Below, in pieces: positions 1-64,000 of a DNA stretch of 64,000 nucleotides (the first letter of the stretch is position 1; the number at the start of each line of letters is the position of its first letter). The notes under the pieces are model-generated. The model worked only from the letters and a program-made list of their open reading frames with translations. It had not been told where the DNA came from and did no database searches. Source of the DNA: Pleodorina starrii (taxonomy: Eukaryota; Chlorophyta; Chlorophyceae; Chlamydomonadales; Volvocaceae); assembly GCA_030267565.1 (NCBI GenBank), contig BRXU01000002.1:6329501-6393500 (forward strand), written 5' to 3'. The translations under genes were made by a program, and so were the position numbers.

Positions 1-775
1 GAACCGAGGCCGAGGTCAAACCAACGCCTCTCGGCCTGTAATAAATTCCAGAAGATCCATCGTTTCTCGATCTAGAATTCTGACATGACGGCGTGAAATG
101 GATCTTCATTTCGGCAAACAACTATGTTTGCATTGCGAACATTCTTCCCGCGAACACACCACAGCAGCTCTGCTACCCAATCCGATCGACTTGACGCATA
201 ATACTATTACAAAGGTTGCAAGGGACAAACCATGAGGGACAAACTGCTGGTTGTCGGACGCCAAACGGCAAATTGCACGCACGATGCGGCGGTCTTCTGC
301 TGCAGGCCGCCAAACAAGTCCAGTCGGCAACCTAGGGGACTTCTGCATTCCCTGTCCTAATGTTAACATTGTCAAGCCTCCTCTACGGCGAATACCTCGG
401 TAGCGAAGCCTGTGCACTCTCGTCGGTGGCAAGTGCACGTAGTCGCGACCCTCGAAAACTAACAGTTCCATTTGCAAGTCAGCATGCGTGATGTGTAAAT
501 GATACTCTCCATGTCTATTGTCAAGCTACTTAAGCCAAGCAATGTGCTCGCGGGAAGAGTTGCACAGTGCAGAGACGGCGCGCGATGCTAAATATGGGGC
601 GGATTGCTGAAGCCGCAGGCATTTCAGATATAAACCTCTGGCTGTCTATCAGCAGGAATGCCGACACTCTCACACTTGACGCCCTCGCCACCCTAGCCCT
701 TCAACTCCACCCGTACGGATTGAACGGGGCCCCGCCCTTTTTCCGGCTTCAAGGAAGCCGACACCAACCCCTTGT
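1..775 (-). mobile_element. Hairpin element copy 1, truncated by window start
   Basis: This is the right-hand 775 bases of a short-type (about 1.0 kb) hairpin element. The end AACCCCTTGT joins the array core at 775/776, as in complete copies. It has no coding capacity that I trust. Confidence 0.8.
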
Positions 776-891
776 CGGAGCTGCACCCATACAGACAGGG
801 GAAACAGGTTATTCTTGACCCTATAACTTATGCCATTCGGCTAAACGACCAAGGAAAACATGACCACATTCTCTATGTGTAAGAGATCTGT

Positions 892-961
892 GCACCAGCC
901 GAGAATCGAACTCGGGTCTGGTCCGTGGCAAGGACCTATGCTACCACTATACCACTGGTGC
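892..961 (-). tRNA. tRNA-Gly(GCC)
   Basis: The minus strand folds as a cloverleaf. Acceptor GCACCAG pairs with CTGGTGC, anticodon stem GGTCC pairs with GGACC around loop TTGCCAC (anticodon GCC), and T-stem CCGAG pairs with CTCGG around TTCGATT. It is the cleanest Gly form in the window. A T-run (AAAA on the plus strand) about 35 bases downstream could serve as a Pol III terminator. Confidence 0.93.
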
Positions 962-1075
962 TGAACACTGCACATGTCCACTGCACAAAAGACTTACCAC
1001 TCTGTTCATACTTGCCAACAAACAATTGGCCTATGTTCATGCAAACCTGGTGTACTTGCTGATAAAGACATACAC

Positions 1076-1157
1076 TGCCCAGTGAGGGGCTCAGATAGAA
1101 CTCACAACCACAAGGTTAAGAGTCTTGCCCTCTTCCACTGAATGAGCTGAACAGGCA
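1076..1157 (-). pseudogene. tRNA-Lys(CTT)-like sequence with expanded T-loop
   Basis: The minus strand has a Lys-type anticodon loop CTCTTAA (anticodon CTT) closed by CAAGA/CCTTG with an A-C mismatch. The T-stem GTGAG/CTCAC closes a loop of 14 rather than 7 bases. The acceptor TGCCTGT pairs with CTGGGCA only imperfectly, and there is an extra base before the D-stem. I read it as a tRNA-derived pseudogene conserved in the array. Other copies start at 3603, 7376, 9903, 12808, 17646, 22525, 24049, 25569, 27093, 28617, 30137, 31661, 33185, 34705, 37458, 40107 and 57250, each about 82 bases, all minus strand. Confidence 0.6.
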
Positions 1158-1518
1158 CATTTTCAAACCTCGTACACACAGAGACATGTATGGAGTGTGC
1201 ACCAATGGATGTGTTGCACAGAAAGGGACCAGACCAGATGTAGGGCTCAGCAGTGGCACAACCAGTAGGGTGCAAAAATGTTTCCCATTCAGATATACTG
1301 GATATCCAACCATGGATGCATCTTACAAATACAAATAACCCACTACCCATGTCACTTACAAATTTCACGATCAGACATCCCTCTTCCAGCTATTCACATG
1401 TGTAGTATGGAATTCCCACTTATCATGCTCCCGAAATCCACCCAGCACCCAACATGTGAATGCCGAGTAAAGGACATGTTTTAGCTGTTGAAGACATGTA
1501 TACGTGGACACATATCCC

Positions 1519-1590
1519 GAGCCTACCAGGGATCGAACCTGGAAACTCCGGTTCCGTAGACCGGCGCTTTATCCATTAAGCCATAGGCCC
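1519..1590 (-). tRNA. tRNA-Arg(ACG)
   Basis: Minus-strand cloverleaf of 72 bases. Acceptor GGGCCTA pairs with TAGGCTC (one G-T pair). Anticodon stem CCGGT/ACCGG closes loop CTACGGA, anticodon ACG. T-arm CCAGG TTCGATC CCTGG is intact, so the internal B box looks normal. No intron. Confidence 0.92.
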
Positions 1591-2302
1591 TTATCCGAGT
1601 TCAGGCACTTCTTAAACACCAGGAACGTGTTGGATTCATTGACGAGCTTGGCACACAGGCCCACATACAGCTCAATCATTAAGCCACAGGGGCACATGTA
1701 GAATTTATGTGCCATGATGTCAAGCAACAACAAACAAAGTGCACAATCTGGTCTGTTGATGCACCTTTTTGTGGGAAAACAGGGACTGTCACTTTATATC
1801 ATACATGGAGCCTTAGGGTGAATTCTCCCAAGGTCGTGGGTTTCTGAGCCTTCTCCTGCGGTGTCTCTCACTCGTTCCTGTTTGGTTGACTTAAGCTGGC
1901 AAGTATGGGTGAGTGTCTTGGCAGCTCTTGTCGCCTCCAGCACAGTGCATGGCTAGCTGGCCCATTGGCTCTACTTTTCAAGAGTTTGGAACCCACTGCA
2001 AGGCATACATACACAACAAAGGAATGTATTGAACAGGTTTTTCTCAAAACATTTTGATGCTGGGTCATACATACATACTACACAGCTCACCATGGCCATG
2101 CCAGCCACCATTCCACATGAAAGCGTGATCCAATGGTACATTTCAGATAGTGTTTTTATGTGCAGGTCATCAGCATGGCAATGCATGGAGGATGCAAACT
2201 GCAGCCATATGTGGGCCAATAATAGGTGGGATGGATATTTTGAACTGGGGTCTGCACATACAATCCCTAAACATATATAGTCATACTTAGTTATGCAGTT
2301 TT

Positions 2303-3302
2303 TGGGCGGGGCCCCAGCGTGAAGCGCCCAGGGGGGCCCCGCCCTCGAGGATTGCCCATGTCCGTGCCTGCACTGTCTAATGTAAAAGGGCAAGTGCAGA
2401 ATTTTGGCCAACGGAAAGACTCCATACGTAAAATATTACGTTCTCTATTGCATGGTAAATTTGGAATTTGGAATTTGGAAATGGAACCCAACCTCGTATG
2501 AGTAAAAACCAGTTTGGCAGTCTCCATGAACCGAGGCCGAGGTCAAACCAACGCCTCTCGGCCTGTAATAAATTCCAGAAGATCCATCGTTTCTCGAACT
2601 AGAATCCTGACATGACGGCGTGAAATGGATCTTCATTTCGGCAAACAACTATGTTTGCATTGCGAACATTCTTCCCGTGAACACACCACAGCAGCTCTGC
2701 TACCCAATCCGATCGACTTGACGCATAATACTATTACAAAGGTTGCAAGGGACAAACCATGAGGGACAAACTGCTGGTTGTCGGACGCCAAGCGGCAAAT
2801 TGCACGCACGATGCGGCGGTCTTCTGCTGCGGGCCGCCAAACAAGTCCAGTCGGCAACCTAGGGGACTTCTGCATTCCCTGTCCTAATGTTAACGTTGTC
2901 AAGCCTCCTCTACGGCGAATACCTCGGTAGCGAAGCCTGTGCACTCTCGTCGGTGGCAAGTGCACGTCGTCGCGACCCTCGAAAACTAACAGTTCCATTT
3001 GCAAGTCAGCATGCGTGATGTGTAAATGATACTCTCCATGTCTATTGTCAAGCTACTTAAGCCAAACAATGCACTCGCGGGAAGAGTTGCACAGTGCCGA
3101 GATGGCGCGCGATGCTAAATATGGGGCGGATTGCTGAAGCCGCAGGCATTTCAGATATAAACCTCTGGCTGTCTATCAGCAGGAATGCCGACACTCTCAC
3201 ACTTGACGCCCTCGCCGCCCTAGCCCTTCAACTCCACCCGTACGGATTGAACGGGGCCCCGCCCTTTTTCCGGCTTCAAGGAAGCCGACACCAACCCCTT
3301 GT
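2303..3302 (-). mobile_element. Hairpin element copy 2, short type, complete
   Basis: Exactly 1000 bp between GCAGTTTT (ends 2302) and CGGAGCTG (starts 3303). The empty version GCAGTTTTCGGAG is seen at every junction of the array 22226-35935. Read on the minus strand it starts ACAAGGGG and ends GGGGCCCCGCCCA. The target is CCG|AAAAC with no duplication. Confidence 0.88.
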
Positions 3303-3418
3303 CGGAGCTGCACCCATACAGACAGGGGAAACAGGTTATTCTTGACCCTATAACTTATGCCATTCGGCTAAACGACCAAGGAAAACATGACCACATTCTC
3401 TATGTGTAAGAGATCTGT

Positions 3419-3488
3419 GCACCAGCCGAGAATCGAACTCGGGTCTGGTCCGTGGCAAGGACCTATGCTACCACTATACCACTGGTGC
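3419..3488 (-). tRNA. tRNA-Gly(GCC)
   Basis: Identical to the copy at 892-961, with an intact cloverleaf. Confidence 0.93.
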
Positions 3489-3690
3489 TGAACACTGCAC
3501 ATGTCCACTGCACAGAAGACTTACCACCCTGTTCATACTTGCCAACAAACAATTGGCCTATGTTCATGCAAACCTGGTGTACTTGCTGGTAAAGACATAC
3601 ACTGCCCAGTGAGGGGCTCAGATAGAACTCACAACCACAAGGTTAAGAGTCTTGCCCTCTTCCACTGAATGAGCTGAACAGGCACATTTT

Positions 3691-4935
3691 TGGGCGGGGC
3701 CCCAGCGTGAAGCGCCCAGGGGGGCCCCGCCCTGTAGGATTGCCCATGTCCGTGCGTGTGTGGGTTCTGGGTTCTGGGTTCTGGGTTCTGGGTTCTGGGT
3801 TCTGGGTTCTGGGTTCTGGGTTCTGGGTTCTGGGAAGTAATTGGACAAGTGTAGACTTTCGGTCAACGGAAAGACTCCATAAAAGATTACATTCTTTATT
3901 GCACGGTAAATTTATTATTGGAACCCAACATCGCATGAGTACAAACCAGTTTGGCAGTCTCCATGGACCGAGGCCGAGGTCAAACCATCACCTCTCGGCC
4001 TATAATTAATTCCAGAGGAGTCATCGTTCCTTAAGGTGGAATTCTGACATGACGGCATGAAATGAATCTTCGTTTCGGAAACAAACTATGTTTGCATTGC
4101 GAACATTCTTCCCGCGACCACACCACAGCAGCTCTGCTAGCCGGTCCGATCGTCTTGACGCATATTGCTATTACAAAGGTTGCAAGGAGCAAACCATGAG
4201 GGGCAAACTGCTGGTTGTTGGACGCCAAGCCGCCGATGCACGCACGATGCAGCCCTATGCAGCGGTCTTCTGCGGGCCGCCCAACAAGTCCAGTCGGCAA
4301 CCTAGGGGATGGACTTCTACATTCCCTGTCCTAATGTTATAGCAGTCAAGCCTCCTCTACGGCGAATACCTCAGTAGCGAAGCCTGTGCACTCTCGTCGG
4401 CAACTGCACGTCATCGCTACCCTCGCAAACAGTTCCGCTGTCCTTCTATTGGCAAGTCAGCCTGCGTGATGTGTAAATGATACACTCCATGTCTACTGTC
4501 AAGTAACTTCAGCCAATGCGCTGGCCGGAAGAGTTGCACAGTGCCGAGACGGCGCGTGATGCTAAACATGGGTCAGATTGCTGAAGCCGAAGGCATTTCA
4601 GATATAAAGCTCTGGCTGCCTATCAGCAGGAATGTCGATGCGACACTCTCACAGTTGACGCCCTCGCCGCTCGCTTTGGAAATGCCGTATTTCGGTCGAT
4701 GCACACATGCGCTCATGCACCCGACGGGATGATGCGCTTCGCGCGGCGCCGGCAGGCCTTGATAACGACTCGGCTAGCAGGCATTTCGGGAAAAAGCTCT
4801 GGCTGTCTATCAGCAGGAATGTCGACACTCTCACATTTCATGCCCTCGCCGCCCTAGCACTCAACTTAACCCGTACGGATTTAGTGGGGCCCCGCCCTTT
4901 TTCCGGCTTCAAGGAAGCCGACACCAACCCCTTGT
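3691..4935 (-). mobile_element. Hairpin element copy 3, long type with GGGTTCT heptamer array
   Basis: 1245 bp inserted at CACATTTT|CAAACC (minus strand TTTG|AAAATG) with no target duplication. It begins TGGGCGGGGCCCC, has a GC hairpin, then about ten tandem GGGTTCT heptamers (about 3762-3834). It ends AACCCCTTGT. It differs from the short type in its central sequence and heptamer array. Confidence 0.88.
3762..3834 (+). repeat. Heptamer minisatellite (GGGTTCT)n
   Basis: About ten perfect tandem copies of a 7-bp unit next to the terminal GC hairpin of a hairpin element. Shorter arrays of the same unit on the opposite strand lie at about 37126-37170 and 63543-63573. Confidence 0.9.
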
Positions 4936-5290
4936 CAAACCTCGTACACACAGAGACATGTATGGAGTGTGCACCAATGGATGTGTTGCACAGAAAGGGA
5001 CCAGACCAGATGTAGGGCTCAGCAGTGGCACAACCAGTAGGGTGCAAAAATGTTTCCCATTCAGATATACTGGATATCCAATCATGGATGCATCTTACAA
5101 ATACAAATAACCCACTACCCATGTCACTTACAAATTTCACGATCAGACATCCCTCTTCCAGCTATTCACATGTGTAGTATGGAATTCCCACTTATCATGC
5201 TCCCGAAATCCACCCAGCACCCAACATGTGAATGCCGAGTAAAGGACATGTTGTAGCTGTTGCAGACATGTGTACGTGGACACATATCCC

Positions 5291-5362
5291 AAGCCTACCA
5301 GGGATCGAACCTGGAATCTCCGGTTCCGTAGACCGGCACTTTACCCATTAAGCCATAGGCCC
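5291..5362 (-). tRNA. tRNA-Arg(ACG)
   Basis: As at 1519-1590. The last acceptor base changes so the outer pair is G-T, and there are small changes in the D-arm region (plus strand CACTTTACCC). Anticodon ACG and T-arm are intact. Confidence 0.85.
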
Positions 5363-6075
5363 TTATCCGAGTTCAGGCACTCGTTAAACACCAGGAACGT
5401 GTTGGATTCATTGACGAGCTTGGCACACAGGCCCACATACAGCTCAATCATTAAGCCACAGGGGCACAGGTAGAATTTATGTGCCATGATGTCAAGCAAC
5501 AACAAACAAAAGTGCACAATCTGGTCTGTTGATGCACCTTTTTGTGGGAAAACAGGGACTGTCACTTTATATCATACATGGAGCCTTAGGGTGAATTCTC
5601 CCAAGGTCGTGGGTTTCTGAGCCTTCTCCTGCGGTGTCTCTCACTCGTTCCTGTTTGGTTGACTTAAGCTGGCAAGTATGGGTGAGTGTCTTGGCAGCTC
5701 TTGTCGCCTCCAGCACAGTGCATGGCTAGCTGGCCCATTGGCTCTACTTTTCAAGAGTTTAGAACCCACTGCAAGGCATACATACACAACAAAGGAATGT
5801 ATTGAACAGGTTTTTCTCAAAACATTGTGATGCTGGGTCATACATACATACTACACAGCTCACCATGGCCATGCCAGCCACCATTCCACATGAAAGCGTG
5901 ATCCAATGGTACATTTCAGATAATGTTTTTATGTGCAGGTCATCAGCATGGCAATGCATGGAGGATGCAAACTGCAGCCATATGTGGGCCAATAATAGGT
6001 GGGATGGATATTTTGAACTGGGGTCTGCACATACAATCCCTAAACATATATAGTCATACTTAGTTATGCAGTTTT

Positions 6076-7075
6076 TGGGCGGGGCCCCAGCGTGAAGCGC
6101 CCAGGGGGGCCCCGCCCTCTAGGATTGCCAATGTCCGTGCCTGCACTGTCTAATGTAAAAGGGCAAGTGCAGAATTTCGGCCAACGGAAAGACTCCATAC
6201 GTAAAATATTACGTTCTCTATTGCATGGTAAATTTGGAATTTGGAATTTGGAAATGGAACCCAACCTCGTATGAGTAAAAACCAGTTTGGCAGTCTCCAT
6301 GAACCGAGGCCGAGGTCAAACCGACGCCTCTCGGCCTGTAATAAATTCCAGAAGATCCATCGTTTCTCGAACTAGAATTCTGACATGACGGCGTGAAATG
6401 GATCTTCATTTCGGCAAACAACTATGTTTGCATTGCGAACATTCTTCCCGCGAACACACCACAGCAGCTCTGCTACCCAATCCGATCGACTTGACGCATA
6501 ATACTATTACAAAGGTTGCAAGGGACAAACCATGAGGGACAAACTGCTGGTTGTCGGACGCCAAGCGGCAAATTGCACGCACGATGCGGCGGTCTTCTGC
6601 TGCGGGCCGCCAAACAAGTCCAGTCGGCAACCTAGGGGACTTCTGCATTCCCTGTCCTAATGTTAATGTTGTCAAGCCTCCTCTACGGCGAATACCTCAG
6701 TAGTGAAGCCTGTGCACTCTCGTCGGTGGCAAGTGCACGTCGTCGCAACCCTCAAAAACTAACAGTTCCATTTGCAAGTCAGCATGCGTGATGTGTAAAT
6801 GATACTCTCCATGTCTATTGTCAAGCTACTTAAGCCAAACAATGCACTCGCGGGAAGAGTTGCACAGTGCCGAGATGGCGCGCGATGCTAAATATGGGGC
6901 GGATTGCTGAAGCCGCAGGCATTTCAGATATAAACCTCTGGCTGTCTATCAGCAGGAATGCCGACACTCTCACACTTGACGCCCTCGCCGCCCTAGCCCT
7001 TCAACTCCACCCGTACGGATTGAACGGGGCCCCGCCCTTTTTCCGGCTTCAAGGAAGCCGACACCAACCCCTTGT
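6076..7075 (-). mobile_element. Hairpin element copy 4, short type
   Basis: 1000 bp at the same core junction as copy 2, with the same ends and no target duplication. It was probably multiplied with the core unit rather than inserted anew. Confidence 0.87.
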
Positions 7076-7191
7076 CGGAGCTGCACCCATACAGACAGGG
7101 GAAACAGGTTATTCTTGACCCTATAACTTATGCCATTCGGCTAAACGACCAAGGAAAAAATGACCACATTCTCTATGTGTAAGAGATCTGT

Positions 7192-7261
7192 GTACCAGCC
7201 GAGAATCGAACTCGGGTCTGGTCCGTGGCAAGGACCTATGCTACCACTATACCACTGGTGC
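7192..7261 (-). tRNA. tRNA-Gly(GCC), acceptor mismatch
   Basis: The same cloverleaf as 892-961, except plus-strand GTACCAG replaces GCACCAG. This breaks the second acceptor pair. Shared with the copy at 17462-17531. Confidence 0.8.
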
Positions 7262-7818
7262 TGAACACTGCACATGTCCACTGCAGAAAAGACTTACCAC
7301 CCTGTTCATACTTGCCAATAAACAATTGGCCTATGTTCATGCAAACCTGGTGTACTTGCTGATAAAGACATACACTGCCCAGTGAGGGGCTCAGATAGAA
7401 CTCACAACCACAAGGTTAAGAGTCTTGCCCTCTTCCACTGAATGAGCTGAACAGGCACATTTTCAAACCTCGTACACACAGAGACATGTATGGAGTGTGC
7501 ACCAATGGATGTGTTGCACAGAAAGGGACCAGACCAGATGTAGGGCTCAGCAGTGGCACAACCAGTAGGGTGCAAAAATGTTTCCCATTCAGATATACTG
7601 GATATCCAATCATGGATGCATCTTACAAATACAAATAACCCACTACCCATGTCACTTACAAATTTCACGATCAGACATCCCTCTTCCAGCTATTCACATG
7701 TGTAGTATGGAATTCCCACTTATCATGCTCCCGAAATCCACCCAGCACCCAACATGCGAATGCCGAGTAAAGGACATGTTTTAGCTGTTGAAGACATGTA
7801 TACGTGGACACATATCCC

Positions 7819-7890
7819 AAGCCTACCAGGGATCGAACCTGGAATCTCCGGTTCCGAAGACCGGCGCTTTATCCATTAAGCCATAGGCCC
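7819..7890 (-). tRNA. tRNA-Arg(TCG), anticodon variant
   Basis: Same framework as the ACG copies. The anticodon loop on the minus strand is CTTCGGA, so the anticodon is TCG, which still reads Arg codons (CGA, CGG by wobble). The rest of the cloverleaf is intact apart from the outermost acceptor pair, which is G-T. Confidence 0.82.
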
Positions 7891-8602
7891 TTATCCGAGT
7901 TCAGGCACTCGTTAAACACCAGGAACGTGTTGGATTCATTGACGAGCTTGGCACACAGGCCCACATACAGCTCAATCATTAAGCCACAGGGGCACAGGTA
8001 GAATTTATGTGCCATGATGTCAAGCAACAACAAACAAAGTGCACAATCTGGTCTGTTGATGCACCTTTTTGTGGGAAAACAGGGACTGTCACTTTATACC
8101 ATACATGGAGCCTTAGGGTGAATTCTCCCAAGGTCGTGGGTTTCTGAGCCTTCTCCTGCGGTGTCTCTCACTCGTTCCTGTTTGGTTGACTTAAGCTGGC
8201 AAGTATGGGTGAGTGTCTTGGCAGCTCTTGTCGCCTCCAGCACAGTGCATGGCTAGCTGGCCCATTGGCTCTACTTTTCAAGAGTTTGGAACCCACTGCA
8301 AGGCATACATACACAACAAAGGAATGTATTGAACAGGTTTTTCTCAAAACATTGTGATGCTGGGTCATACATACATACTACACAGCTCACCATGGCCATG
8401 CCAGCCACCATTCCACATGAAAGCGTGATCCAATGGTACATTTCAGATAGTGTTTTTATGTGCAGGTCATCAGCATGGCAATGCATGGAGGATGCAAACT
8501 GCAGCCATATGTGGGCCAATAATAGGTGGGATGGATATTTTGAACTGGGGTCTGCACATACAATCCCTAAACATATATAGTCATACTTAGTTATGCAGTT
8601 TT

Positions 8603-9602
8603 TGGGCGGGGCCCCAGCGTGAAGCGCCCAGGGGGGCCCCGCCCTCTAGGATTGCCAATGTCCGTGCCTGCACTGTCTAATGTAAAAGGGCAAGTGCAGA
8701 ATTTCGGCCAACGGAAAGACTCCATACGTAAAATATTACGTTCTCTATTGCATGGTAAATTTGGAATTTGGAATTTGGAAATGGAACCCAACCTCGTATG
8801 AGTAAAAACCAGTTTGGCAGTCTCCATGAACCGAGGCCGAGGTCAAACCGACGCCTCTCGGCCTGTAATAAATTCCAGAAGATCCATCGTTTCTCGAACT
8901 AGAATTCTGACATGACGGCGTGAAATGGATCTTCATTTCGGCAAACAACTATGTTTGCATTGCGAACATTCTTCCCACGAACACACCACAGCAGCTCTGC
9001 TACCCAATCCGATCGACTTGACGCATAATACTATTACAAAGGTTGCAAGGGACAAACCATGAGGGACAAACTGCTGGTTGTCGGACGCCAAGCGGCAAAT
9101 TGCACGCACGATGCGGCGGTCTTCTGCTGCGGGCCGCCAAACAAGTCCAGTCGGCAACCTAGGGGACTTCTGCATTCCCTGTCCTAATGTTAACGTTGTC
9201 AAGCCTCCTCTACGGCGAATACCTCGGTAGTGAAGCCTGTGCACTCTCGTCGGTGGCAAGTGCACGTCGTCGCGACCCTCGAAAACTAACAGTTCCATTT
9301 GCAAGTCAGCATGCGTGATGTGTAAATGATACTCTCCATGTCTATTGTCAAGCTACTTAAGCCAAGCAATGCGCTCGCGGGAAGAGTTGCACAGTGCCGA
9401 GACGGCGCGCGATGCTAAATATGGGGCGGATTGCTGAAGCCGCAGGCATTTCAGATATAAACCTCTGGCTGTCTATCAGCAGGAATGCCGACACTCTCAC
9501 ACTTGACACCCTCGCCGCCCTAGCCCTTCAACTCCACCCATACGGATTGAACGGGGCCCCGCCCTTTTTCCGGCTTCAAGGAAGCCGACACCAACCCCTT
9601 GT
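8603..9602 (-). mobile_element. Hairpin element copy 5, short type
   Basis: 1000 bp at the core junction, with ends identical to copies 2 and 4. Confidence 0.87.
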
Positions 9603-9718
9603 CGGAGCTGCACCCATACAGACAGGGGAAACAGGTTATTCTTGACCTTATAACTTATGCCATTCGGCTAAACGACCAAGGAAAACATGACCACATTCTC
9701 TATGTGTAAGAGATCTGT

Positions 9719-9788
9719 GCACCAGCCGAGAATCGAACTCGGGTCTGGTCCGTGGCAAGGTCCTATGCTACCACTATACCACTGGTGC
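9719..9788 (-). tRNA. tRNA-Gly(GCC), anticodon-stem mismatch
   Basis: Plus-strand AAGGTCC replaces AAGGACC, which breaks the middle pair of the anticodon stem. The anticodon GCC is unchanged. It is probably weakened or inactive. Confidence 0.7.
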
Positions 9789-10345
9789 TGAACACTGCAC
9801 ATGTCCACTACTCAAAAGACTTACCACCCTGTTCATACTTGCCAACAAACAATTGGCATATGTTCATGCAAACCTGGTGTACTTGCTGATAAAGACATAC
9901 ACTGCCCAGTGAGGGGCTCAGATAGAACTCACAACCACAAGGTTAAGAGTCTTGCCCTCTTCCACTGAATGAGCTGAACAGGCACATTTTCAAACCTCGT
10001 ACACACAGAGACATGTATGGAGTGTGCACCAATGGATGTGTTGCACAGAAAGGGACCAGACCAGATGTAGGGCTCAGCAGTGGCACAACCAGTAGGGTGC
10101 AAAAATGTTTCCCATTCAGATATACTGGATATCCAATCATGGATGCATCTTACAAATACAAAGAACCCACTACCCATGTCACTTACAAATTTCACGATCA
10201 GACATCCCTCTTCCAGCTATTCACATGTGTAGTATGGAATTCCCACTTATCATGCTCCCGAAATCCACCCAGCACCCAACATGTGAATGCCGAGTAAAGG
10301 ACATGTTTTAGCTGTTGAAGACATGTATACGTGGACACATATCCC

Positions 10346-10417
10346 GAGCCTACCAGGGATCGAACCTGGAATCTCCGGTTCCGTAGACCGGCGCTTTATC
10401 CATTAAGCCATAGGCCC
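10346..10417 (-). tRNA. tRNA-Arg(ACG)
   Basis: Intact cloverleaf, B box GGTTCGATCC, anticodon ACG. Confidence 0.92.
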
Positions 10418-10503
10418 TTATCCGAGTTCAGGCACTCGTTAAATACCAGGAACGTGTTGTATTCATTGACGAGCTTGGCACACAGGCCCACATACAGCTC
10501 AAT

Positions 10504-11997
10504 GCGCGCGGCTATGCATCTGATTCGTGGTTCGCGGATTCCGTGAACGTTAGTCACTTGACTCGTGAGCGTGGGCTTTGGTTCCGTCAGGACGGGGATC
10601 GTCGCCAAATTGTCGTTCCTAACGATGATTTGCTCCGTGCCGATATTCTTTCCCGTCTGCATGAGGACAAGCTTGCGGGCCACGTCGGCACCACCCGCCT
10701 TCTCGAGCTTCTTCGTCGCAACTTCTGGTGGTCTGGAATGGCCCGTGATGTCGCCCGTTTTGTGGCGCGTTGCGACACATGCCAGCATAACAAGCCGCAC
10801 TCTGGTAAGCAGCCGGGTCTTTTGCAGCCCCTGCCTATCCCTGACGCCCCGTGTGTTTCGCTTGACTACGTTGTCGGTTTGCCCACAACTGAGGGGGGAT
10901 ACGACGCCGTGCTCGTCCTTGTTGATCGTTTGACAAAGATGGTGCACCTTGCGCCCACCACTACGTCTGTCACTGCGAAGCAGACTGCTCGTCTGTTCTA
11001 CGACAATGTGGTGCGTTTGCATGGCGTTCCCAAATCGCTCGTTTCTGATCGCGGGCCTCAGTTTGGTAGCAAGTTCTGGAAAGCCCTTGGCGCTCTTGCG
11101 GACATCCGGGTTGACCTTTCCACTGCCTACCATCCTCAGACTGACGGGCAGACTGAGCGCATGAACCGCACCTTGGGGGATATGCTCCGTGCCTATGCTG
11201 GCAACTGCCCCCGGGAGTGGGATACTTACCTTTCTGCTGCTGAGTTCGCAATGAACAACGCTGTCAACCGTTCCACGGGACAGTCTCCTTTCTTCCTGAA
11301 TTACGGCTTCCATCCCGCGACACCCGTCGTGCGTGAGATTGATGCCCTTGTTCCAGCAGCGAAGGTCTTTGTCAAGTCGTACACCGCTCGCATTGCGGAC
11401 GCCAAGCAGTGCCTTGAGCGGGCTCAGCAACGTGCGGCTGACTACTACAACCGCGGTAAGCAAGACGCGTCCTTTCGCGAGGGGCAACTTGTGCTTCTGA
11501 ACACTAAGAACCTGCGGCAGCTTGCCAAGGGTCCGCGAAAGCTGCTTCCGTGTTGGGTGGGTCCTTTCCCTGTGAAGCGCATGGTCGGGCAGGCCGTGGC
11601 AGAGCTAGTCCTTCCAACTTCTTTGCGCATTCACCCTACTTTTCATGTGTCGCTTTTGCGTCCTTATTGTAGCAAGCCGGGAACAGAGCCCTCGGTTGAC
11701 GACACCCTTGCTGTTGAGGCCTCTGATGAACCTGCAGGACCGCCGCCTGTAGACTGGCTGGACGAAGCGCCCCTCTACACGGTCGAGCGTATTTTGGACT
11801 ACCGCAGCCGGCGCGTTGGCAAAGGTCGTCGGAAGCGAATCGTGCACGAATACCTGGTCAAATGGGCCGGTTACTCTTCTGAGCACAACAGCTGGGAGCC
11901 TGCAGTCAACTTCACTCCTGACCTGAAACCCGAACTTGAGCGGATTCGGGCCTTGTCCCGTCACGCTGCGGGGACTCAGCGTCCTGAGGGGGGATAG
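10504..11997 (+). CDS. Ty3/gypsy integrase with C-terminal chromodomain (5'-truncated polyprotein)
   Basis: The frame is open from the truncation point, without a real start codon, to TAG at 11995-11997. Numbering from the codon at 10543, an HHCC zinc-binding module is visible (H40, H47, C77, C80). The DDE catalytic triad is D108, D169 and E205, with the usual 35-residue spacing between the last two. Next comes the integrase C-terminal region. A chromodomain follows at roughly residues 408-460, with the aromatic and acidic pattern YTVERIL, EYLVKWAGY and SWEP. Known chromoviruses use this domain to steer integration to marked chromatin. The integrase looks intact by eye, but the element cannot move alone without reverse transcriptase and a second LTR. 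Confidence 0.93.
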   Translation, partial: ARGYASDSWFADSVNVSHLTRERGLWFRQDGDRRQIVVPNDDLLRADILSRLHEDKLAGHVGTTRLLELLRRNFWWSGMARDVARFVARCDTCQHNKPHSGKQPGLLQPLPIPDAPCVSLDYVVGLPTTEGGYDAVLVLVDRLTKMVHLAPTTTSVTAKQTARLFYDNVVRLHGVPKSLVSDRGPQFGSKFWKALGALADIRVDLSTAYHPQTDGQTERMNRTLGDMLRAYAGNCPREWDTYLSAAEFAMNNAVNRSTGQSPFFLNYGFHPATPVVREIDALVPAAKVFVKSYTARIADAKQCLERAQQRAADYYNRGKQDASFREGQLVLLNTKNLRQLAKGPRKLLPCWVGPFPVKRMVGQAVAELVLPTSLRIHPTFHVSLLRPYCSKPGTEPSVDDTLAVEASDEPAGPPPVDWLDEAPLYTVERILDYRSRRVGKGRRKRIVHEYLVKWAGYSSEHNSWEPAVNFTPDLKPELERIRALSRHAAGTQRPEGG

Positions 11998-11998
11998 T

Positions 11999-12333
11999 TG
12001 TTGTATCTCTCCTGTTGTATTATCTTGTATTTTACCCTAGCACTGGCTAAGGGCGGTGCTGTGTGCCGGACACAGACACCTGGGATTACGACAACTTGTC
12101 GTAGTCGTGGCACTTGCCACTGGTAGACCCACTTGGGTTGGATTTCGTCGGTTGGTGATTATTCTGTGTAACACTTGTTACATATTTTGGCCACGATGCG
12201 TACTTACGCTACGTTGGAGGATCTGCGGCTTCCTACGGATTTCCGTACGTCTTCCTTCGTCGGGTATCTTTACCCTCTCTCAATCACTAACCGGTAGTTT
12301 TTAACTACCACCACAAGTGGGCGTGATACAACA
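11999..12333 (+). repeat. 3' LTR of the Ty3/gypsy fragment
   Basis: 335 bp that starts TGTTGTATC and ends GATACAACA, a perfect 9-bp inverted terminal repeat of the TG...CA type. It directly follows the polypurine tract and stop codon. An internal hairpin GGTAGTT-TTT-AACTACC lies at 12293-12309. Confidence 0.9.
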
Positions 12334-12507
12334 GATTGCTGAAGCCGCAGGCATTTCAGATATAAACCTCTGGCTGTCTATCAGCAGGAATGCCGACACT
12401 CTCACACTTGACACCCTCGCCGCCCTAGCCCTTCAACTCCACCCATACGGATTGAACGGGGCCCCGCCCTTTTTCCGGCTTCAAGGAAGCCGACACCAAC
12501 CCCTTGT
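12334..12507 (-). mobile_element. Hairpin element copy 6, remnant
   Basis: Only the last 174 bases of a short-type element remain, from GATTGCTGAAGCC to CCCCTTGT. The other end was lost with the 5' half of the Ty3/gypsy insertion. Confidence 0.82.
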
Positions 12508-12623
12508 CGGAGCTGCACCCATACAGACAGGGGAAACAGGTTATTCTTGACCCTATAACTTATGCCATTCGGCTAAACGACCAAGGAAAACATGACCACA
12601 TTCTCTATGTGTAAGAGATCTGT

Positions 12624-12693
12624 GCACCAGCCGAGAATCGAACTCGGGTCTGGTCCGTGGCAAGGACCTATGCTACCACTATACCACTGGTGC
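12624..12693 (-). tRNA. tRNA-Gly(GCC)
   Basis: Identical to the copy at 892-961, intact. Confidence 0.92.
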
Positions 12694-13250
12694 TGAACAC
12701 TGCACATGTCCACTGCACAAAAGACTTACCACCCTGTTCATACTTGCCAACAAACAATTGGCATATGTTCATGCAAACCTGGTGTACTTGCTGATAAAGA
12801 CATACACTGCCCAGTGAGGGGCTCAGATAGAACTCACAACCACAAGGTTAAGAGTCTTGCCCTCTTCCACTGAATGAGCTGAACAGGCACATTTTCAAAC
12901 CTCGTACACACAGAGACATGTATGGAGTGTGCACCAATGGATGTGTTGCACAGAAAGGGACCAGACCAGATGTAGGGCTCAGCAGTGGCACAACCAGTAG
13001 GGTGCAAAAATGTTTCCCATTCAGATATACTGGATATCCAATCATGGATGCATCTTACAAATACAAATAACCCACTACCCATGTCACTTACAAATTTCAC
13101 GATCAGACATCCCTCTTCCAGCTATTCACATGTGTAGTATGGAATTCCCACTTATCATGCTCCCGAAATCCACCCAGCACCCAACATGCGAATGCCGAGT
13201 AAAGGACATGTTTTAGCTGTTGAAGACATGTGTACGTGGATACATATCCC

Positions 13251-13322
13251 GAGCCTACCAGGGATCGAACCTGGAATCTCCGGTTCCGTAGACCGGCGCT
13301 TTATCCATTAAGCCATAGGCCC
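13251..13322 (-). tRNA. tRNA-Arg(ACG)
   Basis: Intact cloverleaf and B box. Confidence 0.92.
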
Positions 13323-14713
13323 TTATCCGAGTTCAGGCACTCGTTAAACACCAGGAACGTGTTGGATTCATTGACGAGCTTGGCACACAGGCCCACATAC
13401 AGCTCAATCATTAAGCCACAGGGGCACAGGTAGAATTTATGTGCCATGATGTCAAGCAACAACAAACAAAGTGCACAATCTGGTCTGTTGATGCACCTTT
13501 TTGTGGGAAAACAGGGACTGTCACTTTATACCATACATGGAGCCTTAGGGTGAATTCTCCCAAGGTCGTGGGTTTCTGAGCCTTCTCCTGCGGTGTCTCT
13601 CACTCGTTCCTGTTTGGTTGACTTAAGCTGGCAAGTATGGGTGAGTGTCTTGGCAGCTCTTGTCGCCTCCAGCACAGTGCATGGCTAGCTGGCCCATTGG
13701 CTCTACTTTTCAAGAGTTTGGAACCCACTGCAAGGCATACATACACAACAAAGGAATGTAATGAACAGGTTTTTCTCAAAACATTTTGATGCTGGGTCAT
13801 ACATACATACTACACAGCTCACCATGGCCATGCCAGCCACCATTCCACATGAAAGCGTGATCCAATGGTACATTTCAGATAGTGTTTTTATGTGCAGGTC
13901 ATCAGCATGGCAATGCATGGAGGATGCAAACTGCAGCCATATGTGGGCCAATAATAGGTGGGATGGATATTTTGAACTGGGGTCTGCACATACAATCCCT
14001 AAACATATATAGTCATACTTAGTTATGCAGTTTTTGGGCGGGGCCCCAGCGTGAAGCGCCCAGGGGGGCCCCGCCCTCGAGGATTGCCCATGTCCGTGCC
14101 TGCACTGTCTAATGTAAAAGGGCAAGTGCAGAATTTTGGCCAACGGAAAGACTCCATACGTAAAATATTACGTTCTCTATTGCATGGTAAATTTGGAATT
14201 TGGAATTTGGAAATGGAACCCAACCTCGTATGAGTAAAAACCAGTTTGGCAGTCTCCATGAACCGAGGCCGAGGTCAAACCAACGCCTCTCGGCCTGTAA
14301 TAAATTCCAGAAGATCCATCGTTTCTCGAACTAGAATCCTGACATGACGGCGTGAAATGGATCTTCATTTCGGCAAACAACTATGTTTGCATTGCAAACA
14401 TTCTTCCCGCGAACACACCACAGCAGCTCTGCTACCCAATCCGATCGACTTGACGCATAATACTATTACAAAGGTTGCAAGGGACAAACCATGAGGGACA
14501 AACTGCTGGTTGTCGGACGCCAAGCGGCAAATTGCACGCACGATGCGGCGGTCTTCTGCTGCGGGCCGCCAAACAAGTCCAGTCGGCAACCTAGGGGACT
14601 TCTGCATTCCCTGTCCTAATGTTAACGTTGTCAAGCCTCCTCTACGGCGAATACCTCGGTAGCGAAGCCTGTGCACTCTCGTCGGTGGCAAGTGCACGTC
14701 GTCGCGACCCTCG

Positions 14714-15709
14714 ACAAGGGGTTGGTGTCGGCTTCCTTGAAGCCGGAAAAAGGGTGGGGCCCCGTTCAATCCGTACGGGTGGAGTTGAAGGGCTAGGGTG
14801 GCGAGGGCGTGAAGTGTGAGAGTGTCAACATTCCTGCTGATAGACAGCCAGAGCTTTCAGCAATCCGCCCCATGTTTAGCATCGCGCGCCGTCTCGGCAC
14901 TGTGCAACTCTTCCGGCCAGCGCATTGGCTGAAGTTACTTGACAGTAGACATGCAGTGTATCATTCACACATCACGCAGGCTGACTTGCCAATAGAAGGA
15001 CAGCGGAACTGTTTGAGAGGGCCGCGATGATGACGTGCAGTTGCCGACGAGAGTGCACAGTCTTCGCTACCGAGGTATTCGTCGTAGAGGAGGCTTGAAA
15101 ACATTAGGACAGGGAATGTAGAAGTCCCCTAGGTTGCCGACTGGACTTGTTGGGCGGCCCGCAGATGAATCGTGCGTGCATCGGCGGCTTGGCGTCCAAC
15201 AACCAGCATTTTGCCCCTCATGGTTTGCACCTTGCAACCTTTGTAATAGCAATATGCGTCAAGACGATCGGACCGGCTAGCAGAGCTGCTGTGGTGTGGT
15301 CGCGGGAAGAATGTTCGCAATGCAAACATAGTTGGTTGCTTGCCGAAACGAAGATTCATTTCACGCCGTCATGTCAGAATCCCACCTTAAGGAACGATGA
15401 ATGTTCTGGAATTAATTATAGGCCGAGAGGTGTTGGTTTGACCTCGGCCTCGGTCCATGGAGACTGCCAAACTGGTTTTTACTCATACGAGGTTGGGTTC
15501 CAATAATAAATTTACCGTGCAATAAAGAATGTAATCTTTTACTTATGCAGACTTTCCGTTGGCCGAAAGTCCACACTTGTCCAATTACTTCCAGCACCGT
15601 CTACCGTCCCACGTCCCACGTCCCACGTCCCACGTCCCACGGGCACACGGACATGGGCAATCCTACAGGGCGGGGCCCCCCTGGGCGCTTCGCGCTGGGG
15701 CCCCGCCCA
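14714..15709 (+). mobile_element. Hairpin element copy 8, nested in copy 7, long type
   Basis: 996 bp in the opposite orientation to its host. Its flanks are CCCTCG and AAAACTAAC, and the uninterrupted CTCGAAAACTAAC is seen at 451-463. There is no target duplication. It starts ACAAGGGGTTGG, has the hairpin CGGCTTC-CTT-GAAGCCG near that end, and ends in the GC hairpin GGGCGGGGCCCC...GGGGCCCCGCCCA. Confidence 0.88.
15605..15641 (+). repeat. Heptamer minisatellite (CCCACGT)n, about 5 copies
   Basis: Tandem CCCACGT units in the same position inside the long-type hairpin element where other copies carry GGGTTCT-type units. Confidence 0.88.
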
Positions 15710-16029
15710 AAAACTAACAGTTCCATTTGCAAGTCAGCATGCGTGATGTGTAAATGATACTCTCCATGTCTATTGTCAAGCTACTTAAGCCAAGCAATGC
15801 GCTCGCGGGAAGAGTTGCACAGTGCCGAGACGGCGCGTGATGCTAAATATGGGGCGGATTGCTGAAGCCGCAGGCATTTCAGATATAAAGCTCTGGCTGT
15901 CTATCAGCAGGAATGCCGACACTCTCACACTTGACGCCCTCGCTGCCCTAGCACTGAACTTAACCCGTACGGATTGAACGGGGCCCCGCCCTTTTTCCGG
16001 CTTCAAGGAAGCCGACACCAACCCCTTGT

Positions 16030-16353
16030 CAAGAGTTTGGAACCCACTGCAAGGCATACATGCACAACAAAGGAATGTATTGAACAGGTTTTTCTCAAAA
16101 CATTGTGATGCTGGGTCATACATACATACTACACAGCTCACCATGGCCATGCCAGCCACCATTCCACATGAAAGCGTGATCCAATGGTACATTTCAGATA
16201 GTGTTTTTATGTGCAGGTCATCAGCATGGCAATGCATGGAGGATGCAAACTGCAGCCATATGTGGGCCAATAATAGGTGGGATGGATATTTTGAACTGGG
16301 GTCTGCACATACAATCCCTAAACATATATAGTCATACTTAGTTATGCAGTTTT
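16030..16353 (-). repeat. Array core unit F, 3' part only
   Basis: Only the last 324 bases of a core remain (from CAAGAGTTTGG to GCAGTTTT). It carries no tRNA. Confidence 0.82.
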
Positions 16354-17345
16354 TGGGCGGGGCCCCAGCGTGAAGCGCCCAGGGGGGCCCCGCCCTCTAG
16401 GATTGCCCATGTCCGTGCCTGCACTGTCTAATGTAAAAGGGCAAGTGCAGAATTTTGGCCAACGGAAAGACTCCATACGTAAAATATTACGTTCTCTATT
16501 GCATGGTAAATTTGGAATTTGGAATTTGGAAATGGAACCCAACCTCGTATGAGTAAAAACCAGTTTGGCAGTCTCCATGAACCGAGGCCGAGGTCAAACC
16601 AACGCCTCTCGGCCTGTAATAAATTCCAGAAGATCCATCGTTTCTCGAACTAGAATTCTGACATGACGGCGTGAAATGGATCTTCATTTCGGCATTCTTC
16701 CCGCGACAACATTCTTCCCGCGAACACACCACAGCAGCTCTGCTACCCAATCCGATCGACTTGACGCATAATACTATTACAAAGGTTGCAAGGGACAAAC
16801 CATGAGGGACAAACTGCTGGTTGTCGGACGCCAAGCGGCAAATTGCACGCACGATGCGGCGGTCTTCTGCTGCGGGCCGCCAAACAAGTCCAGTCGGCAA
16901 CCTAGGGGACTTCTGCATTCCCTGTCCTAATGTTAACGTTGTCAAGCCTCCTCTACGGCGAATACCTCGGTAGCGAAGCCTGTGCACTCTCGTCGGTGGC
17001 AAGTGCACGTCGTCGCGACCCTCGAAAACTAACAGTTCCATTTGCAAGTCAGCATGCGTGATGTGTAAATGATACTCTCCATGTCTATTGTCAAGCTACT
17101 TAAGCCAAGCAATGCGCTCGCGGGAAGAGTTGCACAGTGCCGAGACGGCACGTGATGCTAAATATGGGGCGGATTGCTGAAGCCGCAGGCATTTCAGATA
17201 TAAACCTCTGGCTGTCTATCAGCAGGAATGCCGACACTCTCACACTTGACACCCTCGCCGCCCTAGCCCTTCAACTCCACCCATACGGATTGAACGGGGC
17301 CCCGCCCTTTTTCCGGCTTCAAGGAAGCCGACACCAACCCCTTGT
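16354..17345 (-). mobile_element. Hairpin element copy 9, short type
   Basis: 992 bp at the core junction. It has a small internal rearrangement near 16694-16712, where a CATTCTTCCCGCGA motif is partly duplicated. Confidence 0.85.
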
Positions 17346-17461
17346 CGGAGCTGCACCCATACAGACAGGGGAAACAGGTTATTCTTGACCCTATAACTTA
17401 TGCCATTCGGCTAAACGACCAAGGAAAACATGACCACATTCTCTATGTGTAAGAGATCTGT

Positions 17462-17531
17462 GTACCAGCCGAGAATCGAACTCGGGTCTGGTCCGTGGCA
17501 AGGACCTATGCTACCACTATACCACTGGTGC
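17462..17531 (-). tRNA. tRNA-Gly(GCC), acceptor mismatch
   Basis: Same acceptor change (GTACCAG on the plus strand) as 7192-7261, otherwise intact. Confidence 0.8.
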
Positions 17532-18088
17532 TGAACACTGCACATGTCCACTGCACAAAAGACTTACCACCCTGTTCATACTTGCCAACAAACAATTGGC
17601 ATATGTTCATGCAAACCTGGTGTACTTGCTGATAAAGACATACACTGCCCAGTGAGGGGCTCAGATAGAACTCACAACCACAAGGTTAAGAGTCTTGCCC
17701 TCTTCCACTGAATGAGCTGAACAGGCACATTTTCAAACCTCGTACACACAGAGACATGTATGGAGTGTGCACCAATGGATGTGTTGCACAGAAAGGGACC
17801 AGACCAGATGTAGGGCTCAGCAGTGGCACAACCAGTAGGGTGCAAAAATGTTTCCCATTCAGATATACTGGATATCCAATCATGGATGCATCTTACAAAT
17901 ACAAATAACCCACTACCCATGTCACTTACAAATTTCACGATCAGACATCCCTCTTCCAGCTATTCACATGTGTAGTATGGAATTCCCACTTATCATGCTC
18001 CCGAAATCCACCCAGCACCCAACATGTGAATGCCGAGTAAAGGACATGTTTTAGCTGTTGAAGACATGTGTACGTGGATACATATCCC

Positions 18089-18160
18089 GAGCCTACCAGG
18101 GATCGAACCTGGAATCTCCGGTTCCGTAGACCGGCGCTTTATTCATTAAGCCATAGGCCC
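18089..18160 (-). tRNA. tRNA-Arg(ACG)
   Basis: One D-loop change (plus strand TTTATTCATT), otherwise intact. Confidence 0.88.
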
Positions 18161-19551
18161 TTATCCGAGTTCAGGCACTCGTTAAACACCAGGAACGTGT
18201 TGTATTCATTGACGAGCTTGGCACACAGGCCCACATACAGCTCAATCATTAAGCCACAGGGACACAGGTAGAATTTATGTGCCATGATGTCAAGCAACAA
18301 CAAACAAAGTGCACAATCTGGTCTGTTGATGCACCTTTTTGTGGGAAAACAGGGACTGTCACTTTATACCATACATGGAGCCTTAGGGTGAATTCTCCCA
18401 AGGTCGTGGGTTTCTGAGCCTTCTCCTGCGGTGTCTCTCACTCGTTCCTATTTGGTTGACTTAAGCTGGCAAGTATGGGTGAGTGTCTTGGCAGCTCTTG
18501 TCGCCTCCAGCACAGTGCATGGCTAGCTGGCCCATTGGCTCTACTTTTCAAGAGTTTGGAACCCACTGCAAGGCATACATACACAACAAAGGAATGTATT
18601 GAACATGTTTTTCTCAAAACATTTTGATGCTGGGTCATACATACATACTACACAGCTCACCATGGCCATGCCAGCCACCATTCCACATGAAAGCGTGATC
18701 CAATGGTACATTTCAGATAGTGTTTTTATGTGCAGGTCATCAGCATGGCAATGCATGGAGGATGCAAACTGCAGCCATATGTGGGCCAATAATAGGTGGG
18801 ATGGATATTTTGAACTGGGGTCTGCACATACAATCCCTAAACATATATAGTCATACTTAGTTATGCAGTTTTTGGGCGGGGCCCCAGCGCGAAGCGCCCA
18901 GGAGGGCCCCGCCCTCGAGGATTGCCCATGTCCGTGCCTGCACTGTCTAATGTAAAAGGGCAAGTGCAGAATTTTGGCCAACGGAAAGACTCCATACGTA
19001 AAATATTACGTTCTCTATTGCATGGTAAATTTGGAATTTGGAATTTGGAAATGGAACCCAACCTCGTATGAGTAAAAACCAGTTTGGCAGTCTCCATGAA
19101 CCGAGGCCGAGGTCAAACCAACGCCTCTCGGCCTGTAATAAATTCCAGAAGATCCATCGTTTCTCGAACTAGAATCCTGACATGACGGCGTGAAATGGAT
19201 CTTCATTTCGGCAAACAACTATGTTTGCATTGCGAACATTCTTCCCGCGAACACACCACAGCAGCTCTGCTACCCAATCCGATCGACTTGACGCATAATA
19301 CTATTACAAAGGTTGCAAGGGACAAACCATGAGGGACAAACTGCTGGTTGTCGGACGCCAAGCGGCAAATTGCACGCACGATGCGGCGGTCTTCTGCTGC
19401 GGGCCGCCAAACAAGTCCAGTCGGCAACCTAGGGGACTTCTGCATTCCCTGTCCTAATGTTAACGTTGTCAAGCCTCCTCTACGGCGAATACCTCGGTAG
19501 CGAAGCCTGTGCACTCTCGTCGGTGGCAAGTGCACGTCGTTGCGACCCTCG

Positions 19552-20582
19552 ACAAGGGGTTGGTGTCGGCTTCCTTGAAGCCGGAAAAAGGGCGGGGCCC
19601 CGTTCAATCCGTACGGGTGGAGTTGAAGGGCTAGGGCGGCGAGGGCGTGAAGTGTGAGAGTGTCAACATTCCTGCTGATAGACAGCCAGAGCTTTCAGCA
19701 ATCCGCCCCATGTTTAGCATCGCGTGCCGTCTCAGCACTGTGCAACTCTTCCGGCCAGCGCATTGGCTGAAGTTACTTGACAGTAGACATGCAGTGTATC
19801 ATTCACACATCACGCAGGCTGACTTGCCAATAGAAGGACAGCGGAACTGTTTGAGAGGGCCGCGATGATGACGTGCAGTTGCCGACGAGAGTGCACAGTC
19901 TTCGCTACCGAGGTATTCGTCGTAGAGGAGGCTTGAAAACATTAGGACAGGGAATGTAGAAGTCCCCTAGGTTGCCGACTGGACTTGTTGGGCGGCCCGC
20001 AGATGAATCGTGCGTGCATCGGCGGCTTGGCGTCCAACAACCAGCATTTTGCCCCTCATGGTTTGCACCTTGCAACCTTTGTAATAGCAATATGCGTCAA
20101 GACGATCGGACCGGCTAGCAGAGCTGCTGTGGTGTGGTCGCGGGAAGAATGTTCGCAATGCAAACATAGTTGGTTGCTTGCCGAAACGAAGATTCATTTC
20201 ACGCCGTCATGTCAGAATCCCACCTTAAGGAACGATGAATGTTCTGGAATTAATTATAGGCCGAGAGGTGTTGGTTTGACCTCGGCCTCGCTCCATGGAG
20301 ACTGCCAAACTGGTTTTTACTCATACGAGGTTGGGTTCCAATAATAAATTTACCGTGCAATAAAGAATGTAATCTTTTACTTATGCAGACTTTCCGTTGG
20401 CCGAAAGTCCACACTTGTCCAATTACTTCCAGCACCGTCTACCGTCCCACGTCCCACGTCCCACGTCCCACGTCCCACGTCCCACGTCCCACGTCCCACG
20501 TCCCACGTCCCACGGGCACACGGACATGGGCAATCCTACAGGGCGGGGCCCCCCTGGGCGCTTCGCGCTGGGGCCCCGCCCA
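19552..20582 (+). mobile_element. Hairpin element copy 11, nested, long type
   Basis: 1031 bp between CCCTCG and AAAACTAAC, as at 14714-15709. It differs mainly in having about eleven rather than five CCCACGT heptamers. Confidence 0.88.
20443..20515 (+). repeat. Heptamer minisatellite (CCCACGT)n, about 11 copies
   Basis: An expanded version of the array at 15605-15641, adjacent to the terminal GC hairpin. Confidence 0.9.
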
Positions 20583-20902
20583 AAAACTAACAGTTCCATT
20601 TGCAAGTCAGCATGCGTGATGTGTAAATGATACTCTCCATGTCTATTGTCAAGCTACTTAAGCCAAGCAATGTGCTCGCGGGAAGAGTTGCACAGTGCCG
20701 AGACGGCGCGCGATGCTAAATATGGGGCGGATTGCTGAAGCCGCAGGCATTTCAGATATAAACCTCTGGCTGTCTATCAGCAGGAATGCCGACACTCTCA
20801 CACTTGACGCCCTCGCCGCCCTAGCACTGAACTTAACCCGTACGGATTGAACGGGGCCCCGCCCTTTTTCCGGCTTCAAGGAAGCCGACACCAACCCCTT
20901 GT

Positions 20903-21225
20903 CAAGAGTTTGGAACCCACTGCAAGGCATACATGCACAACAAAGGAATGTATTGAACAGGTTTTCTCAAAACATTGTGATGCTGGGTCATACATACATA
21001 CTACACAGCTCACCATGGCCATGCCAGCCACCATTCCACATGAAAGCGTGATCCAATGGTACATTTCAGATAGTGTTTTTATGTGCAGGTCATCAGCATG
21101 GCAATGCATGGAGGATGCAAACTGCAGCCATATGTGGGCCAATAATAGGTGGGATGGATATTTTGAACTGGGGTCTGCACATACAATCCCTAAACATATA
21201 TAGTCATACTTAGTTATGCAGTTTT
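20903..21225 (-). repeat. Array core unit H, 3' part only
   Basis: The last 323 bases of a core, as at 16030-16353. No tRNA. Confidence 0.82.
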
Positions 21226-22225
21226 TGGGCGGGGCCCCAGCGTGAAGCGCCCAGGGGGGCCCCGCCCTCTAGGATTGCCCATGTCCGTGCCTGCACTGTC
21301 TAATGTAAAAGGGCAAGTGCAGAATTTTGGCCAACGGAAAGACTCCACACGTAAAATATTACGTTCTCTATTGCATGGTAAATTTGGAATTTGGAATTTG
21401 GAAATGGAACCCAACCTCGTATGAGTAAAAAACAGTTTGGCAGTCTCCATGAACCGAGGCCGAGGTCAAACCAACGCCTCTCGGCCTGTAATAAATTCCA
21501 GAAGATCCATCGTTTCTCGAACTAGAATTCTGACATGACGGCGTGAAATGGATCTTCATTTCGGCAAACAACTATGTTTGCATTGCGAACATTCTTCCCG
21601 CGAACACACCACAGCAGCTCTGCTACCCAATCCGATCGACTTGACGCATAATACTATTACAAAGGTTGCAAGGGACAAACCATGAGGGACAAACTGCTGG
21701 TTGTCGGACGCCAAGCGGCAAATTGCACGCACGATGCGGCGGTCTTCTGCTGCGGGCCGCCAAACAAGTCCAGTCGGCAACCTAGGGGACTTCTGCATTC
21801 CCTGTCCTAATGTTAACGTTGTCAAGCCTCCTCTACGGCGAATACCTCGGTAGCGAAGCCTGTGCACTCTCGTCGGTGGCAAGTGCACGTCGTCGCGACC
21901 CTCGAAAACTAACAGTTCCATTTGCAAGTCAGCATGCGTGATGTGTAAATGATACTCTCCATGTCTATTGTCAAGCTACTTAAGCCAAGCAATGCGCTCG
22001 CGGGAAGAGTTGCACAGTGCCGAGACGGCGCACGATGCTAAATATGGGGCGGATTGCTGAAGCCGCAGGCATTTCAGATATAAACCTCTGGCTGTCTATC
22101 AGCAGGAATGCCGACACTCTCACACTTGACGCCCTCGCCGCCCTAGCCCTTCAACTCCACCCGTACGGATTGAACGGGGCCCCGCCCTTTTTCCGGCTTC
22201 AAGGAAGCCGACACCAACCCCTTGT
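21226..22225 (-). mobile_element. Hairpin element copy 12, short type
   Basis: 1000 bp at the core junction. It is the last element before the element-free array. Confidence 0.87.
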
Positions 22226-22341
22226 CGGAGCTGCACCCATACAGACAGGGGAAACAGGTTATTCTTGACCCTATAACTTATGCCATTCGGCTAAACGACC
22301 AAGGAAAACATGACCACATTCTCTATGTGTAAGAGATCTGT

Positions 22342-22411
22342 GCACCAGCCGACAATCGAACTCGGGTCTGGTCCGTGGCAAGGACCTATGCTACCACTAT
22401 ACCACTGGTGC
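22342..22411 (-). tRNA. tRNA-Gly(GCC), T-stem mismatch
   Basis: Plus-strand GACAATCG replaces GAGAATCG, which breaks one T-stem pair. The rest is intact. Confidence 0.75.
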
Positions 22412-22967
22412 TGAACACTGCACATGTCCACTGCACAAAAGACTTACCGCCCTGTTCATACTTGCCAACAAACAATTGGCCATGTTCATGCAAACCTGGT
22501 GTACTTGCTGATAAAGACATACACTGCCCAGTGAGGGGCTCAGATAGAACTCACAACCACAAGGTTAAGAGCCTTGCCCTCTTCCACTGAATGAGCTGAA
22601 CAGGCACATTTTCAAACCTCGTACACACAGAGACATGTATGGAGTGTGCACCAATGGATGTGTTGCACAGAAAGGGACCAGACCAGATGTAGGGCTCAGC
22701 AGTGGCACAACCAGTAGGGTGCAAAAATGTTTCCCATTCAGATATACTGGATATCCAATCATGGATGCATCTTACAAATACAAATAACCCACTACCCATG
22801 TCACTTACAAATTTCACGATCAGACATCCCTCTTCCAGCTATTCACATGTGTAGTATGGAATTCCCACTTATCATGCTCCCAAAATCCACCCAGCACCCA
22901 ACATGTGAATGCCGAGTAAAGGACATGTTTTAGCTGTTGCAGACATGTGTACGTGGACACACATCCC

Positions 22968-23039
22968 GAGCCTACCAGGGAACGAACCTGGAGTCTCCAG
23001 TTCCGTAGACCGGCGCTTTATCCATTAAGCCATAGGCCC
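22968..23039 (-). tRNA. tRNA-Arg(ACG), T-loop A58 changed
   Basis: The T-loop reads TTCGTTC instead of TTCGATC, so the nearly invariant A58 of the B box is T. Anticodon stem CCGGT/ACTGG still pairs by G-T. It is probably weakened for Pol III and folding. Confidence 0.68.
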
Positions 23040-23871
23040 TTATCCGAGTTCAGGCACTCGTTAAACACCAGGAACATGTTGGATTCATTGACGAGCTTGG
23101 CACACAGGCCCACATACAGCTCAATCATTAAGCCACAGGGGCACAGGTAGAATTTATGTGCCATGATGTCAAGCAACAACAAACAAAGTGCACAATCTGG
23201 TATGTTGATGCACCTTTTTGTGGGAAAACAGGGACTGTCACTTTATACCATACATGGAGCCTTAGGGTGAATTCTCCCAAGGTCGTGGCTGGGTTTCTGA
23301 GCCTTCTCCTGCGGTGTCTCTCACTCGTTCCTGTTTGGTTGACTTAAGCTGGCAATTATGGGTGAGTGTCTTGGCAGCTCTTGTCGCCTCCAGCACAGTG
23401 CATGGCTAGCTGGCCCATTGGCTCTACTTTTCAAGAGTTTGGAACCCACTGCAAGGCATACATACACAACAAAGGAATGTATTGAACAGGTTTTTCTCAA
23501 AACATTGTGATGCTGGGTCATACATACATACTACACAGCTCACCATGGCCATGCCAGCCACCATTCCACATGAAAGCGTGATCCAATGGTACATTTCAGA
23601 TAGTATTTTTATGTGCAGGTCATCAGCATGGCAATGCATGGAGGATGCAAACTGCAGCCATATGTGGGCCAATAATAGGTGGGATGGATATTTTGAACTG
23701 GGATCTGCACATACAATCCCTAAACATATATAGTCATACTTAGTTATGCAGTTTTCGGAGCTGCACCCATACAGACAGGGGAAACAGGTTATTCTTGACC
23801 CTATAACTTATGCCATTCGGCTAAACGACCAAGGAAAACATGACCACATTCTCTATGTGTAAGAGATCTAT

Positions 23872-23941
23872 GCACCAGCCGAGAATCGAACTTGGGTCTG
23901 GTCCGTGGCAAGGACCTATGCTACCACTATACCACTAGTGC
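23872..23941 (-). tRNA. tRNA-Gly(GCC), degenerate
   Basis: The acceptor GCACTAG/CTGGTGC uses one T-G pair. The T-stem CCAAG/CTCGG has an A-C mismatch. Anticodon GCC retained. Confidence 0.65.
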
Positions 23942-24491
23942 ATGCACATGTCCACTGCACACAAGACCTACCACCCTGTTTATACTTGCCAACAAGCAAT
24001 TGGCCATGTTCATGCAAACCTGGTGTACTTGCTGATAAAGACATACACTGCCCAGTGAGGGGCTCAGATAGAACTCACAACCACAAGGTTAAGAGTCTTG
24101 CCCTCTTCCACTGAATGAGCTGAACAGGCACATTTTCAAACCTCGTACACAGAGAGACATGTATGGAGTGTGCACCAATGGATGTGTTGCACAGAAAGGG
24201 ACCAGACCAGATGTAGGGCTCAGCAGTGGCACAACCAGTAGGGTGCAAAAAAGTTTCCCATTCAGATATACTGGATATCCAATCATGGATGCATCTTACA
24301 AATACAAATAACCCACTACCCATGTCACTTACAAATTTCACGATCAGACATCCCTCTTCCAGCTATTCACATGTGTAGTATGGAATTCCCACTTATCATG
24401 CTCCCAAAATCCACCCAGCACCCAACATGTGAATGCCGAGTAAAGGACATGTTTTAGCTGTTGCAGACATGTGTACGTGGACACACATCCC

Positions 24492-24563
24492 GAGCCTACC
24501 AGGGAACGAACCTGGAGTCTCCAGTTCCGTAGACCGGCGCTTTATCCATTAAGCCATAGGCCC
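24492..24563 (-). tRNA. tRNA-Arg(ACG), T-loop A58 changed
   Basis: As at 22968-23039. Confidence 0.68.
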
Positions 24564-25391
24564 TTATCCGAGTTCAGGCACTCGTTAAACACCAGGAACA
24601 TGTTGGATTCATTGACGAGCTTGGCACACAGGCCCACATACAGCTCAATCATTAAGCCACAGGGGCACAGGTAGAATTTATGTGCCATGATGTCAAGCAA
24701 CAACAAACAAAGTGCACAATCTGGTATGTTGATGCACCTTTTTGTGGGAAAACAGGGACTGTCACTTTATACCATACATGGAGCCTTAGGGTGAATTCTC
24801 CCAAGGTCGTGGGTTTCTGAGCCTTCTCCTGCGGTGTCTCTCACTCGTTCCTGTTTGGTTGACTTAAGCTGGCAAGTATGGGTGAGTGTCTTGGCAGCTC
24901 TTGTCGCCTCCAGCACAGTGCATGGCTAGCTGGCCCATTGGCTCTACTTTTCAAGAGTTTGGAACCCACTGCAAGGCATACATACACAACAAAGGAATGT
25001 ATTGAACAGGTTTTTCTCAAAACATTGTGATGCTGGGTCATACATACATACTACACAGCTCACCATGGCCATGCCAGCCACCATTCCACATGAAAGCGTG
25101 ATCCAATGGTACATTTCAGATAGTATTTTTATGTGCAGGTCATCAGCATGGCAATGCATGGAGGATGCAAACTGCAGCCATATGTGGGCCAATAATAGGT
25201 GGGATGGATATTTTGAACTGGGATCTGCACATACAATCCCTAAACATATATAGTCATACTTAGTTATGCAGTTTTCGGAGCTGTACCCATACAGACAGGG
25301 GAAACAGGTTATTCTTGACCCTATAACTTATGCCATTCGGCTAAACGACCAAGGAAAACATGACCACATTCTCTATGTGTAAGAGATCTAT

Positions 25392-25461
25392 GCACCAGCC
25401 GAGACTCGAATTTGGGTCTGGTCCGTGGCAAGGACCTATGCTACCACTATACCACTAGTGC
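25392..25461 (-). tRNA. tRNA-Gly(GCC), degenerate
   Basis: Plus strand GAGACTCGAATTTGGG: two T-stem mismatches and a T-loop change. Likely a pseudogene. Confidence 0.55.
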
Positions 25462-26011
25462 ATGCACATGTCCACTGCACACAAGACCTACCACCCTGTT
25501 TATACTTGCCAACAAGCAATTGGCCATGTTCATGCAAACCTGGTGTACTTGCTGATAAAGACATACACTGCCCAGTGAGGGGCTCAGATAGAACTCACAA
25601 CCACAAGGTTAAGAGTCTTGCCCTCTTCCACTGAATGAGCTGAACAGGCACATTTTCAAACCTCGTACACAGAGAGACATGTATGGAGTGTGCACCAATG
25701 GATGTGTTGCACAGAAAGGGACCAGACCAGATGTAGGGCTCAGCAGTGGCACAACCAGTAGGGTGCAAAAAAGTTTCCCATTCAGATATACTGGATATCC
25801 AATCATGGATGCATCTTACAAATACAAATAACCCACTACCCATGTCACTTACAAATTTCACGATCAGACATCCCTCTTCCAGCTATTCACATGTGTAGTA
25901 TGGAATTCCCACTTATCATGCTCCCAAAATCCACCCAGCACCCAACATGTGAATGCCGAGTAAAGGACATGTTTTAGCTGTTGCAGACATGTGTACGTGG
26001 ACACACATCCC

Positions 26012-26083
26012 GAGCGTACCAGGGAACGAACCTGGAGTCTCCAGTTCCGTAGACCGGCGCTTTATCCATTAAGCCATAGGCCC
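26012..26083 (-). tRNA. tRNA-Arg(ACG), degenerate
   Basis: A58 is changed as in the neighbours, plus an acceptor change (plus strand GAGCGTACC) shared only with 32104-32175. Confidence 0.58.
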
Positions 26084-26915
26084 TTATCCGAGTTCAGGCA
26101 CTCGTTAAACACCAGGAACATGTTGGATTCATTGACGAGCTTGGCACACAGGCCCACATACAGCTCAATCATTAAGCCACAGGGGCACAGGTAGAATTTA
26201 TGTGCCATGATGTCAAGCAACAACAAACAAAGTGCACAATCTGGTATGTTGATGCACCTTTTTGTGGGAAAACAGGGACTGTCACTTTATACCATACATG
26301 GAGCCTTAGGGTGAATTCTCCCAAGGTCGTGGCTGGGTTTCTGAGCCTTCTCCTGCGGTGTCTCTCACTCGTTCCTGTTTGGTTGACTTAAGCTGGCAAG
26401 TATGGGTGAGTGTCTTGGCAGCTCTTGTCGCCTCCAGCACAGTGCATGGCTAGCTGGCCCATTGGCTCTACTTTTCAAGAGTTTGGAACCCACTGCAAGG
26501 CATACATACACAACAAAGGAATGTATTGAACAGGTTTTTCTCAAAACATTGTGATGCTGGGTCATACATACATACTACACAGCTCACCATGGCCATGCCA
26601 GCCACCATTCCACATGAAAGCGTGATCCAATGGTACATTTCAGATAGTATTTTTATGTGCAGGTCATCAGCATGGCAATGCATGGAGGATGCAAACTGCA
26701 GCCATATGTGGGCCAATAATAGGTGGGATGGATATTTTGAACTGGGATCTGCACATACAATCCCTAAACATATATAGTCATACTTAGTTATGCAGTTTTC
26801 GGAGCTGCACCCATACAGACAGGGGAAACAGGTTATTCTTGACCCTATAACTTATGCCATTCGGCTAAACGACCAAGGAAAACATGACCACATTCTCTAT
26901 GTGTAAGAGATCTAT

Positions 26916-26985
26916 GCACCAGCCGAGACTCGAATTTGGGTCTGGTCCGTGGCAAGGACCTATGCTACCACTATACCACTAGTGC
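26916..26985 (-). tRNA. tRNA-Gly(GCC), degenerate
   Basis: Same T-arm damage as 25392-25461. Confidence 0.55.
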
Positions 26986-27535
26986 ATGCACATGTCCACT
27001 GCACACAAGACCTACCACCCTGTTTATACTTGCCAACAAGCAATTGGCCATGTTCATGCAAACCTGGTGTACTTGCTGATAAAGACATACACTGCCCAGT
27101 GAGGGGCTCAGATAGAACTCACAACCACAAGGTTAAGAGTCTTGCCCTCTTCCACTGAATGAGCTGAACAGGCACATTTTCAAACCTCGTACACAGAGAG
27201 ACATGTATGGAGTGTGCACCAATGGATGTGTTGCACAGAAAGGGACCAGACCAGATGTAGGGCTCAGCAGTGGCACAACCAGTAGGGTGCAAAAAAGTTT
27301 CCCATTCAGATATACTGGATATCCAATCATGGATGCATCTTACAAATACAAATAACCCACTACCCATGTCACTTACAAATTTCACGATCAGACATCCCTC
27401 TTCCAGCTATTCACATGTGTAGTATGGAATTCCCACTTATCATGCTCCCAAAATCCACCCAGCACCCAACATGTGAATGCCGAGTAAAGGACATGTTTTA
27501 GCTGTTGCAGACATGTGTACGTGGACACACATCCC

Positions 27536-27607
27536 GAGCCTACCAGGGAACGAACCTGGAGTCTCCAGTTCCGTAGACCGGCGCTTTATCCATTAAGCCA
27601 TAGGCCC
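27536..27607 (-). tRNA. tRNA-Arg(ACG), T-loop A58 changed
   Basis: As at 22968-23039. Confidence 0.68.
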
Positions 27608-28439
27608 TTATCCGAGTTCAGGCACTCGTTAAACACCAGGAACATGTTGGATTCATTGACGAGCTTGGCACACAGGCCCACATACAGCTCAATCATTAAG
27701 CCACAGGGGCACAGGTAGAATTTATGTGCCATGATGTCAAGCAACAACAAACAAAGTGCACAATCTGGTATGTTGATGCACCTTTTTGTGGGAAAACAGG
27801 GACTGTCACTTTATACCATACATGGAGCCTTAGGGTGAATTCTCCCAAGGTCGTGGCTGGGTTTCTGAGCCTTCTCCTGCGGTGTCTCTCACTCGTTCCT
27901 GTTTGGTTGACTTAAGCTGGCAAGTATGGGTGAGTGTCTTGGCAGCTCTTGTCGCCTCCAGCACAGTGCATGGCTAGCTGGCCCATTGGCTCTACTTTTC
28001 AAGAGTTTGGAACCCACTGCAAGGCATACATACACAACAAAGGAATGTATTGAACAGGTTTTTCTCAAAACATTGTGATGCTGGGTCATACATACATACT
28101 ACACAGCTCACCACGGCCATGCCAGCCACCATTCCACATGAAAGCGTGATCCAATGGTACATTTCAGATAGTATTTTTATGTGCAGGTCATCAGCATGGC
28201 AATGCATGGAGGATGCAAACTGCAGCCATATGTGGGCCAATAATAGGTGGGATGGATATTTTGAACTGGGATCTGCACATACAATCCCTAAACATATATA
28301 GTCATACTTAGTTATGCAGTTTTCGGAGCTGCACCCATACAGACAGGGGAAACAGGTTATTCTTGACCCTATAACTTATGCCATTCGGCTAAACGACCAA
28401 GGAAAACATGACCACATTCTCTATGTGTAAGAGATCTAT

Positions 28440-28509
28440 GCACCAGCCGAGAATCGAACTTGGGTCTGGTCCGTGGCAAGGATCTATGCTACCACTATAC
28501 CACTAGTGC
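28440..28509 (-). tRNA. tRNA-Gly(GCC), degenerate
   Basis: T-stem A-C mismatch, plus AAGGATC on the plus strand, which puts a mismatch or wobble in the anticodon stem. Shared with 34528-34597. Confidence 0.58.
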
Positions 28510-29059
28510 ATGCACATGTCCACTGCACACAAGACCTACCACCCTGTTTATACTTGCCAACAAGCAATTGGCCATGTTCATGCAAACCTGGTGTACTTGC
28601 TGATAAAGACATACACTGCCCAGTGAGGGGCTCAGATAGAACTCACAACCACAAGGTTAAGAGTCTTGCCCTCTTCCACTGAATGAGCTGAACAGGCACA
28701 TTTTCAAACCTCGTACACAGAGAGACATGTATGGAGTGTGCACCAATGGATGTGTTGCACAGAAAGGGACCAGACCAGATGTAGGGCTCAGCAGTGGCAC
28801 AACCAGTAGGGTGCAAAAAAGTTTCCCATTCAGATATACTGGATATCCAATCATGGATGCATCTTACAAATACAAATAACCCACTACCCATGTCACTTAC
28901 AAATTTCACGATCAGACATCCCTCTTCCAGCTATTCACATGTGTAGTATGGAATTCCCACTTATCATGCTCCCAAAATCCACCCAGCACCCAACATGTGA
29001 ATGCCGAGTAAAGGACATGTTTTAGCTGTTGCAGACATGTGTACGTGGACACACATCCC

Positions 29060-29131
29060 GAGCCTACCAGGGAACGAACCTGGAGTCTCCAGTTCCGTAG
29101 ACCGGCGCTTTATCCATTAAGCCATAGGCCC
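29060..29131 (-). tRNA. tRNA-Arg(ACG), T-loop A58 changed
   Basis: As at 22968-23039. Confidence 0.68.
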
Positions 29132-29959
29132 TTATCCGAGTTCAGGCACTCGTTAAACACCAGGAACATGTTGGATTCATTGACGAGCTTGGCACACAGG
29201 CCCACATACAGCTCAATCATTAAGCCACAGGGGCACAGGTAGAATTTATGTGCCATGATGTCAAGCAACAACAAACAAAGTGCACAATCTGGTATGTTGA
29301 TGCACCTTTTTGTGGGAAAACAGGGACTGTCACTTTATACCATACATGGAGCCTTAGGGTGAATTCTCCCAAGGTCGTGGGTTTCTGAGCCTTCTCCTGC
29401 GGTGTCTCTCACTCGTTCCTGTTTGGTTGACTTAAGCTGGCAAGTATGGGTGAGTGTCTTGGCAGCTCTTGTCGCCTCCAGCACAGTGCATGGCTAGCTG
29501 GCCCATTGGCTCTACTTTTCAAGAGTTTGGAACCCACTGCAAGGCATACATACACAACAAAGGAATGTATTGAACAGGTTTTTCTCAAAACATTGTGATG
29601 CTGGGTCATACATACATACTACACAGCTCACCATGGCCATGCCAGCCACCATTCCACATGAAAGCGTGATCCAATGGTACATTTCAGATAGTATTTTTAT
29701 GTGCAGGTCATCAGCATGGCAATGCATGGAGGATGCAAACTGCAGCCATATGTGGGCCAATAATAGGTGGGATGGATATTTTGAACTGGGATCTGCACAT
29801 ACAATCCCTAAACATATATAGTCATACTTAGTTATGCAGTTTTCGGAGCTGCACCCATACAGACAGGGGAAACAGGTTATTCTTGACCCTATAACTTATG
29901 CCATTCGGCTAAACGACCAAGGAAAACATGACCACATTCTCTATGTGTAAGAGATCGAT

Positions 29960-30029
29960 GCACCAGCCGAGAATCGAACTTGGGTCTGGTCCGTGGCAAG
30001 GACCTATGCTACCACTATACCACTAGTGC
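29960..30029 (-). tRNA. tRNA-Gly(GCC), degenerate
   Basis: T-stem A-C mismatch as at 23872-23941. Confidence 0.65.
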
Positions 30030-30579
30030 ATGCACATGTCCACTGCACACAAGACCTACCACCCTGTTTATACTTGCCAACAAGCAATTGGCCATGTTCA
30101 TGCAAACCTGGTGTACTTGCTGATAAAGACATACACTGCCCAGTGAGGGGCTCAGATAGAACTCACAACCACAAGGTTAAGAGTCTTGCCCTCTTCCACT
30201 GAATGAGCTGAACAGGCACATTTTCAAACCTCGTACACAGAGAGACATGTATGGAGTGTGCACCAATGGATGTGTTGCACAGAAAGGGACCAGACCAGAT
30301 GTAGGGCTCAGCAGTGGCACAACCAGTAGGGTGCAAAAAAGTTTCCCATTCAGATATACTGGATATCCAATCATGGATGCATCTTACAAATACAAATAAC
30401 CCACTACCCATGTCACTTACAAATTTCACGATCAGACATCCCTCTTCCAGCTATTCACATGTGTAGTATGGAATTCCCACTTATCATGCTCACAAAATCC
30501 ACCCAGCACCCAACATGTGAATGCCGAGTAAAGGACATGTTTTAGCTGTTGCAGACATGTGTACGTGGACACACATCCC

Positions 30580-30651
30580 GAGCCTACCAGGGAACGAACC
30601 TGGAGTCTCCAGTTCCGTAGACCGGCGCTTTATCCATTAAGCCATAGGCCC
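30580..30651 (-). tRNA. tRNA-Arg(ACG), T-loop A58 changed
   Basis: As at 22968-23039. Confidence 0.68.
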
Positions 30652-31483
30652 TTATCCGAGTTCAGGCACTCGTTAAACACCAGGAACATGTTGGATTCAT
30701 TGACGAGCTTGGCACACAGGCCCACATACAGCTCAATCATTAAGCCACAGGGGCACAGGTAGAATTTATGTGCCATGATGTCAAGCAACAACAAACAAAG
30801 TGCACAATCTGGTATGTTGATGCACCTTTTTGTGGGAAAACAGGGACTGTCACTTTATACCATACATGGAGCCTTAGGGTGAATTCTCCCAAGGTCGTGG
30901 CTGGGTTTCTGAGCCTTCTCCTGCGGTGTCTCTCACTCGTTCCTGTTTGGTTGACTTAAGCTGGCAATTATGGGTGAGTGTCTTGGCAGCTCTTGTCGCC
31001 TCCAGCACAGTGCATGGCTAGCTGGCCCATTGGCTCTACTTTTCAAGAGTTTGGAACCCACTGCAAGGCATACATACACAACAAAGGAATGTATTGAACA
31101 GGTTTTTCTCAAAACATTGTGATGCTGGGTCATACATACATACTACACAGCTCACCATGGCCATGCCAGCCACCATTCCACATGAAAGCGTGATCCAATG
31201 GTACATTTCAGATAGTGTTTTTATGTGCAGGTCATCAGCATGGCAATGCATGGAGGATGCAAACTGCAGCCATATGTGGGCCAATAATAGGTGGGATGGA
31301 TATTTTGAACTGGGATCTGCACATACAATCCCTAAACATATATAGTCATACTTAGTTATGCAGTTTTCGGAGCTGCACCCATACAGACAGGGGAAACAGG
31401 TTATTCTTGACCCTATAACTTATGCCATTCGGCTAAACGACCAAGGAAAACATGACCACATTCTCTATGTGTAAGAGATCTAT

Positions 31484-31553
31484 GCACCAGCCGAGACTCG
31501 AACTTGGGTCTGGTCCGTGGCAAGGATCTATGCTACCACTATACCACTAGTGC
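31484..31553 (-). tRNA. tRNA-Gly(GCC), degenerate
   Basis: T-arm changes (plus strand GAGACTCGAACTTGGG) and the anticodon-stem change AAGGATC. Confidence 0.55.
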
Positions 31554-32103
31554 ATGCACATGTCCACTGCACACAAGACCTACCACCCTGTTTATACTTG
31601 CCAACAAGCAATTGGCCATGTTCATGCAAACCTGGTGTACTTGCTGATAAAGACATACACTGCCCAGTGAGGGGCTCAGATAGAACTCACAACCACAAGG
31701 TTAAGAGTCTTGCCCTCTTCCACTGAATGAGCTGAACAGGCACATTTTCAAACCTCGTACACAGAGAGACATGTATGGAGTGTGCACCAATGGATGTGTT
31801 GCACAGAAAGGGACCAGACCAGATGTAGGGCTCAGCAGTGGCACAACCAGTAGGGTGCAAAAAAGTTTCCCATTCAGATATACTGGATATCCAATCATGG
31901 ATGCATCTTACAAATACAAATAACCCACTACCCATGTCACTTACAAATTTCACGATCAGACATCCCTCTTCCAGCTATTCACATGTGTAGTATGGAATTC
32001 CCACTTATCATGCTCCCAAAATCCACCCAGCACCCAACATGTGAATGCCGAGTAAAGGACATGTTTTAGCTGTTGCAGACATGTGTACGTGGACACACAT
32101 CCC

Positions 32104-32175
32104 GAGCGTACCAGGGAACGAACCTGGAGTCTCCAGTTCCGTAGACCGGCGCTTTATCCATTAAGCCATAGGCCC
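32104..32175 (-). tRNA. tRNA-Arg(ACG), degenerate
   Basis: A58 is changed, and the acceptor change GAGCGTACC is shared with 26012-26083, exactly 6092 bp away. Confidence 0.58.
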
Positions 32176-33007
32176 TTATCCGAGTTCAGGCACTCGTTAA
32201 ACACCAGGAACATGTTGGATTCATTGACGAGCTTGGCACACAGGCCCACATACAGCTCAATCATTAAGCCACAGGGGCACAGGTAGAATTTATGTGCCAT
32301 GATGTCAAGCAACAACAAACAAAGTGCACAATCTGGTATGTTGATGCACCTTTTTGTGGGAAAACAGGGACTGTCACTTTATACCATACATGGAGCCTTA
32401 GGGTGAATTCTCCCAAGGTCGTGGCTGGGTTTCTGAGCCTTCTCCTGCGGTGTCTCTCACTCGTTCCTGTTTGGTTGACTTAAGCTGGCAAGTATGGGTG
32501 AGTGTCTTGGCAGCTCTTGTCGCCTCCAGCACAGTGCATGGCTAGCTGGCCCATTGGCTCTACTTTTCAAGAGTTTGGAACCCACTGCAAGGCATACATA
32601 CACAACAAAGGAATGTATTGAACAGGTTTTTCTCAAAACATTGTGATGCTGGGTCATACATACATACTACACAGCTCACCATGGCCATGCCAGCCACCAT
32701 TCCACATGAAAGCGTGATCCAATGGTACATTTCAGATAGTATTTTTATGTGCAGGTCATCAGCATGGCAATGCATGGAGGATGCAAACTGCAGCCATATG
32801 TGGGCCAATAATAGGTGGGATGGATATTTTGAACTGGGATCTGCACATACAATCCCTAAACATATATAGTCATACTTAGTTATGCAGTTTTCGGAGCTGC
32901 ACCCATACAGACAGGGGAAACAGGTTATTCTTGACCCTATAACTTATGCCATTCGGCTAAACGACCAAGGAAAACATGACCACATTCTCTATGTGTAAGA
33001 GATCTAT

Positions 33008-33077
33008 GCACCAGCCGAGACTCGAATTTGGGTCTGGTCCGTGGCAAGGACCTATGCTACCACTATACCACTAGTGC
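33008..33077 (-). tRNA. tRNA-Gly(GCC), degenerate
   Basis: Same T-arm damage as 26916-26985. Confidence 0.55.
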
Positions 33078-33627
33078 ATGCACATGTCCACTGCACACAA
33101 GACCTACCACCCTGTTTATACTTGCCAACAAGCAATTGGCCATGTTCATGCAAACCTGGTGTACTTGCTGATAAAGACATACACTGCCCAGTGAGGGGCT
33201 CAGATAGAACTCACAACCACAAGGTTAAGAGTCTTGCCCTCTTCCACTGAATGAGCTGAACAGGCACATTTTCAAACCTCGTACACAGAGAGACATGTAT
33301 GGAGTGTGCACCAATGGATGTGTTGCACAGAAAGGGACCAGACCAGATGTAGGGCTCAGCAGTGGCACAACCAGTAGGGTGCAAAAAAGTTTCCCATTCA
33401 GATATACTGGATATCCAATCATGGATGCATCTTACAAATACAAATAACCCACTACCCATGTCACTTACAAATTTCACGATCAGACATCCCTCTTCCAGCT
33501 ATTCACATGTGTAGTATGGAATTCCCACTTATCATGCTCCCAAAATCCACCCAGCACCCAACATGTGAATGCCGAGTAAAGGACATGTTTTAGCTGTTGC
33601 AGACATGTGTACGTGGACACACATCCC

Positions 33628-33699
33628 GAGCCTACCAGGGAACGAACCTGGAGTCTCCAGTTCCGTAGACCGGCGCTTTATCCATTAAGCCATAGGCCC
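33628..33699 (-). tRNA. tRNA-Arg(ACG), T-loop A58 changed
   Basis: As at 22968-23039. Confidence 0.68.
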
Positions 33700-34527
33700 T
33701 TATCCGAGTTCAGGCACTCGTTAAACACCAGGAACATGTTGGATTCATTGACGAGCTTGGCACACAGGCCCACATACAGCTCAATCATTAAGCCACAGGG
33801 GCACAGGTAGAATTTATGTGCCATGATGTCAAGCAACAACAAACAAAGTGCACAATCTGGTATGTTGATGCACCTTTTTGTGGGAAAACAGGGACTGTCA
33901 CTTTATACCATACATGGAGCCTTAGGGTGAATTCTCCCAAGGTCGTGGGTTTCTGAGCCTTCTCCTGCGGTGTCTCTCACTCGTTCCTGTTTGGTTGACT
34001 TAAGCTGGCAATTATGGGTGAGTGTCTTGGCAGCTCTTGTCGCCTCCAGCACAGTGCATGGCTAGCTGGCCCATTGGCTCTACTTTTCAAGAGTTTGGAA
34101 CCCACTGCAAGGCATACATACACAACAAAGGAATGTATTGAACAGGTTTTTCTCAAAACATTGTGATGCTGGGTCATACATACATACTACACAGCTCACC
34201 ACGGCCATGCCAGCCACCATTCCACATGAAAGCGTGATCCAATGGTACATTTCAGATAGTATTTTTATGTGCAGGTCATCAGCATGGCAATGCATGGAGG
34301 ATGCAAACTGCAGCCATATGTGGGCCAATAATAGGTGGGATGGATATTTTGAACTGGGATCTGCACATACAATCCCTAAACATATATAGTCATACTTAGT
34401 TATGCAGTTTTCGGAGCTGCACCCATACAGACAGGGGAAACAGGTTATTCTTGACCCTATAACTTATGCCATTCGGCTAAACGACCAAGGAAAACATGAC
34501 CACATTCTCTATGTGTAAGAGATCTAT

Positions 34528-34597
34528 GCACCAGCCGAGAATCGAACTTGGGTCTGGTCCGTGGCAAGGATCTATGCTACCACTATACCACTAGTGC
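34528..34597 (-). tRNA. tRNA-Gly(GCC), degenerate
   Basis: Same changes as 28440-28509. Confidence 0.58.
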
Positions 34598-35147
34598 ATG
34601 CACATGTCCACTGCACACAAGACCTACCACCCTGTTTATACTTGCCAACAAGCAATTGGCCATGTTCATGCAAACCTGGTGTACTTGCTGATAAAGACAT
34701 ACACTGCCCAGTGAGGGGCTCAGATAGAACTCACAACCACAAGGTTAAGAGTCTTGCCCTCTTCCACTGAATGAGCTGAACAGGCACATTTTCAAACCTC
34801 GTACACAGAGAGACATGTATGGAGTGTGCACCAATGGATGTGTTGCACAGAAAGGGACCAGACCAGATGTAGGGCTCAGCAGTGGCACAACCAGTAGGGT
34901 GCAAAAAAGTTTCCCATTCAGATATACTGGATATCCAATCATGGATGCATCTTACAAATACAAATAACCCACTACCCATGTCACTTACAAATTTCACGAT
35001 CAGACATCCCTCTTCCAGCTATTCACATGTGTAGTATGGAATTCCCACTTATCATGCTCCCAAAATCCACCCAGCACCCAACATGTGAATGCCGAGTAAA
35101 GGACATGTTTTAGCTGTTGCAGACATGTGTACGTGGACACACATCCC

Positions 35148-35219
35148 GAGCCTACCAGGGAACGAACCTGGAGTCTCCAGTTCCGTAGACCGGCGCTTTA
35201 TCCATTAAGCCATAGGCCC
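35148..35219 (-). tRNA. tRNA-Arg(ACG), T-loop A58 changed
   Basis: As at 22968-23039. Confidence 0.68.
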
Positions 35220-35935
35220 TTATCCGAGTTCAGGCACTCGTTAAACACCAGGAACATGTTGGATTCATTGACGAGCTTGGCACACAGGCCCACATACAGC
35301 TCAATCATTAAGCCACAGGGGCACAGGTAGAATTTATGTGCCATGATGTCAAGCAACAACAAACAAAGTGCACAATCTGGTATGTTGATGCACCTTTTTG
35401 TGGGAAAACAGGGACTGTCACTTTATACCATACATGGAGCCTTAGGGTGAATTCTCCCAAGGTCGTGGCTGGGTTTCTGAGCCTTCTCCTGCGGTGTCTC
35501 TCACTCGTTCCTGTTTGGTTGACTTAAGCTGGCAATTATGGGTGAGTGTCTTGGCAGCTCTTGTCGCCTCCAGCACAGTGCATGGCTAGCTGGCCCATTG
35601 GCTCTACTTTTCAAGAGTTTGGAACCCACTGCAAGGCATACATACACAACAAAGGAATGTATTGAACAGGTTTTTCTCAAAACATTGTGATGCTGGGTCA
35701 TACATACATACTACACAGCTCACCATGGCCATGCCAGCCACCATTCCACATGAAAGCGTGATCCAATGGTACATTTCAGATAGTATTTTTATGTGCAGGT
35801 CATCAGCATGGCAATGCATGGAGGATGCAAACTGCAGCCATATGTGGGCCAATAATAGGTGGGATGGATATTTTGAACTGGGATCTGCACATACAATCCC
35901 TAAACATATATAGTCATACTTAGTTATGCAGTTTT

Positions 35936-36016
35936 CGGAGCTGCACCCATACAGACAGGGGAAACAGGTTATTCTTGACCCTATAACGTATGCCATTCGG
36001 CTAAACGACCAAGGAA
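35936..36016 (-). repeat. Array core, first 81 bases
   Basis: The start of a tenth core, cut by a hairpin element at CCAAGGAA (36016). Confidence 0.8.
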
Positions 36017-37242
36017 ACAAGGGGTTGGTGTCGGCTTCCTTGAAGCCGGAAAAAGGGCGGGGCCCCACTAAATCCGTACGGGTTAAGTTGAGTGCTAGGG
36101 CGGCGAGGGCGTGAAGTAGTGTGAGAGTGTCGACATTCCTGCTGATAGACAGCCAGAGCTTTTTCCCGAAATGCCTGCTAGCCGAGTCGTTATCAAGGCC
36201 TGCCGGCGCCGCGTGAAGCGTGTCATCCCGTCGGGTGCATGAGCGCATGTGCGCATCCACCGAAATACGGCATTTCCAAAGCGAGCGGCGAGGGCGTCAA
36301 CTGTGAGAGTGCGGCATGTCGACATTCCTGCTGATAGGCAGCCAGAGCTTTATATCTGAAATGCCTGCGGCTTCAGCAATCCGACCCATGTTTAGCATCG
36401 CGCACCGTCTCGGCACTGTGCAACTCTTCCGGCCAGCGCATTGGCTGAAGTTACTTGACAGTAGACATGGAGTGTATCATTTACACATCACGCAGGCTGA
36501 CTTGCCAATAGAAGGACAGCGGAACTGTTTGCGAGGGTTGCGACGACGTGCAGTTGCCGACGAGAGTGCACAGGCTTCGCTACTGAGGTATTCGCCGTAG
36601 AGGAGGCTTGACTGCTTTAACATTAGGACAGGGAATGTAGAAGTCCATCCCCTAGGTTGCCGACTGGACTTGTTGGGCGGCCCGCTGAAGACCGCTGCAT
36701 AGGGCTGCATCGTGCGTGCATCGGCGGCTTGGCGTCCAACAACCAGCAGTTTGCCCCTCATGGTTTGCTCCTTGCAACCTTTGTAATAGCAATATGTGTC
36801 AAGACGATCGGACCGGCTAGCAGAGCTGCTGTGGTGTGGTCGCGGGAAGAATGTTCGCAATGCAAACATAGTTTGTTTCCGAAACGAAGATTCATTTCAC
36901 GCCGTCATGTCAGAATTCCACCTTAAGGAACGATGACTCTTCTGGAATTAATTATAGGCCGAGAGGTGATGGTTTGACCTCGGCCTCGGTCCATGGAGAC
37001 TGCCAAACTGGTTTGTACTCATGCGATGTTGGGCTCCAATAATAAATTTACCGTGCAATAAAGAATGTAATCTTTTACTTATGGAGTCTTTCCGTTGACC
37101 GAAAGTCTACACTTGTCCAATTACTTCCCAGAACCCAGAACCCAGAACCCAGAACCCAGAACCCAGAACCCACACACGCACGGACATGGGCAATCCTACA
37201 GGGCGGGGCCCCCCTGGGCGCTTCACGCTGGGGCCCCGCCCA
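36017..37242 (+). mobile_element. Hairpin element copy 13, long type
   Basis: 1226 bp from ACAAGGGGTTGG to GGGGCCCCGCCCA. The target site is CCAAGG|AAAACATG of the core; the uninterrupted form is at 851-862. The left flank has two extra A bases, otherwise there is no duplication. It carries a short CAGAACC heptamer run at about 37126-37170. Confidence 0.87.
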
Positions 37243-37279
37243 AAAACATTACCACATTCTCTATGTGTAAGAGATCTGT

Positions 37280-37349
37280 GCACCAGCCGAGAATCGAATT
37301 CGGGTCTGGTCCGTGGCAAGGACCTATGCTACCACTATACCACTAGTGC
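37280..37349 (-). tRNA. tRNA-Gly(GCC), degenerate
   Basis: Acceptor T-G pair as in the array copies. The T-stem reads CGAAT around the loop edge (plus strand GAATTCGGG). Anticodon GCC. Confidence 0.68.
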
Positions 37350-37551
37350 ATGCACATGTCCACTGCACACAAGACCTACCACCCTGTTTATACTTGCCAA
37401 CAAACAATTGGCCTATGTTCATGCAAACCTGGTATACTTGCTGATAAAGACATACACTGCCCAGTGAGGGGCTCAGATAGAACTCACAACCACAAGGTTA
37501 AGAGTCTTGCCCTCTTCCACTGAATGAGCTGAACAGGCACATTTTCAAACC

Positions 37552-38669
37552 CGTCTGCTACGCAACAACTGCGGCTCGCCCCCTATATGAAGTAGACTCG
37601 CTCCGAGTCCAGATTAATTACAGAGGAGCTGGATAACAGCTACTTAGTGCGATCGCAGGACTCTGTGGGTCTATTGTTCAATAGAACATCTAGACCAGGC
37701 CACTAACCAAATCACTGGCAAAATTGCGTCATTGGATAGGGATCCCATGCTGGGAAATGAATGTCTTCGACTACGTGTGCCAATTCCGATTCCCTGAAAT
37801 GAATCGGTACCCAGGCTAACGAAGGGGGAGGCAAAAGGGAATCGGAGTCAAGGCAAAACCTCCCCCGCTCTGGGACCGGCCTAAAGAGAAAAGCACACGT
37901 GTCGAGGCAATCATATAGGTGCTATAGGCGGTGTGTAGCAAGCGTAGCATGCGTAACGTGCGTAACAAACGTGCGAAACGTCCGTAACTCCGTGTCGAAC
38001 GTGCGTAACGAGCGTAACGACCAGCCTGCCTGCCGAGGAGCCGCCTGCGGGCAGCTACCTCGTGCAAGCAGCAGCTGCGCACAAATGAATGGAACGGCCT
38101 CAGCAATACAACAGGTCCGCAACCCAATGTCTTCTCCTTGAGCCTGTAATAGTTGCCAAAGCAACGGGCCAGACTGGCCTGTACCAGCTCAGGCGCCGAA
38201 TTCGAGGCTCACGAGCCGTTCCGGTTGTATGAGATGGCGTCAACAAACTTACAATGCCGCTCTCCGATACGTTCTGTTTGAGCTTGTGAAACCTACCACT
38301 GTTACACCTTGGCACCAGCTTAAACGGTGGTCGAGACGGATTATATTCGGGAACATTACAACGGAGTGTATTCGAAATATATATATATATACTCTGCACC
38401 GACACTTTCATTCACACGTGGTACGCTACGTCCATTTTAACATCATGGTCTACATATAAATATCCATTATTTAACGCTCGCTATTGGTTATCGGACGCAC
38501 AGTGGTACAGTGCCCAATGTACATAGGACCGGCCCAACGGTAAAGGACCGGTGTATGGTACAAAGGACCTGTGCAACGGTCCTGTGCAACGGTATACGCA
38601 TACTCAACTTTGCACCGTTGTGACCGTTGATACCGACCGCTAAGGCTTTCGCCCCTATTGGGGCGAGCC
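37552..38669. mobile_element. 1.1 kb non-coding insertion with AACC target duplication
   Basis: The insertion splits the core at CAAACC|TCGTAC and is flanked by AACC (37548-37551 and 38670-38673). GGCTCGCCCC at 37573-37582 is the inverse of GGGGCGAGCC at 38660-38669. The right end is itself a hairpin (38644-38669, stem CGCCCC/GGGGCG). Inside are degenerate CGTGCGTAAC repeats (about 37935-38020) and a short TA run (about 38377). I see no credible protein. It could be a non-autonomous DNA transposon, but the left inverted repeat lies 21 bases inside the edge, so the class is unclear. Confidence 0.6.
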
Positions 38670-39022
38670 AACCTCGTACACACAGAGACATGTATGGAGT
38701 GTGCACCAATGGATGTGTTGCACAGAAAGGGACCAGACCAGATGTAGGGCTCAGCAGTGGCACAACCAGTAGGGTGCAAAAATGTTTCCCATTCAGATAT
38801 ACTGGATATCCAATCATGGATGCATCTTACAAATACAAATAACCCACTACCCATGTCACTTACAAATTTCACGATCAGACATCCCTCTTCCAGCTATTCA
38901 CATGTGTAGTATGGAATTCCCACTTATCATGCTCCCGAAATCCACCCAGCACCCAACATGTGAATGCCGAGTAAAGGACATGTTTTAGCTGTTGCAGACA
39001 TGTGTACGTGGACACACATCCC

Positions 39023-39094
39023 GAGCCTACCAGGGAACGAACCTGGAATCTCCGGTTCCGTAGACCGGCGCTTTATCCATTAAGCCATAGGCCC
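39023..39094 (-). tRNA. tRNA-Arg(ACG), T-loop A58 changed
   Basis: The T-loop is TTCGTTC as in the array, but the anticodon stem is the ancestral CCGGT/ACCGG. The A58 change therefore came before the stem change. Confidence 0.7.
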
Positions 39095-39806
39095 TTATCC
39101 GAGTTCAGGCACCCGTTAAACACCAGGAACGTGTTGGATTCATTGACGAGCTTGGCACACAGGCCCACATACAGCTCAATCATTAAGCCACAGGGGCACA
39201 GGTAGAATTTATGTGCCATGATGTCAAGCAACAACAAACAAAGTGCACAATCTGGTCTGTTGATGCACCTTTTTGTGGGAAAACAGGGACTGTCACTTTA
39301 TACCATACATGGAGCCTTAGGGTGAATTCTCCCAAGGTCGTGGGTTTCTGAGCCTTCTCCTGCGGTGTCTCTCACTCGTTCCTGTTTGGTTGACTTAAGC
39401 TGGCAAGTATGGGTGAGTGTCTTGGCAGCTCTTGTCGCCTCCAGCACAGTGCATGGCTAGCTGGCCCATTGGCTCTACTTTTCAAGAGTTTGGAACCCAC
39501 TGCAAGGCATACATACACAACAAAGGAATGTATTGAACAGGTTTTTCTCAAAACATTGTGATGCTGGGTCATACATACATACTACACAGCTCACCATGGC
39601 CATGCCAGCCACCATTCCACATGAAAGCGTGATCCAATGGTACATTTCAGATAGTGTTTTTATGTGCAGGTCATCAGCATGGCAATGCATGGAGGATGCA
39701 AACTGCAGCCATATGTGGGCCAATAATAGGTGGGATGGATATTTTGAACTGGGATCTGCACATACAATCCCTAAACATATATAGTCATACTTAGTTATGC
39801 AGTTTT

Positions 39807-40233
39807 CGGAGCTGCACCCATACAGACAGGGGAAACAGGTTATTCTTGACCCTATAACTTATGCCATTCGGCTAAACGACCAAGGAAAACATGACCACAT
39901 TCTCTATGTGTAAGAGATCTGTGCACCAGCCGAGAATCGAATTCGGGTCTGGTCCGTGGCAAGGACCTATGCTACCACTATACCACTGGTGCTGAACACT
40001 GCACATGTCCACTGCACAAAAGAATTACCACCCTGTTCATACTTGCCAACAAACAATTGGCCTATGTTCATGCAAACCTGGTGTACTTGCTGATAAAGAC
40101 ATACACTGCCCAGTGAGGGGCTCAGATAGAACTCACAGCCACAAGGTTAAGAGTCTTGCCCTCTTCCACTGAATGAGCTGAACAGGCACATTTTCAAACC
40201 TCGTACACACAGAGACATGTATGGAGTGTGCAC
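39807..40233 (-). repeat. Array core unit K, first 427 bases
   Basis: The core stops at GGAGTGTGCAC, where the large retroelement region begins. Confidence 0.83.
39923..39992 (-). tRNA. tRNA-Gly(GCC)
   Basis: Acceptor GCACCAG/CTGGTGC is intact. One T-stem change (plus strand GAATTCGGG). Confidence 0.82.
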
Positions 40234-41086
40234 GACTGGCCAGCGACTGCTGTTGTTTAGACTATTTTCACCGCTGCTCGCACAAGCCGGGACTGCGGGG
40301 CCCGAGCAAGGGACCCACCCTGGAGCCTACGTATCCACATCTGCATACGAAGTCCTCCGACAAGCAGGCACTGTTGCCCGATACCGCACGGCAAAAAGCA
40401 CGTAATGCAACATAATGACTATAACAACTCTAATCAATACGGGCTGAAAGCGCCCTGGGTCGGTCGCGCGATCACGTTCCGGCGTGCTAACCGCCCAACT
40501 AACCGTAACTGACAAAATTGCCCGAAAGTGGCAAGAACAGCAAAACTAGCGAGATAGACGCGCTGTGTCAATAACGCAGTGTGTCGTGACAGCTGTCACG
40601 ACACACGACGTAAACGGCTCGTTGGGTGAGCCTCGCGCTGACTCCCCCCCCCCCAGCTGAAACGCCAGAGAAAGCTGCTCGGCTCGCACCAACACGCAAA
40701 AACACAACACGCGGCACCGGCGGTGTCTACACGCACGGGGTTCAGATAGCACATCGCGGAGAAAGCAGCGCTTCACGGGAAGTCGCTCAACGCAACGCGG
40801 CCACGCGACGGGTCCGCTGGAAAATGCAGTGCTCGGCGGCCTAAACGACAGGTCCGCAACTACATGCTGCTGGGTTCAGCGTTCGTGAAACAAGCCATGC
40901 TACGGGCGAAGGCCCTCAGCTAACGCAGTCCTGACGGTCTGCAGGCAGTTCGCTATGACGGGTTGAAAACCCTCGAAAGAGACAATTGTCGCTGCAACAG
41001 AGATGGAAAGCAGGTTGCCCCCCCTGCTCGAGAATCCTACCCTTCGCCTTAACCCAACTGACTGGCTCGCAACCTCCCCGACAGCA
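40234..41086 (-). other. 3' non-coding end of the retroelement, possible LTR remnant
   Basis: There is no ORF I trust. It contains a 10-base C run (about 40647-40657) that would be a polypurine tract in the element's sense, and a 28-bp perfect palindrome at 40579-40606. If the C run is the polypurine tract, 40234-40646 could be the 3' LTR. I find no second copy near 51600-51856 to prove that. Confidence 0.4.
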
Positions 41087-42625
41087 CTACACCATCACCC
41101 ATGGACCGTTCCCCTGGCCCTTGGCCCGCAGCAGCTGATCCCGAAGCCCCCGACTCGCGAAAACCACCAACCACACACACCGGCGGCCCCAAACCCCTTT
41201 CGGCAAGCCCAGAATCAGCGCCAACCGGCCCGCCTCCGTCAGGCTCCACAGATAGCGGCGGCGCGCCTCATGCGCGTCGGTGACGTAGTGCGCCGCCACA
41301 TGCATGGCGACTATGGGCGCGAACCTGGCAGCCAGCGGTAAGGCCAGATCAACCGCTGCCGCCCACGGCGAGGACACCACCGCATCGAAAGGCCAAACGT
41401 CCTGAACTCGAAGGTAGAACCCCGGCTGCAGGGGGTCCTCATGCCTATCAGCCACATGACCGTCGAACGGATCGTTGCTGAACACCGGGTATCCCTTCTG
41501 CTGCAACGCCCGCACCACTGTCCCCTTGCCCGCCCACGGGTCAAGCACTCCCGCACACAGCCCGAAATCCACCGCCCGCACCAACGCCTCCACCTCATGG
41601 CCGTGCGCCTGGCGCGGCTCCGGGGTGAGCTCACCCACCCGGGTGCTGCGCCGCAAGTGCGCCAAGCCTCGAGGCAGCAAGTTGACGAACTTGGCCACTT
41701 GGCCGTCGGGGTACTCCGCTGCCGGAACGAGCTGGTCAAAAGCCGCTCGAGCTCCGGTCAGGCTGCCAAAATCCCAAATGTCCGGTAGCGCGCTGGTGCT
41801 GCCTGCAAGGCTGGTGCGCCGCCGTCGTGACGATGGTGATCCAGCACTCGACTCCGGCACGAGGTGCTTGCGAAGTGTCGCCATGGTCATGCGCTCCACA
41901 GCACCGTTGTCGTACGTGACCTCGTACTGCTGAGCACCGCTCCCTGGACCTAGGTAGCGGGCGACACCCTCGCAAACGGCCGCAGAGAGAGTGACGGGAT
42001 CCTTGACCCGCCGCCGCACGGCCCGCCCGTCAAGGGCTGCCGCCGCAGCTTGGTGGCGGCGCTGCTGCGCGTTGGGGAAGATGCTGGGCTGGGCCTCCGG
42101 CGCCACTGGCACCGGCTTTGCGTCAATCTGCGCCACTGTGATCCCTGCCGCCGCACAGTCGGGGCAGACCCAAGTGCCACTGGGCACCTGGGTGAGCTGC
42201 GGCCGCAAGCAGTGCATGTGCCAGCCCGTGCCGCAGCCGTCACACAGCAGCATGACCTCCTCCTGATCCGGGAACCCACAAACCTCACACGCCAGATCCG
42301 CCGGCGGCACCGCCAGGCGCGGGTCCACGATGGGGTCGAGGTCCGGCAGGTGGCACGGCCGGAGCTGGCTGACATGCTCCTTGCGCTCCGTGCCGCAGCG
42401 TCCGCGCAGCGTGACGACACCGGCGGGGCTGACCTGGACGACGCGTAGGACACTGTCCCGCGTCGGCGGCTGCAGGGTGCTGCTGCGATTGCGAGCCAGC
42501 ACATACACGTAGTCGCCCGGCTCAAACCGCTCGATGCGAGGCTCATAACCCCCAGCCCTGACCCGCGCGTACCGCTGCGTGTCCCGGTGCTGAGCGATGA
42601 GCAAATTGCCAGCGGCCTCCGGCAT
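41087..42625 (-). CDS. Integrase C-terminal stub, PHD finger, Tudor-like region and adenine/N4-type methyltransferase-like domain
   Basis: Residues 1-92 have the integrase C-terminal pattern (AQHRD, then a VGDYVYV-like strand, then KEHVSQLRPCHL). A canonical C4HC3 PHD finger follows: C113, C116, C128, C131, H136, C139, C154, C157. Residues about 221-256 resemble a Tudor fold (YEVTYDNGAVE). Residues about 355-500 show a methyltransferase layout: motif I VLDPWAGKGT (361-370), an acidic SNDP after the next strand, and a motif IV-like DAVVSSPW (415-422) where N6-adenine/N4-cytosine enzymes have (D/N/S)PP(W/Y). The frame is open upstream of the first Met (AELFQRLM). PHD fingers read histone tails. 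Catalytic activity is uncertain because the second motif IV residue is Ser rather than Pro. Confidence 0.82.
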   Translation of the reverse strand: MPEAAGNLLIAQHRDTQRYARVRAGGYEPRIERFEPGDYVYVLARNRSSTLQPPTRDSVLRVVQVSPAGVVTLRGRCGTERKEHVSQLRPCHLPDLDPIVDPRLAVPPADLACEVCGFPDQEEVMLLCDGCGTGWHMHCLRPQLTQVPSGTWVCPDCAAAGITVAQIDAKPVPVAPEAQPSIFPNAQQRRHQAAAAALDGRAVRRRVKDPVTLSAAVCEGVARYLGPGSGAQQYEVTYDNGAVERMTMATLRKHLVPESSAGSPSSRRRRTSLAGSTSALPDIWDFGSLTGARAAFDQLVPAAEYPDGQVAKFVNLLPRGLAHLRRSTRVGELTPEPRQAHGHEVEALVRAVDFGLCAGVLDPWAGKGTVVRALQQKGYPVFSNDPFDGHVADRHEDPLQPGFYLRVQDVWPFDAVVSSPWAAAVDLALPLAARFAPIVAMHVAAHYVTDAHEARRRYLWSLTEAGRLALILGLPKGVWGRRCVWLVVFASRGLRDQLLRAKGQGNGPWVMV

Positions 42626-42662
42626 CAGCCGCTGGAAGAGCTCTGCCCGACGCGTCAGGTGG

Positions 42663-43424
42663 TCATAGGGTTATAGGCAGCGCCTCTGGGGCGCTTTCTG
42701 TCACTGACCCACTGAGTCCAAGTATGAGCTCCAGCTGCTGCGCTGTCAGCGGCTCGGCTTCGATGAGGCCTGGCGGCGGTGAACCGAAGAGGTCGCCTGG
42801 CGGCAAGACAATTGGCCGCGCGCCTGGGACGTCACAGCGCAGGTACGGATCCGAGAGCGGTGACGCCAGCGGCGCGAGAGTGCGCCCCGGTAGCATACCC
42901 GAGAGCTCCGCCACGGGGCTGGCCCACGCATGTGAGCCGATCATGCGCGAAAGCCGCTTGGATTCCCCCAGGCTGGTGTACAGCGTCGCCAGGCCGTGCT
43001 GTCGCTGCCCCAAGCAGGCAAGGTCTACCAGGAAGTCATTGCCAAAGGCCGTGTCAGCGGTTGTGTCTCTAGCGATTTGCACGAAGTAACCCGGCAGCAG
43101 GCGCGGCTGTAAACGCTGCAGGGCGCCGATGAGCTGCAGAATGCGCCTGGCCCGCGGGTCGACGGCCGACTCGGCAGCTCCCACCACCAGCCACTGATGC
43201 TGTCTGGCGGCCCCCAAGTTGCGCAGCATGGCTTCCGTCACGTCACCGGACGTGGGGAGCTGATTGAAAGGGCTATATATGGACCGCAGAGGACCTGAGC
43301 TGATGCGGGTACTCAATCTCCAGCGCCCGCAGACGTTGGCGCAGCAATTTGAGCCCAGCCGGCGGCAGTGCGTCCGCGACATGATACGCACGCACGTGCC
43401 ACCCTGCTCGCAGAACAGCCTCAA
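42663..43424 (-). CDS. C5-cytosine-methyltransferase-like domain, C-terminal part, catalytic Cys absent
   Basis: The useful frame begins near 43310, continuing from the preceding RT frame after a frame change. The strand QWLVVG occupies the place of motif IV (usually LVVGGxPCQ), but the next residues are AAESAVDP, so the catalytic Cys is gone. A segment ESKRLSRMIGSHAW sits where C5 enzymes have the AxxHRxRxxW-type motif. The end (LTAQQLELILGLSGSVT) resembles the conserved ERExxxGFxxGxT-like tail. The assignment rests on motif order and on the fragment at the end of the RT ORF, so it is tentative. An alternative is an unrelated linker. Confidence 0.5.
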   Translation of the reverse strand: MRLFCEQGGTCVRIMSRTHCRRLGSNCCANVCGRWRLSTRISSGPLRSIYSPFNQLPTSGDVTEAMLRNLGAARQHQWLVVGAAESAVDPRARRILQLIGALQRLQPRLLPGYFVQIARDTTADTAFGNDFLVDLACLGQRQHGLATLYTSLGESKRLSRMIGSHAWASPVAELSGMLPGRTLAPLASPLSDPYLRCDVPGARPIVLPPGDLFGSPPPGLIEAEPLTAQQLELILGLSGSVTESAPEALPITL

Positions 43425-45294
43425 GGCCCGCCGCGTGGCTGCCGTACTCCACCACCACCAACCCCTCCGACAGCGCTTTCTCCAGGAAGTAATGCGAATT
43501 CAAGCTGCTATTCAGCGCGACGGTGACAGGGTCCTGCTCTGCTGATGCTGGCCGCTCCATAACCGGGGCGCGGGGTGGCTCGCAGGCGATGGCGTTGAGT
43601 GCAACCCGGTGCTCCCGCGCCAGGCGATTTGCATGCTGCACGAGCTGCCGCGTGGCAAGCTGAGTCGGAAGCAGCTCCTCCACTGGGCACCTGTCCACTG
43701 GGTCTGTCAACGTACCATTGTTGCCTGCCAGCAGCTCCTCAGCCGTGGGGAGCACACTGTTGCTCCCCACCGCGAGCGCAGCATGTAGTCGCTCACGTTG
43801 GGCCTGGGAGCGGGTGAGCAGGGCCTGGATGGGTCCGCTGAGGCTGGCCGCAGTGCCGGTGACGAGGGCGCGCGGGTACGGCACCAGCTGAGGTTTGGGC
43901 GGAACTGGGTCATCCTCCTCATCCATGCGCGAGCCCGTGCCGTCACCAGTACTCGGCCGCGGCATGCGGCTGAGCGCGTCAGCATTCTGGTGGAGCGCGC
44001 CCGGACGGTGAGTGATGTTGAAATCATACTGGCTCATGATCAGCTGCCACCGCTGGTAGACTCCGGCGCTGCCGGCGCCGGTGTTCTCCATGAGCCAGAG
44101 GAGCGGTGCGTGGTCAGTGACTAGCGTGAACTGCACGCCGTGCAGGTACGGCCGCATGGATTGCATCGCCCAGCACGCCGCAAGCATCTCTCCCTTGTAG
44201 CTGATGTAGTTCCGCTCGTGAGCGTTGAGCGAGCGGGGAACACACGCCACCAGGTACTCGTTGCCGTCATCGTCCAACTGACCGAGCACGCCGCTGATGC
44301 CACTGGCCGAGAAGTCCGTATGCAAAATGATGGGCCGTCCAGGCTGCAGCCGGCGCAGAATGAGCCCCTCCTGACGGAAATGCGCCTTGATCGCATCCAG
44401 CGCAGCTTGGTGCTCCGGCTGCCAAGTCTGCTCCCCCCACACGATGCCCTTGCGTGTGAGCTGGTTCAGCGGTGCCGCGATCTCACTGAAATGCGGCACG
44501 TAGCAGCGGTAGTAATTGCACAGCCCCAGCAGCGCTTGCAGCTCCGTCAGGTTGGTCGGCGGCTGCAGCGCCATGATGGCCGCACACTTGGCATCCATGG
44601 GCCTGACACCCATGGCCGAGCACATGTGCCCCAGGAACTCAACCTCCTCCGCAGCGATGATGGTCTTCTCTGGGTGCAGGCGCAGGCCGCACTCCATCAG
44701 GCACCGAAACACCGCCTCACAATGCTGCACATGCTCCTCCGCGGTGGCCGAAAATACCAGGATGTCGTCCACAAACGCCATAGCGAAGCCCTCGAGCCCG
44801 TGACGGCGAAGCTCGTGGTCTATGATCATTTGGAACTGCCCAGTTGTGTTGCGCAGGCCGTAGAGGTTGCACGTGTACATCCAGAGCTTCTCACGCCACC
44901 AGAATGACGTCTTCTCCTGATCCTCCCGGGCCAGCGGTATCTGGTTGAATGCTGCCCGGCAGTCCATCTTGCTGATCCAGGGCGAGCCCCCAATACGCTG
45001 AAACAGTTGCTCCGGGGTCGGCGGTGCGTAACGGTTCGGGACGGTGGCGGCATTGAGCGGCCGAGCATCACAGCAATAGCGGCGATCAGTCCACTGCCCG
45101 TTGGCGTCTTTCTTCGCAGGCATGGTGACGTTCATGGCGTACTTGGTGCTGCTGGACGGGACGATGATGCCGGCGTCCCGTAGCTCAGCGCACGTTTTCC
45201 TCCTGGATCTGGAGCTCCAAGGGGGAGTGCTGACGCTGCGGCTGCCAGATGGGCCGATCATGCACAAGCTCGATGCGCGCCGGCCCCATTTCAC
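43273..45294 (-). CDS. Reverse transcriptase and RNase H (Ty3/gypsy pol), running into a methyltransferase motif I
   Basis: The Met at 45294 is not the real start. The reading frame becomes meaningful at about residue 36 (AELRDAGIIVPS), following the RT N-terminus in another frame. RT catalytic aspartates are D111 and the FVDD box D176/D177. RNase H shows the full D-E-D-D set: D327, E369, D394 and D439. After a linker, residues about 610-655 (ALSEGLVVVEYGSHAAGLEAV, then GWHVRAYHVADA) look like motif I and motif II of a C5-cytosine methyltransferase. The ORF stops at 43273 after a frame change. RT and RNase H look catalytically complete in isolation. Confidence 0.92.
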   Translation of the reverse strand: MKWGRRASSLCMIGPSGSRSVSTPPWSSRSRRKTCAELRDAGIIVPSSSTKYAMNVTMPAKKDANGQWTDRRYCCDARPLNAATVPNRYAPPTPEQLFQRIGGSPWISKMDCRAAFNQIPLAREDQEKTSFWWREKLWMYTCNLYGLRNTTGQFQMIIDHELRRHGLEGFAMAFVDDILVFSATAEEHVQHCEAVFRCLMECGLRLHPEKTIIAAEEVEFLGHMCSAMGVRPMDAKCAAIMALQPPTNLTELQALLGLCNYYRCYVPHFSEIAAPLNQLTRKGIVWGEQTWQPEHQAALDAIKAHFRQEGLILRRLQPGRPIILHTDFSASGISGVLGQLDDDGNEYLVACVPRSLNAHERNYISYKGEMLAACWAMQSMRPYLHGVQFTLVTDHAPLLWLMENTGAGSAGVYQRWQLIMSQYDFNITHRPGALHQNADALSRMPRPSTGDGTGSRMDEEDDPVPPKPQLVPYPRALVTGTAASLSGPIQALLTRSQAQRERLHAALAVGSNSVLPTAEELLAGNNGTLTDPVDRCPVEELLPTQLATRQLVQHANRLAREHRVALNAIACEPPRAPVMERPASAEQDPVTVALNSSLNSHYFLEKALSEGLVVVEYGSHAAGLEAVLRAGWHVRAYHVADALPPAGLKLLRQRLRALEIEYPHQLRSSAVHI

Positions 45295-46087
45295 CGGTGT
45301 AGCAGCCCAGATCCTTGAGCGACCGCGCGAACACCTTGTCGTACCGCTGCATGAGTTCTTTGAACTGCGCTTTCACGGCCGGTGTCATGTCCGGCCGTTC
45401 ACACCAGGTAAAGCCGCCTTGCTCATCCTTGACGAACGTCGTGCCCTCCCCAGGATAGCGCTTGCCTTCCGGGGTGGTCATGGATGGGAGCGACGGGCCA
45501 GGTGCAAGACGGGCGCCAGCGGTCGGCTGGGGCGGCGCCGATGGTGGTGGCGGTGGCGGCGGCGGCGGAGGTGGTGCTGGCGGCGGCGGCGGTGGAGGCT
45601 GAGGCACCAGCGTCACCACTGGCGACGCTTGACCGTCCGGTGCTGGAGGAGGTGCTGGCGGTGCAGGCGGCGGCACTGGTGGCGCCACCGGCGACGACTG
45701 CCCAGCCTGCGCCGGCGGAGGTACTGGTGGTGTCGCTGCTGACTGGGATGGCGACGGCTCCGGCGGCGCACTCTGCCTGGAAAGCAGCTGCGCCAGCCCT
45801 CCCAGTTCCCCGACCGGCTCTGACTGCCTTGCCTGCTGCACGACCGGCCGGTGGGATTCCAGGTGGACGGCCGGGAAGGTACGGATGCCGTCCACCGGCG
45901 GGATGAACGGTGGCGTGCTCCCTGCATACCCATGCACGACCATCAGAAGGAGCAGTAACAGCGTCGAGCTGACGCTGCCGCACGTCCAGCGCTGGCTGCG
46001 GCCGGGGGCAACCGTGCTACCGTGGAAGTCGGCAGATGCTGTGTCGCCGCCGTCTGAAATGGCACTCCCGGTTGCAGCCCCTGGCAT
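45185..46087 (-). CDS. Proline-rich linker and N-terminal part of reverse transcriptase
   Basis: Contains a hydrophobic stretch (VSSTLLLLLLMVV, about residues 39-51) that could be a membrane segment or chance. Long PPPPAPP runs follow. The last 70 residues (MTPAVKAQFKELMQRYDKVF to QIQEENVR) are the fingers start of Ty3/gypsy RT. The RT continues in another frame from about 45190, so a one-base change splits the enzyme. Confidence 0.8.
   Translation of the reverse strand: MPGAATGSAISDGGDTASADFHGSTVAPGRSQRWTCGSVSSTLLLLLLMVVHGYAGSTPPFIPPVDGIRTFPAVHLESHRPVVQQARQSEPVGELGGLAQLLSRQSAPPEPSPSQSAATPPVPPPAQAGQSSPVAPPVPPPAPPAPPPAPDGQASPVVTLVPQPPPPPPPAPPPPPPPPPPPSAPPQPTAGARLAPGPSLPSMTTPEGKRYPGEGTTFVKDEQGGFTWCERPDMTPAVKAQFKELMQRYDKVFARSLKDLGCYTGEMGPARIELVHDRPIWQPQRQHSPLELQIQEENVR
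45530..45700 (-). repeat. GGC/GGT-rich low-complexity sequence encoding polyproline
   Basis: Triplet-like GGTGGCGGC repeats on the plus strand encode proline runs in the retroelement frame. Confidence 0.8.
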
Positions 46088-46383
46088 GCCCGCCTCGCGC
46101 GCAGCAGACGAGCCCGGAGGCGCTGCTGGCTCTGCGCGACCTGCTGCTTGTACTGACGTGCTTGCTCTGCGGCCTCCTGCATGATCCGGTGCTGACGGCG
46201 CGCGAGCTTCTTGCGGCGCCGCATCATGCGCTTCGCCAGCAGCACTTGCTGCTGGCGTATGCCCTGCTCATGCATGCGGAGCGCCTTCACGATGTCGCCG
46301 CCGCACTGATCGATCAAGCCCGCCGCCACGGCATCGCTGATGCCGCAGCGATACCGCAGGTACTCCACGGCGGCCGCTCGCAT
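45943..46383 (-). CDS. UBA-like helix bundle and basic coiled coil in the retroelement polyprotein
   Basis: Residues about 4-40 (EYLRYRCGISDAVAAGLIDQ, then CGGDIVKALRMHEQ) resemble a UBA/CUE ubiquitin-binding three-helix pattern. A strongly charged Arg/Lys/Gln helix follows (residues 40-95), probably coiled coil. The last 35 residues appear to be out of frame. The similarity to UBA is by eye only. Confidence 0.5.
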   Translation of the reverse strand: MRAAAVEYLRYRCGISDAVAAGLIDQCGGDIVKALRMHEQGIRQQQVLLAKRMMRRRKKLARRQHRIMQEAAEQARQYKQQVAQSQQRLRARLLRARRACQGLQPGVPFQTAATQHLPTSTVARLPPAAASAGRAAASARRCYCSF

Positions 46384-47032
46384 GACCTCCGCTGACGGCG
46401 GTGGTGGCGGTGGTGGCGGCGGTGGAGACGCTGGCGGCGGCGGCGGTGGCGGAGGTGGCGGTGGCGGAGGTGGCGCGCGGTGGCGGCGGAGACGCCGGCG
46501 GCGGCGGCGGTGGCGGTGGCGGAGGTGGCGGTGGCGGTGGCGGCTGCTCAGCTACGGTGCCATATACCTGGATGTCCGTCTCCTCCGTCCTTGCTCGAAT
46601 CGTGACTGGCTCGCCGCCGAACCCGCCGAACTGCACCGTCGGAACTGGCGCCAGCTGGTTGACATTTGCGCGGTTCCTCAGGAAGGTTTGACCCAGCACG
46701 ATGTCACAGTACTGGTCTGCGACGACGGGCCAAGGCTTAGCTGGGTCCGGATGCAGGACAATCCAGCGTTCCCCCAGCCGCAGGTGCAATTCTGAGCCGT
46801 CGATGCTGCCTGCTGACTCAGTTGGCCGCATGCAGCTGATAGTCGTGCAGCGCCACCGGCCTGCGGTTGTAGGGGTGCTGACGCCGCAGCAGCCACTTGG
46901 CGCTGACGGCGACGGTCCCGAAAAATCCCGTATCGACCCCCACTGTGCTCGCGTTGAGTACCATGGGCGGCCCCGCCAAGACGCCTGTCTTGCGGGCAAG
47001 GCAGGCTTGCAGTTGGCCCGGCTCCGGTCCAC
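46268..47032 (-). CDS. Second retropepsin-like domain, C-terminal half, and polyproline linker
   Basis: Meaningful from about SAGSIDGSELHLRLGERW. It contains CDIVLGQTFLR (plus strand about 46685-46715), the hydrophobic-hydrophobic-Gly motif that follows the flap in retropepsins. Polyproline follows, and then the frame is lost. The N-terminal half with its DTG triad is in the neighbouring frame (46818-47948). Confidence 0.7.
   Translation of the reverse strand: MDRSRANCKPALPARQASWRGRPWYSTRAQWGSIRDFSGPSPSAPSGCCGVSTPTTAGRWRCTTISCMRPTESAGSIDGSELHLRLGERWIVLHPDPAKPWPVVADQYCDIVLGQTFLRNRANVNQLAPVPTVQFGGFGGEPVTIRARTEETDIQVYGTVAEQPPPPPPPPPPPPPPPPASPPPPRATSATATSATAAAASVSTAATTATTAVSGGHASGRRGVPAVSLRHQRCRGGGLDRSVRRRHREGAPHA
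46400..46550 (-). repeat. GGTGGCGG low-complexity sequence
   Basis: Almost pure GGC/GGT repeats over about 150 bases. The retroelement frame switches here, and this is a likely place for slippage or assembly error. Confidence 0.85.
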
Positions 47033-47948
47033 AGTCCAGGATGGGCATGGTCACGTGCGGCCGGTCCTGGCCGGACGTGAGGCCGTGCGCGCGGATGTGC
47101 TGCAGCTGCGCCGCGTGGCTCGATCCTGCGGACATCGGGGCGTCGTCCGCAAAGGTGACACGGTGGGCCTGGGGCCTGTACCGCTCCTGGCTTGGGGCAC
47201 GGCTGCTGCCACGGCCCACCGGCTGTTCGCCCCGGCAGCCCGCACTGCGGGTCCGGGAGCGCGAGCGACCATGCACACGCCAGTCCTCTTCGCTGGAGGC
47301 GCTGTGGGAGCGGCGGCGGCCCCGGTAGTCAGGCCGAGGGCTGCGGCGACGGTGTCGGCCTGCTGGGCTGTGCCGCCGAGGCGGCGGCGATCGATCACCG
47401 CGAGGTGGCGAGCGCGGTGGTGACCGCACGCCGCGTGGTGGCGAGCGCGGCCGCGGGCTACGTGATGCGCGGCGCAGCATGCCCCTCACCGGCACCTCCC
47501 GCTGGCGCTGATCGGAGCCCTCTCGCTGGCCCCTGTAGCCCTCCGCCACACTGCGCTGCCCAGGCACCTCCTGCTCCTGACGCGCCGCCTCCTGCTGCCT
47601 CCGCCGCTGCGTGGCGGCCTCAGCCTCCCGGCGCGCCGCCTCGGCGCGCTTCCGAGCCTCGCTCTCCTGAGCCCGGCGGAACGCGTCGGCCAGGGTGTAG
47701 ACACCGATTGACGCCAGGGTCTGCCTGATCCGATGGACCTGGCGGCTGACACCAGTGTCCGTCACGCCCTCCTTGTTGACCAATTTCGCAGGATGAAGGT
47801 GCTCGAACACCCAGTCGGGCGGCAGCTCCTCGTCCATGTACAGATTCGGAGGAAACTGCAGGCGTGCCCGCAGGTCGCTGCTGAGCCCACCCGTCCCCTG
47901 GGCTGCCGGCACGGGCGCCCTGGATCCGCTGGGGCCCTCATGGGACAA
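46818..47948 (-). CDS. Arg/Ser-rich linker and second retropepsin-like domain, N-terminal half
   Basis: The first 90 residues continue the gag-pol frame after a frame change near 47950. A charged helical segment rich in R, E, A and Q follows (about 95-140). An RS/RSP-rich stretch (about 150-240) resembles SR-protein tails and is likely nucleic-acid binding. The last 80 residues contain GVDTGFFGTVAV, a DTG active-site triad in a hydrophobic context, which fits a retropepsin. It ends at 46818 where the frame changes. Confidence 0.7.
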   Translation of the reverse strand: MSHEGPSGSRAPVPAAQGTGGLSSDLRARLQFPPNLYMDEELPPDWVFEHLHPAKLVNKEGVTDTGVSRQVHRIRQTLASIGVYTLADAFRRAQESEARKRAEAARREAEAATQRRRQQEAARQEQEVPGQRSVAEGYRGQREGSDQRQREVPVRGMLRRASRSPRPRSPPRGVRSPPRSPPRGDRSPPPRRHSPAGRHRRRSPRPDYRGRRRSHSASSEEDWRVHGRSRSRTRSAGCRGEQPVGRGSSRAPSQERYRPQAHRVTFADDAPMSAGSSHAAQLQHIRAHGLTSGQDRPHVTMPILDCGPEPGQLQACLARKTGVLAGPPMVLNASTVGVDTGFFGTVAVSAKWLLRRQHPYNRRPVALHDYQLHAAN

Positions 47949-50900
47949 GGCTGGCCCCCTGAAGTCGCCGTGCCTGGCACCACCGCCCTCAGCGGGTGCC
48001 GGGTTGACTCCACGGTGCTGGGGTGCGCGGCTGCGGTGCTGGCCGCCCGATGCTTGCCGGTCGACGGCCTCGTGGCTGGGGCCCCCCGGCGGTGGCGCAG
48101 GAATCCGCGCCGCTCTCCTTGGTGCTGCGGCACCGGCCCACTGGGCGGCGCCTGCCCGCTGCCTGGCTGGTCAGGGTCGCCCTCATCAAGCAGCTCGACG
48201 TCAAGATACTCTTCAACCTCCACAGCGCCGAACCCCTGCTCCTCGTCCGCCTCCATGATCTCAGGGTTGTCGCCTACCCCCCTGGTCATGAGCACGGTCG
48301 CCGTGGCGCCAAGTGAAGCCAGAAGCCCGCGCGCGCACAGCACCTGCGACTCCTCCAGCGGCTCCATGGACAGATAGGCGGGGGCTTCTTGGGCATCCTC
48401 CGGCCAAATGCGGCAGTGCGGCACTGGGAACCGTTCCGCGTTCATGCGCAGGCGGTGGAGGAGATCCGTGCCGAGCAGCACCGAGAAGCCGCAGGCGTCC
48501 GCTGTCGCCTCGCTGACGACGATGAACACGCTGGTTGTCTCCACCTGCCACGGCGTGCCCGGCAGGTAGGTGAGGTGCAGCTGGACTTGCCCCAGAGGGG
48601 CCTGCGCGCCTGAGCCCGGCCCGTTGCCCGTGTTCAGACGCGTTGCCGTGGTCTGCACGCTGTACCCGGCCTGGCGTGCCACCTTGACCGACACCAGCCC
48701 CACGGACGAGCCAGTGTCGGGTAGCACCGAGAGACCCTCCCACAGCAGCGCGTCACCCTTGAACTCCCGGACGGCGATGGAAGTGCAGGGCGCGCGGTTG
48801 CGCAGGCGGTGTATGCCATACGAGGCCCCTCGGTACCCGTCGTCCAGGCGCTGGCGCTGATCCGGCGGCATGGCGGCGTACATGCCCACGGTGACGACCG
48901 CAGGGTCCGCGTCCGGGTGCTGCGGGTGCCACGAGCTGCCCGCCGGCACAGCCACTGGCTGTCCAGCACCCCCGCCACTGGACGGGGTGGGCGCAGCAGC
49001 TGCCAAGGCACTCACCACGGGTCCACCGGCGGCGTCTGCCACTGAGGAAGCACCGCCAGCCTGCGGGTCGGAGATCGCGGCCGCGCAGGGCACCTGCTCT
49101 GGCGCCTCCGCAGCGTCGCCGGCCGGTGCAGCGGTTGGGCAGGGAGACGGTGGAGCGGCTTGGGCTGGCTCCTCGGTGCTCTGCTGGGTTGGAGCGGTCG
49201 CCACGCGGAGGAACGCCTCCAGGAACTGAGGCCACTGGGCCTGCAGCTCACGGGGGGCATGGGCGCCGAGCTCCACCTCGCGCACGAGCCCATCTGGTCC
49301 AAGAACTGACAGCCTCAGCACACCGTTGACGCCACGTGGCTGCAGGGCCCGTGCCTGCGTCGGCAGCAACGCAGGCTGCAGCTGCGCGAAGCCCTGAGGG
49401 AAGGCCTCACGCCCTGCAAGCGAAGTGCTCGGCCAGCCCGCGTCCGTCAGGCCGGGCGGTGCGGCACGGGCTGCGGCTGGGGCTGCACAGTCGCCCGCCT
49501 GATCAGCAGCAGCCTGCTGCTGGCGGCGCTGATCGGCGGCCGTGATGACCAGCGAGGTCGCCACCGCCGGCGCCGATGGGGCGCTGTCCCCGAAGGCGGC
49601 GCCGACTGCTGAGTTCCCTCCCCAGCTGGCTGAACCCAGGCCGGTACCGTTGAGCGCCGGGCCAGAGGGAGGCGCATCGCCGCGTGGCTGGGGTCGCTGC
49701 ACGACGACCGTGATCCGCGCCCGCTCCAGACCCACGGGGCGGGAGACCATGGTCGTGGCGTAGTCCGCCGCCTCCACGTCTTCCACCCCACGCGTGGCGA
49801 GCGTGGTCGACTGGCGGCGGCACGGTGGCGGCGGCGGACGCTTGTTGGCGGTGCGCTCCCCGGCCCGCTGGGCCGCGAAGCAAAAGTCCCGGCTGTGAGT
49901 GGCCCGGTTGCCCTCGCACCCCGGGTAGTCACACGGGGGCATGCTGCCCGTGATGGGGCCGGGCTCCGACAGCTTGTGGCGGTCCCCCCTGCTGGCGCCG
50001 CCGCTCGAGCTGCCGTTGCCGCTGCCGCTGTTGCCGTTGCCGGTGGCCTTGCCGCGTTGGTCGGTCCGGCTGTCCGCCTGGCGCTGCGACTGCTGCGGCG
50101 GCCGTGACGATGAGGCACCAGCACCGGAGCTGGCCCGCTGGGCCAGGGCGGTCATGGTGGTGGTGAGCTGGTTTAGCTGGGCCTGCATGTCACGCATCTG
50201 CTTGGCTAGGCCGTCACTGCCGGCCTGCTCCGTGGTCGAGAGCACACGCTCCGATTTACGCCGTGACGCCTGCTCCTCTGCCGCAGTGAACGCCAGCATG
50301 GAGTTTGCGTAGTAGTGGTTGGCAATCGCCACCACGAAGTCCAGGGTCCAGCCCTTGGACCGAGAGTTGCCCCCACTGGACCGCACGAACTCCTCGCTGA
50401 TGTAGTTCTTCATCCTCTCGTCGTGCAGACCATGCCAAAACCAGCGCGCCAGGTCATGCTGGCTGACAGTGCCCTCCTGCAGGCGTGCGGCGAGGGCCTT
50501 GTAGCGCTCCGAAGCCGTGTGCGGGGCCTCATTTGCGCGCTGCTTGAACGACACCATGGCCTCCTTGGCCTTGGGGTCAGCTATGTCGTACTGCGCGGCC
50601 GCCCGGTCCAGGAAAAAGTCCCAAAGGTCTGGCACGCTGGTGCCATCGGGCTTCTTGAACGCCGCGCCCTGATAGTCGGCCTCCGCCTTGCCGGCCGCCA
50701 CCCAGGCAGCCAGGTGGTCGGCCTCAATCTCCTCCGCGTGCTCCTCGCACCACGTGGCAAAGACCGTTACCTCGCCACGCTCCTCCTCAGAAGCCCCATC
50801 CTTGCCTGGCTTGGGTTGCATGATGCCGGTCTTGCCGGTGAAGATCGTGAAGAAACGCTTGAGGACGGCCTCCACCTTGTTCAGTTGCCCGAAGAGCACC

Positions 50901-51577
50901 ACCGTCGCCTTGTACCCCTTGATACGTTGACGGTATGTCCGAAAGGCGCCAGGAGCGCCATCGTAACGCGGCGGGTCCCACGCTGAGCTGTTCTGCATGG
51001 CACCGTCGCTGATGTCGAACACGGCGCTAGCCGGGTCCTTCACAGCTCCGAGAGACGGCGGTGGGACAGGCGGTGGACGAGGCGGATCGTCCTCACCCTC
51101 TGACGACGCTGCGGTGGGCTCTAGCCCGCGGCGCAGGTCAGGCTGCTCCCCAGCCGCGCTGGCAGGCTGGGGTTGGGTGTCGGCTGTGACCACAGCGCCG
51201 ACCCCTGCAGCTGAAGTACTTGGTCCGGCACCGCTGGTGCCGGCGCCTGAGACGGAGGCGATCGACGGCCTTGCGACTTGCATAAGCCGGGATGGAAGCC
51301 CTCCAGCGACTTGAAACTCTTGACCACCAGGCTCCGAGGTGGTTGTCGAGCGGTCGTCGCTCAGATCTTGGTCTACCCTTTGCCTGGGTGACGGTGGGGC
51401 AGTGCCGGACCGTCCGTCAGCAAGTGCACGCAACGCTTGCTGCTGTGCAATGAGCTCCTTTTGAGTGCAACGTGCCTCGTAGCGCTCAGCGTGGGTAAGT
51501 GAGCGAGACTTAACCGGGGTCAGGAAGGGCAGCGCCTTCACCACGTCGTCGACCGACTGACTAGGTTTAGGAGCCAC
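47762..51577 (-). CDS. Gag and aspartic protease (gag-pro) of the retroelement
   Basis: 1271 codons; the last 60 or so are probably out of frame. The N-terminal third is low complexity. Residues about 200-430 form an alpha-helical gag core (YDGAPGAFRTYRQRIKGYKA, DLWDFFLDRAAAQYD, LARWFWHGLHDERMKNYI). A Gln/Ser/Gly-rich tail follows, with a zinc-knuckle-like CxxxxC-x6-H-x4-C near residue 550 (CDYPGCEGNRATHSRDFC). Near residue 950 the motif LPDTGSSVGLV is a classical retropepsin triad, followed about 80 residues later by VLLGTDLLHRL. Gag would pack the RNA and the protease would cut the polyprotein. The ATG at 51577 is the first in frame after the leader. Confidence 0.87.
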   Translation of the reverse strand: MAPKPSQSVDDVVKALPFLTPVKSRSLTHAERYEARCTQKELIAQQQALRALADGRSGTAPPSPRQRVDQDLSDDRSTTTSEPGGQEFQVAGGLPSRLMQVARPSIASVSGAGTSGAGPSTSAAGVGAVVTADTQPQPASAAGEQPDLRRGLEPTAASSEGEDDPPRPPPVPPPSLGAVKDPASAVFDISDGAMQNSSAWDPPRYDGAPGAFRTYRQRIKGYKATVVLFGQLNKVEAVLKRFFTIFTGKTGIMQPKPGKDGASEEERGEVTVFATWCEEHAEEIEADHLAAWVAAGKAEADYQGAAFKKPDGTSVPDLWDFFLDRAAAQYDIADPKAKEAMVSFKQRANEAPHTASERYKALAARLQEGTVSQHDLARWFWHGLHDERMKNYISEEFVRSSGGNSRSKGWTLDFVVAIANHYYANSMLAFTAAEEQASRRKSERVLSTTEQAGSDGLAKQMRDMQAQLNQLTTTMTALAQRASSGAGASSSRPPQQSQRQADSRTDQRGKATGNGNSGSGNGSSSGGASRGDRHKLSEPGPITGSMPPCDYPGCEGNRATHSRDFCFAAQRAGERTANKRPPPPPCRRQSTTLATRGVEDVEAADYATTMVSRPVGLERARITVVVQRPQPRGDAPPSGPALNGTGLGSASWGGNSAVGAAFGDSAPSAPAVATSLVITAADQRRQQQAAADQAGDCAAPAAARAAPPGLTDAGWPSTSLAGREAFPQGFAQLQPALLPTQARALQPRGVNGVLRLSVLGPDGLVREVELGAHAPRELQAQWPQFLEAFLRVATAPTQQSTEEPAQAAPPSPCPTAAPAGDAAEAPEQVPCAAAISDPQAGGASSVADAAGGPVVSALAAAAPTPSSGGGAGQPVAVPAGSSWHPQHPDADPAVVTVGMYAAMPPDQRQRLDDGYRGASYGIHRLRNRAPCTSIAVREFKGDALLWEGLSVLPDTGSSVGLVSVKVARQAGYSVQTTATRLNTGNGPGSGAQAPLGQVQLHLTYLPGTPWQVETTSVFIVVSEATADACGFSVLLGTDLLHRLRMNAERFPVPHCRIWPEDAQEAPAYLSMEPLEESQVLCARGLLASLGATATVLMTRGVGDNPEIMEADEEQGFGAVEVEEYLDVELLDEGDPDQPGSGQAPPSGPVPQHQGERRGFLRHRRGAPATRPSTGKHRAASTAAAHPSTVESTRHPLRAVVPGTATSGGQPCPMRAPADPGRPCRQPRGRVGSAATCGHACSFLRICTWTRSCRPTGCSSTFILRNWSTRRA

Positions 51578-51856
51578 TGCTGCAAGCTGCCACAGAACAC
51601 GCTGGAGAGAGAGCCTAGATCAGGAGTGCGCTAAGACTGGAAACTGGTCTCGGCGCGGGTGCTCGGCCACGAGGCTCGACTGAACAGACTTGCTGCGGAA
51701 ATGCAGGCAACCCTAGCAGACAGACAGGTGCGACTGCACCAAAGCAAGGCCGCGCCTAGCTCGGGAACTACCGGAGCTGATCACAGGCCGCCGCAATGCG
51801 CCTGGACTCCGGCTTCGAGATTTCCCCCGAAAGCCCCTCTTGTCTTTAGCTTGACA
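51578..51856 (-). other. Leader or LTR remnant upstream of gag
   Basis: 279 bases between the gag ATG and the array core. I find no TG...CA LTR, no tRNA primer-binding site I can name, and no match to the other end of the element. Confidence 0.4.
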
Positions 51857-52326
51857 GTCGTGGGTTTCTGAGCCTTCTCCGGCGGTGTCTCTCACTCGTT
51901 CCTGTTTGGTTGACTTAAGCTGGCAAGTATGGGTGAGTGTCTTGGCAGCTCTTGTCGCCTCCAGCACAGTGCATGGCTAGCTGGCCCATTGGCTCTACTT
52001 TTCAAGAGTTTGGAACCCACTGCAAGGCATACATACACAACAAAGGAATGTATTGAACAGGTTTTTCTCAAAACATTGTGATGCTGGGTCATACATACAT
52101 ACTACACAGCTCACCATGGCCATGCCAGCCACCATTCCACATGAAAGCGTGATCCAATGGTACATTTCAGATAGTGTTTTTATGTGCAGGTCATCAGCAT
52201 GGCAATGGATGGAGGATGCAAACTGTAGCCACATGTGGGCCAATAATAGGTGGGATGGATATTTTGAACTGGGATCTGCACATACAATCCCTAAACATAT
52301 ATAGTCATACTTAGTTATGCAGTTTT
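51857..52326 (-). repeat. Array core, 3' part
   Basis: The core resumes at GTCGTGGGTTTCTGAG and runs to GCAGTTTT. No tRNA in this part. Confidence 0.83.
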
Positions 52327-52405
52327 CGGAGCTGCACCCATACAGACAGGGGAAACAGGTTATTCTTGACCCTATAACTTATGCCATTCGGCTAAACGAC
52401 CAATG
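52327..52405 (-). repeat. Array core, first 79 bases
   Basis: The start of another core, cut at GACCAATG by a hairpin element at almost the same position as at 36016. Confidence 0.78.
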
Positions 52406-53520
52406 ACAAGGGGTTGGTGTCGGCTTCCTTGAAGCCGGAAAAAGGGCGGGGCCCCACTAAATCCGTACGGGTTAAGTTGAGTGCTAGGGTGGCGAGGGCG
52501 TGAAGTAGTGTGAGAGTGTCGACATTCCTGTTGATAGACAGCCAGAGCTTTTTCCCGAAATGCCTGCTAGCCGAGTCGTTAGCAAGGCCTGCCGGCGCCG
52601 CACGAAGCGCGTCATCCCGTCGGGTGCATGAGCGCATGTGCGCATCGACCGAAATACGGCATTTCCAAAGCGAGCGGCGAGGGCGTCAAATGTGAGAGTG
52701 TCGACATTCCTGCTGATAGGCAGCCAGAGCTTTATATCTGAAATGCCTGCGGCTTCAGCAATCCGACCCATGTTTAGCATCGCGCGCCGTCTTGGCACTG
52801 TGCAACTCTTCCGGCCAGCGCATTGGCTGAAGTTACTTGACAGTAGACATGGAGTGTATCATTTACACATCACGCAGGCTGACTTGCCAATAGAAGGACA
52901 GCGGAACTGTTTGCGAGGGTTGCGACGACGTGCAGTTGCCGACGAGAGTGCACAGGCTTCGCTACTGAGGTATTCACCGTAGAGGAGGCTTGACTGCTTT
53001 AACATTAGGACAGGGAATGTAGAAGTCCATCCCCTAGGTTGCCGACTGGACTTGTTGGGCGGCCCGCTGAAGACCGCTGCATCATGCGTGCATTTGCGGC
53101 TTGGCGTCCAACAACCAGCAGTTTGCCCCTCATGGTTTGCTCCTTGCAACCTTTGTAATCGAAATGTGCGTCAAGTCGGTCGGACCGGGTAGCAGAGCTG
53201 TGGTGTGGTCGCGGGAAGAATGTTCGCAATGCAAACATAGTTGGTTGCCGAAACGAAGATTCATTTCACGCCGTCATGTCAGAAATCCACTTTGAGGAAC
53301 GATGAATCTTCTGGAAATAATTATAGGCCGAGAGGCGTTGGTTTGACCTTGGCCTCGGTCCATGGAGACTGCCGAACTGGTTTTTACTCGTGCGATGTTG
53401 GGTTCCAATAATAAATTTACCGTGCAATAAAGAATGTAATCTTTTACTTATGCAGTATTTCCGTTGGCCGAGATTCTGCACTTTTGTTAGGACACCACGG
53501 TTCACAGTCCACACGGACAT
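52406..53520 (+). mobile_element. Hairpin element copy 14, long type, 3'-truncated
   Basis: Starts ACAAGGGGTTGG and follows the long-type sequence. After 53460 it diverges and loses the heptamer array and the GC terminal hairpin, ending around CACACGGACATG. Confidence 0.8.
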
Positions 53521-54309
53521 GACACGTGTTGCCTGCGGCAACACTGCCCGGAGCAATTTGAAACGGTCGCACCGGGCGATGGGAGGGGGGTACGGCAGGA
53601 GGCGGGTAGGGGGTTTGCACGTGTTGGGTGTGGCCTGCAGTGCGTTTTTGTCCTCAGCGAGGGATGTTACAAGGACGGGGAAGGCGAAGAGGCCAACAAG
53701 CAACACCAGGGCCAACACTTGGGGCAAGCAGGCCCCAAGAGCAACCGCCCCGTGGCATGACTGAACATTAAGTATCCCGGGCCCCGGGGGCACCCCCGGC
53801 GCGAGAGGGTGTCCATGCCGGTGTCACGGCCGCAATCCCCTGCTCCCACAAATCCCAAGGGAATCCGCCACCCCCCCCCCCCCCCGGGCGTAAGGGAGTC
53901 CGCGGCCATGCAAGCCTCGCCCGCCGTAAGCTCCAGCTCCAGGGGTGCAGCGTGTCGCTCAGGAAATGGGGTGCCGGTGCCCCATACAGTTGCCTCCCCC
54001 TCTGCGTGCCCACCGTTTGTGTTGAGCGCTGGCTGCCCTGCCGGCCCATAAATATGCTAGCCGTCCCCATCTGGCCCGTATTGGGTTTTTGGTGTGCTGT
54101 GAGCCCCACCCCGTACCCCTCGAAGCCGCTTGTCTCTTCTCGGCCGCACGGTGCACCCTGACTGACCGACTCCTCTGCGAGTGCTGTGTCTTCCCCCTTT
54201 GGCCAGGACCCTCGTGCAACACAGCACCTCCCGGCCGATTCAGCGACGCGTGCCGTCCCTGTCCCCTTTGCCATGCACTCACTGCCTGAGGCACGTGACG
54301 CCCAGTTCC
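53521..54309. other. Unassigned GC-rich sequence
   Basis: No gene recognised. Contains the short perfect hairpin TGTTGCC-TGC-GGCAACA (about 53527-53543) and a C run of about 17 near 53871-53887. ORFs here are products of composition. Confidence 0.5.
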
Positions 54310-54890
54310 TTTGTGCCCGGTCCCGTGCGTGGTGCACCCCTCCCCTGCAGACCCCACGGTGTGCGCCGCCCCCCTTTCCCCTTGGCTCTGTTTCTCGTGT
54401 GGTGCACTCTCCCCGTGGTGCACGCCACCACCCTTCTCCTTATACGGTATTCGGTCTCACACTCAATGCACCCCTCCTGGCAACCCCAGCGGCGCACACT
54501 ACCCTCCTCCTTTCCCACCCTGTACTCGATGCCGCACGCCATGCGTCCCCTCCTGCTGTCCGAGCGGCGTGCATCACCCTTTCCTGTTTCCCCATGGACT
54601 CGATCCGCACGTGGTGCACCATGCCTCAGCGGCGCACGCCGCCCCCCCCCCCCCGGTCCCTTGGTAATTGGTCTCGCGCGTGATGCACCCCTCTTTGGCC
54701 GACCCCACGGTGCGTGTCGCTTCCCCTTTCTGCCTTGTGCCATATTCCGTGTGTGATGCACCCCGCCTACAGCCCCCCCGGTGCGCACCACCCTTTCCCC
54801 CCGAACCCGGCCCCGTGCGAGATGGGCCCCCCGCTGCCGTACCCACGGTGCACGCCACCCCTCCCCGTTGGAACCGGTCCCACGCGCAAC
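54310..54890. repeat. Degenerate CT-rich minisatellite, period about 60-75 bp
   Basis: About eight imperfect units share GTG(A/T)TGCACCCCTC, then CCC(A/C)CGGTGCGC, then CACCCTTTCC. This explains the long open minus-strand frame across the region. Confidence 0.7.
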
Positions 54891-56326
54891 TTGCCCTTGC
54901 ACAGTTGTGAACGACCTGTGTGTGGCGGTATCCGTCTCCCGTGTCGCCTGCCGCTCCCCGTGGCCTTGGCCTGAGACCCCTGTCCTTCCCGTAAGCCCAG
55001 GCTCGTCGTGCTGACTGACCTGGCCCGCGCGGGCCGAGCCTTCAACCTTGGTGTCCGGGGGCGGTGGCTCTGTTACTTGACGTGTGGGGCTGTTGCCCGG
55101 CAGCCGCAGGCCCAAGCCTTGTCTCCCCATCTCGGTGTTTGGCAACGGTCCTCGACTAGCGATGTTGAGGCGTGGCATGGTGTTGTTTTGCCTCGTTTCC
55201 AGAAGCCGCATGGTCCCGCTCATTGACAACAGGTGCGCCATAGCTCCGAGGATAAGTGTGACGAGCACTGTACGCCCTGGGCCCCAGTTTGCCATTATAC
55301 TAAATGTTGTCGCAGGCGTCTGCTTTGTCTGAATGCAGTTTGGCACCGAAACGCCAAGCATTTCGCTGTCATGAGCGTCATCATAAGCGTCGTCGTACCA
55401 CCGACACCCCATCGGTGAAGCCGCGCTTACAGCATGCCCTAGCGGGATGTCAGTAGTACTGATTGTATGCCGTTACGCTTATTTTTTAGGCCGCCTTAAG
55501 GCCATTGAACATGTTGCAACCGCTGCCGGCTGCGACCTATCTGATACTGAGCTTTTGTCAAACTGTCATATGCAACATAATTCCATGTCATGTTTGTTTA
55601 TGTGCCGGCGTACAAATTTGCTGAAGTTACCCTCTCAGGTCGCTATCCGTTTGTGAATGTATTGCGACCGGCGCCTGAGGTCGCGCCGCATCGTGCAATG
55701 CACGTTGTTTACAATGCGGCATTGACTGCAATTGAAAGACTTCATTGGAGGCGTTCTGGTCGCGCGCCGGTGGGTCGCTCGTCCATGGAGCCTTTGAATG
55801 GCTGCGACGTGGGCGTGCCTGGCTCTCCGACACGGAGGCAGCCATCAATAATATAGAATGCTGATTCCTAGAAATTTCGGTGGCCAGAAGTCGCAAAAGA
55901 CGAGTGCGTTTGGCGACACCACATTTTTTTGGGGGTATGCAGTCCCTTCGCAATCTACGATTGCTCCGGGAATTGCTCCGGGAACATCAGGGGGGGGGCA
56001 GGAAATCAAAAAAAATACCCCACGCTCGAAATCGAAAGCTTTTTGCATAAGGAGTCCAAATATGCTTTCAGAAGTGAATTTGGACCTGGGTATAAAAAGT
56101 TATGGCCTGTCAAAGTTGGTTGTACGGCAGGGGGGTGGGTGGGTGGGTATGGCTCTCGGAGACTTTCTTCCATACCCTTTCAAACTTTTTCTACAACGCT
56201 CAAAATGTAAAACTAACTTCACAAAGCAAGTCCTTGATGTCATATCTATCATTTCCCCATATCAGGGGCACTATAGCGTACTGCGTTAAGTCGGAACTTT
56301 GTGCATGCACATGTCGAGTGACGGCT
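54891..56326. other. Unassigned sequence with G-quadruplex motif
   Basis: No recognised gene. A TATA-like GTATAAAAAG lies near 56091. A run of G-tracts separated by single T (about 56130-56150) fits a G-quadruplex on the plus strand. Confidence 0.45.
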
Positions 56327-56602
56327 ATGGACGATAACGACAAACCTACATCTTCTCCCATAAATAAGAAGCCCCGAAAGGACGAGCATACTTTGGGTGC
56401 GGGTGGTGGTGCTTACGGGAACCCGGCTAGAGTGTCGCATCTGAAGGTGCCATGCCTCCGTGGGTGCGGAGCCCTCCTTCCGGAGAACATAAACGACGCA
56501 AACTTGGAGAGGCACCACGCTAGTGCAGCGTACAAGCAAGGGCGCGCAGACGGGAAGGCATGGAGTGATGCCGCCAAGTACTTCCCGAGTTCGCTTTCCT
56601 GA
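56327..56602 (+). CDS. Possible small protein, 91 aa, Cys/His motif
   Basis: ATG at 56327 to TGA at 56600-56602. The sequence is polar and basic at the N-terminus (a nuclear-localisation-like INKKPRK). A CLRGCG pair of cysteines is followed after 17 residues by HH (LERHHA), which resembles a C2HH-type zinc-binding unit. A TATA-like box sits about 235 bases upstream. I do not recognise a family. It could be part of a transposase or a chance ORF. The longer frame opening upstream at 56102 looks non-coding. Confidence 0.35.
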   Translation: MDDNDKPTSSPINKKPRKDEHTLGAGGGAYGNPARVSHLKVPCLRGCGALLPENINDANLERHHASAAYKQGRADGKAWSDAAKYFPSSLS

Positions 56603-56949
56603 CTACTGTCGATTGAAATGCATTTGACATGTTGAGACATTATTTTCGTGCAGTTGACTTTGGGATAAAACGGTTTGGTTGTTTGTTTGGAAGTGGACAA
56701 ACAAAGACATTACACCTCTCGGTCGGCACTCTTGACTTGCATTCGCGTACGTTTGTAAATATTCATGACCGAAATGACAGGATTTCGCTAGTTGCGATGG
56801 CGGTTTGCGAAAAACGCGTTAATTTGTCCTGTTTTACGACAACCGTACAGCATCGTACGGTACGGCAGGGGTGGGTGGGTGGTCTGGGGGGGGTCCGCCA
56901 ACATTTTTAGCGTGGGGTCTGAAACTAAATTTCTTACCCGCCCCCCTGG
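56603..56949. other. Unassigned sequence, second G-rich tract
   Basis: No gene seen. A TACGGCAGGGGTGGGTGGGTGG tract near 56866 resembles the G-rich tract at about 56126, as if related ends flank 56126-56890. Confidence 0.4.
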
Positions 56950-57010
56950 GAACATGGGCAATCCTACAGGGCGGGGCCCCCCTGGGCGCTTCGCGCTGGG
57001 GCCCCGCCCA
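56950..57010 (+). mobile_element. Hairpin element copy 15, terminal hairpin only
   Basis: Only the last 61 bases (ACATGGGCAATCC and the GC hairpin, ending CCCCGCCCA) remain. They join AAAACATTACC of a core, the same target site as at 37242/37243. Confidence 0.8.
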
Positions 57011-57047
57011 AAAACATTACCACATTCTCGATGTGTTAGATTTCTGT

Positions 57048-57117
57048 GCACCAGCCGAGAATCGAACTCGGGTCTGGTCCGTGGCAAGGACCTATGCTAC
57101 CACTATACCACTGGTGC
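57048..57117 (-). tRNA. tRNA-Gly(GCC)
   Basis: The tRNA sequence matches the intact form at 892-961 although the surroundings have diverged. Confidence 0.9.
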
Positions 57118-57676
57118 TGAACACTGCACATGTCCACTACATAAAAGATTTACTACCCTGTTTATACTTGCCAACAAACAATTGGCCTATGTTCATGCAA
57201 ACCTGGTGTACTTGCTGATAATTATCCAGGTCTTTATAAAGACATACACTGCCCAGTGAGGGGCTCAGATAGAACTCACAAACACAAGGTTAAGAGTCTT
57301 GCCCTCTTCCACTGAATGAGCTGAACAGGCACATTTTCAAACCTCGTACACACAGAGACATGTATGGAGTGTGCACCAATGGATGTGTTGCACAGAAAGG
57401 GACCAGACCAGATGTAGGGCTCAGCAGTGGCACAACCAGTAGGGTGCAAAAATGTTTCCCATTCAGATATACTGGATATCCAATCATGGATGCATCTTAC
57501 AAATACAAATAACCCACTACCCATGTCACTTACAAATTTCACACATCCCTCTTCCAGCTATTCACATGTGTAGTATGAATTTCCACTTATCATGCTCCCG
57601 AAATCCACCCAGCACCCAACATGTGCATGCCGAGTGAAGGACATGTTGCAGACATGTGTACATGAACACATATCCC

Positions 57677-57739
57677 GAGCCTATCAGGGATCAAATCTGG
57701 AATCTCCGGTTCCGTAGACCGGCGCTTTATCCATTAAGC
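57677..57739 (-). pseudogene. tRNA-Arg, truncated
   Basis: T-arm (with changes), anticodon loop CTACGGA and part of the D-arm are present. The 5' acceptor side is replaced by GCACCAGGAG. Confidence 0.8.
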
Positions 57740-57976
57740 GCACCAGGAGTGACGATCTTGGCACGCAGGCCCACATACAGCTCAATCAATAGGCCTCAGG
57801 GGCACAGGTAGAATTTATGTGCCAAAACATTGTGATGCTGGGTCATACATACATACTACACAGCTCACCATGGCCATGCCAGTCACCATTCCACATGAAA
57901 GCGTGATCCAATGGTACATTTCAGATAGTGTTTTTATGTGCAGGTCATCAGCATGGCAATGCATGGAGGATGCAAA

Positions 57977-58634
57977 CGGGTAACTGTGCCAGAGCGCTGG
58001 CCCTCACCGCCGATTCTGCCTATTCGACTCGGCTGGCTCGCCTCCCGCGAGGGCTGCTGCGCGCGGATGCCAGGAAACGGGGTTTTGCGGGGTTGACGGG
58101 CGCCTTGTGACGCCTGGTGGGCTCACCGTTGTGCCGCTCGGCGGCCTTACTCCTCCGTTACCTCCACCGGGGTATTTCGCGCCAAGGCCTTCACGATCTA
58201 CACAGGCATTCGAACTGGTCAGAGAACGGCGGTGGGTTGCAACAACGCGTCCATCTGGCGGCTGAAGCAGGTTTCTCGGTTGTCTCCCCGGGTATCCGAC
58301 CCGGCACATCATGCTAGAATTGGGGGTTGGCGTGTCAGTTCTATCCCGACAGGCGCCCCTTAGCTGGCGCCGGCTCCGACCGCGAAGATGGCATGCAAAC
58401 GATGTCGTCGTCTGGTTGCCGGCTGTGACCGCCCGTTGGCCTTCTACCCCGACGGAAAACAAGGCCGGCGGGAAAACTGTCCTGCATCGCGTGCTTTAGG
58501 GGTCAGATTCACGGCTCCTCAGCGCGGGTCCGGGTTCGGTCAAAGGTGGACCGCCCTTACCCCAGTTACACCGCCCGCGATAAGCGGCGGAAGAAAGACA
58601 AAAGAAATGATAAGAAACGGAATACACTTACCTT
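57977..58634. other. Unassigned sequence
   Basis: GC-rich with no recognised gene. A short frame from 58388 starts MACKRCRRLVAGCDRPLAFY and has paired cysteines, but it soon runs into the MITE and I would not annotate it. Confidence 0.4.
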
Positions 58635-58644
58635 GGTCTCCATC

Positions 58645-58888
58645 AGGGTGGCTATCTTCAGATATGAATATATATTCGGGGGAAAATTTTGGAAATCTGA
58701 AGATACTTTTGCCGTGCAAAAAGTTGAAGGTTTAGATAATCTGGCCCCACAGGTGGGCATGATATCTCCCGGGGCCGTGTTTGGCCGGGAAAATCGCCTC
58801 CTAGACAGATTCTGACAGATACTCTCAGCACTTCTGAGCCAGGAGTATCTCTGGCCGTAGATACTCAGCAAAATAAGATAGCCACCCT
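58645..58888. mobile_element. MITE, 244 bp, with 14-bp TIRs and 10-bp target duplication
   Basis: AGGGTGGCTATCTT at 58645-58658 is the exact inverse of AAGATAGCCACCCT at 58875-58888. The direct repeat GGTCTCCATC flanks it at 58635-58644 and 58889-58898. A 9-10 bp duplication fits Mutator-like transposons. The element is too short to encode anything. Confidence 0.85.
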
Positions 58889-58898
58889 GGTCTCCATC

Positions 58899-59403
58899 GT
58901 CGAGGCGCTCCTCTAGCAGTCCACTTGAAGTCGTGATGGTAGGGTTTGGGGCGTCGTCTTGAGGCTTACCGAAAGATTCCTACAGGTGGACGCAAATTGC
59001 TAGGTGTATTGGGCGCAGTCTGCATGCGGTCACGGCTCACTTGCGGGAGGAAGCCTCCAATTGTCGTACGGCCGTTGTCCCGAGCAATTAAGTCCCTGTA
59101 ATTCCGAAAATGCCGTCCGTGTGACCTCATCGGCCACGTTTCTGTAAGTTAAATCAGCCATATTTATTCCTAAAGAGGCATATATCATATATTACCGCGG
59201 CTGACTACGGTTTGGCGCAGAGTGAGAATTTTGCGTCGTTTGCGTCATTTGCGTCTGGGCCCTAGGGGGTCGGGCAGGCTGTACGACACGTGTCCGGGCC
59301 GACTCAGAGGGTGAACAGGAAGACTCAGCGAGTGTTGCATGGGCTCTATTAAATTTATTGATTGCGGTGTTGGACTATATGAGTGGGCTGGGGACTCAAT
59401 AGG
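58899..59403. other. Unassigned sequence
   Basis: No gene or repeat structure seen. The first GCGTCATTTGCGTC motifs of the following minisatellite appear near 59235. Confidence 0.45.
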
Positions 59404-59820
59404 ACCCTAAGTGGTTTGCGTCATTTGTGTCGTTTGCGTCACCTAAGTGGGGGTCCCAGGGGGTGAGGGGCCTGTACGACAGGGAGGGGCGGGGAGGGGT
59501 AAGTGAGGAGCAGACTCATTAAGTGGGGTGGGGGGACGCAATGAGTGGGGCCAGACTCTATTAATTGGTTTGCGTCATTTGCGTCGTTTGCGTCACCTAA
59601 GTGGGGGTCCCAGGGGGTGAGGGGACTGTACGACAGGGAGGAGCGGGGAGGGGTAAGTGAGACGCAGACTAATTAAGTGGGGTGGGGTGACGCAATGAGT
59701 GGGGACAGACTCTCCTAAGTGGTTTGCGTCACTTGCGTCATTTGCGTCACCTAAGTGGGGGTTCCAGGGGGCCAGGGGACTGTACGACAGGGAGGGGTAA
59801 GTGAGACGCAGACTCATTAA
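59404..59820. repeat. Minisatellite, period about 154 bp
   Basis: The segment CACCTAAGTGGGG recurs at 59440, 59594 and 59748. Each unit carries TTTGCGTCATTTGCGTC, a GGGAGGGG tract and CTGTACGACAGGGAGG. Confidence 0.8.
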
Positions 59821-59839
59821 GTGGGGTGGGGGGACGCAA

Positions 59840-60030
59840 AATAGAGTGGGTTGCATCGATTGAGTGTGGGGCTGGACGCAATGACTGGGCCGGGGACTCA
59901 ATACCGGTAGAGTGGGTTGTGTCGATTGAGTGTGGGGCTGGACGCAATGAGTGGGCCGGGGACTCAATAGAGTGGGTTGCGTCTTTTAAGTGTGGGGCTG
60001 GACGCAATGAGTGGGCCGGGGACTCAATGT
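59840..60030. repeat. Minisatellite, period about 60-66 bp
   Basis: Three units start GAGTGGGTTG near 59844, 59910 and 59969, each containing TGTGGGGCTGGACGCAATGA and GGGGACTCAAT. The repeated peptide that can be translated from it is a by-product. Confidence 0.8.
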
Positions 60031-60099
60031 TGAGTCTAAAACACCAGACGCAGACTGAGTCTGGCCTCTTGACGCAAAAGCAGACTTAGGCCAGACTTA

Positions 60100-61140
60100 G
60101 GCCAGACTTGGGCCCTGTTCCGAAGTGATTTTGACTCCAGTGGCTTTATGTGGCGGGTTGCTGTGACCGCCGTACGCTACAACCGCTCACCTCGTGCTCT
60201 TCAGCACTCTGCATTTCTCTTATCAGCAGTTCTGACTGCCATGCCCCCATTCAGTCGGACATTCTTAAAGCTTACAACATCATGCAACCGAAATTCACAC
60301 AGCACCCAACATTTGAATGCCGTGTAAAGGCCATATTAGCAGATGTAGACATGTGAATGTAGACCCATTATCCCGAGCCTATCAGGGATCGAATCTGGAA
60401 TCTCCGGTTCCGTAGACCGGCGCATCATCCATAAGCCATAGGCTCTTATCCGAATCCAGGCACCTGATGAGCACCGGGAACGTGATGGGAAAATTGACGA
60501 CCTTGGCAGGGCCACAGCTCTGTCGAGAGCAAGCGTGGGTGATACGAATGCGCGGTTGGACGCAACAGGTCGTGAATGATGGTTGAATGTGGAACGGACT
60601 AACCTAGCGGCAGACAACGCTGAAGTGTGTGAAACTAGCTTGCTCCCGCATGAGCAAGACGTAAATATTCGGGTTGAAGTCAATTGCTTGTAGCACAGAC
60701 CGCGGCTCGCTGAGCCATTAGTTTGCGCAGCACCATCGAATGCCCGAGCGCTATGGCCGCGAAACGGAGAGAAACAAGATAAATACGTAATGACGGCTAT
60801 AACTGACTTAGGGCAAGCGCGATAGTGCGGACGCAAAGCAATTGGCGGTTATTAATAACACGCCTCGGTGGTGTTATGTGTCCCATGGGTCAATGGGTGC
60901 CGAGACATCCAAATGTTGGTTTAATGTATACTATGATGCTGCGAACCACCAGCAGCATATGTTAGGGAAATCGCGACGGTGCGATATGCCAGGATATGCC
61001 CGATGAAATTAGGGAAAAGAAGCAGCTGGTGGCAGACGCAAGTAAGGGAATTATGTTGGCAGTCTAATGACGCAATAGGTCGTACAGGCTTGAACAGTTG
61101 AGGTACGAGGGCGAAGTACGCCGGTACAATGACGCGGGAA
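60100..61140. other. Unassigned sequence around a tRNA-Arg pseudogene
   Basis: Apart from the tRNA remnant at 60375-60445 I see no gene. Short open frames on both strands lack any recognisable motif. Confidence 0.45.
60375..60445 (-). pseudogene. tRNA-Arg(ACG)-like, degenerate
   Basis: The acceptor GAGCCTA/TAGGCTC pairs fully and loop CTACGGA (anticodon ACG) is intact. The T-stem has mismatches at both ends and the D-arm has lost a base. It is a dispersed relative of the array copies. Confidence 0.7.
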
Positions 61141-61200
61141 TGACGTCATCGGGCCCTAGGATGGCGTGTTGGGCCTTATGTGCCATGAGTATATAAGGCG
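61141..61200 (+). promoter_or_regulatory. Candidate Pol II promoter (CRE-like site and TATA box)
   Basis: A TGACGTCA palindrome begins at 61141 and TATATAAG lies at 61190-61197, on the same side as the recombinase coding region 740 bases downstream. It could be an element promoter or LTR. No LTR was identified. Confidence 0.5.
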
Positions 61201-61938
61201 GTGGTCCGTAGCCATTCGCTGCTGTAGTTCAATTGCGCCCGCCGTACTCAGGCTAAATTGAGTTTGGCCTGTGTGCCCATAGGCGTCAGGTCTACCCGTA
61301 CCCCTGCTCTATAGCGTGCAGCCCTTACTGGGCGGGGTGAGTGGGTCTGGCGCGAACGGGGAGGTGAGCCTCTCATACGGCGGGTTATCTCACTCGCTAG
61401 ATACCTCAATATTGCCACTACAGGCTCCGGTGCGGATGTTGCGAGCGGTACGTCCAAGGGTTGTTGAAACACTCGCAGTACCATCTCGCTCGCAGCCGGG
61501 TTGTCGGGCTTCTTCAGCTTGGTTTAACTCTCCTGGTTGCAGGGTATCTCCGACGCTGGCGGGGTTTCCAGCCCCGCTGGCTCCCGTGATGGGTCACTGT
61601 CTCGCGGGTCGTCGGCTGTTCCCTTGTTGCTTGACCTCTCCCAACCTGGCTTGGGCTTGGCTCTGGACCTGGGACAGGTGGGTTTGCTTCTGTTCGATCG
61701 GCTTCTTGAAGCACCGAAGGCTGACTCCTGGTGGTCTGTTCGGGCTTGTGGATAGGTCACGGAGGTCTCTGCTGCCGGGCGTGATTCGCCGCCGGCACGC
61801 CTCGTGGACTTTCGGCTTCCTGCCGCTGCCCCGGTGTCCGGGCCGTGCTCCCCTTCGCCTATGTACTGTGATACCGGTGAGACTCGTATGCTCGCGTGTC
61901 TGCTGGGGCTCGTTCTCACTTGCGTGTTGGTGGTGTAG
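61201..61938 (+). other. Leader or intron-containing region upstream of the recombinase frame
   Basis: The open frames across here are composition-driven (Trp, Cys and Leu rich) and I do not accept them as protein. An in-frame stop at 61936-61938 limits the recombinase frame. Confidence 0.45.
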
Positions 61939-62437
61939 GCTCGGCCGACCTTTGCTGGGCTTCGCCTGGCTCGCGTGTCTCAGCTACCCCGTCGCACGGA
62001 GCCGCCGCCGCTTCCGGGTTATTACTCACGGGGGCTGGTTAAGGCGCAAGGGGTGATGGACGCCGCGCTTGCCGACACCACCCGCCGTCGTCAGGAGGCG
62101 GCCGCCTCCGAGTTGTCCTCGTGGGTCAACGGCGTCGGCGAGGGGGTGTGGCTGGGCAACGTCACACCCGAATACCTGCTGGTCTACTTGGTGGAGAGGT
62201 GGGAGCCAAACCACCCGGGCCGCAAGCAACCGGAACCCGGCCCGGACGCAGTGCAGGGCGTACTGTCTTCGCACAGCGGCTGGTTTATGCGGCTTGGCCG
62301 CGTGGGCCCTTACAACCCCATCACGGGTGAGGGCAATCCTTGCGACAGCCCTTGGGTCTCCGACTACCGTGCGGGCTACAAGCGGCTGCAGATGTTGGCT
62401 GTGTACGAGGAGGTCTCCGTGGTGCCGCTCCCACCCG
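61939..62437 (+). CDS. Tyrosine-recombinase-like protein, N-terminal part (split by insertion)
   Basis: The frame is open from 61939 to the hairpin-element insertion after 62437. No ATG occurs before about residue 39, so the true start may lie beyond an intron. Visible segments include SSWVNGVGEGVWLGNVTPEY, YLVERW and SPWVSDYRAGYKRLQML, in a layout like the SAM/core-binding N-domain of tyrosine recombinases. After the insertion the frame resumes at 63640 exactly in phase. It is probably the recombinase of a DIRS- or Crypton-like element. Confidence 0.6.
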
Positions 62438-63639
62438 ACAAGGGGTTGGTGTCGGCTTCCTTGAAGCCGGAAAAAGGGCGGGGCCCCACTAAATCCGTAC
62501 GGGTTATTAAGTTGTGTGCTAGGGCGGCGAGGGTGTCAAGTGTGAGAGTGTCCTGACAGTCCTGCTGTTATTAGACAGCCAGAGCTTTTTCCCGAAATGC
62601 CTGCTAGCCGAGTCGTTAGCAAGGCCTGCCGGCGCCGCGCGAAGCGCGTCATCCCGTCGGGTGCATGAGCGCATGTGCGCATCGACCGAAATACGGCATT
62701 TCCAAAGCGAGCGGCGAGGGCGTCAACTGTGAGAGTGCGGCGTGTCGACATTCCTGCTGATAGGCAGCCAGAGCTTTATATCTGAAATGCCTGCGGCTTC
62801 AGCAATCCGACCCATGTTTAGCATCGCGCGCCGTCTCGGCACTGTGCAACTCTTCCGGCCAGCGCATTGGCTGAAGTAGACATGGAGTGTATCATTTACA
62901 CATCACGCAGGCTGACTTGCCAATAGAAGGACAGCGGAACTGTTTGCGAGGGTAGCGACGACGTGCAGTTGCCGACGAGAGTGCACAGGCTTCGCTACTG
63001 AGGTATTCGCCGTAGAGGAGGCTTGACTGCTATAACATTAGGACAGGGAATGTAGAAGTCCATCCCCTAGGTTGCCGACTGGACTTGTTGGGCGGCCCGC
63101 AGAAGACCGCTGCATAGGGCTGCATCGTGCGTGCATCGGCGGCTTGGCGTCCAACAACCAGCAGTTTGCCCCTCATGGTTTGCTCCTTGCAACCTTTGTA
63201 ATAGCAATATGCGTCAAGACGATCGGACCGGCTAGCAGAGCTGCTGTGGTGTGGTCGCGGGAAGAATGTTCGCAATGCAAACATAGTTTGTTTCCGAAAC
63301 GAAGATTCATTTCACGCCGTCATGTCAGAATTCCTCTTTGAGAAACGATGAATCTTCTGGAATTAATTATAGGCCGAGAGGTGATGGTTTGACCTCGGCC
63401 TCGGTCCATGGAGACTGCCAAACTGGTTTGTACTCATGCGATGTTGGGTTCCAATAATAAATTTACCGTGCAATAAAGAATGTAATCTTTTACTTATGCA
63501 GACTTTCCGTTGACCGAAAGTCTACACTTGTCCAATTACTTCCCAGAACCCAGAACCCAGAACCCAGAACCCAGACACGGACATGGGCAATCCTACAGGG
63601 CGGGGCCCCCCTGGGCGCTTCGCGCTGGGGCCCCGCCCA
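62438..63639 (+). mobile_element. Hairpin element copy 16, long type, complete, inside recombinase ORF
   Basis: Representative full copy, 1202 bp. It starts ACAAGGGGTTGGTG, followed by hairpin CGGCTTC-CTT-GAAGCCG and AAAAAGGGCGGGGCCCC. The middle is non-coding and AT/GC mixed. Near the right end are four CAGAACC heptamers (about 63543-63573) and CACGGACATGGGCAATCC. A long hairpin ends it (GGGCGGGGCCCC, loop with GCGC-TTC-GCGC, GGGGCCCCGCCC), then A. The target is CCCG|AAAAG with no duplication. The ends share the subterminal inverted repeat GGGCGGGGCCCC. There is no protein, so it must be moved by something else. Confidence 0.9.
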
Positions 63640-64000
63640 AAAAGTACGAGCGCTTGTGCGAGTACTTGTTGGGCCAGGTGGAGGCGGCGCCGGACGCCCG
63701 CACGGAGTTGCTCTACTGCCGCAACCTGCTCTGCGCGCAGTTCATGTACCAGACTGCATCGCGCGGTTTCGACACTGGCCGGCTGGGGCTGGGCGACTAC
63801 TGCGATCCGGCGCAACCCAACCTGCCAGACGGGCGGCTACCTCTGCCGCCGCCGTGGGACTGGGCGGCTGGAAAGTCGTACGTGCTGTGCGTGCGGCAGC
63901 GCGCCACCAAGACCTTTCGGCTCCAGCAAGCTCCCGCTGCATATCTGCCGCCGAACTTCGCTCGCCCGGCGCTGTGCTTTCCCCAGACGCTGGCTCGCTA
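63640..64000 (+). CDS. Tyrosine-recombinase-like protein, middle part (runs off window)
   Basis: The frame is open from the insertion to the window end (119 codons). RNLLCAQFMYQTASRGFDTG, followed directly by RLGLGDYCD, has the length and pattern of the first catalytic box of tyrosine recombinases (TGLRxSELxxLxxxD), with an Arg in the expected place. The remaining catalytic residues (HxxR, Tyr) would lie beyond 64000. Family assignment is tentative. Confidence 0.6.

Follow-up and report, generated by a model that had tools for sequence, protein, structure and literature searches.

A protein-less transposable element of very probable Helitron2 type at TTTT|T/C sites in Pleodorina starrii

Within the window (the whole 64-kb stretch of Pleodorina starrii DNA analyzed here), positions 890-39992 hold an array of tRNA-Gly(GCC) and tRNA-Arg genes, with a unit of ~1.5 kb that is longer where elements have inserted. 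All 35 tRNA genes found across the whole window lie on the minus strand; one tRNA-Arg of the array (7818-7890) carries the anticodon TCG, the others ACG. Retroelement-like ORFs on the minus strand at 41087-51577 include a PHD-finger protein with integrase-bearing relatives and a weak aspartic-protease match, and the minisatellite blocks at 59407-60035 have repeat units of 154 bp and 60-66 bp. The element under study is situated in a repeated host sequence family (62360-63719; 27 genome rows) that is apparently protein coding across the junction. A BLAST search against the window returned 17 full or partial pieces of its family, in agreement with the approximately 16 copies estimated by a first-pass annotation of the sequence; in our tally, 52406-53483 and 56952-57010 count as one broken copy, while the halves of nested copies are counted apart. 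The copies referred to below are listed here, with a vertical bar marking the insertion point.

62438-63639, minus strand: named copy, 1202 bp, reading TGGGCG...CCTTGT from 5′ to 3′ on the minus strand
2303-3302, plus strand: 1.0-kb copy at CTCCG|AAAACTG
3691-4935, plus strand: 1.2-kb copy at GGTTTG|AAAATG
14714-15709, minus strand: copy nested inside another family copy, site CCCTCG|AAAACTAA
36017-37242, minus strand: copy at CCAAGG|AAAACAT, preceded by two extra As
52406-57010, minus strand: paralogue of the 36017 insertion, lacking the extra As and split by ~3.5 kb of other DNA

The CTCCG|AAAACTG site of the 2303 copy is also filled at 6076-7075, 8603-9602, 16354-17345, and 21226-22225, and the nested arrangement at 14714-15709 recurs at 19552-20582 within the array. 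Elements inside the tRNA units were amplified along with the array, and several window copies therefore have one common site. The foreign DNA that splits the 52406 paralogue (53484-56951, ~3.5 kb) contains a 377-aa ORF on the minus strand (54279-55412) without a Pfam match. The element itself was correctly described as noncoding: stop-free stretches do not exceed 99 aa in the named copy or 139 aa in the 1000-bp 2303 copy.

On the plus strand, the named copy starts with ACAAGGGG and finishes with CCCCGCCCA, exactly the ends that had been assigned to the family. The end hairpins, subterminal inverted repeats, and internal minisatellite attributed to it were likewise all present in this copy, at the following positions.

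63598-63638, minus strand: 5′ hairpin, formed by the 12-bp repeat GGGCGGGGCCCC, which is one base away from the 5′ end, and its partner GGGGCCCCGCCC (sequence, DNA fold)
62476-62487, minus strand: 3′ inverted repeat GGGGCCCCGCCC, 38 bp from the 3′ end (sequence)
62471-62475, minus strand: internal TTTTT between the 3′ repeat and the 3′ hairpin, which gives the element an internal target of TTTT|Y type (sequence)
62453-62469, minus strand: 3′ hairpin with a 7-bp stem and a 3-nt loop (DNA fold)
63542-63575, plus strand: 7-bp minisatellite CCCAGAA, 4.9 units (repeat analysis)

The minus strand starts with a T followed by GGGCGGGGCCCC, and a 15-nt 3′ tail (62438-62452) follows the 3′ hairpin. Both hairpins folded more stably than most shuffled sequences: the 5′ hairpin reached -19.6 kcal/mol (z -2.57), an energy matched by 3 of 200 shuffles, and the 3′ hairpin -10.4 kcal/mol (z -2.03), matched by 8 of 200. 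Runs of at least 14 nt of either of two related 7-bp units were found in 19 of 35 copies. Two classes of element could be set aside from this anatomy. A canonical Helitron1 is expected to show 5′-TC...CTRR-3′ ends and A/T insertion, whereas the ends here read TG...TTGT and the site TTTT|Y, and a cut-and-paste element (MITE) does not match an inverted repeat that is subterminal at one end and insertions without target duplication.

The genome (136 Mb, 95 contigs) was then searched with both ends, giving 709 exact matches to the 33-nt ACAAGGGG end (3′) and 564 to the 38-nt ...CCCCGCCCA end (5′), two counts to be compared with the reservation that the 38-nt left-end pattern misses a variant present in the 2303 and 3691 copies; the reversed-pattern controls returned 0 matches each. 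AAAA directly followed 522 of the 564 exact 38-nt (CCCA) ends and was absent after 42, and A or G directly preceded 702 of the 709 exact ACAAGGGG ends. Among 48 distinct 40-nt flanks on each side, some of which are not independent, the base at -1 was G in 31 and A in 17, and the four bases after the element were A in 48, 45, 47, and 48 cases. As the base at -1 can be either purine, the site is R|AAAA and not strictly the G|AAAA first proposed, of which the AAAA side was borne out. R|AAAA was present at 34 of 35 distinct two-sided insertions, the exception being A|ATAA. This sample was not random: it was drawn from the window, the top 8 matches, and the ends listed first for contig C1, an end was left out if no exact partner lay within 1.6 kb of it, and the tRNA array contributes one site twice. 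By comparison, RAAAA starts at 0.22% of window positions. Read on the element strand, the site is TTTT|Y; since the element both begins and ends with T, the cut can also be placed one base over.

Uninterrupted versions of the CTCCG, GGTTTG, CCCTCG, and CCAAGG sites were read directly within the window. For the CACCCG site of the named copy, the window contained no empty version even when 4 mismatches in 24 were allowed, but the joined 158 nt of this site aligned without interruption in 21 of the 27 genome rows (91-98%) and, at 75%, in one further row (at the level of the alignment). Uninterrupted versions, stated earlier for five of the six sites within the window, were seen there for four sites and, for that of the named copy, in the genome alignments. 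No matching other side could be found for pairing with the CTCTTG end at 16029; therefore, five two-sided sites were confirmed instead of six. The empty sites of these five indicated that insertion occurs without target duplication, and in the 35 flank pairs a repeat of at least 3 bases was lacking in 33, with 33.9 expected from mismatched pairs. One site called for a correction: the 36017 copy reads CCAAGGAA|..|AAAA, with two As beyond its empty site. Its paralogous insertion at 52406-57010 reads CCAATG|..|AAAACAT, without the two As, and for this reason we set aside a 2-bp duplication; a later change in either copy is possible. The comparison of flanks and empty sites suggested in the first-pass annotation, carried out on sampled genome copies, accordingly revealed no consistent duplications and a purine|AAAA bias at distinct sites.

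One-ended, 5′-truncated copies with duplications have been published for CRe-1/2/3 of Chlamydomonas (PMC3627910). Among 32 end rows of the present family (30 distinct sites), we found no flank repeat of at least 8 bp within 1.5 kb, a weak negative that does not favor such copies here. Repeats of 7 bp occurred in four rows, and 16 of the 988 mismatched controls had repeats reaching 8 bp. In twelve of the 32 end rows, corresponding to 10 distinct sites, the locus contained no exact 5′ end, in some cases just because this end is further out or mutated.

A Rep/helicase element sharing both ends, for which a search had been suggested in the first-pass annotation, was identified among long end-to-end spans on another contig (C1:5005933-5014340). 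This 8408-bp relative is flanked by CCCTTTT|..|TATGG, and its similarity to the 1202-bp element covers the first 63 bp (98.4%), a 462-bp stretch close to the 3′ end (93.5%), and the final 89 bp (91%); its 3′ repeat is altered to GGGGCCCGCAC. A 13.8-kb span on C1 turned out to consist of two ~2.7-kb units, made up of a shortened element and host DNA, and then of the 8.4-kb element. The 1.2-kb form retains the first 63 bp and parts of the 3′ region of the 8.4-kb element, from which it was probably derived by internal deletion, judging from the sequences.

In the relative, HLHG and YYTSKYTSK occur in a Rep-like ORF, a frame contains the Walker A motif GPPGTGKS, and an ORF has DUF6570 (E 7.6e-13). 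Helitron_like_N scored below the cut-off on this Rep (22.6 and 21.1 versus 28.9 bits; 1.4e-4). In Volvox carteri, a protein that UniRef labels Helitron helicase shows 56% identity to the Rep. Two further copies of the Rep were found at 96-97% and a broken fourth at 68%; the copy on C2 has an exact family 5′ end 5.1 kb upstream in the correct orientation. Four more loci (C36, C33, C2, and C22) match the Rep with E values of 4e-17 to 1e-10, and these pass the Helitron_like_N cut-off. The copy on C4, in a stretch analyzed up to but excluding its 3′ end, has a 1332-aa open frame and ~1.1 kb that is absent from C1, with a DEVAM motif; the C1 relative thus lacks part of the helicase frame found in C4. 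The motifs in the C1 and C4 frames are ones that we take to be ATPase/helicase motifs, and because a Pfam scan of the C4 helicase-like piece named no helicase family, the helicase was assigned from motifs alone. The predicted fold of the Rep domain (mean pLDDT 35.9) was not used, and a search of solved structures returned one row that was not meaningful (E 0.91). For a window ORF, the nearest named proteins come from Volvox reticuliferus, Tetrabaena, and Gonium, with 54-63% identity for the closest matches of this ORF and of the Rep, which points to a volvocine green alga as the likely host. A locus with a stronger Helitron_like_N match (C1:3598538-3599056) has a 1548-aa open frame, with neither family end within 1.5 kb on each side.

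Taken together, we are highly confident that the named copy is a protein-less member of a Helitron2-type family that inserts at TTTT|T/C without duplication and is likely copied by the predicted Rep/helicase of a larger, end-sharing relative. The earlier Helentron/Helitron2 reading was right in substance, given the Rep-encoding relative with family ends and a target and anatomy that match published Helitron2. The family appears to be new, and elements of its kind have already been described in Chlamydomonas. As described in PMC3627910, Helitron-1N1_CRe of Chlamydomonas reinhardtii, a nonautonomous Helitron2, inserts between TTTT and T/C without target duplication, and it and Helitron-1N2_CRe resemble the present family in insertion after TTTT, absence of duplication, 5′ and 3′ hairpins, asymmetric inverted repeats, and a 5′ T. 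Compared by description and not by sequence, they are shorter, at 657 and 673 bp versus ~1.0-1.2 kb here (PMC3627910). The 5′ inverted repeat of Helitron2 lies 0-2 bp from the end and has a hairpin, as does the 12-bp repeat found here one base from the end, and its 3′ inverted repeat lies upstream of the 3′ hairpin, the arrangement also found here. The distance of 38 bp between 3′ repeat and 3′ end exceeds the approximately 20 to 30 bp stated for Helitron2 (PMC3627910) and falls within the 38-60 bp given for HINEs (PMC4067079). The Helitron2-like FoHeli1 and 2 of Fusarium oxysporum also have noncanonical ends and asymmetric inverted repeats but differ in target, inserting between TNAT and T; joined-end PCR products of FoHeli suggest a circle (PMC5148889). 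Helitron2 elements are reported from all species studied in PMC8226300.

The alternative that fared best, a HINE in the strict sense mobilized by a Helentron whose Rep/helicase is fused to an AP endonuclease, appears very improbable. Published Helentrons, HINEs, and DINE-1 do share subterminal inverted repeats, a 3′ palindrome, a T-rich target, absence of duplication, and, in some families, tandem repeats (PMC4067079, PMC7492417; HINEs carrying tandem repeats in PMC7492417), and a HINE-like family had accordingly been proposed for these copies. However, the endonuclease domain defines Helentrons (PMC4067079), and scans of C4 pieces and of 13 of the 15 ORFs of at least 200 aa in the C1 relative detected no endonuclease family. 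In addition, PMC5148889 gives TTTT|Y as the target of Helitron2 and TT as that of Helentrons. Since no endonuclease was found in the scanned ORFs, the element fits Helitron2 better than a Helentron derivative in the strict sense.

Spread mainly through amplification of larger host repeats instead of transposition is still less probable. Several window copies do have one common site through the tRNA array, and three copies on C20 are spaced about 8.6 kb apart, but the sample contains 35 distinct two-sided flanks. These include copies on C15 and C22 that are 99.92% identical over 1210 bp and lie in unrelated flanks. With three other copies that are 99.5-99.75% identical, near-identical copies at unrelated sites suggest that transposition was recent. 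A distinct class with poly-A-adjacent targeting and no relation to Helitrons, raised earlier on account of the strict four-A target and the short copies without an ORF, is scarcely credible, as the ends are held in common with a Rep-encoding relative and the identical target, already published for Chlamydomonas Helitron2, makes a separate class superfluous.

For the Helitron2-type family, a route of transposition can be proposed from the published Helitron2 model. The Rep would nick the element at its 3′ end, beside the 3′ hairpin, and rolling-circle replication would run through the element until a stop at the 5′ end that may be marked by pairing of the 5′ and 3′ repeats. The copy would then be joined to the target at TTTT|Y; as this would involve no staggered cut, no duplication would arise.

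The family ends were also found next to each other. Among the matches listed, six exact head-to-tail junctions read GCCCA|ACAAGG, and in five further junctions, read on one side, a complete 33-nt 3′ end lies right before another ACAAGG end; these five fit insertion at the internal T5. In the window, the copy at CCCTCG|AAAACTAA is nested within another family copy. Self-insertion is the simplest reading of the junctions, although rolling-circle concatemers could equally give the six. Each insertion restores TTTT|T at the 5′ edge and brings a TTTTT tract within the 3′ end; new copies could therefore land head to tail or inside old 3′ ends. We tentatively consider it possible that the family reuses its own T-tracts as landing pads and that tandem and composite elements grow by such self-targeting.

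Among the titles listed in a literature search outside Repbase and most subscription journals, none dealt with this particular family, which may be catalogued in those sources. The copies make up a large Helitron2 set that has apparently been active recently; it has a sharp target and is linked to a relative encoding a Rep. While the picture of the class is unchanged, this set may be of use for studying how Helitron2 chooses TTTT|Y and how the end hairpins stop replication.
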